A stretch of 64,000 bases of DNA from Parvularculaceae bacterium (GTDB lineage Bacteria; Pseudomonadota; Alphaproteobacteria; Caulobacterales; Parvularculaceae). The stretch spans positions 84,518-148,517 of the forward strand of contig JAJFFU010000216.1 of the NCBI GenBank assembly GCA_021776465.1. Reading direction: 5' to 3'. The notes beneath the pieces were generated by a model, which saw only the letters and a list, made by a program, of their open reading frames with translations, searched no databases and had not been told where the DNA came from. Both the position numbers and the translations under genes were made by a program. Shown piece after piece: positions 1-64,000 of this stretch. Within the stretch, counting starts at the first letter, position 1. Each line of letters opens with the position of its first letter.

Positions 1-321
1 TACGCGTTTAAAATATTTAATGTCCTTCTTATGGGTGAGCTTAATCTTTTTCTTCTCTTTACTAGTCACCCAATATGGCTCTCCATCTATCAACCAATAT
101 TGCCCTTTGATGATTCCGTCCTTGTAAGCAATTAGCCCCTTGTCACCCTTTTCTAAGTCATATTGTTTTCCGCTCTTATTGGAAACGTAGGGTACTTTGG
201 AACCAAAAGATAGATCGTCTATTAATCGGTTTCTTTTAATTTCTATCACGGTGAAATATATTCCTGCCCCAACTCCTATAGTGCCGAGTGAGATCAATGC
301 TATTTTAAGACCTCTATTCAT
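1..321 (-). CDS. Partial CDS cut by the window edge; N-terminal TM protein (MNRGLKIALISLGTIGVGAGIYFTVIEIKRNRLIDD...DLEKGDKGLIAYKDGIIKGQYWLIDGEPYWVTSKEKKK)
   Basis: Open reading frame read from ATG at 321 to the window edge without a stop; N-terminal TM; start overlaps the stop of the next gene (314). Not in the ORF track because it has no stop. Confidence 0.75.
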   Translation of the reverse strand, partial: MNRGLKIALISLGTIGVGAGIYFTVIEIKRNRLIDDLSFGSKVPYVSNKSGKQYDLEKGDKGLIAYKDGIIKGQYWLIDGEPYWVTSKEKKKIKLTHKKDIKYFKRV

Positions 322-1111
322 TTGGATCAAGTATAAGTTTTGCGACCTCAAAATGCATTCCATCCTTTCTGCCGAAATGTCCACCCCAATAGAATCCCCA
401 TTTGTTGGCGATCTTTACCAGCTTTCTTACTGACCCCTTCTCTCCTACAAGGGCGGGGGTTCTGCCCAGTCCGTTCCATGGCACGTTTATATCAAATGCT
501 GTTCCCCACGAATGGTTGGATAGGTGTTTTCTACTGCCACGTATAAATCTCGGGTAAAACGCGCCAGCATAACTGATAATAAGAGAAGTGAGGCCTTCTT
601 TTTCCCATTCTTTCCACATTTCAACCAATTGGTACTCAGCCGCTTTATGGAAGCGCATGGTCGTATATTTTCCATTTGTGGCTTTTGCCATTTGAGGCAG
701 GTCTACCCTCACAATATTATTCCTTTGCCATCCCCCCCTTAAAGTGATTTTCTCAGGGTTTCTAGCAGTAGGAGTGGCGACGTACTCAAACTTCCCAAAC
801 ATAGCGTCTCGTTGAGATTTACTCGTCAGTGGTTTAATATCAGTTGGTTTGGGTGGGAACAAAGACGAATACTCCCCCTGATCTTTGTCCTCAACTGAGC
901 CGAAACCCTTTAACATGGCTTTGGCATAAGTATATCTACCCACCACCCCGTCAGGCTTCAAATTGTTTTTTCTTTGGAAGGCTTTGGTAGCTGTAACAGT
1001 CATATCACCAAAGCGTTTGTCGACAATTCCAAAGTACAGTTTTTGACCGCGTAAAAAATACTGCCAAAGCTCTACATGTATACTCTTACTTCCTTTTCGT
1101 ATTGTCTTCAT
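314..1111 (-). CDS. Endolysin: peptidoglycan-binding domain + M15-type (VanY-like) D,D/L,D-peptidase
   Basis: N-terminal FGDMTVTATKAFQRKNNLKPDGVVG (PG_binding_1-like); C-terminal SNHSWGTAFDINVPWN and DGMHFEV metal-binding motifs of M15 peptidases. Confidence 0.85.
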   Translation of the reverse strand: MKTIRKGSKSIHVELWQYFLRGQKLYFGIVDKRFGDMTVTATKAFQRKNNLKPDGVVGRYTYAKAMLKGFGSVEDKDQGEYSSLFPPKPTDIKPLTSKSQRDAMFGKFEYVATPTARNPEKITLRGGWQRNNIVRVDLPQMAKATNGKYTTMRFHKAAEYQLVEMWKEWEKEGLTSLIISYAGAFYPRFIRGSRKHLSNHSWGTAFDINVPWNGLGRTPALVGEKGSVRKLVKIANKWGFYWGGHFGRKDGMHFEVAKLILDPNE

Positions 1112-1128
1112 AGTACTCGTTTCTTATT

Positions 1129-1587
1129 TTAATCAGTATCAGGTTTTTTGCTGCGACGCTTTCTGTTTTTATCTCCTTGTAGCCGATCTACAATTGCACG
1201 CCAAATATCTATACCAGTTACCGTTGAAATATTCTCAATATTGCTCTTGAACTCCGTCAAGGCAATATATCCAGCGGTAATAGCAGTCACTGGGATCATA
1301 GGCAAGAAAACCACCTCCATAATCCTCCCTAAAATGATGGCAAGAAAATACTGAGTACATTTTGACACACTTCGCTTGTATCCGTGGCTTCTGATTTCTT
1401 CGCCCCGCGTTCTAGCAGCACTGCGACCCGTGTAAAGGTCAGCGAATACCAGTACACCTACCCCAATCAAAAGCGGTGTGAGTGGTGTAAAGAAAAACAC
1501 CAAATACGGAATAAGTAACTCCCAGTTCTTCATAAACCAATCTCTCATCCTTATATTCTGTTTGGCAACTAGTTGCATGGTTAACAT
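1129..1587 (-). CDS. Holin-like membrane protein
   Basis: Multiple TM segments (LIPYLVFFFTPLTPLLIGVGVLVFADLYTG; FLAIILGRIMEVVFLPMIPVTAITAGYIAL), resembles the Phage_holin_4 family; adjacent to endolysin. Confidence 0.65.
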   Translation of the reverse strand: MLTMQLVAKQNIRMRDWFMKNWELLIPYLVFFFTPLTPLLIGVGVLVFADLYTGRSAARTRGEEIRSHGYKRSVSKCTQYFLAIILGRIMEVVFLPMIPVTAITAGYIALTEFKSNIENISTVTGIDIWRAIVDRLQGDKNRKRRSKKPDTD

Positions 1588-1589
1588 TT

Positions 1590-2045
1590 TTAATCGGTAA
1601 AGGGATATTTACGGAAACCCGTTTTAGGATTAACGTAATAGTAAAATTTCTCAGTCATTGTTGACCAATCAGGATCAGGATACAATTCATAAAATGTTCC
1701 AGACCAATCTCGGTAATAACGCTTCTTCTGAACTTTGTCATACCGATATCCCACCGCGTAGGTGTCCTGACTTTTAGCATCTTGCGTAGCCTTTTCTTGT
1801 TCGTGTGCCTTTAAGCTATCCCTAAGATTACCTAGTTCAATATGCAGAGTGTAAAGTCGAACACTGTCCTGAGCAAGAGCCTCCTGTAAAGCACAGACAT
1901 CCTGTTTCATCTCCATGTAATCAAGACGTTCTTTATACATCAGGTAACACCCCTCCACCACTACAAACAAAATACCAAGTAAACTCAATATTATTTTTGC
2001 GCGCTTGCCAGCAGTGTCAGCTTTATCCCAGAATTTTAAACTCAT
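1590..2045 (-). CDS. TM + coiled-coil protein, possible spanin-like lysis component
   Basis: N-terminal TM followed by a heptad-rich stretch; sits in the lysis cassette. Confidence 0.4.
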   Translation of the reverse strand: MSLKFWDKADTAGKRAKIILSLLGILFVVVEGCYLMYKERLDYMEMKQDVCALQEALAQDSVRLYTLHIELGNLRDSLKAHEQEKATQDAKSQDTYAVGYRYDKVQKKRYYRDWSGTFYELYPDPDWSTMTEKFYYYVNPKTGFRKYPFTD

Positions 2046-2191
2046 ATTGTATCTGTTTCTGGATTGATATCTTGTTTTACATCGGTCTTAAATACCATAT
2101 ATTTGACCTTGACTAAATCCCATACTATAACCGCAGTTAGACTCGCTAAAACCCCAATTATAAATCCTTCTGTTCGGCCTGACGGTTTCAT
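2042..2191 (-). CDS. Small membrane protein (49 aa, MKPSGRTEGFIIGVLASLTAVIVWDLVKVKYMVFKTDVKQDINPETDTI)
   Basis: Read manually; ATGA overlap with the start of 1590..2045; single TM; below the ORF-track cutoff. Confidence 0.65.
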   Translation of the reverse strand: MKPSGRTEGFIIGVLASLTAVIVWDLVKVKYMVFKTDVKQDINPETDTI

Positions 2192-2197
2192 AATTTT

Positions 2198-2623
2198 TTA
2201 ATCTAGTTTCAATCCTGTTAGGTACTCACCACCAAGAGCTACCATCATGTTGGCGGTTATCCCTTGTATGTTCTTAACATCCTTCCATTTCACTGGATAA
2301 GTGACAACCTCAATCTCCTGTTCGGAAAGTTTTTTAACCTTGTCAAGTGCAACTTCTCTGGTAGTGTCGTCCTTATATATAAACTTCCCCTCTTCAGTTT
2401 TGGGTTTACCACCCTCTTTAAGACATGTTTCAGTTAACAATTTTTCTCTTAACTCTTCGAAAAGTTCATTTTTCTGGTCGCACTTCTTTTTTGTTTTTGC
2501 GATGTTTATCATGGTCTCCATGTTTTTCACCCTAAAACCTCCTAACCCTAAGATTGATGGGTAGAAGCTTGACAGAAAGTCATTATAGGTCATGGTCATT
2601 ATTTTTTGGCCTTTTACACTCAT
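2198..2623 (-). CDS. Hypothetical protein
   Basis: 141-aa ORF in the continuous minus-strand operon. Confidence 0.7.
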   Translation of the reverse strand: MSVKGQKIMTMTYNDFLSSFYPSILGLGGFRVKNMETMINIAKTKKKCDQKNELFEELREKLLTETCLKEGGKPKTEEGKFIYKDDTTREVALDKVKKLSEQEIEVVTYPVKWKDVKNIQGITANMMVALGGEYLTGLKLD

Positions 2624-2656
2624 TTTTGCTCGGTTTTTAATTGTTACTTATGTTGT

Positions 2657-3394
2657 TTATACTATTTCGTAAATCCCCTCTATCAATACATTTTCAATTG
2701 CTGTGATCACTTCTTGGGCCGATAGATTCCCCTGAGTGGGTTGCATGTTGTTTTGGATGTCTTCCAATAAGCCAGCTCCACCGAATGCAGTTCCAACTAC
2801 ACTTAATATATAATCCATTATCGCTTCTCCATCTGAGGCGTCAAAGGTGGTGCCTTCAAGTCCAAACTCAACATAAGCGAGCCAGATGTTTATATTTCCA
2901 GCGATGAGAGTGGTGGTCATTTTTCTAACTACAGTTTTAGCAGTAGCACTGTCCACTGTATTGTATATGATAGAGGATGCATACCGAAACCTCTTCATTC
3001 TATCAAATACTGATGGCTCATGGAGATCGCTCATACCATTCCATATTCTGTCTCTAACCTCTGGAACTTCAGTTAGTAGATCGGCAGGATTAGAAAAGGC
3101 AAAAGTTAGTCCCGCAAACAACTTCTCCTCGGTGCTCATCCCAGTAGCGCCACCATTGTTTTGGTCAATACGGCGGATGCCAGCGCGGAATGCGCGCTGA
3201 TCAATCTTCATGATCGCTTTAGCCGCACGTAAATTGTCTATGGTGGTGACCTCCTGCTCTTGGTTCCCAATGCTCACATCGAGAACATAGTCCTCCTTCT
3301 CAACTCTTACACTCTTAGCCACAAAGTCTCTCAGAGGCTGTTCTGGCTGCTGAACGTCTGCTGTCTTTTTTACTAGTTTGATCTTTCTACTCAT
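2657..3394 (-). CDS. Hypothetical structural-region protein
   Basis: 245-aa ORF; adjacent to fibre-like genes; no recognised motif. Confidence 0.75.
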   Translation of the reverse strand: MSRKIKLVKKTADVQQPEQPLRDFVAKSVRVEKEDYVLDVSIGNQEQEVTTIDNLRAAKAIMKIDQRAFRAGIRRIDQNNGGATGMSTEEKLFAGLTFAFSNPADLLTEVPEVRDRIWNGMSDLHEPSVFDRMKRFRYASSIIYNTVDSATAKTVVRKMTTTLIAGNINIWLAYVEFGLEGTTFDASDGEAIMDYILSVVGTAFGGAGLLEDIQNNMQPTQGNLSAQEVITAIENVLIEGIYEIV

Positions 3395-5136
3395 TATGAT
3401 AATTCATTTATCTGAACATTAAAAAAACCAAAGGAAATAGTAGTGGTCGGACCTACAAATTTCTTAACAAATACCTCTATATCGTCATCCTTTTCAATAG
3501 AAACCTGTTTATTAGTTGAACAGGGCTCGTCAGCACTATATATAGTAAATCCGTTCTCCGAGCCAGCGATGAGAGTACCATTTTTAAACACTGAAATCGA
3601 TGCTACAAATGCGCCACCTGAAACATAATTACCTGCTAAGGATACATTAATACTTACCAAGAGTGTTTTAAGACCAACATAGGTGAGTTTATTAGGGGAG
3701 GTGTGAGTAAATCTTTTAAGGTTTGTCCCGAGAGATGTTCCACCTGTTATTTTTGTCCAACCTGCTGCTGAGCCAAGTGTCATCGTCCCAGTATTTTCAC
3801 TCCACGTCATTGACGCCCCAGAAACAAAGTCAACGATACCAAAGTTCATTTTAACGTCGAATTTCAAATCGGCCACAGTAAAACCAGTTGTGTGAGTGCC
3901 AACTCCACTAATAATGTTTGAGATAATACTAATGTTATTAGTAACTGTAATCGTTTCTGCATCAATAGCGAGTCCAATTGCGGCGGCAGGTACGTCAAAA
4001 CGATTCCTTGCCATTATCACATCGTCAAAGGTTCCAGTAGGAAGGTCTATGTAAGTACCTCCATTAGCTGAGTCGAAAAAGGTGTCAAGAAAAAATAAAT
4101 GTTTCACGGCATCAAAAGTCCACCCATCTAGGTTCGTAGAATGATTAATCGTCTGGATTAATGCAATCTTATATCCTGAAATAGTACCTATCTCAGTTGA
4201 TAATGTTACTGCTGAGTTTCTAAATATGAAGTTTTTATCCTTGGCAGCGTTTGTAAAGCTAAATACGCTTGCACCAACCCCAGAAGCTATAAATGTTACA
4301 TGAGATATACTCACTGTTACATCCACACCGCGAATCGCTGCACCCGTCCCAGTGTAAATGATTTGAGCAAGAAAAGTACTGTTCCCTTGTATTGTTGTAT
4401 TATCACCGCATTCTATATAGTTCCCCGCAATATTGATACTAGTATTAAAAAAGTAAGCGGTATTGGCCTCTAGAACGTGTTTGCCACCAGAGGGAGCTGG
4501 AAGATCGGTAATGTTATTTACCTGAATTATCATAGCCTGTTGTCCAACACGGGAGAATGCCCCTATCATCAGGTCGACGGTGGCAGAAGAAGCGGCTTTT
4601 ATCCCAATGGTTCCATTATTTAAAGTGTTGACCCTGAGCTCATCTACTAGTTTTGATACAAGCAAAGCAGCATTGGTTTCCTGCTTAGTGTCGGAGCTGA
4701 CTGTATCGCGATCCGACTTATCAACAGCAAACCACTTAGATGCTATTAATTTTTCAGCAGCCGTTAGGCTGCCAAACCCACCAGCGGCAGCTATAAGTGT
4801 AGAAATGTCTTCTTTGATTTGATATACTGGTAGATCAGCATGCATGTCAAAGTTTTCAATAGAGGATACATCAGTAGCGGCGTTTCCTACGAAATCATAG
4901 TCATTTTCAACCAAATAATACAACGCTCCTTTAGCTTTATCAGACTTTGTCAACCACCATCCTAGTGCAGTTGGTGCGTCATCGGGTTGAAAATCTCCCC
5001 TCGACGCTGATTTATGATAAATATATCCAGTATTCGCCACGATAAATGCACGCAAATGTGATAACGAGGCGCTAGGCAACGCCGCTAACGCTGGTACACT
5101 TGGTTGTGTGTCGCTATTTTTTAAAGCTATTTTCAT
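3394..5136 (-). CDS. Fibre/receptor-binding-like protein, beta-rich (ORF track extends to 5214; likely start is internal ATG at 5136)
   Basis: Repetitive Thr/Asn/Gly-rich beta-helix-like sequence (FIFRNSAVTLSTEIGTISGYKIALIQ...); start at 5136 overlaps the stop of the upstream gene. Confidence 0.6.
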   Translation of the reverse strand: MKIALKNSDTQPSVPALAALPSASLSHLRAFIVANTGYIYHKSASRGDFQPDDAPTALGWWLTKSDKAKGALYYLVENDYDFVGNAATDVSSIENFDMHADLPVYQIKEDISTLIAAAGGFGSLTAAEKLIASKWFAVDKSDRDTVSSDTKQETNAALLVSKLVDELRVNTLNNGTIGIKAASSATVDLMIGAFSRVGQQAMIIQVNNITDLPAPSGGKHVLEANTAYFFNTSINIAGNYIECGDNTTIQGNSTFLAQIIYTGTGAAIRGVDVTVSISHVTFIASGVGASVFSFTNAAKDKNFIFRNSAVTLSTEIGTISGYKIALIQTINHSTNLDGWTFDAVKHLFFLDTFFDSANGGTYIDLPTGTFDDVIMARNRFDVPAAAIGLAIDAETITVTNNISIISNIISGVGTHTTGFTVADLKFDVKMNFGIVDFVSGASMTWSENTGTMTLGSAAGWTKITGGTSLGTNLKRFTHTSPNKLTYVGLKTLLVSINVSLAGNYVSGGAFVASISVFKNGTLIAGSENGFTIYSADEPCSTNKQVSIEKDDDIEVFVKKFVGPTTTISFGFFNVQINELS

Positions 5137-6104
5137 TATTGAAGAATATAATCGATCCGAATAGTTAGATAATCCACTTCTGAAATGTCCCCAGATGGTG
5201 CGCCAACTATGCATAAAATAAAGCCTTCGTCAGTAGTGCCATCAATTATATTTTCGTCACCTGAGAAAAATGTATTAAAATCTCCCGCCTTTAATACCAC
5301 CATCGTATTATTTAACCAAATATTAGCCACGGTTGGGGTGTAACTTCTATCGGCTAAGCCAGTTCTCAAGGCGTCAATTACCTGATTGCCAGCCCCACCA
5401 GAATCAATACCATAATCTTCTATTGTCACCAAGGAAGTTTTGCCTGCTCCATCATCCTGTACTTTGACCATCTGAATAGCAAAATCGGCAGTACTAGACT
5501 GCGATCTACTTTCACATCTATACCCAAGTATTTCGGCCGTCCTATTTCCAAAATCATCATAGCCTAACACACCAACATCATAGTTGATGCTGACTATAGT
5601 TCCAGTAGTAATGTCAATATTGGTAATCTCCCACCACTTTTTAGCAGTCTTGTATAACTGGCTAGCAGTAGTGTCAACAGTAATAGTTTCAGTGTCTGCT
5701 GCCGATGGAACTCCTGTGGACTCGTCTATAGAGGTGCCAGTTATAACAATATCACCACCAGTGGTAATAGAATTTACAAGTATGGTCACATGTTGGTTAG
5801 ATACTGCAAAATCAGTAGCATAATCTCCCGTTTGTCCTGTTGTTTCTGTTCTATCTTCCCCAACTATACATATCTGGGAATCGCTAATTTCACTAAGGGG
5901 AAGGCTGTAAACGCGTTGCTGCAAGAATCCACTCCCTAGAGCGACAACAATCCAAACGGCTGCACCCACCGTAGCGTCAAATATTTCATACTCAGTCATC
6001 GTAGAGGTGTTGATCCACCGAAACCCAATATAATACCCCTCGTCACTGTCATCAGTGACGGCAGGATTAGTTGTTTTTACTACGACGCCTTTAATTCGAG
6101 ACAT
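5136..6104 (-). CDS. Fibre-like protein
   Basis: 322-aa beta-rich ORF (GYYIGFRWINTSTMTEYEIFDATVGAAVWI) typical of phage fibre modules; operon context. Confidence 0.6.
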   Translation of the reverse strand: MSRIKGVVVKTTNPAVTDDSDEGYYIGFRWINTSTMTEYEIFDATVGAAVWIVVALGSGFLQQRVYSLPLSEISDSQICIVGEDRTETTGQTGDYATDFAVSNQHVTILVNSITTGGDIVITGTSIDESTGVPSAADTETITVDTTASQLYKTAKKWWEITNIDITTGTIVSINYDVGVLGYDDFGNRTAEILGYRCESRSQSSTADFAIQMVKVQDDGAGKTSLVTIEDYGIDSGGAGNQVIDALRTGLADRSYTPTVANIWLNNTMVVLKAGDFNTFFSGDENIIDGTTDEGFILCIVGAPSGDISEVDYLTIRIDYILQ

Positions 6105-6117
6105 TCCTGTTTATTTA

Positions 6118-6471
6118 TTAAAGTTCAACCACATTCCCTGAACCATAGGCAGTTTGCAAGTCTGACAGTATCTGGTTTCGACATAAGGTTCGAACCGAAC
6201 TATTCAAATCATCGGAGGTGATATCAAATTTCTTCGTGTTCCCACCAGACTCATAGCCAAGTGCTTCTAGATCGGTGTTATAACTAATCGTATCAACAAA
6301 GGCGGGTGTCTTGAAAGTACACACCTGCACTTCTAAGATTGCAAAATTACCCTCCCCACTATTATTGGCTTTAATCGGAGAAATAATCAAAGCAATTGCA
6401 AATCCAGAGGGTATAGGCAACCCTTCGGAATTTCCTTGGGTGTTAATCTGCCATGCTAAAATATAATTCAT
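6118..6471 (-). CDS. Hypothetical protein
   Basis: 117-aa ORF between fibre-like genes. Confidence 0.6.
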   Translation of the reverse strand: MNYILAWQINTQGNSEGLPIPSGFAIALIISPIKANNSGEGNFAILEVQVCTFKTPAFVDTISYNTDLEALGYESGGNTKKFDITSDDLNSSVRTLCRNQILSDLQTAYGSGNVVEL

Positions 6472-6498
6472 ATCACTAGTATTTTAAAATTATGACGT

Positions 6499-8325
6499 TC
6501 ATTTAATAAACCATCCAGTACCACCGTCAGAGTATATTACCATAGAATCATAATCCGTGTTTATCGTTTGGCTTGTCGCCCCATCAATAGTGTCAGCCCC
6601 TGCTCTGTCGATGGTAATGTTGTTTGCTGTCGCATTTCCGCCCTCATCCTTTATCGTGATTGGGTAGCCAGCAGGAAAAGCACTCGCCAATGGTAAAGTC
6701 AAAGTAACTGCTGCCGTAGGGGTGTGAATCACACCAATTGTTCTGTCCGTGGCAAGAATGGTGTAAGTAGTTGCGTCAACCTCAGTTCTGCCATAAGTGG
6801 CAATCGAGGTTCTAACTGTCGATACTGATAGATAATAAAAACTGCCAAGGTGCTCCATAGCTCCGCTCTCGGGAGTGGTTAAGAGAGTGCCCGAAGTAAA
6901 CTTCATAGGCGCAGTGTTGGCTGTAGCAGTTCCAGCTTTAAAATGAACTAACGCCGTTGAAACAGCAAGACCTATTCCAATTGTGTTGGTTCCAGCATTA
7001 ACGTAGAATAAGTTAGTGTCCGTGTCACCCTCTATTATTGTATCTACATCAACACCATCTGGATTTATATTAAAACTAGTATTAGCAGCGGTCCAATAGG
7101 TGTGGCGGACGGTGGTGGGTACAATAGCTTTTCCTGCTGCTCCGTCATCATTCATTCCCAGTAAAGAGAAGGTACCATCCGCAGCGTTGATTTGGGATGA
7201 TATGAAACGGTATGCTTTAAAGTTAGCATTGGAAAGAGCATTGTTTCCAATGATATCAAACATGGCGTCATCACCAGAGCCGATAAGTCGAATTCCACCT
7301 GTTCCCGTCGCTGATGAAAAACGGGCTACACTTCCCGCGATAGACATATTAACATCTAAAGAATGCGTGGGGATGGTGTTAATTCCGAAGGCGCCATTAT
7401 TGTCACTCGCGTTAACATAACTAAACCCACTTACCTCTCCTGTTAGAAATGTACGCTGAGTGCCAGTTGAATCTTGGCGAAGAGATAATTGTCCACCCGC
7501 ACCTTGTACCCCCCTTAAGATTACACGAATTCCTGTGCCTTCATTAATTCTAATCCCACCACTAGACCCTACTGGGGCAGTAATGTGTAACAACTCTGCG
7601 GGAACAGCTTCTCGAATCCCAACCCTACCCGTTGTGGTAGTTCCAAAAATAGCATCACCATCATTGAATAACTGAAATAGGTTAGTGCTAGTACTGTTTC
7701 TATAACGAATCCCTAAAGTTGTTGACACAGCATCTTGCCCTAATATGTCAAGGGTAGCCGCAGGGGTAGTCATACTAGCTCCAACACCAACCATAACCCC
7801 TGCGCCATCTTTAACATAGGTCACACGTGGGTTATTGCCAATCCTATCGTCAGCAAATATCAGTTTTCCATTAAAACTCGCACTATCAGCTATCGCCCAC
7901 GAATCAGTCCCAGCAGTCCTAAACTCAAGTCCTCCTGTAGATGTGGATGAGGCCTTATCAAGAATCATAGTCGCTGACCCAGCAGAAGCACTACCCGTTC
8001 CTTTTACACGATAAAGGGCTCCTCCACTAGAACTACTCTCCACGCCAAAGCCACCAGTTGCAGTATCTGGGTCTCCATCAAGGTCAGTAAAAATAAGATT
8101 AAATCCATCCCCTGTAAGTACACGGTTAGCCGTTAAGCTGTCAGAAGTTGTATAGATGTTAGCCGAGCCGCCGCCTCCTGTGTTAAATTCAACCCAAATA
8201 GTACCATTATATATCCAAGCATTATTGGTGGTGGTATTCCAATAGGTTTGACCCTCGAACAGCCCCGTTGGTTCGGCGGGGCGTCCTATTAATCCTGCGG
8301 TTCTATGTTGTCTCCATCCTTCCAT
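6499..8325 (-). CDS. Large tail-fibre/spike-like protein
   Basis: N-terminal PAEPTGLFEGQTYWNTTTNNAWIYNGTIWVEF and NIYTTSDSLTANRVLTGDGFNLIFTD modules; C-terminal ITIKDEGGNATANNITIDRAGADTIDG...YDSMVIYSDGGTGWFIK typical of phage fibres. Confidence 0.8.
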   Translation of the reverse strand: MEGWRQHRTAGLIGRPAEPTGLFEGQTYWNTTTNNAWIYNGTIWVEFNTGGGGSANIYTTSDSLTANRVLTGDGFNLIFTDLDGDPDTATGGFGVESSSSGGALYRVKGTGSASAGSATMILDKASSTSTGGLEFRTAGTDSWAIADSASFNGKLIFADDRIGNNPRVTYVKDGAGVMVGVGASMTTPAATLDILGQDAVSTTLGIRYRNSTSTNLFQLFNDGDAIFGTTTTGRVGIREAVPAELLHITAPVGSSGGIRINEGTGIRVILRGVQGAGGQLSLRQDSTGTQRTFLTGEVSGFSYVNASDNNGAFGINTIPTHSLDVNMSIAGSVARFSSATGTGGIRLIGSGDDAMFDIIGNNALSNANFKAYRFISSQINAADGTFSLLGMNDDGAAGKAIVPTTVRHTYWTAANTSFNINPDGVDVDTIIEGDTDTNLFYVNAGTNTIGIGLAVSTALVHFKAGTATANTAPMKFTSGTLLTTPESGAMEHLGSFYYLSVSTVRTSIATYGRTEVDATTYTILATDRTIGVIHTPTAAVTLTLPLASAFPAGYPITIKDEGGNATANNITIDRAGADTIDGATSQTINTDYDSMVIYSDGGTGWFIK

Positions 8326-8328
8326 ATT

Positions 8329-8598
8329 CTAATAGACTACCGTTATTTCACACTCTGCCCCTGCTAGAGATGCGTCTATCTCAAGAGCTGGGTATGAAGT
8401 GTCAAGCTCGGGGAAAGCAAAAGTCTCCACCGTGTCTAGTGTAACAGGGGTAGAAGCGGCGCCTGACATAGGAGCATTCCCCGTATAAGTAACAATAGCA
8501 GAGCTATTGTTTTTAAGGGCAATGAATTTTGCTCCCGCCTGAATAGTCAAAGTTGCACCAGCAACCGTTCCTGTCCATATACCAGATATCACACTCAT
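8329..8598 (-). CDS. Small beta-rich protein, possible fibre accessory
   Basis: 89-aa ORF in the fibre operon. Confidence 0.55.
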   Translation of the reverse strand: MSVISGIWTGTVAGATLTIQAGAKFIALKNNSSAIVTYTGNAPMSGAASTPVTLDTVETFAFPELDTSYPALEIDASLAGAECEITVVY

Positions 8599-8634
8599 AG
8601 TTCAATTATTTTCAAAAACTAGCACTTCTTTGCG

Positions 8635-9036
8635 TTAGTTCAATATATCATTAGTCTGAAGTGGTTTAACTGGTTGATCACCCTTGTATAGATAAATCTC
8701 AGGGATGCCACTCTCCACTCTAGTAAATATTCGGAAGTTTATAAGGGCAATATCCATATTGTCCTCTTTGGATGTCCGTTTGATTGCCTCATGAAGAAAC
8801 TGCTCAACTCTCGCCTCTTTACTTAATACATCCACTGTTCCGATATTTAAAATTTCCTTTAAAGTCAAATCCCTAATCTTTTCAGTCTTATCTAAAAGCT
8901 GGTAAGAAGGAGGATATTGCTCTCCTTCTGACTGAATCTGTATTCGAAGATTTGTAATCAATCTTGTATCTTTTTCCTTAAACCGTAGAAGGGCATCTTT
9001 CATCGCCGCGTCTACCTTTTTTTCCATATCAAACAT
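8635..9036 (-). CDS. Hypothetical protein
   Basis: 133-aa ORF; upstream TATATTTG (minus) -7-like box at 9078-9085. Confidence 0.65.
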   Translation of the reverse strand: MFDMEKKVDAAMKDALLRFKEKDTRLITNLRIQIQSEGEQYPPSYQLLDKTEKIRDLTLKEILNIGTVDVLSKEARVEQFLHEAIKRTSKEDNMDIALINFRIFTRVESGIPEIYLYKGDQPVKPLQTNDILN

Positions 9037-9124
9037 TGCTCGGTTATTTTAAAATAAATACTTATGCTAGCCTTATACAAATATACTGAAATACCGCCCT
9101 TAACATGAAATACATCTCTAGATA

Positions 9125-9643
9125 CTATACCCATGACAACACCTCCTGTAAGTTGTAACTATCAGAATATTCAAAATCATTTACATACACGAATTCTGAC
9201 CGCAGAGTCATTACCCCTTTAATGTCAATGTTGACCTTGTCAGGCTTCATAAGAATGTCACTAACATTAGACAACCCAGTGCCTATCAAGGTTTTAAGGC
9301 TGAATATCGCTATCAATGGAAATATCGTTTTGGAATGGGGATTCAATAAAATAGGTTCGTCGTAATAAATATTAGCTACATGTTTATTATTGATGTAAAG
9401 CATGTATCGCTGCTTTGATATTTCTATTTCAATATCAGATTTGTTGACAACTTCATGAGCAAATTTCATAGTTACTTCACCCTTTTTTATCTTAGGCAAA
9501 TCCATTCCCACAAAATTAAACTCGGTTCCTTCAAGTAATTTAATCTGTTGTTCAGCATAACGCTTAATGGTATAGATAATTCCACCAGCTACTCCCACCA
9601 GACCTAATGTTAACGCTATCCTATTTGCTTTGCTAAGTGCCAT
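9125..9643 (-). CDS. Membrane-anchored LEA14/WHy-like domain protein
   Basis: N-terminal TM then LEGTEFNFVGMDLPKIKKGEVTMKFAHEVVNKSDIEIEISKQRYMLYINNKHVANI, resembling the LEA-2 beta-sandwich pattern. Confidence 0.6.
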   Translation of the reverse strand: MALSKANRIALTLGLVGVAGGIIYTIKRYAEQQIKLLEGTEFNFVGMDLPKIKKGEVTMKFAHEVVNKSDIEIEISKQRYMLYINNKHVANIYYDEPILLNPHSKTIFPLIAIFSLKTLIGTGLSNVSDILMKPDKVNIDIKGVMTLRSEFVYVNDFEYSDSYNLQEVLSWV

Positions 9644-9657
9644 TGATTAAACTAAGT

Positions 9658-10008
9658 TTATGGTTTCCATAATTTACACCAGTCTTTAGGAGCTATCCCC
9701 CCAGAAACCTGAGAGCAGATGTATTTTTTTGATTTAACATTTTGATAAGCGAATTTACAGTTGCCGCAATTCTGGCTTTCTTTAACTGATCCATCAGTAT
9801 AATTTGAGTCCTGCTTTGACATCTTATAAGGTGGAGTGCCAGAACCTAAAAGCCAATACAATAAAGGTTGTTTCGCGCGCTTCTCTTTTGGGAGCCTTCG
9901 GTATTGGGTAATAGCCCGTCTAACCAGTCTAGGCGTCCGAGAAGTACCCGCCTCTGGATACTCGTTCGGGGTCTGGAAAAAATTATTGAATGGTTTGTTG
10001 TCGGACAT
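9658..10008 (-). CDS. Cys4 protein resembling a HiPIP-type fold
   Basis: CGNCKFAYQNVKSKKYICSQVSGGIAPKDWCKLWKP: C-x2-C...C...G-x3-P-x2-W-C pattern of HiPIP-like proteins. Confidence 0.5.
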   Translation of the reverse strand: MSDNKPFNNFFQTPNEYPEAGTSRTPRLVRRAITQYRRLPKEKRAKQPLLYWLLGSGTPPYKMSKQDSNYTDGSVKESQNCGNCKFAYQNVKSKKYICSQVSGGIAPKDWCKLWKP

Positions 10009-10063
10009 AATATCTACCTATCTATTTTGTTCTAGTTGTGAATAAATATAATTTCATACCATT

Positions 10064-10762
10064 CTAATCCATACCCCCGTACATAGCTCTTTCCTGACGA
10101 AGAGCTGCTAACGATGGTGGCTCAGTTGGCTGAATCACTCCGTTATCCACTGACCCGTCGGTGGATGAATATGAGTTCCCACACATGTCAGAATACGCTA
10201 AGGCCAGATCGGCAGCAGTCGGTACAAGTGGTTGAACACTTCCGTTTGCCCCATGATAAGCTTCCGTCACCTGCGCCGCAGTTGGAACAGATGGCTGTGG
10301 ATTAGATGCGTCTCTACCCGAACCGTGTGTAAACCCAGAAGACATGCCTCCAATTATCCCGCCATCAGGACTCTTAATGCTGCCTGTCGAATACCCCTTA
10401 CCGAGATTGTTTTCTCTGAGCACTTTGGTAACTATTGTAGGGTTACCGCCCGCTACAAAGAAAACGCCCTTCTTTCGGTCTCGAACTGCAATGTTCACCT
10501 TCCATTTTGGGAAATTCCACACAATCTTATTTTCCGTCAATTTAGTAGGAGTCCCAAGTTGCTTCATCATCCTTTTGGCTAGATTCCTAGCATGGGCGTT
10601 TTTCCAACTGTTTATAACATTGAAAACGCGACTTGGTTTGCTTCCGCTCGCGGAGGATTGGGGTTCACCTTTTTTTGGCTTCAAGACAAAGTAGGTCACC
10701 AAGCCTATAACCGCAACACCAGCGGTAATCCCTAATATCCAGTTTCTAGTTTTCTTTTCCAT
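10064..10762 (-). CDS. N-terminal TM virion-type protein with C-terminal repeats
   Basis: MEKKTRNWILGITAGVAVIGLVTYFVLKPKK; repeated QPxVPTAAxxxxAY segments. Confidence 0.7.
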   Translation of the reverse strand: MEKKTRNWILGITAGVAVIGLVTYFVLKPKKGEPQSSASGSKPSRVFNVINSWKNAHARNLAKRMMKQLGTPTKLTENKIVWNFPKWKVNIAVRDRKKGVFFVAGGNPTIVTKVLRENNLGKGYSTGSIKSPDGGIIGGMSSGFTHGSGRDASNPQPSVPTAAQVTEAYHGANGSVQPLVPTAADLALAYSDMCGNSYSSTDGSVDNGVIQPTEPPSLAALRQERAMYGGMD

Positions 10763-10778
10763 ATTACTTGTTTTCTGA

Positions 10779-11027
10779 TTATGAATTTGCTTTGGCTTTT
10801 GGAGCCTTCATGTTACAACTGTGACATAAGGAAAAATATATACCCAGTCCTGCAACCAACCCTACCAACGAACCTATAAACATCCATGTAGTTCCTTTTT
10901 TAGCCGAGAGCTTTCGGCGCTCGGCAGCGCCCACTCCTAGCATTGCGCCTGCTAAGGTGATTGATGAGACAATAACTGTAGCTTTACCTAATCTTCCTAT
11001 GTTTCTACCTAGTTTTGCTGTATCCAT
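10779..11027 (-). CDS. Small two-TM membrane protein
   Basis: 82-aa ORF with two hydrophobic segments. Confidence 0.65.
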   Translation of the reverse strand: MDTAKLGRNIGRLGKATVIVSSITLAGAMLGVGAAERRKLSAKKGTTWMFIGSLVGLVAGLGIYFSLCHSCNMKAPKAKANS

Positions 11028-11130
11028 TTTAGTGTATTTTTACTTGTTTTTAATTTTTTTCTAATGCGGTTTTTAGAGTCGTACGGATTTTCGCATTTCA
11101 TTGATCTTTTTAATTTCGTCTGCGCGCCCC

Positions 11131-11268
11131 TTATTCTTTGCTCGAAGTGTCGCTATAGGTAACGATCCTCCGACAGCCAATGCCGGCTCCTATAAGTCCA
11201 GCCACCACAATAGTGCTCCACTGTTGCACCTTGATTTCTTTTATTTTTTCTGGGGTTTCTTTTTCCAT
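11131..11268 (-). CDS. Small membrane protein (45 aa, MEKETPEKIKEIKVQQWSTIVVAGLIGAGIGCRRIVTYSDTSSKE)
   Basis: Read manually in the gap between 11027 and 11270; single TM; fits the operon. Confidence 0.5.
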   Translation of the reverse strand: MEKETPEKIKEIKVQQWSTIVVAGLIGAGIGCRRIVTYSDTSSKE

Positions 11269-11269
11269 G

Positions 11270-12103
11270 TCAAATTCTTTTTCTGTTTAAAACAATCAGA
11301 GTTGTTAAACTCGTGATCGCTAATAATCCTAATGTTAACGGAAACCAGTTCCGCTGTAAAAATTTCGTTGGGTCAGAAGTAACTGAACTTGTGATCCCTT
11401 TTACACCATATTTATGAAACTTGGTGTATAGTTCTTTTGGGTATTGGAAAATTGAAATATTCTTCTCGGCATTTTTTAAAGTCTGAGGATGAACCCTTCT
11501 AACGTCTTTTCCCCATCCCGCGTTTGCACTTACCACCGTGTAAGTGGCTGTAGCCTGATCAGTAAAGGCGTTTTTGTCCTTTACTGGAAAACGAGACTGG
11601 TTCGGAATCTTATTCAATTGCTCCTTTAAAAACACGACAGCGACCTCGGCGGCAACATCAATTCTATCCAGTAATTCAGGGTGTCCGACCAGATCGATAT
11701 TCGTCAGTCTTCCGTACTTGTTATAGTTCCCTTTGAACGTTAGCCCGTTCATGCCACGGCCACGGTATTTATACCCATCACCGTACACCGTGTTTCCATA
11801 CCTGTTGCCATATATTTTATCGTAAAAGGCAACATCATTTCTCTTCAAAGAACTCAATTGGCTCTCGGATAGTCCAGAGAGTCTACTTCCAAACAAGCCT
11901 CTCAGCCTACTGTTAGAAGTGTTTCGGTAGGAGTACTCCCCCTTTGGTTTGAACCCCGATTCTTTAGAGATAGTCGCAAGGATAGCCCGTCGCAAATATG
12001 GGTTATAAAACTCATGGCTGTCCATCGCCTCTTCAACCGCTCTAATTCCAGACTCTGGAAAACGATTATTAACAAGTTGAACTTTTTGAACGCCATTTAT
12101 CAT
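11270..12103 (-). CDS. GH19-chitinase/lysozyme-like enzyme with C-terminal TM anchor
   Basis: ATISKESGFKPKGEYSYRNTSNSRLRGLFGSRLSGLS and GDGYKYRGRGMNGLTFKGNYNKYGRL (GH19 GRGxxxLT-like motif); C-terminal WFPLTLGLLAITSLTTLIVLNRKRI. Confidence 0.75.
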   Translation of the reverse strand: MINGVQKVQLVNNRFPESGIRAVEEAMDSHEFYNPYLRRAILATISKESGFKPKGEYSYRNTSNSRLRGLFGSRLSGLSESQLSSLKRNDVAFYDKIYGNRYGNTVYGDGYKYRGRGMNGLTFKGNYNKYGRLTNIDLVGHPELLDRIDVAAEVAVVFLKEQLNKIPNQSRFPVKDKNAFTDQATATYTVVSANAGWGKDVRRVHPQTLKNAEKNISIFQYPKELYTKFHKYGVKGITSSVTSDPTKFLQRNWFPLTLGLLAITSLTTLIVLNRKRI

Positions 12104-12112
12104 CTATCTCAA

Positions 12113-12880
12113 TTAAGCTTTTGGCGCGTTTTTAGGTGCAGGAACGCCATACTTTCTGTAAAGTGAATAAGGAACTGGGAATTTTTGTCTCAGTTCTGTA
12201 CTTTTCTTTGCTATCTCTCTTCTATAAGTTGTGCTATTCCACCAGTTAGGGTATTTCGCTTTTAAAGATTGCGCAAACTTCGACATCTCTATCTCATACT
12301 TCTTGTTATAGGGGCGCATGGTTATCGTGTCAGCTCTGACCCACCCAGTCTTATAATCTGATAATATACCGCAGCATGGATTTGCTAGCTGCACTTTAAA
12401 CCACCTCATCGGTGGGTCGAGATCATCTTCCTTTTCAGATATCACTCGGCCAATTGGAGTGGGGGCGTTAATTTTAGTGATTCTGTTGTTACGCCAACCC
12501 TCCCACGCCTCTAGAACTTCAGGTCCTTTGCGGATATTAGCATAGCCAGACCCCCTTTGAGTTGTTCTAGGATACAGGCTTTGTCCTTTTATTTCTGAAA
12601 AAGGGTTAGCGAGTTGTAATTCGGAATCAATAAACGGCTGACTTATATTAGGGTCTCCCGTTGATCCGCTAGCAACCGATCCTTGAGGTGCTCCCTCACC
12701 CTTGTAGGACTGTTGATATTGTTCTCTTTTCTCTTTTTCAAACTGCTTTTGCTTGGCAATCCGTAACTTCTCAGCATCCTTTTCTTTTTTGCGTTTAGAT
12801 AAAATTACAACCGTGGTAATTCCTCCGCCAATAAGGACAACACCGAGAGATACCAATAATATGACTTTCTTTTTGTCCAT
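12113..12880 (-). CDS. N-terminal TM protein with SH3-like domain
   Basis: MDKKKVILLVSLGVVLIGGGITTVVILSKRKKEK; YANIRKGPEVLEAWEGW...GWVRADTI resembles bacterial SH3. Confidence 0.65.
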   Translation of the reverse strand: MDKKKVILLVSLGVVLIGGGITTVVILSKRKKEKDAEKLRIAKQKQFEKEKREQYQQSYKGEGAPQGSVASGSTGDPNISQPFIDSELQLANPFSEIKGQSLYPRTTQRGSGYANIRKGPEVLEAWEGWRNNRITKINAPTPIGRVISEKEDDLDPPMRWFKVQLANPCCGILSDYKTGWVRADTITMRPYNKKYEIEMSKFAQSLKAKYPNWWNSTTYRREIAKKSTELRQKFPVPYSLYRKYGVPAPKNAPKA

Positions 12881-12881
12881 T

Positions 12882-13385
12882 CTATCTATAAGGTTTTGTC
12901 TTAATTACACGCCAAAGTTCATCCATCTCATCAGAGTCAAAACCGTGCTCAAAATCTCCATATAAATCAGACTTAAATAAAGCGTTGTATTGATAGGCTA
13001 TTTTTGAAATGTCTGCCTGATTTTTAGCCTTCTTGATCACCGCAAGCATGGCATCCTCATCCTCACTCATGCCCAAACTCCATGTTTCTTTATAGGCCTT
13101 CCTGATTGCTCTAGCGCCATCACGCGCCTCTCTTGATGTGATACTTGTAATAGGGCTCTTCTTCCAGAAATTAACATCCATAGCTGGCATCGTCTTGATT
13201 TCTTCAGAATCTCCAAAGGTTCCCGCTCCACCTCCGGCTGAGCCCTTATCGAGTGAGTCATGGATTCTCTTTAGGATGCCGTTTTTTTGCCCGCGCCTTA
13301 CCAGACCATATGTAACCACAGTCGCCACCAGTGCGCCACCGATGCCCATGATCCATTTTTGCCGTGATGTGTATCTTCCAGCCAT
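12882..13385 (-). CDS. N-terminal TM protein
   Basis: 167-aa ORF with N-terminal TM; operon. Confidence 0.65.
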   Translation of the reverse strand: MAGRYTSRQKWIMGIGGALVATVVTYGLVRRGQKNGILKRIHDSLDKGSAGGGAGTFGDSEEIKTMPAMDVNFWKKSPITSITSREARDGARAIRKAYKETWSLGMSEDEDAMLAVIKKAKNQADISKIAYQYNALFKSDLYGDFEHGFDSDEMDELWRVIKTKPYR

Positions 13386-13387
13386 GA

Positions 13388-13780
13388 CTATCCTTTTAAT
13401 GCTTTAATACTTTTGGTGGGACTCTTAGCTAGATTAAATACAACCATAGCTACTCCCCCGACCAAAACAACCGCTAGACCAATTCCAATCCACTTAGTTG
13501 CCCCGAAAATACCTCCAATGAAATCACCAACGTCGTCAGCGAAATCAACCATAGAAGCCATAGAGGAGCGATCAATCATAACGCCTTGGCCCTCCATGTA
13601 CTCCCGTAAAGACACAGTGTTGGCCTTAGCATCTTCACCACCACGCCTTTCCCATGCTTTAATCCAAATACTATTGGCGCGCTTTTTACCAAAGAGCTTT
13701 TTTAAGTCCTTATGCCACTGGACCCAAGTTTGGCTCTCTGAGTTCTTTTTCGGTATGTTCCTTGACGGATCGTTTCTCAT
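13388..13780 (-). CDS. C-terminal TM protein
   Basis: 130-aa ORF; C-terminal WIGIGLAVVLVGGVAMVVFNLAKS. Confidence 0.65.
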   Translation of the reverse strand: MRNDPSRNIPKKNSESQTWVQWHKDLKKLFGKKRANSIWIKAWERRGGEDAKANTVSLREYMEGQGVMIDRSSMASMVDFADDVGDFIGGIFGATKWIGIGLAVVLVGGVAMVVFNLAKSPTKSIKALKG

Positions 13781-13791
13781 CTTTTAGGTTC

Positions 13792-14451
13792 TTAATGTAT
13801 CCATGTTACTCCGTAGCCATCCCAATAAGGATCATCCTTAGGAATTGGCGGGTAGGGAGCCACTATATTACTAAACCCCTGTCTCGGTTGCACAGTTCTC
13901 GGTCCCACCTTCAATACCTTGCCATCTTTGATTACAAAATCATTTGCCTCCAAGGCAATGACAGCCTTTTTAGCTTGAACAGAACTAAGTTTTCCATTAA
14001 ATATCTTGTTGGCTAGTTTTACCGCGCCTACCTTATTGAGATGAACCACCTCTTTTACATTGCTGTTTATATCAATTCTAACCGCGATAAATGGACAATT
14101 CCTCCCTAGACAGTTTGGGGCTTTAATGGCCTTATATCCCGCTTTTGAGAGTTTTATTTGAATGTCATTATTTCGTTCCAATTGCTTAGAGTCTCCTGTT
14201 CTAATCTGCGCAGCCCACTTATTGGCAGTATCCATAGATATTTTAGCGGGCTTCATCGGGACTTCCACCCTTTTTTCATGCTGTGATTGATCACGAAGCA
14301 AATGAGCAGGCCCTTGTTGATCTCCATCTTTTTTGTCTGACTTAGCCGAAGGGGAAGTATGATGCTTTGGTTTTAACAAATAAAGACCAATACCACTGAT
14401 GATAGCCAGTGGAATCACAACGTTTAATATGTTTTTAGTTTTTTGGTTCAT
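13792..14451 (-). CDS. N-terminal TM protein
   Basis: MNQKTKNILNVVIPLAIISGIGLYLLKPKHH. Confidence 0.7.
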   Translation of the reverse strand: MNQKTKNILNVVIPLAIISGIGLYLLKPKHHTSPSAKSDKKDGDQQGPAHLLRDQSQHEKRVEVPMKPAKISMDTANKWAAQIRTGDSKQLERNNDIQIKLSKAGYKAIKAPNCLGRNCPFIAVRIDINSNVKEVVHLNKVGAVKLANKIFNGKLSSVQAKKAVIALEANDFVIKDGKVLKVGPRTVQPRQGFSNIVAPYPPIPKDDPYWDGYGVTWIH

Positions 14452-14957
14452 TATGCGGCCTTTTTTATTTGTCCCAACCCATCATTACCTCGGTAGTATT
14501 GGTATCCCTCTGCGGCGAGTCTTTGTTTTAAAACCTCTATCTCAGATTCAATCCTTGATTTTTTTTGGTAGTTACCCGCTAAACTAGGTACCGCCGCTTT
14601 TCTTGCTTGCAACATCGAAATATTATTGGCGAAACTTTTTAACTTGTTCATCTTCAATTGCTGACCCAATGTTAAAGGACGGGGAACTTTTTTTGGTTCT
14701 GGCTGGACTTGAACCAGAGCCTGTTTTTTACTCCTTCTAAGTGAAATGTTTTGCACTTGGACAGGCACATCCCCTATTATTTTACTGGATTCTCTAACCG
14801 TACGCGCAGGCGTATTACCAGAAGTGTTAATGGAGTCTTGTGCGGTTTTATCAGCGGTTTTACTCGGTTTTTTTAGATACCAGATAACACCCCCAACCAC
14901 AACAGCCCCAACGAGCAATGTGATAAGTAGTTTTTTATTTTCTAGTATCTTTTTCAT
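14451..14957 (-). CDS. N-terminal TM protein
   Basis: MKKILENKKLLITLLVGAVVVGGVIWYLKKPSK; AAACTAAGTTT palindrome directly upstream (14958-14968). Confidence 0.7.
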   Translation of the reverse strand: MKKILENKKLLITLLVGAVVVGGVIWYLKKPSKTADKTAQDSINTSGNTPARTVRESSKIIGDVPVQVQNISLRRSKKQALVQVQPEPKKVPRPLTLGQQLKMNKLKSFANNISMLQARKAAVPSLAGNYQKKSRIESEIEVLKQRLAAEGYQYYRGNDGLGQIKKAA

Positions 14958-14999
14958 AAACTAAGTTTTTACTTCAAGTGTGGGTAGTGCTTTTTATAG

Positions 15000-15395
15000 T
15001 TAAAACAATGAGTTACCTACACGAACGCGGGACACTGGCAGAATGCTATGTGACCTCATCGCTTGTGTTGAGCTTGGCGGAATCGAAGAAGCACTTTTTG
15101 GCAAAGATGAAAAAGTGAGCACATCCTTTGTGATGCCCTTTTTCTCAACACCTAAAATTCGTCTAGCTCGAATGTTCTGACGAGCTATTGCCCCACCTAG
15201 AATTCCACTGGAAGTGGGTGTGAGTTTTACAGGTTTATCAATCTCAGGGTCAATAGAGCGTAGAGCGGTGTCCATGTCTTCTTGATCCTTAGATTTCTGT
15301 TTTGGAGATTTACCCTTAGAGGTGAAATACCACACGGCAGCGCCTCCTAATATGACCACTCCAATTCCAATTGCTATCCATACTTTCTTATTCAT
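15000..15395 (-). CDS. N-terminal TM protein
   Basis: MNKKVWIAIGIGVVILGGAAVWYFTSKGKSPKQK. Confidence 0.7.
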   Translation of the reverse strand: MNKKVWIAIGIGVVILGGAAVWYFTSKGKSPKQKSKDQEDMDTALRSIDPEIDKPVKLTPTSSGILGGAIARQNIRARRILGVEKKGITKDVLTFSSLPKSASSIPPSSTQAMRSHSILPVSRVRVGNSLF

Positions 15396-15412
15396 GTCTT
15401 TAAATTTTATAG

Positions 15413-15856
15413 TTAACCTCCGTAGGCCTCTCCTATTAGCGGAGTAACATTTCTTTTAAACCAACGGTCACGACCCTCAACCAGAGCTGCTACCTGTGGG
15501 GAGAATACATCTCTCTCCTTAATCCCTTTAAATCTCTGTTCCAATTCATCGCCATCAAGAGGGTTGCCTGAGCTATCTAGCCATCGAAGGTTGTCTTCAT
15601 GCCATGCCCGAAGAACTGTAACTGGGATTTTTTCTAACTGTATAGCAAGAGCGGGGGTGTTCACCCGAAACCTACGAGACGGTCTTGATCCTATGGTGGC
15701 AATTTGAATCGCTACCTGAGATGCTAAGTCTTGGTGGTCTTGCTTATTTTTTACCTTAGCTTTTTGCTTAGGGCGTGCAAAACCAAAATAATAGATCGCC
15801 CCCGAGGCAATAACCAACCCAACAAGTCCTAACGCTATTTTTATACCTTTTTCCAT
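15413..15856 (-). CDS. N-terminal TM protein
   Basis: MEKGIKIALGLVGLVIASGAIYYFGFARPKQKAK. Confidence 0.7.
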   Translation of the reverse strand: MEKGIKIALGLVGLVIASGAIYYFGFARPKQKAKVKNKQDHQDLASQVAIQIATIGSRPSRRFRVNTPALAIQLEKIPVTVLRAWHEDNLRWLDSSGNPLDGDELEQRFKGIKERDVFSPQVAALVEGRDRWFKRNVTPLIGEAYGG

Positions 15857-16416
15857 TATTTTTTAACAGTTGTAGTAGAAGTTACTGTGGTAAGTTGCGT
15901 GGTAGGTTTTGATGCTACAGGAGTAGGTGTACCCGTCTCCTGCTCTAATTCTGTTACACCTGATGATATACTCGTAGGTGAGGATACTGATGTAGGCTCA
16001 CTTGACGGCTTTGTGCCCACTAGAGAAGGAGGTGGCGAGGTTACAGGGTCGATGTCTGCAAGTGATGTAAGCCCCCCCGAAGGTTTGGAAGCAACTGGGT
16101 CAGTTATCTGAGGTAAAATTTGGTCAGTTGTCGTTCCAGTATCGATGGCCTCTTGCTCTACTGCATCTGGGATTTTATTTCCCTCAGCATCAATTACATC
16201 ACCATCCTGAATTGCGCGAGGGTCAGTAGAACTGATACCGCCACCATAAAAGCCCCCTCCGCCACCACCAGTCGTTGTTTCCTCCTCAACTGGAATAGAG
16301 GTGACCTTCTTTGGAACTCCCTTTTTCTTAGGTTTGAATAACAGAACTGCGCCAACTACTAGCAAGCCCCCTATAACCCAAAACGCTACGCCTTTTTTCT
16401 TATTTGTTTTAGCCAT
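15856..16416 (-). CDS. N-terminal TM protein with Pro/Thr/Ser-rich C-terminus
   Basis: MAKTNKKKGVAFWVIGGLLVVGAVLLFKPKKKG; low-complexity tail. Confidence 0.65.
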   Translation of the reverse strand: MAKTNKKKGVAFWVIGGLLVVGAVLLFKPKKKGVPKKVTSIPVEEETTTGGGGGGFYGGGISSTDPRAIQDGDVIDAEGNKIPDAVEQEAIDTGTTTDQILPQITDPVASKPSGGLTSLADIDPVTSPPPSLVGTKPSSEPTSVSSPTSISSGVTELEQETGTPTPVASKPTTQLTTVTSTTTVKK

Positions 16417-16441
16417 CTTTTTATTTAATAATAGTTGCTAC

Positions 16442-16936
16442 TTAACTCGGGCATGGAGATGTCCATCCACTTCGAGAACAATAACATCCGAATTGATTAA
16501 TAGGTCGTCCACGGTACGTCTGCCGCCTACAACTGTTCTTTGGCATAAACCAATAGTCTGTGCCACTGACACTCGAAAATTTAACAGCCGTGCCTGTCCT
16601 AATATCTATCTCGTAATTCAGCGCCTCCAACTTATTAAGAATAGACTTTCGTCTGACTTTTTTTGCTTCAACGCTCATCTTAGACTGCCGCAGACCAGAC
16701 AACTCCAAGGCAAGAGCATCCGCCTTTGCCTTGGATGAGTCAGTCTTTGTAGCAACAATCGTTTCAGGAGCAGGGACATAAAGCTTAGTTCTGGGGGTGG
16801 TTTTAAGTTTATCCTCATCGGAAGCCTTTTTCTTTTTGTTGTTCGCTCGGATAGCATAAGCTATACCAGCACCTGCTATGACGCCTACACTGATTCCAGC
16901 AATCCACAAAATCATTTTTGTCCTTTTCTCCATCAT
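16442..16936 (-). CDS. N-terminal TM protein
   Basis: MMEKRTKMILWIAGISVGVIAGAGIAYAIRANNKKKKAS. Confidence 0.65.
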   Translation of the reverse strand: MMEKRTKMILWIAGISVGVIAGAGIAYAIRANNKKKKASDEDKLKTTPRTKLYVPAPETIVATKTDSSKAKADALALELSGLRQSKMSVEAKKVRRKSILNKLEALNYEIDIRTGTAVKFSSVSGTDYWFMPKNSCRRQTYRGRPINQFGCYCSRSGWTSPCPS

Positions 16937-17005
16937 CTAATATGTTAACTTATAATTCTTAAAAATAAGTTAGTACCCCGCTTTAGTACAGCAAGGGATT
17001 CCTCT

Positions 17006-17389
17006 TTATCGTCTTGCAGCTTTTCTGGGGCGAACAGGATAGTACGTCCCATTTCCAGCATCGCAGTTGTTTACAAATGCCTGAATCGCTGCGGCGGAAT
17101 CAGTAGAGCAGATAGTGCCCGCGAGGTACGTTCCATCGGCAAACCGACACGCAAAGCATCCTCCGCCAATAGATGTGGGCTCACCCCCCACTCCTGAAGT
17201 TTTCTCTGGTTTAGGAGTTTCTTTAGTTACAGTTTCGGTGGTAACCGTTTTATCTGGGGTCTCAACGGTTTTTTTCTTAGCAACTGTTGTTGATTTTTTA
17301 GCATTTCGGTTCATCCACCATGCTATGGCTGAAAAGGCTCCTACGACAGCAAAGCCTAGGATTACCATGTGTTTTACTTTCTTTTCCAT
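17006..17389 (-). CDS. N-terminal TM protein with Cys-containing C-terminal domain
   Basis: MEKKVKHMVILGFAVVGAFSAIAWWMNRNAKKS; GGGCFACRFADGTYLAGTICSTD. Confidence 0.65.
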   Translation of the reverse strand: MEKKVKHMVILGFAVVGAFSAIAWWMNRNAKKSTTVAKKKTVETPDKTVTTETVTKETPKPEKTSGVGGEPTSIGGGCFACRFADGTYLAGTICSTDSAAAIQAFVNNCDAGNGTYYPVRPRKAARR

Positions 17390-17417
17390 CTTAGTTGAAT
17401 TATAGAATTTATATTAA

Positions 17418-17534
17418 TTAAACGATTTGCTTATCCTTAGCCTTCAACTTGTAGTTAAGGGAAATAACAAGGGCAACTCCGGCAAAAAGGAGACTGTAAC
17501 CAGCGATCAACAATATTTTGTCTTTCTTATCCAT
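17418..17534 (-). CDS. Small membrane protein (38 aa, MDKKDKILLIAGYSLLFAGVALVISLNYKLKAKDKQIV)
   Basis: Internal start of track ORF 17418..17735; overlaps the end of 17527..17904 in operon fashion. Confidence 0.55.
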   Translation of the reverse strand: MDKKDKILLIAGYSLLFAGVALVISLNYKLKAKDKQIV

Positions 17535-17904
17535 TATTTTTCTTATCCACAATGTGTTCAGCGGTCTTTTGAAGCTGCTGCTCATAAGTAATACCTTTGC
17601 TGTCGGCTTTCTCAGCAATGGTGTCCTTATGTTTTTCAGAAGATTCAATTCTCCGAATCGTTTCCTGAATTTGATCCTCCCGCGATATTGGCGCGGTGGG
17701 TTGTGGTTCAGGGGCTGATTCAGGTACAGAAGCAACCTTTTCTAACGGTGGCTCTGGCTCTTGCTTAGGGGGTGTTTCGGCAGCGTCTTCAGCTTTTTTT
17801 GCAGCGACTTTCTGCTTATTCTGTGATGTTCTCCACCACCAAATTCCGCCGATTATAACCGCACTCAAAACTATCCCTATTACAAGCTTCTTATTTACTT
17901 TCAT
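17527..17904 (-). CDS. N-terminal TM protein with Pro/Glu-rich linker
   Basis: MKVNKKLVIGIVLSAVIIGGIWWWRTSQNKQK. Confidence 0.65.
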   Translation of the reverse strand: MKVNKKLVIGIVLSAVIIGGIWWWRTSQNKQKVAAKKAEDAAETPPKQEPEPPLEKVASVPESAPEPQPTAPISREDQIQETIRRIESSEKHKDTIAEKADSKGITYEQQLQKTAEHIVDKKNNG

Positions 17905-17947
17905 TGCTCTTTGTTTTTACTTATGCGTTACTAATTAAACTACTGTT

Positions 17948-19003
17948 CTATGCAACTCTTTTGCTTACTGGGAAGAAAAACTCTCCCATCCCATTAACAC
18001 CAGAATGCTTTTGTTTTCTGACAAGGTTAGGTCGAGCATAAAGTTCCGGCTCGTGACCAATCATGGTTCCGCCGGATGCTTTCGAACCTTTAGATACATG
18101 ACCTATTTTTCGTCCGCGCCCTCTTGCTCTCATATCCTTCGCTCGCTTTGGTCTACCCCATGCAAATCCGCTAAAACCAGAAGACACATCCATTACATCG
18201 CTGCCCACCTGTCCGAGATCATCACTGTAGCTTCCTGCGAAATTTGAGAGTTCATTCTTCATACCAGAGCCAGCTAAACCACCTTCTGAGATGTCAGCCT
18301 TCATACCACCCATGAAATTTAGAAGTTCGTTTTTGATATGAGTCTCTGGAAGACCCACTCCATGGATGTCACCCTGCATGCCGCCAGTAAAGTCGTAAAC
18401 TTCGTTTGCGAGTTCGTTTCGGTTCAAACCTCCACTATGGATGTCGCCTTTCATATCATCGGCGCCAAGGAAATTCAGTTCATTGAGAACCGCGTTACGG
18501 CTGATGCCAGCATTGTGAAGATCACCCTTCATACCGTCTTCCCCTAAGAAATTCAATTCGTTGAGAACCGCGTTACGGCTGATGCCAGCATTGTGGAGAT
18601 CACCCTTCATGCCGTCTCGGCCTAAGAAATTCTCCTTACCATCAACAGCCGAATAGCCATAAACTTGACCATCACGTGCAGCGTATGGAGCTAGTGGTTG
18701 ACCACCTGCATTTGAGTAACCATAAACCTCTCCATCACGCATAGCGTATGGGGCTAAAGGTTGTGGGTTGAAGTCCGAAAAGTCTCGGGCATCTGTTTTG
18801 GTAATCCCATCAAATCCTGCACGTATATCACTAGCTTCAATACCTCTTTGATATCCATCATAAGGAGCTTGTGGCTCTAGGCCAGCAACTGGTGACTCAG
18901 CTTTTCTCTTGTTGCTGATATACCATATAATACCTGTGGTTAGAACGGCAGCACCTATACCAACGCCCCACAACAGTTTTTTGTTTTTAAGCAAATCTTT
19001 CAT
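17948..19003 (-). CDS. N-terminal TM protein with tandem about 26-aa repeats
   Basis: MKDLLKNKKLLWGVGIGAAVLTTGIIWYISNKRK; repeats of NFLGxDGMKGDLHNAGISRNAVLNEL. Confidence 0.75.
   Translation of the reverse strand: MKDLLKNKKLLWGVGIGAAVLTTGIIWYISNKRKAESPVAGLEPQAPYDGYQRGIEASDIRAGFDGITKTDARDFSDFNPQPLAPYAMRDGEVYGYSNAGGQPLAPYAARDGQVYGYSAVDGKENFLGRDGMKGDLHNAGISRNAVLNELNFLGEDGMKGDLHNAGISRNAVLNELNFLGADDMKGDIHSGGLNRNELANEVYDFTGGMQGDIHGVGLPETHIKNELLNFMGGMKADISEGGLAGSGMKNELSNFAGSYSDDLGQVGSDVMDVSSGFSGFAWGRPKRAKDMRARGRGRKIGHVSKGSKASGGTMIGHEPELYARPNLVRKQKHSGVNGMGEFFFPVSKRVA
18240..18640 (-). repeat. Coding tandem repeat, about 78 bp (26 aa) units, two adjacent copies nearly identical
   Basis: Direct reading: gagaaccgcgttacggctgatgccagcattgtg[a/g]agatcacccttcat[a/g]ccgtct occurs twice; more diverged units follow. 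Confidence 0.8.
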
Positions 19004-21038
19004 TTGTTTCGAGTTTTTGATTTGTCAATCGTCTATTATTCTTAATTAAAAGCTGTTTGTTGAAATCATATTTGTCATCCTTAAATATTGAAGCACGTTT
19101 CCATTGCCTGTAATACAAAACAAAAGAAACTGTGGCACCCGCGAGGATGGAATACGCAGGGGATTGTTCAATTCCGTCTAAAATCATATGCTTCATTCTA
19201 AACAATGCCCTATTACCATCTTGGTAATAGGGTGATACCTTGTTTATTGGAAACATCACAAAGGCTACATTATTACCAGTGGCATCAAGGCGTGCCCAGT
19301 TCAACCCTTGAGAAAGTTGATCTTGTACGTCACTCGATACCTCCATACCATATATTCTTGCTGGCTCATTACGAATGCTCTCCATGAAGAAGTTGTAGTC
19401 ATCTGGATTTCCAAAAACTAAGTTTGGGTTGTTGGTTGGAACCGAATTATCCGCAGGAGCAAAAAGATTAAAGGCAACGGGAGAGGCAGATGTGTTAGTG
19501 ATGTCAAGTTGGAAAATTTTATTTCCCTTTCGAAGGTCTTGAATCATACGAACATATACATCGGCCTCGGCGCGAAGCTCTTCTAACTCGGTGACATACT
19601 TATCTCCTAATGGTTTAGGAGCTGAAAACCAATTCTTTTTCTCTAAGAAACATATGCGCTTTTGCTGGCGATAGTACAACACTAGATTTACACTCTCATT
19701 CGCTCTGACAGTGTAGTTTTTAAAGATCGTGAAGCCATTAAATATTAAGTTTCTGAAATCAAGACATGCTACAGTTCCCTGCTCTTGATTAGAGCCAACC
19801 TGTAACACAGGAAACCTGAAATAATCTATCTCAATCCCATCTGCATCGACTTTATTAACATTGACGCCCTCGCTTAGTTGGGCTTGAGAATCAGCATAAA
19901 AACAGATTCGTTCAGCCATAATAGGTTCGTCAAAAACGTTTAATACCAAAAAATTATACTCAGTAGTTCCACCTACAATTATGGCGGATGTTTTTTCAAT
20001 GAATCCAATAATTGTGGATGCCTTTGTGCCGAATACCATAATGTTGTTGACAACATCAATAGCTGCTTTTTGGTTAGCCGAATTAGAGAGCGGAGTCAGC
20101 CCCGTACTAAAGTTCACCACCGAATGGTCAGGGTATGCTACACGCATATCCCCAGTGACAGCCGCAGTTCCAAAATACATCCCTTTATCATTTGGGTTGA
20201 ATAAAAACTCTGCAATTGGAGTAGTATCGACATAAGTTGTCAAGGCATACGTAGTAGGATTGATAAAATATAACGTGACACCATCTATTCCCCAAACCTC
20301 TTTTGATTCTGGGTTGTAGGTTAAAGTCTCCTGTGTAGTTGCTACTGCTGTTATAATTAAACCTGTCGATAGACTATACACCACAAACCCTCCTCCTGCC
20401 CCCGTATTGACAATATAAATCTCATTAGTATCAGTATTAATCACCGATCGAGTAGCAGATAGTGGCACTGTAAATGTTCTAACCAAAACTGGAACTAAAG
20501 CCCCAGTCGAGAATTCGCCAACACCTAGGGTTAGAGTACTAAAAGAGATGTATAATAAGGTTGTGGTTGGATTGTAATTCAACTGCGTAGGCACAGACCC
20601 AACAGGTAATGCTGAGGTTGAAATAACAGTGTCAGTCGCACAATCAATAATTCGTAAAGTCGCTGTGGCGCCAGATACCGCGTAAATCAAGTCTTTATTA
20701 GCATCGTATTCGATATCTGAAATAGGTTCGGGAAGTAAAATAGTGTTGACTACCACTTTTGTTGTTGGATCAATTCTGTCTATCTCACCAATAGCTCCTG
20801 CAACCACGTAAAAGTCATCATTACCTGTGCAGAAGATGCTATTGCCATTAGCGCCAACTGTTAGAGATGTATAAACATCACTTGTTCTCTGGTTTAGAGG
20901 TGATATAGTGCGCTCAAAAAGGGATATATCCTGATCGGCACCCGTGGTGTTAGTCAGACTTATTTCTAAAGTCTGGATTTTGCTATCACAGGGCTTAATC
21001 ACTGACATTAATAGTGCTATCGTTAATATTACTCTCAT
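18987..21038 (-). CDS. 683-aa protein with duplicated beta-rich domain and inserted YVTN-type beta-propeller; candidate capsid or vertex-spike protein
   Basis: aa ~356-462 and ~508-648 align (YNF...EP...QxQLSxGxNxxxxDAxG...FPxxxV...LYYRQxKR); intervening region has propeller repeats (YDANKDLIYAVSGATATLRIIDCATDTVI; YNPTTTLLYIS). Confidence 0.7.
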   Translation of the reverse strand: MRVILTIALLMSVIKPCDSKIQTLEISLTNTTGADQDISLFERTISPLNQRTSDVYTSLTVGANGNSIFCTGNDDFYVVAGAIGEIDRIDPTTKVVVNTILLPEPISDIEYDANKDLIYAVSGATATLRIIDCATDTVISTSALPVGSVPTQLNYNPTTTLLYISFSTLTLGVGEFSTGALVPVLVRTFTVPLSATRSVINTDTNEIYIVNTGAGGGFVVYSLSTGLIITAVATTQETLTYNPESKEVWGIDGVTLYFINPTTYALTTYVDTTPIAEFLFNPNDKGMYFGTAAVTGDMRVAYPDHSVVNFSTGLTPLSNSANQKAAIDVVNNIMVFGTKASTIIGFIEKTSAIIVGGTTEYNFLVLNVFDEPIMAERICFYADSQAQLSEGVNVNKVDADGIEIDYFRFPVLQVGSNQEQGTVACLDFRNLIFNGFTIFKNYTVRANESVNLVLYYRQQKRICFLEKKNWFSAPKPLGDKYVTELEELRAEADVYVRMIQDLRKGNKIFQLDITNTSASPVAFNLFAPADNSVPTNNPNLVFGNPDDYNFFMESIRNEPARIYGMEVSSDVQDQLSQGLNWARLDATGNNVAFVMFPINKVSPYYQDGNRALFRMKHMILDGIEQSPAYSILAGATVSFVLYYRQWKRASIFKDDKYDFNKQLLIKNNRRLTNQKLETNERFA

Positions 21039-21850
21039 TATGCTGCACGTCGGGGCTCAATTTTTCCTCGATTAAATTTGTCTGTAAAATCACGGATAAT
21101 CTTATACCGCTTATGGTTCATTTCATTATTGCTATCTCTAAATACATATAAGAATGCCTGAGCTGCTTCAATTTCACTATACCCTTTTCCTAAATACATA
21201 TAGAGCCCGTTTATATCCGCAGCGGCCTCATCATCAATCGGTCTTCCGATCTTTGGGTTTTTATATTTATGTGAATACTCGTGCATTAAAATCACGAGTC
21301 TCATGGGAATGGTATATTTTAAAAAGTCTTTTTTGGACACTTCAATAATTCCAGTTTGATGTCCGATTCTTGCAGGAGTCTTTAGCTCATTCCCCTCAAT
21401 TCTGTCCCTGATCACATCGTAATAATCAATGGTATATCTTCCATCGTTTGAGCGGTATGTGGATGGTTTTGTTTTACCAGCATTGAGCACCCCTGCGTTT
21501 TTAGCAAAATGAAGAGCAAACTCATAAAAAGACTCATCTTCAGGGGTCATTTTAATCGCATATTCCACCAGCGGTGCCACTCTGACATCTACTATCTTAA
21601 AACTAACATCACCTCCAAGTGGTTGATTCCCGTTTTTAGTGTTGTACACTGAAACAATTAATTCATCAGGGCTCGTGGGTAATTTTATTTCAAATGTGCG
21701 TGTACCACGGACTTTGCCTTTCCTGTTCATATACATGGTGTCAGGCTTGTTGGCGTCCTTTGCGATTATCCTGATTTGCTCAGTTCGCTTAGTCTTCACT
21801 GTTATCTCTAAAGTGAAGGCCTTTTGGTTCGATGGCACAATAATTTTCAC
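21038..21850 (-). CDS. Putative zinc metallopeptidase
   Basis: LVILMHEYSHKYKNPKIGRPIDDEAAADINGLYMYLG: HExxH plus downstream acidic ligand motif. Confidence 0.65.
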   Translation of the reverse strand: MKIIVPSNQKAFTLEITVKTKRTEQIRIIAKDANKPDTMYMNRKGKVRGTRTFEIKLPTSPDELIVSVYNTKNGNQPLGGDVSFKIVDVRVAPLVEYAIKMTPEDESFYEFALHFAKNAGVLNAGKTKPSTYRSNDGRYTIDYYDVIRDRIEGNELKTPARIGHQTGIIEVSKKDFLKYTIPMRLVILMHEYSHKYKNPKIGRPIDDEAAADINGLYMYLGKGYSEIEAAQAFLYVFRDSNNEMNHKRYKIIRDFTDKFNRGKIEPRRAA

Positions 21851-21853
21851 TGC

Positions 21854-23464
21854 CTAGCTTGGTTTGTTTTTGGTTATCGCTTTGTAACTAATGTATATCA
21901 CGGCTGCACCCAGTACAACAGACCCAATAATAAAAGGTACTTGTGGGATGCCTAAAATGGTTTTGTCAATGATTTCTCCTGTCTCAGGGTCAACTATATC
22001 TCCTGTGGTGGGATCGATCCAATTACCGTCTTCGTCTAAAACAGGGTCGTCGGGATCGTAGGGAATTTCTTCCTCTACTATTCCAGCCCTTAGAGCGTCT
22101 TCATATTCTACAGGGGCCTCTCCTTCCATATAGGGGTCTTTATCAACGTCATTCTTTTTTAACAAGCCAAGTAGAGCAGCGATAACCCCTAATCCAGCAG
22201 AAACAATACCAGCAGTTGCAGGCTCGAAATTACTGGTCAACTCATTGACCTGATCACTTCGGGTTGGAGTAACAATCTCAAATTCATAAGTACCGTTAGC
22301 GCTTGAGGTTTTGCCCTTTTTATTTTTGGCTAAAAATGGTTTTTTCTTCCAGCCCTTAAGAATCGCTTGTCTCATCGCTGAGGGTTTACCCCCAAGCTTC
22401 TCCCAAGATTTTAATAATTTCTTATAAGCAGGTTTAGCCTTTGCAACACTGTCAGCCTTGAAACGCTTATCGCTCACAAGTGCAGGTGCCATTCTAGTGG
22501 CAAAACCAAATACGTTCATCCTGATCCCTACCAAGGCGCCATTACGAGCAACTACCCCGAGTGGGTTGAATTTTTTAAACCCTTTCCAAATTTTTCTGAA
22601 TAAACCTTTACCCTCAGCCTTTCTTTTAGCGCGGCGTTCTTTTCGCTTTTCTTTTCGAGAAGCACGTGTCTCTTTTTTTCTTTGCTTTCTATCAGAACGA
22701 TTCTCTTTTCTTTTAGCACGACGTGCGGCACGCGCCTCTTGGCGAGCTTTTTGTTCTCGCTCTCTTTTGGCCTTTCTTTTGGCACGGCGCTCTCTCCATC
22801 CTGATGCATTGGAGTATTGGCCTTGATTAATTTCTCTGCCGTAGTAGTAATCAAACTCTGTATCGGTTAATAGGTCTGCTAATTGATCTTCATACCTTTC
22901 GGCGTGATCATGAAGAATCTCAATAGCGTCAAACTCCTCCTGAAGGTATTCACTATACTCCTGAGCGTCGTCGACATCATCCGACCCAAACAAAGAAAGG
23001 TCTGCAATATAGGATTCGGTAAACCATGTGTTGAGGGGATTACCATCGGCGCTAGATTTTTGATTCGGTGCAAGTCCCGTGTGTAATTGAAATTGTCGTA
23101 GGATAGAATCTTCTAATGCATAAGCGTTTGAATAACCTGAAGCGCTACTCGTATCATACATTTCCCCATGGATTTTCTTAGGGAGGTTAGTGGCAGCAAA
23201 ACCTCCAAGCATGTCAGCGGTATCAACCCAGTAGAAACCGTTTATCTCCAACCATTCCTTATAGGTTAAATCGGTGCCATTGGCCTGTTGCATGAACTTT
23301 TGTAACAGAAGTTGCTTTTGCTTACACTTTTTCAAGCGAGCCATCAAAACCTTCTTCTTGGCGTTATTCTTTTTCAGCTTAGCAACTACAGGACTCATTC
23401 GAGGCTTGCGGTTTGCTTTTTTCTTGCTTTTAGTTTTAACACTCATTGATTTCGCGTTTTTCAA
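21854..23464 (-). CDS. Large Arg/Lys-rich protein with C-terminal TM
   Basis: Arg/Lys/Glu repeat block RRAKRKAKREREQKARQEARAARRAKRKENRSDRKQ...; C-terminal VPFIIGSVVLGAAVIYISYKAITKNKPS. Confidence 0.7.
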   Translation of the reverse strand: MKNAKSMSVKTKSKKKANRKPRMSPVVAKLKKNNAKKKVLMARLKKCKQKQLLLQKFMQQANGTDLTYKEWLEINGFYWVDTADMLGGFAATNLPKKIHGEMYDTSSASGYSNAYALEDSILRQFQLHTGLAPNQKSSADGNPLNTWFTESYIADLSLFGSDDVDDAQEYSEYLQEEFDAIEILHDHAERYEDQLADLLTDTEFDYYYGREINQGQYSNASGWRERRAKRKAKREREQKARQEARAARRAKRKENRSDRKQRKKETRASRKEKRKERRAKRKAEGKGLFRKIWKGFKKFNPLGVVARNGALVGIRMNVFGFATRMAPALVSDKRFKADSVAKAKPAYKKLLKSWEKLGGKPSAMRQAILKGWKKKPFLAKNKKGKTSSANGTYEFEIVTPTRSDQVNELTSNFEPATAGIVSAGLGVIAALLGLLKKNDVDKDPYMEGEAPVEYEDALRAGIVEEEIPYDPDDPVLDEDGNWIDPTTGDIVDPETGEIIDKTILGIPQVPFIIGSVVLGAAVIYISYKAITKNKPS

Positions 23465-23487
23465 TTCCTTTACTTGTTTAGGCCGTA

Positions 23488-23781
23488 CTAAGACTGCTTC
23501 TTAATAGGTGAGAACCAATCTTGGATTGGACTCTTCCCATTTGCGGTGTAATACACCTCTCCAATTCTATCTCTGCTCAACACCCAATTACCCATCCGTT
23601 TTCTTCCAATAAACGGCGATGACTGTGTCGGGGGTTTTGAAGAGGTGGGTAAAGACTGCCCTCCCTTGTTAGTGGTATTAGCACTTTCTTTCACCCCGCT
23701 CCTAAGCCACCAACCCATGCCAAAACCTAAGGACACTAATGCTATTGTATTTAATATGGTTATAGCGGTCTTGTCAGTCAT
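23488..23781 (-). CDS. N-terminal TM protein
   Basis: 97-aa ORF, N-terminal TM. Confidence 0.6.
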   Translation of the reverse strand: MTDKTAITILNTIALVSLGFGMGWWLRSGVKESANTTNKGGQSLPTSSKPPTQSSPFIGRKRMGNWVLSRDRIGEVYYTANGKSPIQDWFSPIKKQS

Positions 23782-23783
23782 AA

Positions 23784-23936
23784 TCAGGCTGGTTTAGTTT
23801 TAGGTGCAACCCAAGTAATTACTAGTGCGGCTGCTCCAATCAATAGAATATATGGCAAAGCCTTCCATGCAGCTACGAGTAAAATTGCTGCCGATCCGAC
23901 TATAATTATGATTTGAACCGTCTTGTTTAATTTCAT
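23784..23936 (-). CDS. Small two-TM membrane protein (50 aa, MKLNKTVQIIIIVGSAAILLVAAWKALPYILLIGAAALVITWVAPKTKPA)
   Basis: Read manually in the gap between 23781 and 23949; not in the ORF track. Confidence 0.6.
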   Translation of the reverse strand: MKLNKTVQIIIIVGSAAILLVAAWKALPYILLIGAAALVITWVAPKTKPA

Positions 23937-23948
23937 CTTTTTTAAACT

Positions 23949-24674
23949 TTATGAGAGTCTTGGTTTTGGCCTTCTAATCGCAATACCTGTTTTGTTACTA
24001 TAGGTTTTACCCTTGTATATGAACCCGTCATAATTACCGAGAGATTCAGTGAATTGATACAGATACCCTATTCCATATTTGGAAAATTTTTGCACCTTTC
24101 TCGATCTTCCGTTACTGTTCAGCCCTATCCCTAAAGGTGTATTATCTATGATTCTTCTAGCAAGCGCCATTCTATTCCATAAGGAATTCGACACCCCATG
24201 ATACCTCCCCTCAGGTAAATAACGTTTTGGCCTTTTAGCGGGAGCGATAAATGTTGCCTTCTTATAGAGGTCGTCAATATTATTCACCTTCCCAATAGCA
24301 ATCATCCTTTTTAATGCCTTGTTAAAACCATCTCCCTTAATCCCATCTGCACCCCCAGTGGTAGTGATCATGTTTATTACCGATTTATCACCTTTGAGCA
24401 ACATATAATTCTGCATTGCACGAATATCATCGGTGTTATACTTAGACAAAGCCATAATTGAAGAAGTAGGGGGTGGGACATACGCTGGTGGTTTAGGTAC
24501 TTCCCCTGATGCCTCCTGAGGATTGTAGACAGTTTTATACCCGCCTTCATCATCCTCTATGTAGTCCTCATCTTTCCTCTTTGGTCTGCCGTACTTAAGA
24601 TAAAGCACAGTCCCTAGACCAATCACGGACAGAGCACTTATAATGTATATGATAGTGTCTTTGTTTTTAGTCAT
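23949..24674 (-). CDS. N-terminal TM protein
   Basis: MTKNKDTIIYIISALSVIGLGTVLYLKYGRPKRK. Confidence 0.65.
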   Translation of the reverse strand: MTKNKDTIIYIISALSVIGLGTVLYLKYGRPKRKDEDYIEDDEGGYKTVYNPQEASGEVPKPPAYVPPPTSSIMALSKYNTDDIRAMQNYMLLKGDKSVINMITTTGGADGIKGDGFNKALKRMIAIGKVNNIDDLYKKATFIAPAKRPKRYLPEGRYHGVSNSLWNRMALARRIIDNTPLGIGLNSNGRSRKVQKFSKYGIGYLYQFTESLGNYDGFIYKGKTYSNKTGIAIRRPKPRLS

Positions 24675-25192
24675 GTCGTAATTTTTGGAGTCTTGCGTGC
24701 TTTATTAATTTTCCATACCGTAAAACCTATAGCTCCAACCACAAGAATGGCTACCCCTGTAAAAGCAAGTGGCTTCATTCCTAATATTCGTTTTGGTTCA
24801 GTCGGTGGAGGTGCATAATCCACCCGTGGGGGAGTATTATAATAAGGAGTAGTGCCCTGCTGCTGACTACGTTTCCTCTCAGCTAACGCCGCACCGAATG
24901 TAGCTGCTTTAGCGAGTAAATCAATCAAAGCTTCTTTGTTGATTCCACCAGACTTACGGATAGACTTCTCAACCTCTTCTTTTGGCAACCCAGATTCGTC
25001 AGCAATTCTTTTAAGTTCATTCATTTGCTGCTCTTTCCTCTTTTCCCTGCGGGACTTTTTAGGTTGCCAAGTCTCACCCTTAGCAGCACGGCGAGCGTGC
25101 CATTTCTCACCAAATAAATTAGAATAACCTTCAACGACATCATTATAATGTGTCACATCAATATTTGAGATATTACTTTCGAACTGATTCAT
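24671..25192 (-). CDS. C-terminal TM protein with basic segment
   Basis: MKPLAFTGVAILVVGAIGFTVWKINKARK at C-terminus. Confidence 0.65.
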   Translation of the reverse strand: MNQFESNISNIDVTHYNDVVEGYSNLFGEKWHARRAAKGETWQPKKSRREKRKEQQMNELKRIADESGLPKEEVEKSIRKSGGINKEALIDLLAKAATFGAALAERKRSQQQGTTPYYNTPPRVDYAPPPTEPKRILGMKPLAFTGVAILVVGAIGFTVWKINKARKTPKITT

Positions 25193-25200
25193 GTTTATTT

Positions 25201-25713
25201 TTATTTAATGACGCGTACTTTATGGTTCAATGCGTCCTTTTTTGCCTGTGATATGCGGTGACCAACATACCCCCCTACTAACAATCCAATTCCACCCCAT
25301 ACCCACCATTTTTTCTTAAAATATAGAGCGCCTAATACGCCTGTGGTTGCCCCTATGACAGAGCCAGTCTTATAAGAAGAAGCCTTTGCCTTCACGACGA
25401 CTTTTGCTTTTCCTGTTATCCTGTCCTTAATTCCATCGACAGCCTTCTGATCGGAGATAGATTTAACACTGTCTTGAATTGTGTCATCAACACTCGTTTC
25501 CAAAGTTCTGTCAGACTCTTCAAGAGCCGATACATATGTCAAGGGAATCAAATACTTCCCCCCCACTATAACCGAAGGGATCATCCCTTTTTCTTTTGGT
25601 TTTTCAACTCCAAACACATTATCGCCCTCGGTAAATAATTTCTTCGCCACTGATCCACCAGAACTATTAATGTCAGGTGCGTTGAAAGTCTGATTTACCC
25701 GATACTCTTTCAT
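25201..25713 (-). CDS. C-terminal membrane protein
   Basis: SVIGATTGVLGALYFKKKWWVWGGIGLLVGGYVGHRI. Confidence 0.65.
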   Translation of the reverse strand: MKEYRVNQTFNAPDINSSGGSVAKKLFTEGDNVFGVEKPKEKGMIPSVIVGGKYLIPLTYVSALEESDRTLETSVDDTIQDSVKSISDQKAVDGIKDRITGKAKVVVKAKASSYKTGSVIGATTGVLGALYFKKKWWVWGGIGLLVGGYVGHRISQAKKDALNHKVRVIK

Positions 25714-26387
25714 GTAGTGGCCTTTATTTTTGAGCGTTTATACATGTAAATTCCAAAACCAGCAACAGCAATGACGGCAAGTGTACCAAACACTGCTTGA
25801 CGAGTCTTTTTAGCCTTAATGGTAACGGCGCGGCTTTTTGCTAAAGCAATTTGACGATCCCTTATTTCTTGATCTCTTCTGCGAGCTTCCGCTGATTTCT
25901 GAAGCATCTGGGAGTGAATCTGTGAGGTTGCCTGATTTCTTTCTCTGCGATTCTTAAACCCCTGTACCATTGGACCAAGTCCCCGAGCAATCTCACCTAC
26001 ACTTTCAATTAATCCACCCCAATCCCTGTCTTTTGAAGTTCTTTTCTTGTCGGAGTTACTCAGGGCACCAACTGCATTCAATCTTCTAGCTTTCTTCTTT
26101 CTTTGAGCGATTAATAGCTTGTTCTTTTTAGCAATTTCATGTGCAAGACCAATTCTAAATTTCTTGCTATAAGCAATCCCATTGAGGACTGCGTTAATTA
26201 ATTCTTTGTCATTTTTCTCATCCTTAATAGGAATGTCATTCCTGTTAAGAAGAAGAACAACTGAGGAGCGATTTTCGGCCAATAGAGTGGATATTTCGTC
26301 TATATAGATATCCCACATCGCTTCCTGATCATTCGCTCGGAAAGCGTGTGAAAAATTGCTATAGAAGTCGCCATCTACCCGAATCAT
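25710..26387 (-). CDS. C-terminal TM protein
   Basis: C-terminal AVFGTLAVIAVAGFGIYMYKRSKIK. Confidence 0.65.
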   Translation of the reverse strand: MIRVDGDFYSNFSHAFRANDQEAMWDIYIDEISTLLAENRSSVVLLLNRNDIPIKDEKNDKELINAVLNGIAYSKKFRIGLAHEIAKKNKLLIAQRKKKARRLNAVGALSNSDKKRTSKDRDWGGLIESVGEIARGLGPMVQGFKNRRERNQATSQIHSQMLQKSAEARRRDQEIRDRQIALAKSRAVTIKAKKTRQAVFGTLAVIAVAGFGIYMYKRSKIKATT

Positions 26388-26388
26388 A

Positions 26389-27093
26389 TTAGTTTAATCT
26401 GTGTAACGGAATTAGATAGCCTTCCTCAGTCTCAATAGCTGGTTTCTCAGCGATCTTAGTATCCTTTACTTTTTTTACCTTTTGACCTTTTTTTAATAAT
26501 ACGTCCTCTAAATCATTGTTCACCACCTCGTAATCCTCTTTCAGAGTGAACGTATTTGGATTGGTTTTCTTTCTCTCTACCATATCCTCAGTTGAAGGGA
26601 CATATGAGGGTTTAGTTAATAAATATGGGATTAACCCAACCCCAGTAAAAAGAACCATGATCCCAAGTGTTTGGGACTTTGTCATGTCTCTTTTTTTAGC
26701 ATATCTGTACCCAATTACCGCCGCTGCGAGCGGTACTACGTATTTAAGAAGAGGTTGACCGCTCTTCTTGAAAATCTTATTGTCTGGTATAATTGTTTTA
26801 CCAGCTTTATTAGTTTTAGGTAAGGCAGTTTGAGGTACCTCACTCACATACATATCGGCGTTCTTTGAAGGAATGTATCCATCGTATTTCTCAACATACA
26901 AAAGTGCTAAACGGGAAGTTTTTTTATTGCCCCTAAGCATCTCATGTCGAATCTCAAGATATCCCTTTACAATCGCCCCTTCAATCAGAACCTCACCAAT
27001 ATCTATTGGCTTTCCGTTCTCGAATTTTATTACTGGACTCTTCTCGGATATTATGTAGTCTGTATATTTCCTTTTACCCTTTTGCACGACCAC
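26389..27093 (-). CDS. Membrane protein with internal hydrophobic segments
   Basis: LLKYVVPLAAAVIGYRYAKKR...LGIMVLFTGVGLIPYLLTKPS. Confidence 0.65.
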   Translation of the reverse strand: MVVQKGKRKYTDYIISEKSPVIKFENGKPIDIGEVLIEGAIVKGYLEIRHEMLRGNKKTSRLALLYVEKYDGYIPSKNADMYVSEVPQTALPKTNKAGKTIIPDNKIFKKSGQPLLKYVVPLAAAVIGYRYAKKRDMTKSQTLGIMVLFTGVGLIPYLLTKPSYVPSTEDMVERKKTNPNTFTLKEDYEVVNNDLEDVLLKKGQKVKKVKDTKIAEKPAIETEEGYLIPLHRLN

Positions 27094-27661
27094 CAGAAAA
27101 GTTTAGTAAGACAAGAGCACCAAGAGTTATCCCAGCTATTACCGTAAGGGACTTCAACATTTCAACTTGTTGATTCTTAGTTGCTGGGACTTCTTTCTCC
27201 ACTACTTTCACCACCTCCGTTTTTGTGATAACTGGTTCGCTGACTGGTGGGGTTGAGGGAAAAGGTTCGGCAGGTGTCGATTTGCTGCTCTCTCCGTTGG
27301 CATCAATATAAGTGTCGGCTAGTTCACCAGAATATGCTGTTGGAGAAGGGCTTACAAATACTCCTGACAAACTCGATGTGCTCCCACAACCACATGCACT
27401 AGATTTGGGCCCGCTAGTATTTGACTGATATTCACCAATAACTACCTTTTCAATTAAATCATAATGAGGATGAATCTTGGCAATATCTTCCAGAGACTCT
27501 TCCTTGAATTCCTTAATCACGTAGTTCAACTTATTGATAAGATCAGGCATGTCTCGTGCAGGCTCTACTCCGTAATGCCTAATCAACCTTTTTGCCTTGG
27601 CAGTATTGTTTACCGCTACAATTCGCGCAAGTGAAATATTAGTTTGTTTCTTGTGCTTCAT
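27074..27661 (-). CDS. C-terminal TM protein
   Basis: C-terminal LKSLTVIAGITLGALVLLNFSGGRAKG. Confidence 0.65.
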   Translation of the reverse strand: MKHKKQTNISLARIVAVNNTAKAKRLIRHYGVEPARDMPDLINKLNYVIKEFKEESLEDIAKIHPHYDLIEKVVIGEYQSNTSGPKSSACGCGSTSSLSGVFVSPSPTAYSGELADTYIDANGESSKSTPAEPFPSTPPVSEPVITKTEVVKVVEKEVPATKNQQVEMLKSLTVIAGITLGALVLLNFSGGRAKG

Positions 27662-27737
27662 CTTTGAAAATACTGTTAATCAAATTCCTTAGTTCTTCCA
27701 AGCTAAGTTCAATAACACCCCATTTTTAGATTAAAAA

Positions 27738-27765
27738 AAGGGCAAAGGCAGAAGCCTTTGCCCTT
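27738..27765 (-). terminator. Rho-independent terminator
   Basis: Perfect 12-bp stem aagggcaaaggc-agaa-gcctttgccctt with a T-run on the minus strand, just after the stop of 27790..28557. Confidence 0.85.
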
Positions 27766-27789
27766 ATCTTTATTGAGGTATCTTGACGA

Positions 27790-28557
27790 TTATCCGCCGA
27801 TTGCCTTCCGTCTCGATTGGCCAAGAACTCTCTGTCCTGAGCGAGATGGGAATTTCATTCCTCCCATATTCACTTGTGGACGTCCGTACTGTTGTACAGG
27901 AGTCTTACCAGCAAGCCCTTTCGATACATTCACTTTCTCCGCTGGGAAGAAGGTATATGTAACGGTAGCAGATGCCAATATCGTAGACTGGATATTGGTG
28001 TTGCCATCAATCTTCAGGGCATAAGGGATATCTAGGATACCGCTTTGCTCCTGATAGGCAGAAAAGTACGATTGCGTGATAATCGGAATCGAAGCTGACT
28101 GACCGTTGGCATCTTTAACTGTCACAGTTAAGATTTGCGTAACCTGAGTCGCATTTGAAGACTGAACTCGAATTAACGAGGTCTCAAATGGTTGTGATGC
28201 AGATTGTAGCAACAGCTCAAGATATGAGACATTACTCTGCGCAGGTACAACGGTTAATCCTGCATCACTACCAAAGTTGGTAGACTGCAAGAACTGGTTA
28301 TTACCGAACAATACAAGGTTCAATGAACCAGCAGTTGTGTTGGTAACCGTAACTTGGTAAGGGGATGGTGATTTCGCAGAAACTCCTCCTCCTGACGCCA
28401 TTGCATAGTCGTCATCAGAATCGTCCCATACGTCATCTTCATACATGTCGTATTCATCCTCATACCCATCAAATCCTGAAAAGCTTTCTTCAGCTTCGCT
28501 CAGGTAGGAGTCAACATCAAAGTGCTGACCACCGAAATGTGAAACTTTTTTTCTCAT
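27790..28557 (-). CDS. Candidate major/abundant capsid-type protein (acidic N-terminal region + beta-rich domain)
   Basis: PYQVTVTNTTAGSLNLVLFGNNQFLQSTNFGSDAGLTVV...PIITQSYFSAYQEQSGILDIPYALKIDGNTNIQSTILASATVTYTFFP shared with ORFs 35330 and 41381; own terminator and strong upstream promoter. Confidence 0.6.
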   Translation of the reverse strand: MRKKVSHFGGQHFDVDSYLSEAEESFSGFDGYEDEYDMYEDDVWDDSDDDYAMASGGGVSAKSPSPYQVTVTNTTAGSLNLVLFGNNQFLQSTNFGSDAGLTVVPAQSNVSYLELLLQSASQPFETSLIRVQSSNATQVTQILTVTVKDANGQSASIPIITQSYFSAYQEQSGILDIPYALKIDGNTNIQSTILASATVTYTFFPAEKVNVSKGLAGKTPVQQYGRPQVNMGGMKFPSRSGQRVLGQSRRKAIGG

Positions 28558-28589
28558 CTCAATCCTGTTTTTGATTCAGCATTTAATGT

Positions 28590-28727
28590 CTACGCGCCCG
28601 CAGTTGCTGGCGAGGCCGTAGCCTTAGCCTTCATCTTCGGAGCGATAAATTGTCTGTCGACCGCAAGGGCAATTAGTACAACGACTAATGTAACACCAGC
28701 GTTCAAAGCCATTTCTTTTGTAAACAT
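28590..28727 (-). CDS. Small membrane protein (45 aa, MFTKEMALNAGVTLVVVLIALAVDRQFIAPKMKAKATASPATAGA)
   Basis: Read manually between promoter and 27790..28557; single TM. Confidence 0.6.
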   Translation of the reverse strand: MFTKEMALNAGVTLVVVLIALAVDRQFIAPKMKAKATASPATAGA

Positions 28728-28767
28728 CGCGTGATAAATTTTGGGTTAATAAATAAACTATCAGTAC

Positions 28768-28799
28768 CAAATCTATAATCGAGAATGTACTTATACAAA
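28768..28799 (-). promoter_or_regulatory. Bacteroidota-type promoter (TTTG-N20-TAGATTTG)
   Basis: Minus strand TTTG-tataagtacattctcgatta-TAGATTTG, matching the -33 TTTG / -7 TAnnTTTG consensus, upstream of the 28727/28557 genes. Confidence 0.7.
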
Positions 28800-28887
28800 T
28801 ATTTAAAAGTGCCTACAATACGTGGACTTTAGTGAACTTTACTGAAATAATAAGGGTGGGAAACGTGGAGGATAAAAGTGAAATTAG

Positions 28888-28895
28888 TACCTTTG
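28888..28895 (+). promoter_or_regulatory. -7-like box TACCTTTG of divergent promoter
   Basis: Matches TAnnTTTG about 25 bp before the 28920 start; no clear -33 element. Confidence 0.35.
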
Positions 28896-28919
28896 TTTAT
28901 CTTGATCAATAACTGAAAT

Positions 28920-29600
28920 ATGAAAAACCCGAAAGTTTTAGTCTGCGCGCCACAATCTGATAGGAAGAATTACTGCTTTGATTGGTGGCTTGATTCGAGT
29001 CAAAACCTAAATTATCAGAATTATGAGATTTTTCTAGCAGATAACTCCACTACACGCAAAAACTTTAAAAGGATACGCAAATTAGGAATTAATTGTGAGT
29101 ATATCAAACCAAAAGGCCGTGACACCATCACTTTAATCGCTGAAAGCCATGAAGCTTGTAGGAGGTTTGCAATTCGAAATAACTTCGATTACATGCTTCA
29201 CCTTGAAACCGATATTAAGCCCCCAGTTGATATTATAGACCAGTTGCTCTTTCATAAGAAAGATGTGGTTTCCGCTATGTACTTCATCGGTTTTGGGGAG
29301 GGCAGTAAACTTATGATTCAACAATCGGATCAGTTCTCAGAAACGGTTAACTTCACCGACAACCTTGATAATGCCGACTTGCACTTTGTCGACGGAACCC
29401 TTAAACAGGTGCATCATGCTGGGCTTGGATGCGCACTGATCAAAAGAAAGGTGTTTGAGAAAATACCATTTCGTAGAGAAAAAGGGGCTAATGTTCACCC
29501 TGACAGTTTTTTTGCTCATGATCTACATGTAAAAGGAATAAAGCAGTTTATAGATACCTCGCTGCTATGTGAACACAGGAATTCATATTCACATTATTAA
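28920..29600 (+). CDS. Glycosyltransferase (GT-A-like)
   Basis: KVLVCAPQSDRKNYCFDWWLDSSQNLNYQNYEIFLADNST...NNFDYMLHLETDIKPP. Confidence 0.65.
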   Translation: MKNPKVLVCAPQSDRKNYCFDWWLDSSQNLNYQNYEIFLADNSTTRKNFKRIRKLGINCEYIKPKGRDTITLIAESHEACRRFAIRNNFDYMLHLETDIKPPVDIIDQLLFHKKDVVSAMYFIGFGEGSKLMIQQSDQFSETVNFTDNLDNADLHFVDGTLKQVHHAGLGCALIKRKVFEKIPFRREKGANVHPDSFFAHDLHVKGIKQFIDTSLLCEHRNSYSHY

Positions 29601-29613
29601 AACTTTAAACCTT

Positions 29614-29856
29614 ATGTCTAATACAATGGAATACCGAGTAGTCTATACCGTGGGAATAGGTACTTTTGAAAAAGAATGCGCCCAGTTGGATAAGAATAAT
29701 TGGATACCGCTTTTCCCACCTCAATTCTGCCTTCCATCTAAACCGATCGAACATGGGACTCAACTGTCTATGATTCAAGATCATCTTTCTTCAGAAACAA
29801 TTTGCTATCAGCAATGGTCAAGGGCTTTAAACTCGGACACGCGAACTCACAAGTAA
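29614..29856 (+). CDS. Hypothetical protein (track ORF 29569..29856; start likely internal)
   Basis: ATG at 29614 follows the preceding stop. Confidence 0.45.
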   Translation: MSNTMEYRVVYTVGIGTFEKECAQLDKNNWIPLFPPQFCLPSKPIEHGTQLSMIQDHLSSETICYQQWSRALNSDTRTHK

Positions 29857-29875
29857 TATTATTAAAGGCTATCAT

Positions 29876-30142
29876 ATGAAACCACCAGCGAAACTAGAAC
29901 AGCTCGTTACCTTCGAAAATGCGCTACGCAGACATGAGTTTTACAAAAATTTTGGGTTATTTAAAATGGATGGCGATACAAAACTTTACGCTTTTAACAA
30001 AGAAGAAGCAATTGTATTTAAAACCTGTAAAAAGGGGTGGTACCCAGAAAGAGAATGGAACATCGAAACACTAAAACCTTTTTTGGAAATGTTCGACATT
30101 GAAATTAAAGCCGAGGAATTATATAAAGAATGGATATGGTGA
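29876..30142 (+). CDS. Hypothetical protein
   Basis: 88-aa ORF in the plus-strand cluster. Confidence 0.55.
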   Translation: MKPPAKLEQLVTFENALRRHEFYKNFGLFKMDGDTKLYAFNKEEAIVFKTCKKGWYPEREWNIETLKPFLEMFDIEIKAEELYKEWIW

Positions 30143-30213
30143 GATTGAAAGAAGCATTTAAGCATATAACTAGGAGTTACAGGTGAAATCGCGTTTATAC
30201 CACTATTTTTCTT

Positions 30214-30357
30214 ATGGGAATCACTGGCCCCATAGTAGATTGGATCATGGGGACTGGACTAGGTTTACTGGAATGTGTTTTGTGTGGAATTGCTTTTCCA
30301 GTAGCGGTGCTATTCCTGTTTATTCTAGGTGATCTTTATAAATATTTTGACGAATGA
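30214..30357 (+). CDS. Small hydrophobic protein (47 aa, MGITGPIVDWIMGTGLGLLECVLCGIAFPVAVLFLFILGDLYKYFDE)
   Basis: Read manually; ATGA overlap with the next start at 30354. Confidence 0.55.
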   Translation: MGITGPIVDWIMGTGLGLLECVLCGIAFPVAVLFLFILGDLYKYFDE

Positions 30358-30971
30358 AAATAAGTGTAATCATGCCCAGCTATCTGGGAGAATACGAGGG
30401 GGCGGCAAGTGATCGTGAAACTAAGTTTTTAAGAGCCGTGCGGTCTTTCGTGAATCAGACCTACCAAGACAAAGAACTCATTATTGTTTCCGATGGATGC
30501 GAGATTACAAGGGAGTTACTGACTAATAATATGTCAGAATGGGGTTCGTGCGTTGATTTGGTGTGTATTGATAAGCAACCATTGTTTTCTGGAAACGTTC
30601 GCGCCACAGGTGTAGAAATAGCTTCAGGTGAGATCATTTGTTATCTGGACACCGATGATTTCTTAGGTTTGAACCATCTTCAAGTGATTGCTAATAATAT
30701 GAGGGTTCATGATTGGGTTTACTTCGATGAATATCTTAATCAAGGGACTGTCAAGCCCCCTGCGGTTAAGTCCGTGGAGTTATTGAAAGATAGCGCAGGA
30801 ACTTCGAGTATTGCACACCTTAAGGAAAATGCGCCGAGTTGGCATGGTTGTGATGGATATGGTCATGATTGGATATTTATAGATCGTCTTATGAATTGGT
30901 CAAAGAACTATAAAAAAATGTATGGCGCTTCCTATCAAATTTGTCATATACCTAGATTGCTAGATTTTTAG
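30354..30971 (+). CDS. Family 2 glycosyltransferase
   Basis: ISVIMPSYLGEYEGAASDRETKFLRAVRSFVNQTYQDKELIIVSDGCE...GEIICYLDTDDFL. Confidence 0.85.
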   Translation: MKISVIMPSYLGEYEGAASDRETKFLRAVRSFVNQTYQDKELIIVSDGCEITRELLTNNMSEWGSCVDLVCIDKQPLFSGNVRATGVEIASGEIICYLDTDDFLGLNHLQVIANNMRVHDWVYFDEYLNQGTVKPPAVKSVELLKDSAGTSSIAHLKENAPSWHGCDGYGHDWIFIDRLMNWSKNYKKMYGASYQICHIPRLLDF

Positions 30972-31092
30972 ATCGTGCTTCTGGAAACACGCTAAATAAC
31001 AAGGACTTGTAGTGCAATACCCCCAACATGAGGGTGTGATTTGCGACGGTAGTAAGACTACTTGAGAGATATTCATACAGGTATAGAAGAGA

Positions 31093-31605
31093 TTAGGCTG
31101 GTAAATTTCTTCTTTTGATTGCCATATATCCAAGAACACCTATTGCGATAACTGCTGTTACACCCAGTCCCCAAGCTAGGTAATTTGGTTTTTTGGCGGG
31201 GGCGGGGCTATATCCTGCTCCGAACTTACCCAGGCTTGCCCCATCCACTTTTAGGCGTTGTAGTCTCTCCTCATGTGCCATTCTTTCAGTAGCCAACCGA
31301 TCTTTTTTATTCATAATAGCTTGGGCACAAGCATTCCATTTCACACGCTTTTTCTTCCGGAGTGGTTTACGGCCACAGTTCATTTTAATTTCCTGTTTGA
31401 GTATTTTGTATTGTTCTGGTTTGGACAGTGCCGATGACAACGATCCAAGTGTTGTAAGAGCTGCGCTTGCAATTCCTGCACCGCCTCCACCGCCATCACC
31501 ACTACCATGTGAATAAACTTCGTTAACAATTTGCTCACTATCGTCAGCAAATGTAATTTCATTATGACAAGTTTGATCTATCATTTTGCACTCATTTATC
31601 GCCAA
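31093..31605 (-). CDS. C-terminal TM protein (paralogue of 57604..58047)
   Basis: EQIVNEVYSHGSGD N-terminus, basic Cys segment, C-terminal TM. Confidence 0.65.
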   Translation of the reverse strand: MAINECKMIDQTCHNEITFADDSEQIVNEVYSHGSGDGGGGGAGIASAALTTLGSLSSALSKPEQYKILKQEIKMNCGRKPLRKKKRVKWNACAQAIMNKKDRLATERMAHEERLQRLKVDGASLGKFGAGYSPAPAKKPNYLAWGLGVTAVIAIGVLGYMAIKRRNLPA

Positions 31606-32282
31606 CTCTTCATACCCCTAATAGTGTATTTATTTTTTGGAGGAACTGGCCTTATGATCGTTATTGTTCCCTTATGATTTGATCTTGTACGGTTCGGATC
31701 AGGCCTGTATTTCGTATTAATTACTATTCCGGCAATATGGTTAGACCTATCAATTGTAACTTCTTGTACGATGTACTCACCCTCAAATGGAACGCCACTA
31801 ATCAGTACTACATCGCCTTTTTTTACACTTCCAGATGGTGGCCTTAGAAACTTCCTTAGTGATTTTCTCCTGCGTAATGCTGCAATGAGCTTTTTTTTGC
31901 TCCTTGCCGGAAGCCTGTCTGGTGCTAATGTACTGGCGAATGGAACAAAGAGTTTACCTACATTTCTTGGAGATCGTATTGTTCTGGATAATCCTATTTG
32001 GTAGGTTTCAGACTCGAAAAAACCGGGAACTTCAAGCCGACTAAATCGGGTCATTCCTCCAATTCCGCGAGGATCGTCCCCAGATACTATTGTGGTCTTT
32101 ATACTTCCTTCGTGATCTTCCTTTTCTTGCAGTTCTGTATCAGGAAGAACCGGGGGTGTGTTGGTTGGAGTTCTGAGACGTTTGTACCGCAAATACCATA
32201 CACCGAATCCCAACACAGCGAGGCCGAGGCCACCCGCAATAAGGAGCTTTGATTTTCGAGTCATAACTAAAATTGTAGTCAT
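31596..32282 (-). CDS. N-terminal TM protein
   Basis: KLLIAGGLGLAVLGFGVWYLRYKRLR near N-terminus; start may be internal. Confidence 0.65.
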   Translation of the reverse strand: MTTILVMTRKSKLLIAGGLGLAVLGFGVWYLRYKRLRTPTNTPPVLPDTELQEKEDHEGSIKTTIVSGDDPRGIGGMTRFSRLEVPGFFESETYQIGLSRTIRSPRNVGKLFVPFASTLAPDRLPARSKKKLIAALRRRKSLRKFLRPPSGSVKKGDVVLISGVPFEGEYIVQEVTIDRSNHIAGIVINTKYRPDPNRTRSNHKGTITIIRPVPPKNKYTIRGMKSWR

Positions 32283-32405
32283 TCATCACGCGACGATTTA
32301 CAAAAGACAACTTTAGTTGGTGCTAATATAGGTAATGATGTAGGAAAAACCTAAGATGTTGGTAATTATATACCACTATAATCACCCTTTTTCTAGGTGT
32401 GTTAC

Positions 32406-32939
32406 TTACGAAGATGAGACTTTCTCTGAGGATTCAACCTTTATACCAGCGTTTAAGACCTCTTGCTTCATTAAGTAATAGAATTCAACTTTCATCTGTT
32501 GATCATTATCAGGGTTTGTATACCCAGATATAGCCCCAGCAAGTCGAGGATTGGTCTCGGAAACCTTTTTAGAGGCATTAATCATATTATCGAAATTAAT
32601 CTCGCACTCTTCCACAGCAGTCCGAAACCACACCTCATTATCTTGAACTCTCTTGCAATAGTGCTCGTAAGTTTTTTTGCGATAGTAGAGGCGGTTTTCA
32701 ACATCGAGCATTTCTATTGACAGTCTAGCCCGTTCTACATTCCCATCTGTACCAACCTCGCAATCAGCTAAAACGTCTTGGCGGTGACTAATTGCCGAGA
32801 TCAATTCACTGTCTGCTCTGAGTAGATCAGCTCCATGTGCTTTTTTATGAAGCAGTTCTGGTCGGACAGTTAGGTTAGACACAATTTGCTGTAGATTATT
32901 GATGTGGGCGGTTTTTTTCTTGTTGGTTACTGACTTCAT
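32406..32939 (-). CDS. Hypothetical protein
   Basis: 177-aa ORF. Confidence 0.6.
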   Translation of the reverse strand: MKSVTNKKKTAHINNLQQIVSNLTVRPELLHKKAHGADLLRADSELISAISHRQDVLADCEVGTDGNVERARLSIEMLDVENRLYYRKKTYEHYCKRVQDNEVWFRTAVEECEINFDNMINASKKVSETNPRLAGAISGYTNPDNDQQMKVEFYYLMKQEVLNAGIKVESSEKVSSS

Positions 32940-33047
32940 ATTGTTATTTTATATCGGTTATCGAATTAATTAATAAGTTACGCACATATCCCTATGATTA
33001 TTTATTTCGTGTCTTTTCCCTATCTTTGTATTCTTACAATTGAATAT

Positions 33048-33287
33048 ATGACTAGAGAAGTTGCGCATAATCTATTTGAATCTAAATACCAGAACTGCCT
33101 TAATGCTGATGTTGAGCATAGCTTTAATTCTCAAAGACTAAAAATTAGAAACATCAAACCTGTAGAAGATAATAATGGGGTTTACACCATTAATTTTTGG
33201 TTTGACACCTCTTTCGTTGATGAGAAAGGTCGGACGGGGAGTGAGTGCAATCATGATTATTTTGATTATTATTTTAGGATAACGTAA
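33048..33287 (+). CDS. Hypothetical protein (track ORF 32994..33287; likely start at 33048)
   Basis: TATCTTTG -7-like box at 33021-33028 places the start at ATG 33048. Confidence 0.45.
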   Translation: MTREVAHNLFESKYQNCLNADVEHSFNSQRLKIRNIKPVEDNNGVYTINFWFDTSFVDEKGRTGSECNHDYFDYYFRIT

Positions 33288-33501
33288 TAACTTCTCCAAC
33301 ACACAAACTGACCACCGCCACCTCTGTACCACCATCAAATACTCGTAGATACAGGTGATATGTACCAGTTGTCGTTCCTTGTTTATCCATAGAGATGCGT
33401 TTACCAAATTCGGCACTAATAATATTTGGTGAATATTTCTTTGTAATTTTTTCTAACAATTCGCAAACAGGCTCGAAGTCCTTAATTAATTCTTGTTCCA
33501 T
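33274..33501 (-). CDS. Hypothetical protein
   Basis: 75-aa ORF. Confidence 0.5.
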   Translation of the reverse strand: MEQELIKDFEPVCELLEKITKKYSPNIISAEFGKRISMDKQGTTTGTYHLYLRVFDGGTEVAVVSLCVGEVITLS

Positions 33502-33504
33502 ATT

Positions 33505-34479
33505 TTACTTTTTACGTGGCTCATAAGCCACTTTTTTAACCTGTTGCAGACTTTCCGCTTTCCAGTATTCTAAATCTTTGTCGTGTGATAATGCGTTCTT
33601 TAAATACGCCTCAAATTCGTCACCCCTGTAATATCTATGATTAAATTTCCATTCGTATTCAGCTAGATAGAAGGGTAGGTATTTCTTACTAATTGATTTG
33701 TAACTTCCTCTGATCCCATTCTTTACATAAGACCAAAATCCCTCAATAGTGTTAACATGGACAATGCCTCTGCTAAACTCTTTGCTGTGGGTTATTTCAA
33801 GCCTGTCAATGTATTTTTCTAGTTCTTTATATGATCTAAAACCATCGGTTACAAGTATCGAGTTCTCACTACGCGCATTTTGTTTAAGCATTGCCAATAA
33901 ATTACGCTTGGTCAACTTCTCAATTAGCTTAGTTTTAACTTTTCCTTTTCGCTGCACCATTCCTACTACTGATACCTTATTTGTACCACGCCCACGCTTT
34001 AGAGTTACCGAAGATATGTCAGGGTCGTTTGGAGCAGTAAGTTTAGATCGTTTTCTAGCCTTACCCCCAAAATAAGATTCATCCATTTCAATAATTCCAT
34101 TGAGTTTTGATTCTGGCTCTATCATCCCAACACGTATGCGCATGGCTGTATAGTAGGCAGTTTTGTACGTAAATCCCATGTTTCGCTCAATTTCCTTCGC
34201 TGCCATACCTGATTTAGCGTTTAAAACGAGTACAATCGTTGTGAACCATTTAGGTAATTCAAGCCGAGTTCCTTCAAAAATCGTATCTGTGAACACACTA
34301 AACTGCACTTTACAAGTTTTGCAGAAGTACCGTTTTTGCTGCTTATCCAGAACTCTTACCTTGTCAGAATCGCATTTAGGACACTTTACAGTTTTGCCCC
34401 AACGTATTTTTACCAGTAAATTCAAGCATTTAGCCTGTGTATTATATTTCTTTTGTATGTTAAGTAGATTTACTGCCAT
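33505..34479 (-). CDS. IS1595-family (ISXO2-like) transposase
   Basis: N-terminal zinc ribbon CPKCDSDKVRVLDKQQKRYFCKTCKVQFSVFTDTIFEGT; DDE-type core MDESYFGGKARKRSK...LVTDGFRSYKEL...VNTIEGFWSYVKNGIRGSYKSISKKYLPFYLAEYEWKFNHR. Confidence 0.9.
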   Translation of the reverse strand: MAVNLLNIQKKYNTQAKCLNLLVKIRWGKTVKCPKCDSDKVRVLDKQQKRYFCKTCKVQFSVFTDTIFEGTRLELPKWFTTIVLVLNAKSGMAAKEIERNMGFTYKTAYYTAMRIRVGMIEPESKLNGIIEMDESYFGGKARKRSKLTAPNDPDISSVTLKRGRGTNKVSVVGMVQRKGKVKTKLIEKLTKRNLLAMLKQNARSENSILVTDGFRSYKELEKYIDRLEITHSKEFSRGIVHVNTIEGFWSYVKNGIRGSYKSISKKYLPFYLAEYEWKFNHRYYRGDEFEAYLKNALSHDKDLEYWKAESLQQVKKVAYEPRKK

Positions 34480-34501
34480 TCCTTTTATTTAGTGGGGTTT
34501 A

Positions 34502-34522
34502 AAGATTATTAAAAATAATCTT
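34502..34522. repeat. Perfect inverted repeat AAGATTATT-AAA-AATAATCTT
   Basis: Direct reading, just upstream of the transposase start. Confidence 0.7.
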
Positions 34523-34540
34523 AGGGATAGGTGCGATAAG

Positions 34541-34756
34541 TTATAATACCATTCCATCTTTAAATTTTGAACTGCGTTTTTTGCGTTTTTTTCGCCATTT
34601 AATATAAAGGATTATACCGCTAATAGGAAGGAGGTAGCGTGAAATAGGGTGCATTGTCTTTTTTATAGAATGCGGAGTGCGTAAATAAAAAATAACGTCT
34701 ATTGACACCACTAATGCCCATATGAGTAAGGTTGGGTATATAATTTCAGAATACAT
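34541..34756 (-). CDS. Small membrane protein
   Basis: 71-aa ORF with two hydrophobic segments. Confidence 0.55.
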   Translation of the reverse strand: MYSEIIYPTLLIWALVVSIDVIFYLRTPHSIKKTMHPISRYLLPISGIILYIKWRKKRKKRSSKFKDGMVL

Positions 34757-34757
34757 A

Positions 34758-35333
34758 TCACAGTTTTTGAAAGCAAACCATATTCGAGGTTGTGCCGATT
34801 AATTTCACCCTTTTATCATTTTTGATTAACTCCTCAGCCAAGACTCCACTACCATTTCTGAGGGTGGGCGTTTTGCTCTTCACATGATCTGCCTGTAGAT
34901 AAATCAAGCCTGATTTTTTAATCTTAGGGAAATATAACTCAAAATCACTTTTAACGTCTGAATAATGATGTGCCCCATCTATAAATATAAAATGGTAAGC
35001 ATTGTCTTCAAGTGAACCAACTACATTGCCACTATAATCGTTTAGGAAAGTGAACCTACTAAGGTGGGGCTTCACATTCTTATCTATCTTAGCCTGAGTT
35101 CCAATCAAACTTACATCAACACTGTCTGGGTTCAAAGGATCAATCCCTACAAGGCGAATACGCTTAGAAATTCCAAGAAGATATTTTGAAGTTTCGCCAT
35201 TTAAAACCCCTATTTCAATGCCAAGAATATGTTTCTTGTACTTGGCGAGAATGTCCTTAATACCGAGTGTAAAAAGTTTTTTATCACTCGCGGCAGTGTC
35301 GGGTAACTTAGTTTTTTTGTAGTGTGGTTTCAT
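34758..35333 (-). CDS. Class I SAM methyltransferase-like protein
   Basis: ILGIEIGVLNGETSKYLLG...HFIFIDGAHHYSDVKSDFELYFPKIKKSGLIYL. Confidence 0.75.
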   Translation of the reverse strand: MKPHYKKTKLPDTAASDKKLFTLGIKDILAKYKKHILGIEIGVLNGETSKYLLGISKRIRLVGIDPLNPDSVDVSLIGTQAKIDKNVKPHLSRFTFLNDYSGNVVGSLEDNAYHFIFIDGAHHYSDVKSDFELYFPKIKKSGLIYLQADHVKSKTPTLRNGSGVLAEELIKNDKRVKLIGTTSNMVCFQKL

Positions 35334-35839
35334 GATTCGTCTGTTGGTAATGATTCGTAATCCTTATGGAAGACTCTAAAAATTAGGGTAGTCTCAGGTA
35401 GTATTGGGATGGCAATACCTGTATATGGGTCTAATATTAATTGATAAGGTATGCGTAACTTGGTTTGAGGTTCGGAATCTTTCTTTAGGAAACTCTGGGT
35501 AATTATTGGTATTTGATAACCCAGTCCACTAGGGTATTTCAGCCCGACTTGTATTATCTCAGAAAGCTGAGAGGGATTAATACATTGTAACTCCAATAAA
35601 ACAGTCTCGAATTTATTACGCGATAACCAGTTAAGTATTTGCTGATAGCGAACGTTGGGACGTTGGGACGCTATCTCGATACCTTCATCTGAGCCGAAAT
35701 TTGGCTCATGTAAATGCCTGTCAGGAAAAAATAAAGCAGCCATCTTTGTTTTTGAACTACTATTAGTAATAGTTAGTTCAATTTTATCACCCATTGCCCG
35801 ATGTTCATGATTTTTATCGAGAGAATTTAATTCATTCAT
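35330..35839 (-). CDS. Paralogue of the candidate capsid protein 27790..28557
   Basis: IELTITNSSSKTKMAALFFPDRHLHEPNFGSDEGIEIASQRPNVRYQQIL...PIITQSFLK...IPYQLILD. Confidence 0.65.
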   Translation of the reverse strand: MNELNSLDKNHEHRAMGDKIELTITNSSSKTKMAALFFPDRHLHEPNFGSDEGIEIASQRPNVRYQQILNWLSRNKFETVLLELQCINPSQLSEIIQVGLKYPSGLGYQIPIITQSFLKKDSEPQTKLRIPYQLILDPYTGIAIPILPETTLIFRVFHKDYESLPTDES

Positions 35840-36444
35840 TATTTTTTTGTTGTAGGCGTGATGTAAATAATTCCTCTTTTTGCGCCAACAGCTTCACTGT
35901 TGTAATGATGGTGATAGCCTTCGGCTCCATAAATTGCGTCAAACTCAGGTTTAAGCCATTGGAAATTAAATGGCTGATCTCCGATCATGTCATACCCCAG
36001 CTCTGGATGGTTGGGGACTTGAAAGTCATGTATCGCTATCACAGGTTTAATCCTCGCCACTTTGATGGCTTTAAGCTCTTGTTTTAAAGGGCAATGTGCG
36101 CCCCAGTGAGCGTCAAGGAAAATAAAAGTGGTGTCACCTACCGCGTTGGCTGCAAATATTTTAGATAGTTCAACTGGGCTATCCCCAAGATGGGTGGTGA
36201 CATTTTCAAGAGCACCAATTCTATTAATATCCGCAACATGTAAATAGCTGGAATTGATCTCAATCGTATGGACGTTCTCATAGTGCTCAGCTAAAAAGGC
36301 AGTAGTGTAGCCGAGACAGGTACCCGTCTCGATGCAGTTTTTGAGATTAAAGGCATCTTTTAGGCGGATGAATTCCTTTTGAGCGAAGGTGTCTTGATTC
36401 AGAGCACCCTGTTGGTTTTGCATTAATACTGGTTCTTCTATCAT
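35839..36444 (-). CDS. SAM-dependent methyltransferase-like protein
   Basis: NCIETGTCLGYTTAFLAEHYENVHTIEIN...TTFIFLDAHWG. Confidence 0.7.
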   Translation of the reverse strand: MIEEPVLMQNQQGALNQDTFAQKEFIRLKDAFNLKNCIETGTCLGYTTAFLAEHYENVHTIEINSSYLHVADINRIGALENVTTHLGDSPVELSKIFAANAVGDTTFIFLDAHWGAHCPLKQELKAIKVARIKPVIAIHDFQVPNHPELGYDMIGDQPFNFQWLKPEFDAIYGAEGYHHHYNSEAVGAKRGIIYITPTTKK

Positions 36445-36468
36445 TGGTGATTGAATTTAGTCAGTTGT

Positions 36469-37113
36469 TTAAAATTCATAATTAAATCGTTTCAAGTCTT
36501 TGGCGAAATACTTCTCTACCATTTCGCGAGATTTATCGGTGTAATACTGTCTGTAGTCGTTCTCTCTGATTTGACTCTTGTCCAACACAGGGATTACCTG
36601 CGAGGGAAGGCCGAGCTTCTCGAATATAATTTTCTGATCCTTATCGATGTCCTCAAGTTTACCAATAAAATCAACTATCTCATCACCGTTGGTGTCTGTG
36701 ATCCAGTCCATAAGGGTTACAACCTTATTGCTTCCAAAGGGACGGCCAATAGGAGCGACCTTAAAATGTTGAATCCGTAAGTTCATGTAGTAAGGAATGA
36801 ACTCCTCCATGGTCATATTTCTACGCTCAATTTCTATGTGCATGAAATGATTCTTATGCTTTTTAGCGTAGAAGTAAGTCGATACTAAAAAATCAAATGG
36901 GTTTCTTATGATTGTAAACTTGTAATATGAGTCGTATTTCTTCAATGAAAGGTTCTTTTCAAAATGGAAGCGCATATCTCGTGGCAGAGAATGTACGCCT
37001 TGTAACTCCTCACTGCCATTTATTTCTTCATTCAGGACCTTTCTAAGACTCTTGCCGCCACATTTATACAGGTGGAAGAATATAAACTTCTTTTTATGAT
37101 TCACTAACGCCAT
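36469..37113 (-). CDS. Sulfotransferase (Sulfotransfer_2-like; track ORF extends to 37167)
   Basis: KKFIFFHLYKCGGKSLRKVL (5'-phosphosulfate-binding-like) and YKFTIIRNPFDFLVSTYFY (3'-phosphate-binding-like). Confidence 0.8.
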   Translation of the reverse strand: MALVNHKKKFIFFHLYKCGGKSLRKVLNEEINGSEELQGVHSLPRDMRFHFEKNLSLKKYDSYYKFTIIRNPFDFLVSTYFYAKKHKNHFMHIEIERRNMTMEEFIPYYMNLRIQHFKVAPIGRPFGSNKVVTLMDWITDTNGDEIVDFIGKLEDIDKDQKIIFEKLGLPSQVIPVLDKSQIRENDYRQYYTDKSREMVEKYFAKDLKRFNYEF

Positions 37114-37124
37114 AATCTCTCTTC

Positions 37125-37820
37125 TTAAACTAAGTTTAGTTTCTCTCTCGGGACGTATTCTTCCCATGCTCTATTTGGTGAATGTGCGTGATACTGCATC
37201 GGGGTGTACTTTACTCCAAAATCTTTAGAACCCCCAACTAGTTCATCACTCAAAAAATACATATTAGTGGTGGCAACCTCATGAATCAAAGAATATCCAT
37301 GGTGGTGGCCTAAAAGCTTGAACGCCTCAAAGCTGCCACCGTAATAATCATTTTCTTCCCAAACTTTTTTAGCATCATACTTCATTACTTTGTTCACCCC
37401 CACTGGAATGCATCCATTAAACTCGTTGACGATTAATCTTGGACGGTAGCCACCAAGTAAAATACCTTCCAGTACATGAACATCATTACCATCGATGTCT
37501 ATCGATAAAAAATCGAAAACCTTTGGAACGTCGTATTTCTCAAATAATGCGCAGATATTCTCAGAGGTGATAAACTCCTGTTTAATGTCGGACTCAGGAT
37601 CGGGGGCGCCATCCATTCTCAATCCAGTCCAACCTCTTTCCAATAAATACTTACTATTTGACATTGATGCTCCCAATCCACCAGCTCCAAAATCAACTAA
37701 AAACCGATTAGTGACTCCAATGTTCTTGAATATGTAATCGTACAGTGGTTCCTCCCCAAATTGAGAATACACCTTCTTTAGAGGAATATTAGGTAATTGT
37801 CTGATCCATGAATTATCCAT
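37125..37820 (-). CDS. FkbM-like methyltransferase
   Basis: YSQFGEEPLYDYIFKNIGVTNRFLVDFGAGG...FDFLSIDIDGNDVHVLEGILLGGYRPRLIVNEFN. Confidence 0.75.
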   Translation of the reverse strand: MDNSWIRQLPNIPLKKVYSQFGEEPLYDYIFKNIGVTNRFLVDFGAGGLGASMSNSKYLLERGWTGLRMDGAPDPESDIKQEFITSENICALFEKYDVPKVFDFLSIDIDGNDVHVLEGILLGGYRPRLIVNEFNGCIPVGVNKVMKYDAKKVWEENDYYGGSFEAFKLLGHHHGYSLIHEVATTNMYFLSDELVGGSKDFGVKYTPMQYHAHSPNRAWEEYVPREKLNLV

Positions 37821-37821
37821 T

Positions 37822-38502
37822 CTATCTTATTTTTTTAACCAAAATATCGGCGTTCGTCTTAACGACTACTTCCCAGTCGCTCCCAAGTAATTTCAAAATA
37901 TCCGACAACCCCTTCTGCCCAGCATAAAGTTCAATATCTGAATATTCCAACAACATCATGCCGATCGTGGGCAACATTTTTAGAGCACCTTCAATCATGT
38001 CGTATTCACACCCCTGAATATCGGACCAAATAAAGTCTATATGATCTACTCCGTTGTCCTTGCAGAACTGGTCAATAGTGTAAGTCTTAACAGTCTCTTC
38101 CCCTTTAAAATCAATCCATTTAAAACGGTCTACAACTTCTTTTGGCTTTCTAATAGAATTAGCGCCCGTCATCTGATTCCCACTACGTTCATGAATTCCA
38201 TCCGACAAGTATAGGGTCGTTTCTCCTATCTGATTGCTGATCGCGCCATGTATGATATTTACATCCAAATTATATCTTTGAACTTGCTCGTTTATTTTCT
38301 TGATGTTACGACTGTCTGGTTCAAACCCATAATATGCAGGTGAAGATTTACATGAATTGATAATTCTGATCGTATCTTCAGCCCAATGCATGCCTAGTTC
38401 AAAGACTATTGGATCGTCAATCTGTTGTAAATATGCGTATATATGTTTATAGATATTCATAAATCGATTAATGTTTTTAACTCCTTCATTCGGCAATCCC
38501 AT
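37822..38502 (-). CDS. FkbM-family methyltransferase
   Basis: VFELGMHWAEDT...YYGFEPDSRNIKKINEQVQR...DHIDFIWSDIQGCEYDMIEGALKMLPTIGMMLLEYSD. Confidence 0.85.
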   Translation of the reverse strand: MGLPNEGVKNINRFMNIYKHIYAYLQQIDDPIVFELGMHWAEDTIRIINSCKSSPAYYGFEPDSRNIKKINEQVQRYNLDVNIIHGAISNQIGETTLYLSDGIHERSGNQMTGANSIRKPKEVVDRFKWIDFKGEETVKTYTIDQFCKDNGVDHIDFIWSDIQGCEYDMIEGALKMLPTIGMMLLEYSDIELYAGQKGLSDILKLLGSDWEVVVKTNADILVKKIR

Positions 38503-39404
38503 GTGCAGTACTCACGGACAAATTTACACCCATTCATTCTAATTTGCTCACGTGCATACGGGTTGCTTTGAAAGTATTTTATTTTATCAGTAAGTTCCTC
38601 AATCGTCGACCATGTGCTAATATGATGATCCACGTCAAAATCTATGTCGACATTCTTGAATTTATGCGTTAAGCAAAATCCCCCTGCACCCATTAACCTG
38701 AACATCCTATCACTAGAATATCTGCCGTAATCAAAATGAGAGAGATTGATCGCAATATCTGAACTTCTATAAGCGGTGGCCTCTTCTTGCAAATTCAGAA
38801 ACCTGCTCGTAGGATCAACCTTATTCCAATTACTACCGAAAGCCGTGAAATTGTTAGCAAACGCCTGTTTTAATCTTATCACCATTTCATATCGGAGATT
38901 AGAGAGCGGGAAAGACTGGTTGGCGCCTAAATAATTTGAGCCCATGAAAACAACAGATGGAGTTGGGACTCTTCGACCAGTTGGCGTAAATATATTTGGG
39001 TCAAACCCCACCTGTAAAAAATCAGCGGGAATATTGGCCTTTTTCATTTGCTCCACATCGAACATATTACTAAAAAGAGATAGGGTAATTACTTTTCCCA
39101 ACTCCTTATACCATTCAGGAAGTGGATACCGAACATCTCCTGTCCAGTTCAAGGTAATGCTTGTTTTGGTCATTTGTCTTGCAGTTGCCAGAGTGAGAAT
39201 CTCAGGGGCTTGTATCTGCATAAAAACCACATCAGGCTTGAATTGACTGTGAATTTTTAAAATGTCTGAATTAATTTTCTGAGGATCATTTTGATAAGGA
39301 AGCCAATTGTAGTGACAAGTCTCAAACTCTTTTTCAAACGATCGCCAAAGACCAACGTTATGATTGCCAAGTGCAAAGTGTAATAATTTTGGTTTAGGCT
39401 TCAT
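38457..39404 (-). CDS. Glycosyltransferase (GT-B, CgeB/GT1-like)
   Basis: VVFMQIQAPEIL...ADFLQVGFDPNIFTP...VVFMGSNYLG...SDIAINLSHFDYGRYSSDRMFRLMGAGGFCLTHKFKNVD. Confidence 0.8.
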   Translation of the reverse strand: MKPKPKLLHFALGNHNVGLWRSFEKEFETCHYNWLPYQNDPQKINSDILKIHSQFKPDVVFMQIQAPEILTLATARQMTKTSITLNWTGDVRYPLPEWYKELGKVITLSLFSNMFDVEQMKKANIPADFLQVGFDPNIFTPTGRRVPTPSVVFMGSNYLGANQSFPLSNLRYEMVIRLKQAFANNFTAFGSNWNKVDPTSRFLNLQEEATAYRSSDIAINLSHFDYGRYSSDRMFRLMGAGGFCLTHKFKNVDIDFDVDHHISTWSTIEELTDKIKYFQSNPYAREQIRMNGCKFVREYCTWDCRMKELKTLIDL

Positions 39405-40095
39405 TGAGAGATGTTGGTTGTATTTGTAAATAAGGTGGCTTGATCCTATCTATAGTTTTGCCATGGATGTAATTACGAACCCCCGACAAATGTAAATGAT
39501 AAACTACCACATCCCTACTGGGATTAATAACTTTAAAATATGATGAGAGTAAATGAGCAATTTTATTATCGCAGCCAGCTTTTCCAAGGGTGAAATCCGC
39601 TTCTTTAATATGAGGGAATACGCCTTTTATAATCCAGCAGTCCTGACTGTCTGGTCGATTAAAAAACTTAAATGTCTTCTGGACAACATTCTTAACGTCC
39701 CACCTACAGAGAGCTAGACAATACCGCTGGTTCCAATGCCACCCCTTGAGGGTCTTGAGCGATTCAATTTTAATGTAAATATCAGTATTGGCAATAATAC
39801 TTAGTTGGTCACAACCATCCTTCTTATTAAAGAATCTATGGTTTCTGGTGATCTCAAAATAATCATTAAAGGTGGGTTGGTGAGCGAAATGGATTAGTTT
39901 GATCTTTGGCTTTCTACTTAAAACGCTGGGATTCGTATATAATATTTCAAAGTCTTTAACAAGTGCAGGAGCGATAAGAATAAATATTCGATCGATTTCG
40001 TCATTTAGGATATTACGAGCCACGCAAATGTTATTCTCCTGATGTCGAGAAGGGTTCTTATCAACATAGTAGTTTATATAGAGATTGGCTTTCAC
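39394..40095 (-). CDS. Putative glycosyltransferase
   Basis: NEIDRIFILIAP-like N-terminal region, SIIANTDIYI acidic motif; overlaps and is surrounded by GT genes. Confidence 0.6.
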   Translation of the reverse strand: MKANLYINYYVDKNPSRHQENNICVARNILNDEIDRIFILIAPALVKDFEILYTNPSVLSRKPKIKLIHFAHQPTFNDYFEITRNHRFFNKKDGCDQLSIIANTDIYIKIESLKTLKGWHWNQRYCLALCRWDVKNVVQKTFKFFNRPDSQDCWIIKGVFPHIKEADFTLGKAGCDNKIAHLLSSYFKVINPSRDVVVYHLHLSGVRNYIHGKTIDRIKPPYLQIQPTSLNEA

Positions 40096-40757
40096 TGTCT
40101 AGAATTCTCAATAATGTGTAAGTCCTCACGCCAAGACCATGAGTTAGAAATCAATAAATCGTCGGGGGCCCCATATCCAAATCTTGGATGGAGATACAGG
40201 TGTACAGGAGGGTGGTCGATCACCTTGAGGGCATCATCTTTAGATGCACGCAAACTTAATTCATCTAAACAAAAGTTAGCATTTAACAAAGGGTTATAAA
40301 CATATGTATAATGATCGTAAAAATGACGCCCCACTACAGGGATATAATGGTGTTTATTATTGATGTGATTAGCAGATGGTAAAAGGGTGACTCGTCTCTT
40401 TGAACAACTTCGCTTAATTATCGTGTCGAATCTATCACGAGTGATCGGGGTAAAATCAGTAATATGCAATAACAAGTCCCAATCTTTTACCCTGTCGATA
40501 TCCCTATTGATAGAGTCCACTTTATCAGTGTGATCCCCAAAATATAGAGAAATCGGAAATCTTTTCAAGAGATACTTAAGGCGTAGGAGCGTAACCTTAT
40601 TATAGATCATGGTGTCGTCCTTATCAATAGAAATTAACAGACGGATGTGCTCGTGATCCTTAGCATGATTAAAAACCGAGGTGATTATCTTAAAGAGGCT
40701 TTCTGGTCTAGATCGACAAGCATACTTTATAAGGAGGTTTTGGTTTTTGGATTCCAT
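40092..40757 (-). CDS. Putative glycosyltransferase, paralogue of 43685..44371
   Basis: LLIKYACRSRPESLFKIITSVFNHAKDHEHIRLLISIDKDDTMIYNKVTLLRLKYLLKRF. Confidence 0.65.
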   Translation of the reverse strand: MESKNQNLLIKYACRSRPESLFKIITSVFNHAKDHEHIRLLISIDKDDTMIYNKVTLLRLKYLLKRFPISLYFGDHTDKVDSINRDIDRVKDWDLLLHITDFTPITRDRFDTIIKRSCSKRRVTLLPSANHINNKHHYIPVVGRHFYDHYTYVYNPLLNANFCLDELSLRASKDDALKVIDHPPVHLYLHPRFGYGAPDDLLISNSWSWREDLHIIENSRQ

Positions 40758-40758
40758 T

Positions 40759-41424
40759 TTATAATCCCCCCCTAATTATGCGCTGTAAGTCAGCATTGAA
40801 TATGTTCATGCGCTGCTCATAAAGCCCTTGCGTTTCTGGCTTTAAATACCTCTGCCAATGTACCGAGTCTGGACTGATGTGATAGGGTTGAATTTTTGTT
40901 TTTTCATCCTGATCATCTTCCAACTTTTCAGAAATAGCTCTCACATTATCCTTGGAACATAACTCGATAACTTCATCTATATTGACTCGGGAATTACCTA
41001 AATATTCTTCAATGGTCTCAACTACCGAGACTGGGGATTCTGAAAACTGCCGATAATCCAACCAAAGGCCGTGCTCATTCTTATTGAATTGATATGAATA
41101 CTTCAAATGCTTTTCATAGTAATCAATAAATGAATTGATCGTATTCATATGAAGATAGCCACGGAACTGTTTTCCCTTTTTTAAAACCGTTAGCCGCTTA
41201 TGGCTCACTAAGGTCTGTTTGAAATCTCTGAATGTGTTTACAAATGGTTTGCCAGCGTACTCTTGCTTAAACTCATGTGTCTTTATAACCTTGTGGTACG
41301 GGTACATCAAACGTAACATGTTGTAGATCAATGTGCTGCCGCTTCTTGGTACTCCATATTGAATTATTTCAGACATTCCTTTAAGCAGGGTTTGTTGGGT
41401 CGTCTTCAGGGGTCTGATAATCAC
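40759..41424 (-). CDS. P-loop sulfotransferase-like protein
   Basis: IIQYGVPRSGSTLIYNMLRLMYPYHKVIKTHEF. Confidence 0.8.
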   Translation of the reverse strand: MIIRPLKTTQQTLLKGMSEIIQYGVPRSGSTLIYNMLRLMYPYHKVIKTHEFKQEYAGKPFVNTFRDFKQTLVSHKRLTVLKKGKQFRGYLHMNTINSFIDYYEKHLKYSYQFNKNEHGLWLDYRQFSESPVSVVETIEEYLGNSRVNIDEVIELCSKDNVRAISEKLEDDQDEKTKIQPYHISPDSVHWQRYLKPETQGLYEQRMNIFNADLQRIIRGGL

Positions 41425-42574
41425 CAGTCATATCCGTATCAATATTGCGCTCTGTTATAGGCTCTAGAGATGGCGTCCCTACAACCGATTTAATCGGTAT
41501 TGGTTCTTTCTTAACGAAAAAGGTGAAAACAACCTTAGATTTAGGGAGGATGTCAACTTCAAGACGTCGATTGCTGTCAATCTCTATTCTAATAGGGATA
41601 TCAATAACCCCCTTCTGGTGTTGTTCTTCACTAAAATAATGCTTTGGATTTATTGGTTGATAAGAAAAAGAACCATCTGCATCTTTAGAAATATACTGAA
41701 TGGGATTCTTGACCTGTGTATTGTTACTCGAACTCACTCTTATTTTAGATATTTTGAAGGGGTTAAAGGCTGATTGGGCTAATAACTCAAAGTATTCTAC
41801 ATTAGAATATGAACACTCTACAGAAACCCTTCTGTCTGACCCAAAATTTTTATGTGCCTTAGTGAAGAACTGATTAAAACCAAATATTACCGCACGCTTG
41901 GTTTTTCGAGTAGGATTAGTAATGGTTACCCTATATTTAGGAAGAATTTGGGGAGAGGTAAACTGACCACGGTGGGGTGTAACAGGCGCACGTAGATAAT
42001 TCGTTAGATTAAGGCCATAATTATATGAAGATTTGATTATCTGCTCATCATAAGGCGCCTCATACACCCTCACAAATTTACGGGCAGGATGACGCTTGAT
42101 ATATAAATCTATGACAGAGATGATCGCAGGGCGCAGTTTCTCAAACAAGATTAACCCTTCAATAAAATCAAACTTATCATCCTCCGATTGGTTTACTTTA
42201 CCAACGTCATCTATGCATCGTCCTATGATGGCTAATAATCCCGTCTTAGCAGTCTTAAGCAGAGGATTTGCGGGGTCAACCAAGGCGTAATCCGTGACTA
42301 ATAAATCGGTATGAAAATGCTCTTTATTATCGTAGAATACTGCATAAAGCATATGATGAGCGCGTGTACCACTGGGATGTTTTTTGCTTTCAAATTTTTT
42401 GTCTACCCTTTTATATCGGAAACCCTCTAAAGGTTCTGGTTGAGAACACTCCGCTTTTATCTGTTTTAAAACATGGCGTTTGCCAGAAGATGTTGACGCA
42501 TCATAGTAATCAACGGTAACTTTACAAGGGTTCTTAGGATTTGGTGTAATTTCAATATAGGTAGGTTTTACCAT
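41381..42574 (-). CDS. Paralogue of candidate capsid protein with extra N-terminal region
   Basis: YRVTITNPTRKTKRAVIFGFNQFFTKAHKNFGSDRRVSVECSYSNVEYFELLAQSAFNPFKISKIRVSSSNNTQV...VFTFF aligns with 27790..28557. Confidence 0.7.
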   Translation of the reverse strand: MVKPTYIEITPNPKNPCKVTVDYYDASTSSGKRHVLKQIKAECSQPEPLEGFRYKRVDKKFESKKHPSGTRAHHMLYAVFYDNKEHFHTDLLVTDYALVDPANPLLKTAKTGLLAIIGRCIDDVGKVNQSEDDKFDFIEGLILFEKLRPAIISVIDLYIKRHPARKFVRVYEAPYDEQIIKSSYNYGLNLTNYLRAPVTPHRGQFTSPQILPKYRVTITNPTRKTKRAVIFGFNQFFTKAHKNFGSDRRVSVECSYSNVEYFELLAQSAFNPFKISKIRVSSSNNTQVKNPIQYISKDADGSFSYQPINPKHYFSEEQHQKGVIDIPIRIEIDSNRRLEVDILPKSKVVFTFFVKKEPIPIKSVVGTPSLEPITERNIDTDMTGDYQTPEDDPTNPA

Positions 42575-42575
42575 T

Positions 42576-42809
42576 TTATATAGGATTTTTATCTAAGGTT
42601 AATTTCACAGCCTCTTCAACTGATCGGAGCAATACCAACTCATCATCCTTTATTATTATCTCGAATTCTCTTTCCACTTCCATGGAGAATGAAACCATAT
42701 CCAGACTGTCTGCATCTAAATCAACAAACAATGTATCAAGTGAGCACTCAGTGTCAAACCTTTCGTTCACTAAATCAATCATCCTTTCTTCAATCTTAGT
42801 TTGGTTCAT
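42576..42809 (-). CDS. acpP-like: Acyl carrier protein
   Basis: LDTLFVDLDADSLDMVSFSMEVEREFEIIIKDDEL: DSL phosphopantetheine-attachment motif and ACP length (77 aa). Confidence 0.9.
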   Translation of the reverse strand: MNQTKIEERMIDLVNERFDTECSLDTLFVDLDADSLDMVSFSMEVEREFEIIIKDDELVLLRSVEEAVKLTLDKNPI

Positions 42810-42813
42810 AAAC

Positions 42814-43680
42814 TTAGTTTAACTCAGTTTGAATGATGTATAACACCTCAGTCTGGGGTTCTACCTCCACGATCATAGACGATTGAAGACTCAACGAATG
42901 ACACGCCGAAGATACGTTACGAATGTATCGATGATTCATGTCTCGGTTAATCTCATTTGTTAAGAAATCCACCACCACATCCTCTTTCATATCCCTAATG
43001 GGGTAAGTCAACTGGTTTTGGTTTTTACTCACTACCGACACCTTTCCTACGGATTCTTTTTTAGAAAACAAAGAAGATGGGTTCATGCTTGGGTGTATTG
43101 AGCGGTATAACTCTATTGTAACATTCTTGTTGAGATCATTTGTTGTGGGTAAGCACACCTTTATCGATTCCTCTGAGGCGTTGTTAATTCTAAAGGGGTA
43201 ATAGAGCTTTTTGATAGGTTTATAGGATTCTCTTTTGGTATTTCCATATCTATCAATAAACAAAGAGAGAGTCATTGTGATTTTAGGGTTTAACAGAAGT
43301 TCCAAGGATTGGTCTCCATTTAAATCGAAATGAAGTTCGTCGTCAATGATGTCAATAATGTTTTCACAAAATGTATGCTCGGAAGCATACGCTATGGGAC
43401 AAATTTCATACACACTTGTCCCATCGTTTTCTGAGGGCTTTCGGTGGATGATGTTATTGTATAATTGAGTTATGTCAGTGGTTTGAAGACGAAGAAAATA
43501 CGAAAAATAAGGTCTTATTTTGCAATTTCTTAAATAGTACTCATATGGATTACCTGTACCTTCGATTGTCACACCTTCTGGGATGTCTTGATCTTCTGAA
43601 AAGAGATGTACAATCTGTTTAGAATTAGTATCATTCTTACAAATAAATTGAATCACAAAATCTTGTGTATCTAAATTCAT
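42814..43680 (-). CDS. Hypothetical protein, possible divergent member of the capsid-type family
   Basis: 288-aa beta-rich ORF in the same neighbourhood; weak similarity only. Confidence 0.55.
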   Translation of the reverse strand: MNLDTQDFVIQFICKNDTNSKQIVHLFSEDQDIPEGVTIEGTGNPYEYYLRNCKIRPYFSYFLRLQTTDITQLYNNIIHRKPSENDGTSVYEICPIAYASEHTFCENIIDIIDDELHFDLNGDQSLELLLNPKITMTLSLFIDRYGNTKRESYKPIKKLYYPFRINNASEESIKVCLPTTNDLNKNVTIELYRSIHPSMNPSSLFSKKESVGKVSVVSKNQNQLTYPIRDMKEDVVVDFLTNEINRDMNHRYIRNVSSACHSLSLQSSMIVEVEPQTEVLYIIQTELN

Positions 43681-43684
43681 CTTA

Positions 43685-44371
43685 CTATTGTTTTATCCCA
43701 AAATTATTTGCTTTTCTATTGAGGTATTTCTCTTGATCCTTAGTCCAAAATTCTTTAATATGAAGCAATAACGTGTCTACTTCTCCACCAACGTTGGTGG
43801 GATGGTTGTGGCGATATAGACTCAGGTCAAAATATTTTATCCTCTGTAGCATAATAGCAACCTCTGTATATTCCTGATGGGCAAACAAAAAATCATAAAC
43901 AGGAGCAAGGGCATAGCCAAATCTTCGGTAATATTCACGTCCAATAATAGGCATCGTACTCACCTTGTCACCAGAGAACCCATCGTTGAAGAATACATTG
44001 CCATCTAGATTTGAAAAGCTAATATCAAATTTTTCACGGATCACATTATCAAATCCTACAGATAGATACTCCATGTCATCCGAAAAATGAACAAGTATAT
44101 CCCAAGGGTCTGCGGTGTTTATATCTCGGTTTACGGCCTCTATCCCGCCATTTCCGTCACCAAACAATATTTTCACATTATGGTTTTTCAAATACGGTTT
44201 TAGCCGAAGAAGGACATCCTTGTTGTACATACTCGGGTCGTTCTTGTCTGCGGTGATCAGAATCTGGTAATCTATCTTATTGCCAAGATAAGTTAGGATA
44301 TTATTAAGCCCCTCAAAAAACTTTTTAGGTCTTTCTCGTGTAGCGAATTTGAAAAGAATTTTATGTGGCAT
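43685..44371 (-). CDS. Putative glycosyltransferase, paralogue of 40092..40757
   Basis: LFKFATRERPKKFFEGLNNILTYLGNKIDYQILITADKNDPSMYNKDVLLRLKPYLKNH. Confidence 0.65.
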   Translation of the reverse strand: MPHKILFKFATRERPKKFFEGLNNILTYLGNKIDYQILITADKNDPSMYNKDVLLRLKPYLKNHNVKILFGDGNGGIEAVNRDINTADPWDILVHFSDDMEYLSVGFDNVIREKFDISFSNLDGNVFFNDGFSGDKVSTMPIIGREYYRRFGYALAPVYDFLFAHQEYTEVAIMLQRIKYFDLSLYRHNHPTNVGGEVDTLLLHIKEFWTKDQEKYLNRKANNFGIKQ

Positions 44372-44376
44372 CTGTG

Positions 44377-45303
44377 TTATTTTGGGTTTCCGTAATACTG
44401 GACTATGAACTGACTGATCAAGTTATTTATTAATTCCCCTTGGTTAGTATGTTTTGCTTCACCAGTAGTTAAATTAACCTCTTTCAAGCGGGGCTTCACT
44501 ACTCTGTTATAATTTTTCTCTAGGTATTTTTCGATGGCATGCATGAATTGCCTCTTGGTGAAACGGCCTTTAATCTTATAATCATCAAGATCATAGTAGG
44601 CATGAAAACTTTTTTCAGCTATATTTTTACCAACTGCAAATTTAGCATTTACTAAACTCTCAAGAATCTGTAATGGCTCAGTATATTCATTGAACTTGTT
44701 CGCATGACGAATCACCGTATCTGACACCTTGTGAAACCTTAACCAACTCGCGTTTGCAAGAATTTTAGGATGACCAAATTTTCCTATAGACTGAAAATGC
44801 ATTACCACATCTACCCCAATATGTCTTTGGGTACATATGGCGCCTATCAGATCGTTTGGTAGACTATCTGACACATACTTATTGATATCCTCTATCAATA
44901 ACATCCCATCATGAAAACAGTCCAGCATAAAATGCAAGGCAGAGGCCATCTCATCAAGAGTCATTTTACCCTTTGGATTCTTAAAAATTCCGAGTTCTTC
45001 ATCTTGCTCTGTTTTAAATATATTCACTCGTCTTACCTCTATTCTGCCCCCACGACACCATTTACGGATATCCTTAAGGGCTATTGTCGGAAATTGAGTA
45101 AATTCACCATTAACATCGAATATCAACACTCGACGTGCTTTGGCACCTGTTCGGGCATTTGGTTTAATGTACCTATCAATCATTTTTAATGTTTCATAGG
45201 TCTTTCCGATTCCCTTTTTACCAACAGCAACCCCCAACAAGGGTTCACGTTCGTTCTCTTTTGGTTGAGCAGGTTTTCTATATTGTGTAGATGGTGCGTT
45301 CAA
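44377..45303 (-). CDS. FtsK/HerA-type (A32-like) genome-packaging ATPase candidate
   Basis: Walker A GVAVGKKGIGKTYET; Walker B GMLLIEDINKY; following CTQRHIGVDVVMHFQS segment typical of the family. Confidence 0.8.
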   Translation of the reverse strand: MNAPSTQYRKPAQPKENEREPLLGVAVGKKGIGKTYETLKMIDRYIKPNARTGAKARRVLIFDVNGEFTQFPTIALKDIRKWCRGGRIEVRRVNIFKTEQDEELGIFKNPKGKMTLDEMASALHFMLDCFHDGMLLIEDINKYVSDSLPNDLIGAICTQRHIGVDVVMHFQSIGKFGHPKILANASWLRFHKVSDTVIRHANKFNEYTEPLQILESLVNAKFAVGKNIAEKSFHAYYDLDDYKIKGRFTKRQFMHAIEKYLEKNYNRVVKPRLKEVNLTTGEAKHTNQGELINNLISQFIVQYYGNPK

Positions 45304-45308
45304 AAGAG

Positions 45309-46760
45309 TTAGTTTTCATCAGTGTCATCATCTAAAGCGTTTGCTACATCGTCGTCTGTAATCTCACTCTCTAATTCCCTTTCCAATTTATCAGCCATTT
45401 CTTGAGCTGCCGCTGACGGTGCTTCTACATGAACAGGTACGGACTCCTCTAGGGGGGCTTGATTATATTCCTGAGTTTCCTCTTTTGCAGGGGCAGCATT
45501 CCTGCGATCATCGTCAGCTTTTGATTGTATAAACATCTCAAGAATCGTCTTGTTTTGCTGAGAGAGCATATATGCCGAGGCGGTCATCTCAAGTATATGT
45601 CCAGTAATAGCCATCATAAGGCGTTGGCTAGGAGTTAGCATCACCTCGTTTTCAAGCAATACCTCGATAAGAGGTTCTCTAATGTCATCTTTAGTCTCTT
45701 CACTAACGGTGAATATTTCTTCAACCTGTTTATTGGTGCCTTCTATATGCTCGCCGATCGTTATCTTTTCCCCGTTAGCCCCAGCAATAACTTGAGTTAA
45801 ATCGATCTTTCCAGTAAATTGTAGTTGCCTAATCTTACGTTCAGAAAACGATGCCCACTTCTTAAAAGGCGCAGGTGCATAATTGCAATAGTGAAGCATA
45901 ATTGCATCAGCAGTCTTTTCAGCAGCTTTTCTTTTTTGAGTTGGCGACATGTCACTCATTGAACTGGCACCCTCGTCATCCTCCTCTTTTTTAGTTACTG
46001 GGTCTCCATGTTCATCCGATGGTGAATCCATGGGGTCAGAATCTGGGATGTCATGAGGATGTTCAGTATAACTCGGCTCTGGAATGTCTTCAGGGGGTGG
46101 TATATCCTGTGGAGGGGGGATGGCCTCTGCATCAGGAGGTACGCCCGCCGACGCATTGGCATCACCCACACCTAAGTCAGGGTCTGTAGGAGAGGGAGAA
46201 GCGTCCGACGAAGACGCTGAGGTATTATTACCAGAAGTATAAGCTCTTTCTACAACGGGATCAGAGAAGGGATCATAATCATTATCTATGGGGACTGGTT
46301 CTACTGGTATGGTTTTTTCCGTGCTATCTGCCATGTCTTTTATATTATCTTCAGGAACTGGAATGTGGGTCTTCAATTCATCTTGAGAATCCACCTCTGG
46401 TGGATCAACCGACGCGGGTTTTTCTGGTTCTGTTGGAGACTCAGCCTCATGTTTTGGAGGTGGGGATGTTTTTTGAACGTCCTTAGCTGTCACCTTTTTA
46501 GACTCAACGTTTTTAATAGGTTCAGAACTCTTCTTAGGCTCAGCACTCTTTTTGGTGGAGGCGGGAGATGCCTTTGACTGATCTTGTTTTTTTGAATTGG
46601 CCGTCTTAGATGAGCCTTTTTCCTGTTCAGAGGCAAGTCTAATCTTTTTCTCTTTGGAATAGATTTTAGCTCGGAGTTTAGTGGTATTATCCCCATCTTC
46701 ATACGGGATTTTTAATTCATCACAGCGCTTCTGACATCCTTTCAGTGAAACTAAACTCAT
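45309..46760 (-). CDS. Large protein with disordered Pro/Ser/Glu region and conserved C-terminal half
   Basis: 483-aa ORF; N-terminal VSLKGCQKRCDELKIPYEDGDNTTKLRAKIYS is SAP/HeH-like. Confidence 0.7.
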   Translation of the reverse strand: MSLVSLKGCQKRCDELKIPYEDGDNTTKLRAKIYSKEKKIRLASEQEKGSSKTANSKKQDQSKASPASTKKSAEPKKSSEPIKNVESKKVTAKDVQKTSPPPKHEAESPTEPEKPASVDPPEVDSQDELKTHIPVPEDNIKDMADSTEKTIPVEPVPIDNDYDPFSDPVVERAYTSGNNTSASSSDASPSPTDPDLGVGDANASAGVPPDAEAIPPPQDIPPPEDIPEPSYTEHPHDIPDSDPMDSPSDEHGDPVTKKEEDDEGASSMSDMSPTQKRKAAEKTADAIMLHYCNYAPAPFKKWASFSERKIRQLQFTGKIDLTQVIAGANGEKITIGEHIEGTNKQVEEIFTVSEETKDDIREPLIEVLLENEVMLTPSQRLMMAITGHILEMTASAYMLSQQNKTILEMFIQSKADDDRRNAAPAKEETQEYNQAPLEESVPVHVEAPSAAAQEMADKLERELESEITDDDVANALDDDTDEN

Positions 46761-46762
46761 GG

Positions 46763-47209
46763 CTATGCGTATTTAGATTTGAAGACTAAAACTTGAGGAT
46801 CAAGAATCTTAAAGTTTACAATAAACTGAGTTTCTTCAGGTTGATCACCTAGAACATCAAACTCTTTAAGGGCTCTATTAACAACCTGCCTCTCTCTATT
46901 GAAGAATTTTGCTACCCTATACTGACTCAAACCAATGTGGTGCATAATTAACACAAAACACATCTTTCTAGCCTGAACTACAGCACCTCTTTCAGTGCTA
47001 TAGATTATATCTTCTTTAGTTATCTTATATTGAAGTGCTGTAATATGCAGGATGTAATCAAAAACAAGTTTCTGAGGGTCATCGCCCCTCTCGATATCTA
47101 GCTGTTTTAACTTCTCACACATTCTCTCAGTCACTACATCAATACCATGTTTAGATATTCCTAGTTGTAGTTCTCGAAACAATCGAACAATCTTCTGATC
47201 TTCTTCCAT
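46763..47209 (-). CDS. DnaA C-terminal (domain IV)-like DNA-binding protein
   Basis: YKITKEDIIYSTERGAVVQARKMCFVLIMHHIGLSQYRVAKFFNRERQVVNRALKEF. Confidence 0.7.
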   Translation of the reverse strand: MEEDQKIVRLFRELQLGISKHGIDVVTERMCEKLKQLDIERGDDPQKLVFDYILHITALQYKITKEDIIYSTERGAVVQARKMCFVLIMHHIGLSQYRVAKFFNRERQVVNRALKEFDVLGDQPEETQFIVNFKILDPQVLVFKSKYA

Positions 47210-47282
47210 TATGATTAACTCTAAGATATACTTGGCTCAAGTCTGGGGTTGAGCTGGACACACTCTAGGTGAGTGGGCGCCT

Positions 47283-47319
47283 AAAAAGAGACACCCACTA
47301 CAGGGCGTCTCTTTTTTTT
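47283..47319 (-). terminator. Rho-independent terminator (bidirectional-looking)
   Basis: aaagagac...gtctcttt stem flanked by A/T runs, after the stop of 47336..47926. Confidence 0.75.
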
Positions 47320-47335
47320 AAATAAATCACCGTGG

Positions 47336-47926
47336 CTATCCTCCAACTATCATGTAATTGGGTGACATAAACACATACCGAAGTGTTATATCTCCTACAA
47401 CTTGTTCGGGGTGTGTTGGTGGATGACCAAGAATCTTTTTTAGTTCATCTCTATGGATTCGATTGGCCGCCATAGCAGCCCTGACTTGCTCTTCTTTTGA
47501 TTTTGATGGGGGGGGGTCGGGAGTTGGTTCGGGTTCAGGTTCTGGTTCAGGTTCTGGTTCTGGTTCAGGGGTTGGCTCAGGTTCTGGGGTTGGTTCTGGT
47601 TCTGGTTCAGGGGTTGGCTCAGGTTCTGGGGTTGGTTCTGGTTCAGGTTCTGGGGTTGGCTCAGGAGCTGGCTCGGGAGTTGGCGCGTTTTGAGCATCAA
47701 TGAACTTTTGGATCATGGCGGCGATTTGCTCTGACTTCCTTTGGGACTCTACGAATCCTTTCTCTCTCTCGACAGCCTCGGTTTCCTTGTCCATCTTAAT
47801 ATACCGCTTAAGAGTGAGGTCGAAACCCTTTATTTTATTGCGGATTTTAACGGGTAGGTCTTTTACTTCAAGACCATGCTCTTCAAGTAGTTTTACATGG
47901 TCGAGTTCAATTTCTGTCTTTGGCAT
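47336..47926 (-). CDS. Protein with Pro-Glu-(Pro-Thr) repeat linker
   Basis: [24 protein letters not shown]... low-complexity block. Confidence 0.65.
47515..47690. repeat. Low-complexity tandem repeat encoding PEP/PTPEP
   Basis: Iterated ggttctggttcaggggttggctcaggttctgg-type units. Confidence 0.85.
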
Positions 47927-48087
47927 AAATGGGATTTATTGGTTCGCGTAAACTAAGTTTTGATTTCCTTAGTTCACGAATGTAAACACTTTTTAGTGGA
48001 TTTTAATCCCTGTTTGTGGATTTTTGTTAACAACCAAGGGTGGATGTTAAAAATTTCCCGCCATCAACATTAGCCCCTTACAAGGGG

Positions 48088-48285
48088 TTAAATAATAGGG
48101 TTTTCACGCCTGTGTTTATCCATCATTATACGGCGGAATTCACGCTCTTCTGCACGGTCTGCTAACTCGGTTTTGCGGCGGATATTCTCTTGGCGAATAT
48201 TCCAAATAGTAGCGACGGTGCTCGCTGCGATAAGGAAGACAAATATGCCATATAGGTTTCGATGTTGTACTTGTGAGATACTCAT
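48088..48285 (-). CDS. Small membrane protein
   Basis: 65-aa ORF with N-terminal TM. Confidence 0.55.
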   Translation of the reverse strand: MSISQVQHRNLYGIFVFLIAASTVATIWNIRQENIRRKTELADRAEEREFRRIMMDKHRRENPII

Positions 48286-48289
48286 TTAT

Positions 48290-48484
48290 TTATTCTTTTG
48301 TGTGGTTTTTAAGCTTAGAATCTTTTTCGGATTTAAGGCGATCAATCTCCATGTTCTCTCGTTTGATTCGCTTTAGATTTAGGTAAATACCCGTGGAGTA
48401 ATACCCAAACATCACCAGCCCAATAACTCCGGCCACCCCGAGTGCTGTAGATATTTTGCCGACCTCTTTCTGTGCTAAATTCAT
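48290..48484 (-). CDS. Small membrane protein
   Basis: 64-aa ORF; start overlaps the stop of 48481..51963. Confidence 0.55.
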   Translation of the reverse strand: MNLAQKEVGKISTALGVAGVIGLVMFGYYSTGIYLNLKRIKRENMEIDRLKSEKDSKLKNHTKE

Positions 48485-51400
48485 TTTTTCCTGTTTACTT
48501 TACTTACACGAATACCATCATTTTTAAAGCCAGTTCTATAACCCCCTCCCGCACTCTTAATCACATTTTTTATTATAGTTATATCATCAGACTTGTTATT
48601 CTCAAAAGGTTTTTTATAAGACTTAGAATAATGATCCCATAATCCATTGCTTTCAATGAACTCCTTAGCACTAAAATAATCTCCGGTGAAATCGTCTTTT
48701 TTCTTACTGCTAGTTTTCTTAACAGACTTTTTCTTCAACCCACCCTTGACTATCCAATCATTCACCTGTTCTTGGACTCGGTTTTCTAGTTCAAAGTTTT
48801 CGGTCATCTCATAATCTTGCTCAAGAAAACCTCCATATTTATTAGCATCCACATATTCGTGTAGATCAGAGAATGATTCGATAGTTCTTGGCACTATTCC
48901 TGATTTTACATCTTTTCGGATAGACTTCTTAGCCATCTTCACCCTGTCGACAACTTCCGACTGCACAACGCCCCCTTTTCTAAATAAAGTGCCATAGTAT
49001 TTTTTTGCGGCCTCACGTTTGTCAGAAGGGAAGCGTGTGTCGATAATTTCAAATACAACTGTCTGGTCGGAATTGGTCCATGTAGCATTGCGAACCATCT
49101 TCTTTTCTTCCGGGGAAAGCTTTCCGCCTGAGGAGAAGTTGGCTGCCTCCTCGGGGGAGACTCTTTTGACTTCCACCACGCCAATCATAGTCGACTCACC
49201 CTCTTTTAATCCACGCAATGTCATAAGGTCTTCTTCGAGTATAATCCCTTGGTCTGGATCAGAATGCTTCATGAGTATTGCAGAGATTGTCATTGGTTTA
49301 GCGCCATCAGCAGAGATCAATGCTGAATCAGATTTAGGATCAGGATTAATCTTAGTTCCGCACCCATAATTATCAAACACATACAGCATGCCATCATCAC
49401 CATTAATTACAGTGTAGTCTGATAGATTGTCTTCCCCTAAACGATCATAATCGATGTCAACCAGACCTGTGTCAGTCAACCAGTCTTCAGGGCGACCATC
49501 AAAATCCATAGTGAAATAAGTAAATGGGTCATCAAGTTGGTTTTGAACCTGTGGAGCCCATGAATCTTTAAGCATACTTATAGCTTCAATAAGCAAACCC
49601 CGCATCTTCTCTTTATTATCCTGTATGTCTGCTTCAATAGATTCTTTACGCGGCCCTTGTTCACTCGTGAATTCACTTGTGCCTTCAGATTCTAAATCTA
49701 TAAGCTTAGTGAGTTCACTCTCCAAATCACTGGTGTGCCACATCAAGTGTTTATATACATCATCTAGATTGGCGGCGGTTATTAAAGACTCGTGATCATA
49801 TAGACCTAAAATTCTATCCAGCTCAATATTTAAAAGGGTTGCTCTAGCTATGTCAGGGATAACCATGTAAGACCCTATAGGAGCAAGGTCAGAATTGCGG
49901 AATCTCTGATAAGCAAAATCTCCCGCATCTACATACACCCCTGAGATATGATCTGCCATAGCTCCGGCCAAATCTTTTGGAAGGACACCTGTCTGAGAAA
50001 TATATTCCTGAGTCACCTCTGGTGGATAATTGTATTGCAACGGCAGACTCCAATCCTCGGGTGGATTTAAGAGTTCAGAATATGGCGCTGTTAACGAGTC
50101 TTTAGAGTCCAATAAAAAGCTGGATACCGGATGTCCTTTGCGCATAATCACAGCCTCAAGAATTGAGTCGCTAATCCACCTAAGACCTACTCTATCACCC
50201 TCTTCTAGTTGTCTGACTAAAGAAGAAAGGGCTTTTGAGGAGTCGGCACCTCTATCTCTTTTAATCACCACCGAAAGAGTATTGATAGAAGAATGGTTCA
50301 TACGCGCAAGCTCTGATCCGGGGTATATCCTTGTTCGAGCAGTCCCCATCTTATCATAAACAGTGATCACCGATCCAATCAAGGCCTTGGGCGACTGTCC
50401 CCCGAAATATTCAAACCGAACTAAGGAAGCATTCTTAAGGGCTGCGATATCACCTCTTGTGAATGGATTGCCATACTTGGTCATGTATTTTTTTGAGGTG
50501 AATGAAGGCTTAATACGGCGCACCTCAATATACCTTCGATCACTATCACCATTAGCTTTAAGTTCAAAATCTGGGTTCTCCCCTAACTGAGAAATCAATA
50601 AATCAAGCTGCTCTGAATTGAAATGTTTAGAGGGATGGATTCTGAAGATGTCATTTCCAGCGTACACAATTGATTTCGCTTTTCCCTGGGACATGTCAGA
50701 TAAGATCGAAATTGAGGATTTGATCTCCCCTCCGGCCATAAATAACCTTCTGCTGATTATAGGACGGTTAGTCTCCTCGATTATATCTTCGGGCTCTACT
50801 AATACTTGAGTGAACCCCTGATTTATAACATACTCATCATTGACATGGTTAATAACGGTTCCGCTACTGACATCCCCGCGGGAATCTATAAATGTTACAT
50901 AACTCTCCACAGGCAATAATCCCCCCTCAGCCATCTTGTTATCTGAAAGTAGATTATTAACAGAAATAGCAATCCTTCGAGCCTCGGCTTTTGTAAGGCC
51001 ATCCTTCGGTACCTGAACCGATTGCAGAAACCATTTTTTATCTCTCTTACACATCGTCACCAAAGTTCCTTTGTGTACTGAGTCTGCGGCGGTCGACGCC
51101 CAGCTCGGTACACGACACGTCTCTGCATCTTCAGGGGAGACAAACCTTTGACGATAGAAGTTTTCGGTCTCATCTATTGCCTTTAAAGACCCACCAGAAA
51201 GCATGATGCGTGTTGTGCCCGCGATGTTGGAGGAGTCAGCGCCCTCTGGGAGTAAATCATTTAACTCTCCGGCCTCGGCTTCAGAAATAAATTCTATAAC
51301 TAGAAATTTAGAAAGAAGAGTAGCCTGCTCAGCGCTCAATTTAGTTGAACCAGATATTTTTCGATATTCCTTATCTGACTTTTCAACTAACATATGAAAC

Positions 51401-51963
51401 TTTTTCTCTGCCGAATTAGGATCAAAATCTCCGGTTGAGATTTCTTCCATAAGCTCTTTTTGGAGGGGAAGTTGATAATCGTTTTGCCCCATGTACATCA
51501 AAACATCTAAAGCCTTGTCATCTAATGATTCTTCAATCAAGCCCCCAGATTCTTTTCTTCCTCCCTCCCAGAATTTCTTCATAGCAGACCCGAATTTGGC
51601 ACTCCCCGCCCTTATGTTTGTACCAGCTTTACGGAAAGCTTCGCGGCGTCTCTCGCGGCGCTCTTCTCTTCTTTGGTGATCTAAGCGAAGTTGCTCTTTT
51701 TCGATCTCATCTAGACCTGTGGAAGGCTTAGGATGGGCTGATTGCGCAGCCAACAACATACCAAGGTTTGCCTTCGGAATAGCGGCAAGCCTATCAATTT
51801 CTTTTAGAGCTAAAGACTTATCAGAGTAGGCGCCGCAAAAATCACCATCCTTAGTTATAAACCACTTCTTGGTTTTATCACTGTCTGGGCCAAGGACATC
51901 CCTAGGGTTGGATTCTCTGAAAACATCCCATCCGTTCACTATATGCTTCTTCTTTAGATTCAT
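48481..51963 (-). CDS. Giant multidomain protein with GG-spaced segments
   Basis: 1160-aa ORF; ESGGLI, MAEGGLL, FMAGGEI, SSGGKL, FRKGGVV, VKGGLK motifs. Confidence 0.85.
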   Translation of the reverse strand: MNLKKKHIVNGWDVFRESNPRDVLGPDSDKTKKWFITKDGDFCGAYSDKSLALKEIDRLAAIPKANLGMLLAAQSAHPKPSTGLDEIEKEQLRLDHQRREERRERRREAFRKAGTNIRAGSAKFGSAMKKFWEGGRKESGGLIEESLDDKALDVLMYMGQNDYQLPLQKELMEEISTGDFDPNSAEKKFHMLVEKSDKEYRKISGSTKLSAEQATLLSKFLVIEFISEAEAGELNDLLPEGADSSNIAGTTRIMLSGGSLKAIDETENFYRQRFVSPEDAETCRVPSWASTAADSVHKGTLVTMCKRDKKWFLQSVQVPKDGLTKAEARRIAISVNNLLSDNKMAEGGLLPVESYVTFIDSRGDVSSGTVINHVNDEYVINQGFTQVLVEPEDIIEETNRPIISRRLFMAGGEIKSSISILSDMSQGKAKSIVYAGNDIFRIHPSKHFNSEQLDLLISQLGENPDFELKANGDSDRRYIEVRRIKPSFTSKKYMTKYGNPFTRGDIAALKNASLVRFEYFGGQSPKALIGSVITVYDKMGTARTRIYPGSELARMNHSSINTLSVVIKRDRGADSSKALSSLVRQLEEGDRVGLRWISDSILEAVIMRKGHPVSSFLLDSKDSLTAPYSELLNPPEDWSLPLQYNYPPEVTQEYISQTGVLPKDLAGAMADHISGVYVDAGDFAYQRFRNSDLAPIGSYMVIPDIARATLLNIELDRILGLYDHESLITAANLDDVYKHLMWHTSDLESELTKLIDLESEGTSEFTSEQGPRKESIEADIQDNKEKMRGLLIEAISMLKDSWAPQVQNQLDDPFTYFTMDFDGRPEDWLTDTGLVDIDYDRLGEDNLSDYTVINGDDGMLYVFDNYGCGTKINPDPKSDSALISADGAKPMTISAILMKHSDPDQGIILEEDLMTLRGLKEGESTMIGVVEVKRVSPEEAANFSSGGKLSPEEKKMVRNATWTNSDQTVVFEIIDTRFPSDKREAAKKYYGTLFRKGGVVQSEVVDRVKMAKKSIRKDVKSGIVPRTIESFSDLHEYVDANKYGGFLEQDYEMTENFELENRVQEQVNDWIVKGGLKKKSVKKTSSKKKDDFTGDYFSAKEFIESNGLWDHYSKSYKKPFENNKSDDITIIKNVIKSAGGGYRTGFKNDGIRVSKVNRKK

Positions 51964-51987
51964 CGTGTATTATTTTTTGGTCTCGAA

Positions 51988-54900
51988 TTATCTTTTTAAT
52001 TCTAAGTCTATTATCTTTGACCGTAACTCTTTATCAGTAAGGTCTCCCTCCCCATATTGTTCAACTAAAAAGTCAGAATACGTGGGGGACCCTTCTTTTT
52101 TCCACATCTCTTTAATGGTGTTATTCCATTTTTTGTAGATATTTCCACTCCATGTTGTCTTATAATAATATGGAGCGTGATTTTGCAGCAACTCATCCTG
52201 CATATTCGAAGAAAGTGTTGTATGCCACCAATTTCTCGCCGTTATGTCGTCTTGGTCTTCAGCTTCTCTTACTTTTTCTATCAACTCTTTCTTGGTTGGC
52301 GCAGTGAAAACGACATCGTTCCATTTAACTTGAAATCTTTGCGTTTTTGCCAGGTTCCCGGCATCTACCTTTTCTTTATTGTCAATGATTGCATCAGTAA
52401 TTCCTCCTTCATCAAACATTTTATCAGTAGCGCGTGGAATTTCTTTGTTTTCCCATAAGCTCAAGACTTTTCCGTGGTCTATATCGCGGGTATTGGCTTC
52501 GATACCAGAAAATGAGATATGACCATGCTCATCCACATCAGCAACATAGTAATTTTCTGGGCGCGTTCGAATAGTGCCCGACACCCCGTTTCCATCCATC
52601 GTATCAGACCACACTTCATAGACCAAATTGAGCTTGTCTAACTCAGTGTCATGCCCGTGTTTATTCTCATCCCAAGGTTCAACCTTAATGTGGTTTACAT
52701 TAATAACTTCACTGAATCCCAGCTCAGGATAATCTATGTAGAGGTCCCCTTCTTTTAACGGGTTCATTGTACCTTCAGAAGGTGTAGCTATCTGTCCCTT
52801 TTCTTTTCTGAAACCAACCCTCACCTCTGTGCCTACCGGGAGTTTACCACCCCCACCTAAAAGCATTCCTTTTTCAGCTAGGGTTACTTCGGATGCGTCA
52901 AACTTGCCAATACGTTTGGCCCCGTCCGGGGTAGATATAACATATTGTTCTGTGCCATCTGCTTTTATACGGACTCGTCGTATTCTACCCACTCTTCCGT
53001 CAACCATCACTAGTTGGCTCACTTCACCGCCTGCCATATATTGGACCACATATGAATTTCTAACAAATTCGATAGCCTCTTGTTTGTTACCCTTGAATAA
53101 TTGTTCACCTAATTGGTCTCGGAAAATGAAAACCCCTTTGGAGTGCTCTCCCCACAAATTACCTTTTGTAGTTCCGGTAATTGCGGAAACATCATTATCC
53201 TCAAGCAAGTCAATATCTTCTTTTGCATATTTAAGCGTGATAGCTTTAGTTTTTTCTGCCCTCCAATCTTTTTCTGATATTATTTTGATGTCTTTAAAAC
53301 CAGTGCGGGACAACTCTTCAACGCCTTTCTCCAAGCTATCACTCTCGCTATATATGACCCCATCAACAGATTGCTGATATTTATTCCACATCGGATTCCA
53401 AATGACGGTTCCTTCTATTTCTCCATCAGCAGTATCCATTTTAGCAATTGCCATTTTTTGATTAATATCCGGCTCCTCCCAAGATAGATCGCCGCCATCA
53501 GCAAGAAAATCATCGAAGGCGTAAGCCCCCATTTTATTGTGCTGATAGTAAAGACCCTTGAGGAATTTACGTTTCATTCCGTCTGAAAAATACGGGTCGT
53601 CGGGAACCTTTGAGAAATTTTCATCCATCCACGATTCCAGTTCCGTTACATCGACAGGAGTGTGAAATCGTTCTTCATCTATTTCACCTGTATATCTTGG
53701 GATTGGGGTTAGATTTAAGTCGGTAAATACTCCGCCGTGTGAATACCTGCCGATGTAACCCTGGTTTACCAACTGACGTTCAAATTTTTCTAAGTCTTTT
53801 TTATTGCTAAAAATACGGGTGTCATAAAAATCACTATCATCTTTATGTTTCTTTATTCCATCATGAAAGCTGACAACATATTTTGATTTTCCGATTCCAT
53901 AGCTGGTGTGGAACCTTTTTGTGCCAGCACTCTCTTTGAGAGTCGTTATTCCCCCGTGTCTGAATACGGATTGGTCAATCCACGGGTCGGATGACGTTAT
54001 GTGAGCTACGAATGGTCTGATATCAGCGTCAAGATCATGAACCAAATATCGAATACCCCCTCTATCTTCAATCAGCATCCATCCAAACACATACTCATTT
54101 TTTTTATTCAAGGTCTTGTTTGGTGGGTAATCAAACCAAATTTCGGCAACTTCCTCGGGTAATTCTGAATCTTCTATGAAATGAATCTTATACCCCTCTA
54201 ATTCCCCCCCTTCGGCCATTGTTGTCTTAATCTTTGCAAGGCGCTTTATTGGTAGGTCGAAAATAAACCTCCCTTTTGTGAAGTCCTTGTATTGACTCGC
54301 GGTAAGAAGTTGTTTTTCTATCTGTTGATCCGTAACACCTTGAGCAATGATGTGCTCTCCTGAAGTGATCGTGCGTAGCCCAGAATGGCCTTCCGGGAGA
54401 ATTTGTACATCAACCCTGTCTTTGGTAGGTTTTTTATGCCTTGGTTCACGTTTTTGCTCCGGGCCCTTTCGAGCTTTTCTTCTGGTTGTGGCTTTTGGAT
54501 TTGAGAGGTGATGCCTTATTAGGTCGTCTTGGGTAGTATATAATGTCTCAGCGTCATACCTTATAGAGGTGCCCCCTGATTTTTTACTGGATACTTCGAT
54601 TCCCCCTACTTCTTTGTAATTTGAGGCGTCCTGAATAAATCCCTCACGGTTATTATGTCTAGTGGTTACTTTTAAGCCTGAGAGTTCAGATGGTTCCTGT
54701 GTTTTTTCAGCGAGTTCAAGGATTGATATTTTTTCATTTATAAAACCACCACTTTCAAACAATACTTTTTGACCTAAAAACTCAAGAACTTTATCAAGTG
54801 ATGATTTTAGCTTTTCCTCAAGTTCCTCTTTGGTTTTGAATGTAAACTTGGTTTCTACGTGATCTTCGAACTGATTTTGTCTTCTGTGGTAAGGGGATTC

Positions 54901-56040
54901 CATATTGATCACACCATAAACATACATGGAATGTTCACCCTCAAAATCATTTCTGTCATTAGAAGGAGAATAGTAATAGGCACCAACCTCAAACATAATG
55001 GTGTCGGCCATGTAGTCAGATTCCTTTTCACTTAGTTCCTCAGCTACATCGCCGTGCCCCAACTCGTAAAGGTGATTGTAATTGATATCGTCATCACTTA
55101 GCCCTGAGATTTCTGGGTGATCCGCTTTAACCGCCTCTCTAGCTAATTCGTATGCATGATTTACCGATTTCTCCAAGAGTTTGGTTAGTTTCTTGCTCGG
55201 GAGCGTCTTCCCTGTACTCTCAAGGTAGCTGACTGAGGAATATCCTGTGGCGGTCCACCCCCCATCTGTCCATGGGGCGAATCCGGATATATGGTCTCGC
55301 TCAACTTCTGAGTTCGACACAGAGAATAACTCCCACTCACTTTCGATCTCTTCAAAAGCCTCTACCACAAGTTCTTCGGTGATTGGTTGTACCTCAGAGG
55401 AATAAAAGCCGCCATTAAGGGGGCCGCCATGTTCATAGTTGGCATAGGCCCTTGTTAATACTGCTTTCGCTTTGTTTCTTCCAACCTCTTCTCCGTCTTC
55501 AAACCAAATAATTGGATTGGTTCCAAACACCTCGTCGATCATCACTAAATCGCGGGTATCGGTTTGAAGAAAATAAAGATACGCGACAGTAGTAGTGCCT
55601 TTTAGAATTGGTACCCGCTCACCAAGGCCATAATCCCCAGAGATTAGAGCTACCTGTGAAGGGTTTAACTTAATACGATCATCCTCTGATACAATCAACC
55701 CAAAGTCATGCGAAAGCTCGATAGCCGATATCGTCGCCAGTTCAATACGTTCTCCCGATTCCTCACGAGGAGTAAAAGATGTTTCTTCTATCTCAGCGAA
55801 TCGGTCCGGGGAAAAACTCACTTCCTTGTCGTAAATAAACGCCCTGAGTTTATTCTCAAAAGGAAGATTTCCTAGATGAGTTAGTAGTTGGTGCTTACTC
55901 GTAACATGACCATCCTTTATTTGAGCCGCTAAACTGACAGTATTCAAATATTCTATCATTTCTGATCCGAAATGATCAATTGGATTGTGGCCGTTTACCA
56001 AAAAAGGGGTATTGCGGATTTGTTCGTACGTAACTTCCAT
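51988..56040 (-). CDS. Giant multidomain protein with GG-spaced segments
   Basis: 1350-aa ORF; LNGGFY, FESGGFI, MAEGGEL, FRHGGIT, YSHGGVF, YMAGGEV, LLGGGGKL, FDEGGIT motifs. Confidence 0.85.
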   Translation of the reverse strand: MEVTYEQIRNTPFLVNGHNPIDHFGSEMIEYLNTVSLAAQIKDGHVTSKHQLLTHLGNLPFENKLRAFIYDKEVSFSPDRFAEIEETSFTPREESGERIELATISAIELSHDFGLIVSEDDRIKLNPSQVALISGDYGLGERVPILKGTTTVAYLYFLQTDTRDLVMIDEVFGTNPIIWFEDGEEVGRNKAKAVLTRAYANYEHGGPLNGGFYSSEVQPITEELVVEAFEEIESEWELFSVSNSEVERDHISGFAPWTDGGWTATGYSSVSYLESTGKTLPSKKLTKLLEKSVNHAYELAREAVKADHPEISGLSDDDINYNHLYELGHGDVAEELSEKESDYMADTIMFEVGAYYYSPSNDRNDFEGEHSMYVYGVINMESPYHRRQNQFEDHVETKFTFKTKEELEEKLKSSLDKVLEFLGQKVLFESGGFINEKISILELAEKTQEPSELSGLKVTTRHNNREGFIQDASNYKEVGGIEVSSKKSGGTSIRYDAETLYTTQDDLIRHHLSNPKATTRRKARKGPEQKREPRHKKPTKDRVDVQILPEGHSGLRTITSGEHIIAQGVTDQQIEKQLLTASQYKDFTKGRFIFDLPIKRLAKIKTTMAEGGELEGYKIHFIEDSELPEEVAEIWFDYPPNKTLNKKNEYVFGWMLIEDRGGIRYLVHDLDADIRPFVAHITSSDPWIDQSVFRHGGITTLKESAGTKRFHTSYGIGKSKYVVSFHDGIKKHKDDSDFYDTRIFSNKKDLEKFERQLVNQGYIGRYSHGGVFTDLNLTPIPRYTGEIDEERFHTPVDVTELESWMDENFSKVPDDPYFSDGMKRKFLKGLYYQHNKMGAYAFDDFLADGGDLSWEEPDINQKMAIAKMDTADGEIEGTVIWNPMWNKYQQSVDGVIYSESDSLEKGVEELSRTGFKDIKIISEKDWRAEKTKAITLKYAKEDIDLLEDNDVSAITGTTKGNLWGEHSKGVFIFRDQLGEQLFKGNKQEAIEFVRNSYVVQYMAGGEVSQLVMVDGRVGRIRRVRIKADGTEQYVISTPDGAKRIGKFDASEVTLAEKGMLLGGGGKLPVGTEVRVGFRKEKGQIATPSEGTMNPLKEGDLYIDYPELGFSEVINVNHIKVEPWDENKHGHDTELDKLNLVYEVWSDTMDGNGVSGTIRTRPENYYVADVDEHGHISFSGIEANTRDIDHGKVLSLWENKEIPRATDKMFDEGGITDAIIDNKEKVDAGNLAKTQRFQVKWNDVVFTAPTKKELIEKVREAEDQDDITARNWWHTTLSSNMQDELLQNHAPYYYKTTWSGNIYKKWNNTIKEMWKKEGSPTYSDFLVEQYGEGDLTDKELRSKIIDLELKR

Positions 56041-56049
56041 CGCTATCTA

Positions 56050-57363
56050 TTATCTGTATGGGATTAATTTTTCTCTTAACTCTTTTTCAATTGGAGTTAT
56101 CAAGTCTTGTCTGGTCGGCACTTTTACAGGCGGCTCCGGTTTTGGTACAGTATATCCGAATATCATCCATGCCTGCTCACCATTGCTTAATGCGTAAAGC
56201 CCAGCTTTTCTTTCTTTAACAAGACCGATTAAAGCCCTATTCACCTGCCTTAGATTGTGTTTTTTAACTAAATTCTTGAGCGGAGCTTCATGGTAACTCA
56301 AATAAGTAGAAGCATCCTTTGTGGAGCGTTTTTTATGCAGGGAATAGATAACCTTTAAAATGTGTGTAATATCCTCCGCATCCTGCTTCTGAGTGCCATA
56401 AACCCCTTTTTCTTTTAAGGTGGCTTTAATCTTATCAAATACCCTTTTGACCCTGTACCCTTGGCGACCGACATAGGATTTTGTTCTGGAAGGATCAAAC
56501 TCGAAAGAGCCATCGTCAAATACAATCCCATTTCTGAGAACGTAAAGCTGCTCTAACGGGTTCTTTGTTTTCTTGGTGCGATCACCCTTAAACATCACTA
56601 CTATGTTTTTATGAGGCCTGCCGGGGTCTCGGTCAAAATCAAGAGCAAGCGGATAGTCAGAGTCGCTGAATATTAAAACATCCTCCACGCGATAACCATG
56701 ATCTTCAGGGTCTAAGTTATATCGCTCAACAAATTTAGCCTCTGTGTCGTAATCAGTTGGAATAGGTGTTATTTGATCTCCAAGGGCGGTATCACCTCTT
56801 GGGTTCTCAACAGGAGGAGTTATAACAACCGGAATATCAAGTGCTTTTATTTCATTATAAAGTAAGAGTAGGGGCTGTACGATTTTTCGGTCAAAATCAC
56901 CTATCTCGTTATCGAGCTCAGGGTTCTCATAGTCTTTTTTCCAGACAGAAATAAGGCCGATAGTGTCCGATTCAGAGTTTTTTGCGTTTCGCTTTAACTC
57001 CTCCCAATTTCTCTGTATTTCAACTTCGGCTTGAAATTCTTCCTCAGTGTCAAAGTCTGATTCATCATGAGCTTCTGGATCATAATATTCAGCCGACTCA
57101 ACCGATTCAACAATAGTTTCTTTTATATTTTGAAATCTGTCTCTCTGATAGGGGGTCAGGTTAGAGGTTAAAATCCTGTCTTCGGAGATCGCATCTATAA
57201 ACTTATAAAAATCCACAGGGGGAACGGTGTTGGAATCAGTTGAGAACCTATCATAGGTTTCTTTAGGTATTGACTTCCAAGTAGACTCTGTTTTACCACG
57301 AGCAAAATAGATGACATCTCCATCGATGTCTCGCCTTTGAAATTCAAAATCCCAATTATTCAT
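56050..57363 (-). CDS. Hypothetical protein
   Basis: 437-aa ORF; TAGATTTG -7-like box upstream at 57415 region (minus). Confidence 0.75.
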   Translation of the reverse strand: MNNWDFEFQRRDIDGDVIYFARGKTESTWKSIPKETYDRFSTDSNTVPPVDFYKFIDAISEDRILTSNLTPYQRDRFQNIKETIVESVESAEYYDPEAHDESDFDTEEEFQAEVEIQRNWEELKRNAKNSESDTIGLISVWKKDYENPELDNEIGDFDRKIVQPLLLLYNEIKALDIPVVITPPVENPRGDTALGDQITPIPTDYDTEAKFVERYNLDPEDHGYRVEDVLIFSDSDYPLALDFDRDPGRPHKNIVVMFKGDRTKKTKNPLEQLYVLRNGIVFDDGSFEFDPSRTKSYVGRQGYRVKRVFDKIKATLKEKGVYGTQKQDAEDITHILKVIYSLHKKRSTKDASTYLSYHEAPLKNLVKKHNLRQVNRALIGLVKERKAGLYALSNGEQAWMIFGYTVPKPEPPVKVPTRQDLITPIEKELREKLIPYR

Positions 57364-57603
57364 TGAATGTGTTTACCTATAATGAAAAATTATCAATTAT
57401 CCCAATCCTGACAAATCTAACGGATTTATAGTGAAATAACCAATAGGAAACTTAGTTTATTTTATCTGAATTTTAATTCGGGGTTTTTCCTCCACGCCTC
57501 AATCTCTTGTAGAGCTTGCATAGTTCACTAGCCTCCACGTATTGGCGGCAACTTTAAATATTTGGATAGAAATTTATTTTTATTTAACATACGTAATTAA
57601 AAT

Positions 57604-58047
57604 GTGTCAAAAATGGAGAATGAAGTCATGTTTGCTGGGTCATCAAACGGAATTGTTAACGAGGTTTACTCAGAACTAAGAGGTAGGCGTGTTTATTGCC
57701 GAGCTAAAGGACTTAAAGGAAAGTCATTCCGCGCGTGCCTTAAAGGGTTAAGGCAAGAAGATAAAGGGCTGAGCACGGCTGAGAAACGAGAACTTGCTCA
57801 GGCAAGAAAAGACGCGGCTCAGGCTGAGATCGATCCTGACGGAGGGGATATTTTTACAAAATCAGGATCAAGAACCTCCACTCGACCACTTGATGAGGTT
57901 CTAGCTCTGGAACAACTCGCTGATGAGTGGGGTGACAACGGGGAACCTGTTAGAACTGGGGTAAATCCATTTCTTATTGGTGGGATAGCTATTGTAGCGA
58001 TTGTTGGGGGAGTAATTGCTTACAGAAAATTCAAAAATAATAACTAA
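57604..58047 (+). CDS. C-terminal TM protein, paralogue of 31093..31605
   Basis: NGIVNEVYSELRGRRVYCRAKGLKGKSFRACLKGL; C-terminal NPFLIGGIAIVAIVGGVIAYRKFK. Confidence 0.7.
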   Translation: MSKMENEVMFAGSSNGIVNEVYSELRGRRVYCRAKGLKGKSFRACLKGLRQEDKGLSTAEKRELAQARKDAAQAEIDPDGGDIFTKSGSRTSTRPLDEVLALEQLADEWGDNGEPVRTGVNPFLIGGIAIVAIVGGVIAYRKFKNNN

Positions 58048-58096
58048 GAAGGTGTGCAATTTGGGTATATTTGAATAACCATTGAAACTTAAAAAA

Positions 58097-58345
58097 ATGT
58101 CAAAAGAAAAGATTAAAAAAATCCACAAATTCAAAGAATTTAAAGGGTATGTTATAGCAAAAGGCAGCAACAAAAAAGACTTCTTAGGAAAAGGGACCTT
58201 TTTAGATATAAAGGAGCATAAATCTATTTGGAAGTCCTACGAACACTTAGGACTATACACAGTTAAAGACACTAAGTCATTCATTAGAATTACATCCACT
58301 GGCAAAAGAGGTTTTAAGGCCTTTTTAGAGAAGTTTTTATACTGA
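58097..58345 (+). CDS. Small basic protein (track ORF 58082..58345; likely start 58097)
   Basis: MSKEKIKKIHKFKEFKGYVIAKGSNKKDFLGKGTF; TATATTTG box at 58066-58073. Confidence 0.6.
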   Translation: MSKEKIKKIHKFKEFKGYVIAKGSNKKDFLGKGTFLDIKEHKSIWKSYEHLGLYTVKDTKSFIRITSTGKRGFKAFLEKFLY

Positions 58346-58583
58346 AATTACATGTCACTTTGACCCACATCGAGGGCTACCTGTCTGTGACGCCTATTTA
58401 TTTAGACGGAGGTGTGATGGGATTCTTCAGCTTCCAACTATTTCACTGGATGGGTTCTTCACCAACCCAAGTGAAGCAGAGGCAAGAAATCATGTAAAAA
58501 TCTATATCGTGTTTTTGAACGCTTAGACTGCTCTGAATGTGGAATACGAGTCGGACATCGTTACGCGATTCGAGACTCTTAGA

Positions 58584-58629
58584 AATATTGATTATATTGG
58601 CGGTGTCTAAACGATAAATAATCAATATT
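58584..58629. repeat. Perfect 12-bp inverted repeat AATATTGATTAT...ATAATCAATATT (22-nt spacer)
   Basis: Direct reading in the convergent intergenic gap. Confidence 0.75.
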
Positions 58630-58689
58630 ATCCGAGGAAGCCTAAAATCACGTTCGTTCTCGGCTTTTATTTTTTATTTCGTCTATCTA

Positions 58690-61377
58690 TTACGTTTCAG
58701 ATGGGATTTCCTTAATACTGCCTCCTTCAGCTATTTTTACTCCACCACCTTGCTCATTTAAAAGGCTAGCAATCTGAATCAAAGTGCCCTCACACTTGTA
58801 ATAAGTTTTTGATCTGTAGGAGGTTTTATTGATGACCACTTGATGGTTTTCTAACTCTCTACCCACTACTACGTCCTTGTCTTTATGAATTAAAATACCA
58901 CTTTTATCAAATTTATAAGGGTCTAACGCTGAACCTGATAATGGGGTGACTCTGGCTCCGATCTCCCAACTTTTGCCCTCGCCAATAACATTAATAGCGC
59001 TTGTAATTTGAGCTACAGTCCCTTCAATGATATAACTATCAGGATCAGTCATCGCTTCTTGGGTAAGGACAGGCTCATCCTCTTCAAGCTCCACCACTCT
59101 AACATCATCAACAGTAAATTTTTCGCCACAACCATCTTCATCACATTCAGAATGCGCCTTTCCTTCCACGATTCCACCATCATTCATTACGTCTTGGTTT
59201 ATGACATGACGTACGAGTGGTGGTTTTGGAATAGTAGGTTTATTAGAGTCGGGATTCCAACCCATACAATCAGCTAACTCCAATAAATATTTTTTTGCTA
59301 TATCAGTCGATGATATTATCCGTTTTTTGTGTGGAATTTTAAGTTTTTGGTTTAAGTCGAAACTAAGTTTTATGCTTCCAAAATCAAGTGCTGGGGTAGG
59401 ATGCTCTGGTGACGGGTCGATAAACTTAAAAACGGACCCTTGGGGGAGAGCCTGATCGATGTCTTCTCTTTCTTTCTTAGTAAGCGACCCAATCACCACC
59501 TGATGATTAAGGATAACTTCAATAAATTTTTCGGTTTTTTCCCTTTGAATCTCAAGATTGATTTTCTTATTTTCCCATGACTGACGTTCAATATACATAG
59601 ATATATCTACATCTTTTGAGAAGTCGTCAGTATTGGTTAGAGCCTTAAACACCCATCCTTCTGGGATCAGATTATAAGGGTGATGAAACCCTTTATTTAT
59701 CTCATTTACCACTTTGTGTTGAATGCCCCCAAATACCATTCCGAATGGATCGAGAGGAGTGTTGGAGACATGAATATCCATTAACGTGTTATAGACTTCA
59801 TCACTTACTTCTACACGGCGCTTTGCATAGACCGATGTGGTAGGGTTGAACAACTGAACTCCGATATATTTTCTTACATCTGTATTTTGGGGTTTTGAAG
59901 GTGGATTCTGAGTTAAATCGATGGGAAGTTTCACTACAAGGACTGTTAAAGGAGTATAGTTATTTTCACGATTGTCGATTACCCGATGATTACCGTCTAA
60001 CAAGTACCAAATACCATTATATACCACAAGTAACGGGCGGTTTTTTTCGTTATGTTCAAAATCGTCGAGAGAGGGGAATCGGCGTCTATGTTTTACGCGA
60101 TCTGACTTTTCTGGTAAAACATACCACTGAAATGTGAAGATCGGTTGGTCTGGGGGCAATTCCTGTTCTAATGCATATCCTTCAGGAAAAGAAAGACTAT
60201 TCGAATCAAACCCTTCAATAGAAAGGAGTTCTTTCCTTTGGGAAGGTGAAGCTAGAGGCAACGGGTTGGCCTTAGCAGTTGTGGGTATACCATATAGTTT
60301 GCCATCTACAGTTGTCCTTACCATTACCTTTTCGGCAAGATTCGCATAGTCTACATACTCAGCGGTCTCCACATCTAAGTCCTCTGCCTCCATTAAACGC
60401 TCAGCCTCTTTGAGCGCCGAGTCCATGTCAGTGAATTCATTACTTATCTCATAGTCTGATCCGAAATATTTTGTGACAGATATAACTGTTGGAAAGACAA
60501 AAATCTGAACATAAAGAGGTTTTTTTATGTGGAAATACTCCAATGAAGAATCTTGTTTGTTTGTTGGACGCCAGTCGGAAGAAAACCGTAAGGTCAAAGG
60601 GTCAGCTAGGGATTGGTTATCAAGGAAGGTGTCTCTCATATACATTGGTTCCACTATCGGGCTATCAGACAGCGCGCCCCCTTGCTCATAAGTATTGAGG
60701 TCTAATCCTTCGATTTTCGATTTTTCTATGAATGATGTTTTTATCTCAGGAACTAGGTAATGTGAGTTTAGGGTTGCGGGAGTATGACCCGTTTTTTTAG
60801 CGACCTTCTTAACCACTTCGTTAAATTGCTTTACGCGGTGTTTTTCCTCTTTTCCAGCTTCAATCCGTCCTAAATAACTTAAGACATGTTCATTAGAAAG
60901 ATACCCCCGAATATCCTTAGAGGTTACTCCATAATCTGAGAGGTACCTATTGATTCGATCAGCTTTTATCTGGAAGTCCTTGGAAGTAGTAAATACCTGT
61001 TTAGATGGAGAGTTATCTATAGCGCGTCTAAGTCCAGAGGATATTTTTTCGCTTGTGACGGTTTTTTCATGATCCACACCAGATTTACCGCGGTAATTAA
61101 ACGTTATTGAATTTCCTTTAAGAGAAATGTGCTTCTTAGTGAAGCCAGTGACTCCGTAATGCCCGTTCTCACTAGCAGACTCTTCATTGCCCACCCTTTC
61201 AAGAGTTGTGAGCATTATTTTAATCACTAAGGCAGTCAGAAAGTCTTTTTCTTTTTCAGAGTCAAGGTCTTTATTTACCTGCCGTTTTAAACTTCCTATA
61301 TTGGAAGCAAGGGTGTGAATGGAATCTTTCTTCTTATCCCAACGCTCTTTGATGTCTTGATCTGATGGCTGCTCCAT
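58690..61377 (-). CDS. Topoisomerase IB (poxvirus-type) domain fused to a large C-terminal region with ParB-like and GG-spaced segments
   Basis: RVGNEESASENGHYGVTGFTKKH, RGKSGVDHEK, GVTSKDIRGYL, KKTGHTPATLNSHYLVPEI: catalytic R61, K98, R157, H198, Y207; downstream LLVVYNGIWYLLDGNHRVIDNR is ParB-like. Confidence 0.85.
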   Translation of the reverse strand: MEQPSDQDIKERWDKKKDSIHTLASNIGSLKRQVNKDLDSEKEKDFLTALVIKIMLTTLERVGNEESASENGHYGVTGFTKKHISLKGNSITFNYRGKSGVDHEKTVTSEKISSGLRRAIDNSPSKQVFTTSKDFQIKADRINRYLSDYGVTSKDIRGYLSNEHVLSYLGRIEAGKEEKHRVKQFNEVVKKVAKKTGHTPATLNSHYLVPEIKTSFIEKSKIEGLDLNTYEQGGALSDSPIVEPMYMRDTFLDNQSLADPLTLRFSSDWRPTNKQDSSLEYFHIKKPLYVQIFVFPTVISVTKYFGSDYEISNEFTDMDSALKEAERLMEAEDLDVETAEYVDYANLAEKVMVRTTVDGKLYGIPTTAKANPLPLASPSQRKELLSIEGFDSNSLSFPEGYALEQELPPDQPIFTFQWYVLPEKSDRVKHRRRFPSLDDFEHNEKNRPLLVVYNGIWYLLDGNHRVIDNRENNYTPLTVLVVKLPIDLTQNPPSKPQNTDVRKYIGVQLFNPTTSVYAKRRVEVSDEVYNTLMDIHVSNTPLDPFGMVFGGIQHKVVNEINKGFHHPYNLIPEGWVFKALTNTDDFSKDVDISMYIERQSWENKKINLEIQREKTEKFIEVILNHQVVIGSLTKKEREDIDQALPQGSVFKFIDPSPEHPTPALDFGSIKLSFDLNQKLKIPHKKRIISSTDIAKKYLLELADCMGWNPDSNKPTIPKPPLVRHVINQDVMNDGGIVEGKAHSECDEDGCGEKFTVDDVRVVELEEDEPVLTQEAMTDPDSYIIEGTVAQITSAINVIGEGKSWEIGARVTPLSGSALDPYKFDKSGILIHKDKDVVVGRELENHQVVINKTSYRSKTYYKCEGTLIQIASLLNEQGGGVKIAEGGSIKEIPSET

Positions 61378-61384
61378 TGAAACT

Positions 61385-61395
61385 AAACTTAGTTT
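61385..61395. promoter_or_regulatory. AAACTWAGTTT palindrome upstream of the 58690..61377 gene (one of 8 copies)
   Basis: Copies at 9649, 14958, 37127, 42810, 47950, 57448, 59360 and 61385. Confidence 0.65.
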
Positions 61396-61452
61396 ATGAA
61401 TGAGTTATCTGCTAGAATAATATTGGTTGCTCAAAATTATCGATAATTCTTG

Positions 61453-61460
61453 TATATTTG
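61453..61460 (+). promoter_or_regulatory. -7-like box TATATTTG
   Basis: Matches TAnnTTTG 51 bp before ATG 61511; TTGC about 22 nt upstream. Confidence 0.45.
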
Positions 61461-61510
61461 AGTTTCAATTTACTAATAAGAATCCTCAATTGTAAATCAA
61501 ATCTGATATT

Positions 61511-62698
61511 ATGGCTAAGAAATCCGCCTCTGGTGCTAAAAAAAAGAAGAGTGCTGCTAAAAACCCCAAGGCTGCTGATAAAAAAATAAACGTTAAAAAA
61601 GGTAATAGAAAAACCTCAGTGCCGAGGAAAGATGTGAAAGCGGCGGTACAGAAGGTGGCTAAAAAAGCCAAGCCAGAAAAAACCCTAGATTACAAGGCTA
61701 TACTTGAGATGCAATTCCCTGTTGCCAATTTCAACGCTGATGTATTAAAGCATGAATTAAAGAAAAGTAAAGCGGGCGCCATCAAGTCTATCTCCGCTAA
61801 ACTTGGGTTAGAATATAAGAGCGTAAAGGTTACTTTACCGGAAATCAACGCGCTTATTGATGAATACTATGTAGGTGAATTAGCTGAGAGTGTTGCTGAT
61901 GTCAATCAAGATGGAAAAGTTGACGGAAAAGACGCTGCAATTGTTGCGAAAGCTCTGAGTGATAGCGGAAAGCAGCTCACAGAGCGAGAAGCCATGGATA
62001 TAGAAGCGAAGAGCTTGGGACTCGCACATAAGGGAATTAAGGATGCCCAGCTTAGAGTTCTTATAGATCAGGTTAAGGCGGCGAATGCCACCATCACTCC
62101 TGAAGCAGCCGCGGCTGTCAAGTCAGCCACGAAAGGGGAAAAGAAACCTTCTGATGACGATAGGGAGGGAAATGCTGATGATTTAGATAGGGTTAGCGGA
62201 GATAATATTGATGCCGCAATCGCAAACGCACCAAGCTCCCCATCAGAAACACCTGCCTCCCCTCATAACTTCACAGCAGCGCCTGTTTCACAACAGACAC
62301 CGAGCGCGGTAGTCCAACCCCCTGAACGTGATCCAAATTGGAAACCAAAGCAGGCCTCGGATGATTTTCCAGACCCTATTCAGGTCAACCCATTATTAGC
62401 AAATGAAAATGCCAACCCCTCGGTATTCGCAGCCGCCACTCCGATAACTATAGATCAAGGGAAGATGAATGATTATGCTGCCGCTCTTGAAGGCACCATT
62501 AAAAATCGGCCACTTGCACATCTGCGCAATATCTCAATGAAGGATTTACGTAACATGCTTGACACCCCTAATTATCCCTTCACATATTCAATCGTACCCC
62601 AAAAGGGTGGGACGAACCAATATGAAATCATCCTTAATTTAGGAGATATTAAATCCAGAATACCAACCGCTGCACATCTGTGGCTCGGAGTGGATTAA
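61511..62698 (+). CDS. Lys-rich protein with dockerin/EF-hand-like loop
   Basis: N-terminal MAKKSASGAKKKKSAAKNPKAADKKINVKK; DVNQDGKVDGKDAAIVAKAL. Confidence 0.75.
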   Translation: MAKKSASGAKKKKSAAKNPKAADKKINVKKGNRKTSVPRKDVKAAVQKVAKKAKPEKTLDYKAILEMQFPVANFNADVLKHELKKSKAGAIKSISAKLGLEYKSVKVTLPEINALIDEYYVGELAESVADVNQDGKVDGKDAAIVAKALSDSGKQLTEREAMDIEAKSLGLAHKGIKDAQLRVLIDQVKAANATITPEAAAAVKSATKGEKKPSDDDREGNADDLDRVSGDNIDAAIANAPSSPSETPASPHNFTAAPVSQQTPSAVVQPPERDPNWKPKQASDDFPDPIQVNPLLANENANPSVFAAATPITIDQGKMNDYAAALEGTIKNRPLAHLRNISMKDLRNMLDTPNYPFTYSIVPQKGGTNQYEIILNLGDIKSRIPTAAHLWLGVD

Positions 62699-62796
62699 AA
62701 ATACTGCGCAGAGACCGAAAGTAGGCATAGGGTCTATGGATAGGTCAAACCGACGCCCTTAAGTGGGTTAAACTGATGGCTTAAACAAGTCATTTT

Positions 62797-62832
62797 GAAG
62801 GTTCTCACAGAAATGGAGGACCTTCTCTTTTT
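62797..62832 (+). terminator. Rho-independent-like terminator
   Basis: gaaggt...accttc stem followed by tcttttt, downstream of 61511..62698. Confidence 0.55.
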
Positions 62833-62944
62833 ACTCCATAACCAGGGAAATATTAATAACCTTAGCCCGCAGGGCGCATCTCACCGCTCGCGGGAAGTGT
62901 TCAGCAACTCGCGCTCCCTGCGAGGAGACGCGTTACTCTTTTTG

Positions 62945-63016
62945 TTGTGGGTCAGGGGATCGAACCCCGATTCTTAGGACCAAAACCTAATGTCCTGCCA
63001 GTTAGACGAACCCACA
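62945..63016 (-). tRNA. tRNA-Gln (anticodon UUG)
   Basis: Cloverleaf by eye: TGTGGGT/ACCCACA acceptor, TTAGG-TTTTGGT-CCTAA anticodon arm, GGGGTTCGATCCCC T arm. Confidence 0.9.
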
Positions 63017-63106
63017 ATATACATTTAGATGTCTCTAATAATTATCAGTTTATTCATACAAATGTCATTTTATAGGACATTTTATTTTATCTGTCCTATA
63101 TCTTAG

Positions 63107-63192
63107 TGCCGAGAGCGGGAATCGAACCCGCACGGGCATTACTGCCCACTGAATTTTAAGTCCAGCGTGTCTACCAATTTCACCATCTCGGC
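63107..63192 (-). tRNA. tRNA-Leu (anticodon UAA)
   Basis: GCCGAGA/TCTCGGC acceptor; CTTAAAA anticodon loop; long variable arm; GCGGGTTCGATTCCCGC T arm. Confidence 0.92.
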
Positions 63193-63202
63193 AAAATTCT
63201 TC

Positions 63203-63457
63203 TCAATCTATCAACCATAGTGGAAGCCTCGGAGGCTCATATTCAATGGTGTAAGGGCAATCATCTTTGGGTAGATCATAACAGTAGGGCTCTCTGTGAT
63301 CAGCCCCAATATTTGCATACCCCTTAGTCCCAGTTGGGTGATTACTCCACGACTCATTATAATATGGATATCTCCTCCCTGACTTACCTACCCAATTTAA
63401 CGGCTTGGTCTTGTAAGGTGTTAACCAAGCCACTATTTTTTCTCTTGTGATGTGCAT
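63203..63457 (-). CDS. Hypothetical small protein between tRNAs
   Basis: 84-aa ORF, not antisense to a tRNA. Confidence 0.5.
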   Translation of the reverse strand: MHITREKIVAWLTPYKTKPLNWVGKSGRRYPYYNESWSNHPTGTKGYANIGADHREPYCYDLPKDDCPYTIEYEPPRLPLWLID

Positions 63458-63474
63458 TATTCCTTAATCGTTTG

Positions 63475-63556
63475 TACGGGTGGAGGGACTCGAACCCTCA
63501 CGCCTTACGGCACATATTCCTAAGACAAGCGTGTCTACCAATTCCACCACACCCGC
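63475..63556 (-). tRNA. tRNA-Leu (anticodon UAG)
   Basis: GCGGGTG/CACCCGT acceptor, CTTAGGA anticodon loop, GAGGGTTCGAGTCCCTC T arm; one apparent anticodon-stem mismatch; no encoded CCA. Confidence 0.85.
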
Positions 63557-63872
63557 AAAACCAAAGGTTCCGGCAGTCAAATTTCGCGCCGGTCTATCCT
63601 GAAATCGCAACACAGTCAAAACCTGAATGTACCCAGATTTCCGCGACCGGTAATGCACCGCCTTGCGCAGACCAACCTGAACCGCTGGCTGGCGGCAGAC
63701 TTGCGCCACTGCTCATTCTGATAGCACGCCCTACGCCTGCACGCGGCGACTGCCCAAAATCTAGGCAAATTGCCTATTTTTCACGCAATGATCGCAATGG
63801 TGATTTGATTTTCTAGACCGGCCTTGTTATTAAGTATATGCTTTTATTTGTGTTTTTTCGATCGAGCATTCG

Positions 63873-63889
63873 TGGCATGCCGCATGCAT
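63873..63889 (+). promoter_or_regulatory. Sigma-54-type promoter (TGGCATGCCGCATGCAT)
   Basis: GG-N10-GC spacing close to TGGCAC-N5-TTGCA, upstream of a PII gene. Confidence 0.55.
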
Positions 63890-63929
63890 GGCGTGGCACA
63901 GCCCCTCTTTCGGGATTATGGAGGAATAA

Positions 63930-64000
63930 ATGAAGAAGATCGAAGCGATCATCAAGCCTTTCAAGCTGGACGAGGTGAAGGAGGCCCTTCAGGAAGTTGG
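63930..64000 (+). CDS. glnB/glnK: Nitrogen regulatory protein PII, N-terminus (partial)
   Basis: [24 protein letters not shown]; preceded by Shine-Dalgarno ggagga; truncated by the window end. Confidence 0.92.
   Translation, partial: [23 protein letters not shown]

Follow-up and report, generated by a model that had tools for sequence, protein, structure and literature searches.

Known tailless bacterial viruses have genomes of mostly ~8–30 kb. At the vertex of PRD1 and PR772, made up of P31, P5 and P2, a penton base is combined with spike proteins, and the head of PRD1 P2 contains a distorted five-bladed propeller, a proposed receptor binder (PMC6750898, PMC4901313). In phiCjT23, which infects Flavobacterium, protein P13 unites a capsid-integral base and an external spike in a single protein, and there is precedent for the swapping of spikes on penton bases (PMC9719478). 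The spike protein of HHIV-2 contains four jelly rolls arranged end to end (PMC6414509), and genomes of the Sphaerolipoviridae measure ~30 kb (PMC12643093). Propellers are also found in tailed phages, where that of phi11 Gp45 is used, and that of phiKZ gp131C has been proposed, for host binding (PMC4901313).

The 683-aa protein described here is encoded on the minus strand at positions 18987–21038 of the window, the whole 64,000-nt stretch of DNA that we analyzed, and we propose, with a confidence of about 0.58, that it is a host-recognition spike within the shell of a probably tailless, membrane-containing virus of Bacteroidota. It recalls PRD1, in which a vertex penton base goes together with a propeller spike, and P31 is among the structural matches of the base domain of the 683-aa protein; in PRD1, however, base and propeller are separate proteins, whereas here the base domain itself holds an inserted propeller, of the YVTN type, and we found no sequence similarity between the PRD1/PR772 vertex proteins and the 683-aa protein. 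Like P13 of phiCjT23 and the PM2 spikes, it would hold a capsid base and a spike in one protein, but P13 has an N-terminal base followed by the spike, with no loop insertion and no mention of a propeller, and belongs to a virus with a 7.6-kb ssDNA genome. The Sphaerolipoviridae (HCIV-1, HHIV-2) and Thermus phage P23-77 have several different single-jelly-roll proteins per virion and an internal membrane, features that the virus proposed here would share; these viruses with two major capsid proteins and vertical single jelly rolls differ in their ~30-kb genomes and in that a nested propeller is undescribed in them, and no sequence similarity to Sphaerolipoviridae or P23-77 was found. Host binding by a propeller, as in Gp45 and as proposed for gp131C, is also the role that we propose for the propeller of the 683-aa protein, but Gp45 and gp131C are baseplate proteins, and in Gp45 the propeller is placed after the stem and before the tower domain, outside any capsid-type domain.

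The protein starts with a hydrophobic segment (aa 1–18, 20985–21038; KD17 1.76) that is a helix in the AF2 model and may be a signal peptide or a short membrane anchor. This is followed by the first part of copy 1 of a ~145-aa beta domain (aa 19–48, 20895–20984), a beta-propeller insert of ~290 aa (aa 49–339, 20022–20894), the second part of copy 1 (aa 340–463, 19650–20021), a linker predicted to form a long helix (aa 464–502, 19533–19649; AF2 helix 479–505), an uninterrupted copy 2 (aa 503–650, 19089–19532) and a C-terminal helix, all on the minus strand; the plus strand of the same interval has stops throughout. The initial annotation had claimed a duplicated capsid-type domain with a propeller inside its first copy, and both claims were borne out. 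Copy 1 (aa 340–463) and copy 2 are 31% identical across 111 aa by BLASTP (E 1e-20), and their alignment stands at z = 30 relative to 1000 shuffles, none of which (0/1000) scored equally high. The second part of copy 1 also matched a domain profile built without copy 1 with an hhalign probability of 96% (E 1.1e-9), and HMMER gave copy 1 an iE of 5.7e-12 against a profile built likewise. The start strand said to be shared by the two copies is weak by itself (aa 19–48; z 3.7, with 3/1000 shuffles equally high, and iE 2.5 against a profile excluding that strand), and we assign it to copy 1 because relatives keep the same strand in position directly before the propeller.

Judged by sequence, the propeller signal is modest in the 683-aa protein and unmistakable in one of its relatives. 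NCBIfam matches of the 683-aa protein were solely to propeller families (TIGR03866, E 5.6e-4; YncE, E 0.15), with no match to the YVTN repeat model TIGR02276. Foldseek searches with the full-length AF2 model returned mostly propellers, the YVTN propeller 1l0q best, from a low-confidence model whose propeller region consists of repeated short strands with pLDDT mostly <50, too poor for propeller geometry. A profile made from the propellers of nine relatives matched aa 44–334 with E 9.6e-9, compared to E 6.8 for the reversed-sequence control. In the relative from the Bacteroidia bacterium SW_35 genome (G743), TIGR02276 was matched with E 2.8e-24 and 84.8 bits, against a curated cut-off of 27.85, and its propeller matched PDB 1l0q with E 1.1e-26. 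The insert appears to be of the same repeat family as the archaeal S-layer protein 1l0q, YncE and the TIGR02276/TIGR03866 propellers, although 1l0q and YncE are cellular proteins and, unlike the 683-aa protein, have no insertion in a viral domain. The novelty that had been suggested for such a propeller holds in part: propellers are known in phage receptor-binding proteins (PMC4901313), but in the open-licence full-text literature we found none described within a jelly-roll capsid-family domain.

Modeled alone, copy 2 (AF2 pLDDT 75, pTM 0.73) has 8–9 strands and two main helices. Its best Foldseek matches in the PDB were to the coat of satellite tobacco mosaic virus (E from 2e-3, with a probability of 0.99 at that value; probability 0.95–1.00 and TM 0.35–0.41 over all of them), these being chains of one protein many times over; against viral models the best match was an unnamed protein (E 1e-4), and the PRD1 penton P31 was also matched (E 0.012, probability 0.91). 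In this structural comparison, of a kind proposed in the initial annotation, the best matches are jelly-roll capsids, but with TM-scores of only ~0.4; overall, those of the base domain are ~0.3–0.42, below the usual same-fold threshold of 0.5. The viral single-jelly-roll (SJR) fold is recognized as an eight-stranded BIDG/CHEF sandwich, and Pfam, PHROGs and PDB profiles gave no match when capsid-family membership of the domain was examined. The models suggest, with moderate confidence, that the base domain is likely to be a jelly roll, and the propeller would then enter after the second modeled strand and before the third.

The gene immediately upstream (21038–21850, minus strand) encodes a 270-aa metalloprotease-like protein whose HExxH motif is invariant in alignments, and synteny shows it to be a conserved neighbor; it may be a maturation protease, and no other protein appears to serve as well as bait for finding these viruses. 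A search with an IS1595 transposase led to Bacteroidota genomes, the domain profile matched two genomes reached in this way, one of them G743, and the HExxH bait then yielded G766, G789, G878, G889, G950, G1148, G1176, G1181 and G1191, together with a 169,658-bp IMG/VR contig. In all genomes examined the spike-type gene is preceded by the HExxH gene, and in every genome found with the bait it is the very next gene downstream. A propeller occupies the spike-type slot in ten genomes (G743, G766, G789, G878, G1148, G950, G1176, G1191, G1181 and G889, the last truncated at a contig end), and wherever both sides match, the domain profile is interrupted at the same place (profile position ~27–34). 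These same-slot relatives are 449–659 aa in length and have a single domain, the smallest (G1181, 449 aa) being domain plus propeller and nothing more. The IMG/VR relative has 205 aa, one uninterrupted domain and no propeller, while the truncated G745 protein begins with an uninterrupted domain and has no propeller in this first copy. A second domain copy is absent from all complete relatives examined. The tandem is therefore not the conserved unit; it is the nested propeller that is conserved, the duplication being local. Hydrophobic N-termini occur in the 683-aa protein and four relatives, and several other relatives have no N-terminal transmembrane (TM) segment.

The G743 element spans ~61–101 kb of a 212-kb contig and resembles an integrated provirus, because ordinary bacterial genes flank it on both sides; a direct-repeat attachment site around it was looked for and not found. 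Its gene order is that of the window, namely propeller protein, HExxH protein, small basic and TM genes, acidic-tailed capsid candidate, ATPase, mid-size genes and two very large genes, the last corresponding by position only. When the 683-aa, 255-aa, ATPase, 1350-aa and topoisomerase proteins or provirus homologues were used as queries, nothing was found in Pfam, PHROGs, INPHARED phages, PLSDB plasmids or IMG/VR, and patterns derived from alignments of the domain family either lacked conserved stretches or gave no matches. Among Pseudomonadota genomes, the domain profile matched only the assembly itself and, weakly, two further sequences; the latter were judged from their contents to be chance, one being a TolB-like protein and the other a reading frame interrupted by stops, with surroundings that look alphaproteobacterial.

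The same domain occurs in six proteins of the contig, of 683 (which has it twice), 255, 169, 397, 288 and 209 aa, and in two more on contig C170 of the same assembly. The 255-aa protein (27790–28557), with a single domain and an acidic N-tail, heads the structural operon and is conserved over its full length in 8 genomes; in the proviruses the capsid-type protein has a basic C-tail as well. It is the best candidate for the major capsid protein and appears to suit that role better than the 683-aa protein. Upstream of its gene is a promoter-like match of Bacteroidota type, TTTG-N17..20-TAnnTTTG (28766–28799), a pattern found 3 times in the window compared to ~0.4 expected in single-base shuffles. 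Domain comparison identified the 169-aa single-domain paralog (35330–35839), the 397-aa protein (41381–42574), whose C-terminal half carries a domain (41489–41956) 46% identical to that of the 255-aa protein (E 6e-34), and the 288-aa protein (42814–43680), with the domain in its N-terminal half (43231–43680), where a second degenerate copy was looked for and could not be demonstrated. The features given here with coordinates are all on the minus strand. A FastTree phylogeny of all domains, built on a short, divergent alignment, placed the capsid-type proteins apart from a spike-type group of both 683-aa copies, the 209-aa TM protein, the 205-aa IMG/VR protein and the split provirus proteins, with local support of 0.93–0.98 for the main spike-type nodes and 0.68 for the pairing of the two 683-aa copies.

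Several further observations concern the surroundings of these genes. Plus-strand glycosyltransferase-type genes occupy the slot beside the 255-aa gene (28920–30971), and glycosyltransferases, sulfotransferases and FkbM-type methyltransferases are interleaved with three of the jelly-roll-like paralogs at 34758–44371, the latter block suggesting that the virions are glycosylated. In five proviruses, the corresponding slot beside the capsid candidate holds instead differing plus-strand cargo (between candidate and ATPase in G743 and G766), at G743:C26 77.0–83.6 kb (L057/L058), G766:C51 113.7–121.9 kb (L068/L069), L081 7773–20000, L082 17241–19998 and L083 17207–19058. By eye it resembles defense genes, with AbiEi/AbiEii-like pairs, a SEFIR/TIR-like protein and large ATPases/nucleases, and the slot may be a defense hotspot inside a tailless provirus. 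The G745 assembly, titled Woesearchaeota archaeon, holds contigs of this virus group (L050, L051, L052) with a 42% identical capsid candidate, which are probably mis-binned. The IMG/VR relative also has a 1939-aa ORF (L067:5510–11329) with many short A-K/D-GGG type repeats between different modules.

The initial annotation had assumed a viral structural context, and this is what the gene content indicates. TM-like ORFs number 32 of 56 in the right-hand structural region and 7 of 92 in the left early region, and the structural region also has endolysin genes and a holin gene. A 308-aa P-loop ATPase of HerA/FtsK-like type (44377–45303, minus strand; DUF87 E 9.4e-4; provirus homolog 29% identical, E 7e-35; sub-threshold terminase match, E 0.012) is a candidate packaging ATPase. 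The 683-aa protein is encoded among structural genes, in the company of many membrane proteins and of this packaging-type ATPase. A terminase, portal or HK97 capsid was looked for and not found in 66 ORFs on the right side (Pfam E≤1e-3) and 103 on the left (Pfam E≤1e-5), nor among the PHROGs families listed (best 25 of 32 on the right side, best 25 of 72 on the left), the PHROGs result being the weaker evidence of the two; the virus sequence on the contig may be incomplete. Singelaviria-like viruses are recognized by two SJR major capsid proteins and a packaging ATPase, and the locus has several putatively SJR-like paralogs and a candidate for such an ATPase. The window further encodes, at 58690–61377, an 895-aa protein whose core is that of a eukaryotic-type topoisomerase I (type IB; E 4e-24).

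The contig, of 148,517 bp, has the window as its right end and belongs to an assembly whose nearest relatives among the genomes searched look alphaproteobacterial. The alphaproteobacterial host that this suggests was rejected, because Shine-Dalgarno motifs are missing from the viral genes (2 of 61, against a background of 13%) and the virus relatives are in genomes of the class of G743 (Bacteroidota). Relatives of the IS1595 transposase are mainly in Flavobacteriales and other Bacteroidota. At its end (~63560–64000) the contig matches DNA from the glnB region of the genus to which the assembly belongs, which is alphaproteobacteria-like, while the remainder resembles a Bacteroidota virus, so that we suspect a chimeric end and mis-binning; the join, near a tRNA-Leu gene, may be an assembly chimera. 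Contig C170 has 17 tRNA genes on one strand and after them, on the opposite strand, six tRNAs and a ParB-like gene (L019:7782–12877); it may be a further part of this virus that is linked to host DNA. A tmRNA gene with the tag GNLDTMKAAA is predicted where the 148.5-kb contig begins on the left (L003:134–590).

In the arrangement that we propose, one jelly-roll-like domain would sit in the capsid, probably at the vertex as a penton-like base, and the YVTN-type propeller would leave one loop of this domain and offer a ligand-binding face to the cell surface. The second, uninterrupted base-domain copy stands in tandem with it in the 683-aa protein, complete relatives lacking it, and the N-terminal membrane segment of several relatives could tie the spike to the internal membrane. 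We infer the location in the virion, the vertex position, the outward orientation and receptor binding, and consider a host-recognition spike in the virus shell probable because ten relatives have the nested design too, in the corresponding gene of the locus. The propeller is present in some relatives and absent from others (the 205-aa protein and the first copy of G745), which fits an exchangeable recognition module; this variability, the five hydrophobic N-termini and the precedents of PRD1 P2, phi11 Gp45 and phiCjT23 P13 support our proposal. A vertex spike had been offered in the initial annotation as the alternative to a major capsid protein, and the structural-gene context, the conserved nested propeller and the spike-type clade favor it. 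Other long genes that appear fibre-like (6499–8325, and a 428/567-aa pair in proviruses) could be the receptor binders instead.

The major capsid alternative, in which the two copies would make up one pseudo-hexameric subunit of a double-jelly-roll protein with the propeller as its tower, accounts for tandem copies in one chain and a large loop insertion. It was not supported and we consider it very improbable, since same-slot relatives are single-copy, the operon is headed by another conserved gene, that of the 255-aa single-domain protein, and both copies group with spike-type relatives outside the capsid-type clade. The homology of the base domain to the domain of the capsid candidate also weighs against a membrane-anchored internal assembly or scaffold factor that would lie on the membrane side, unexposed on the virion; the hydrophobic N-termini of the 683-aa protein and four relatives and the many small TM proteins nearby are in keeping with such a role, but the relatives that have no N-terminal TM segment are not, and we regard it as improbable. 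Less improbable, though still unlikely, is a decoration, cement or enzymatic facet protein, whose propeller would stabilize the shell, bind virus-made glycans or process polysaccharide and would have no part in host recognition. The many viral glycan genes (glycosyltransferases, sulfotransferases, FkbM-type methyltransferases) and the conserved HExxH gene adjoining the spike-type gene are consistent with this possibility, whereas a propeller that some relatives have and others lack is more what one expects of a recognition module.

If the 683-aa protein is a host-recognition spike, its design, which we have not found described, is one in which the recognition module is nested in a capsid-type domain, as opposed to following it in a fusion or being attached as a separate protein. 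With a 148.5-kb contig and a 169.7-kb IMG/VR relative, these viruses would be unusually large for tailless bacterial viruses. Tentatively, at somewhat under even odds, they may form an undescribed lineage of tailless, membrane-containing Bacteroidota viruses built on single-jelly-roll capsid proteins, ranging from ~40-kb integrated proviruses to ~150 kb or more, with a vertex protein in which a receptor-binding propeller is inserted in the jelly roll. Some related genomes have a propeller in this slot and others do not, so that gain and loss of the spike module can be studied directly, and since Bacteroidota genomes carry relatives in integrated form, there may be a laboratory host from which such a virus can be induced.
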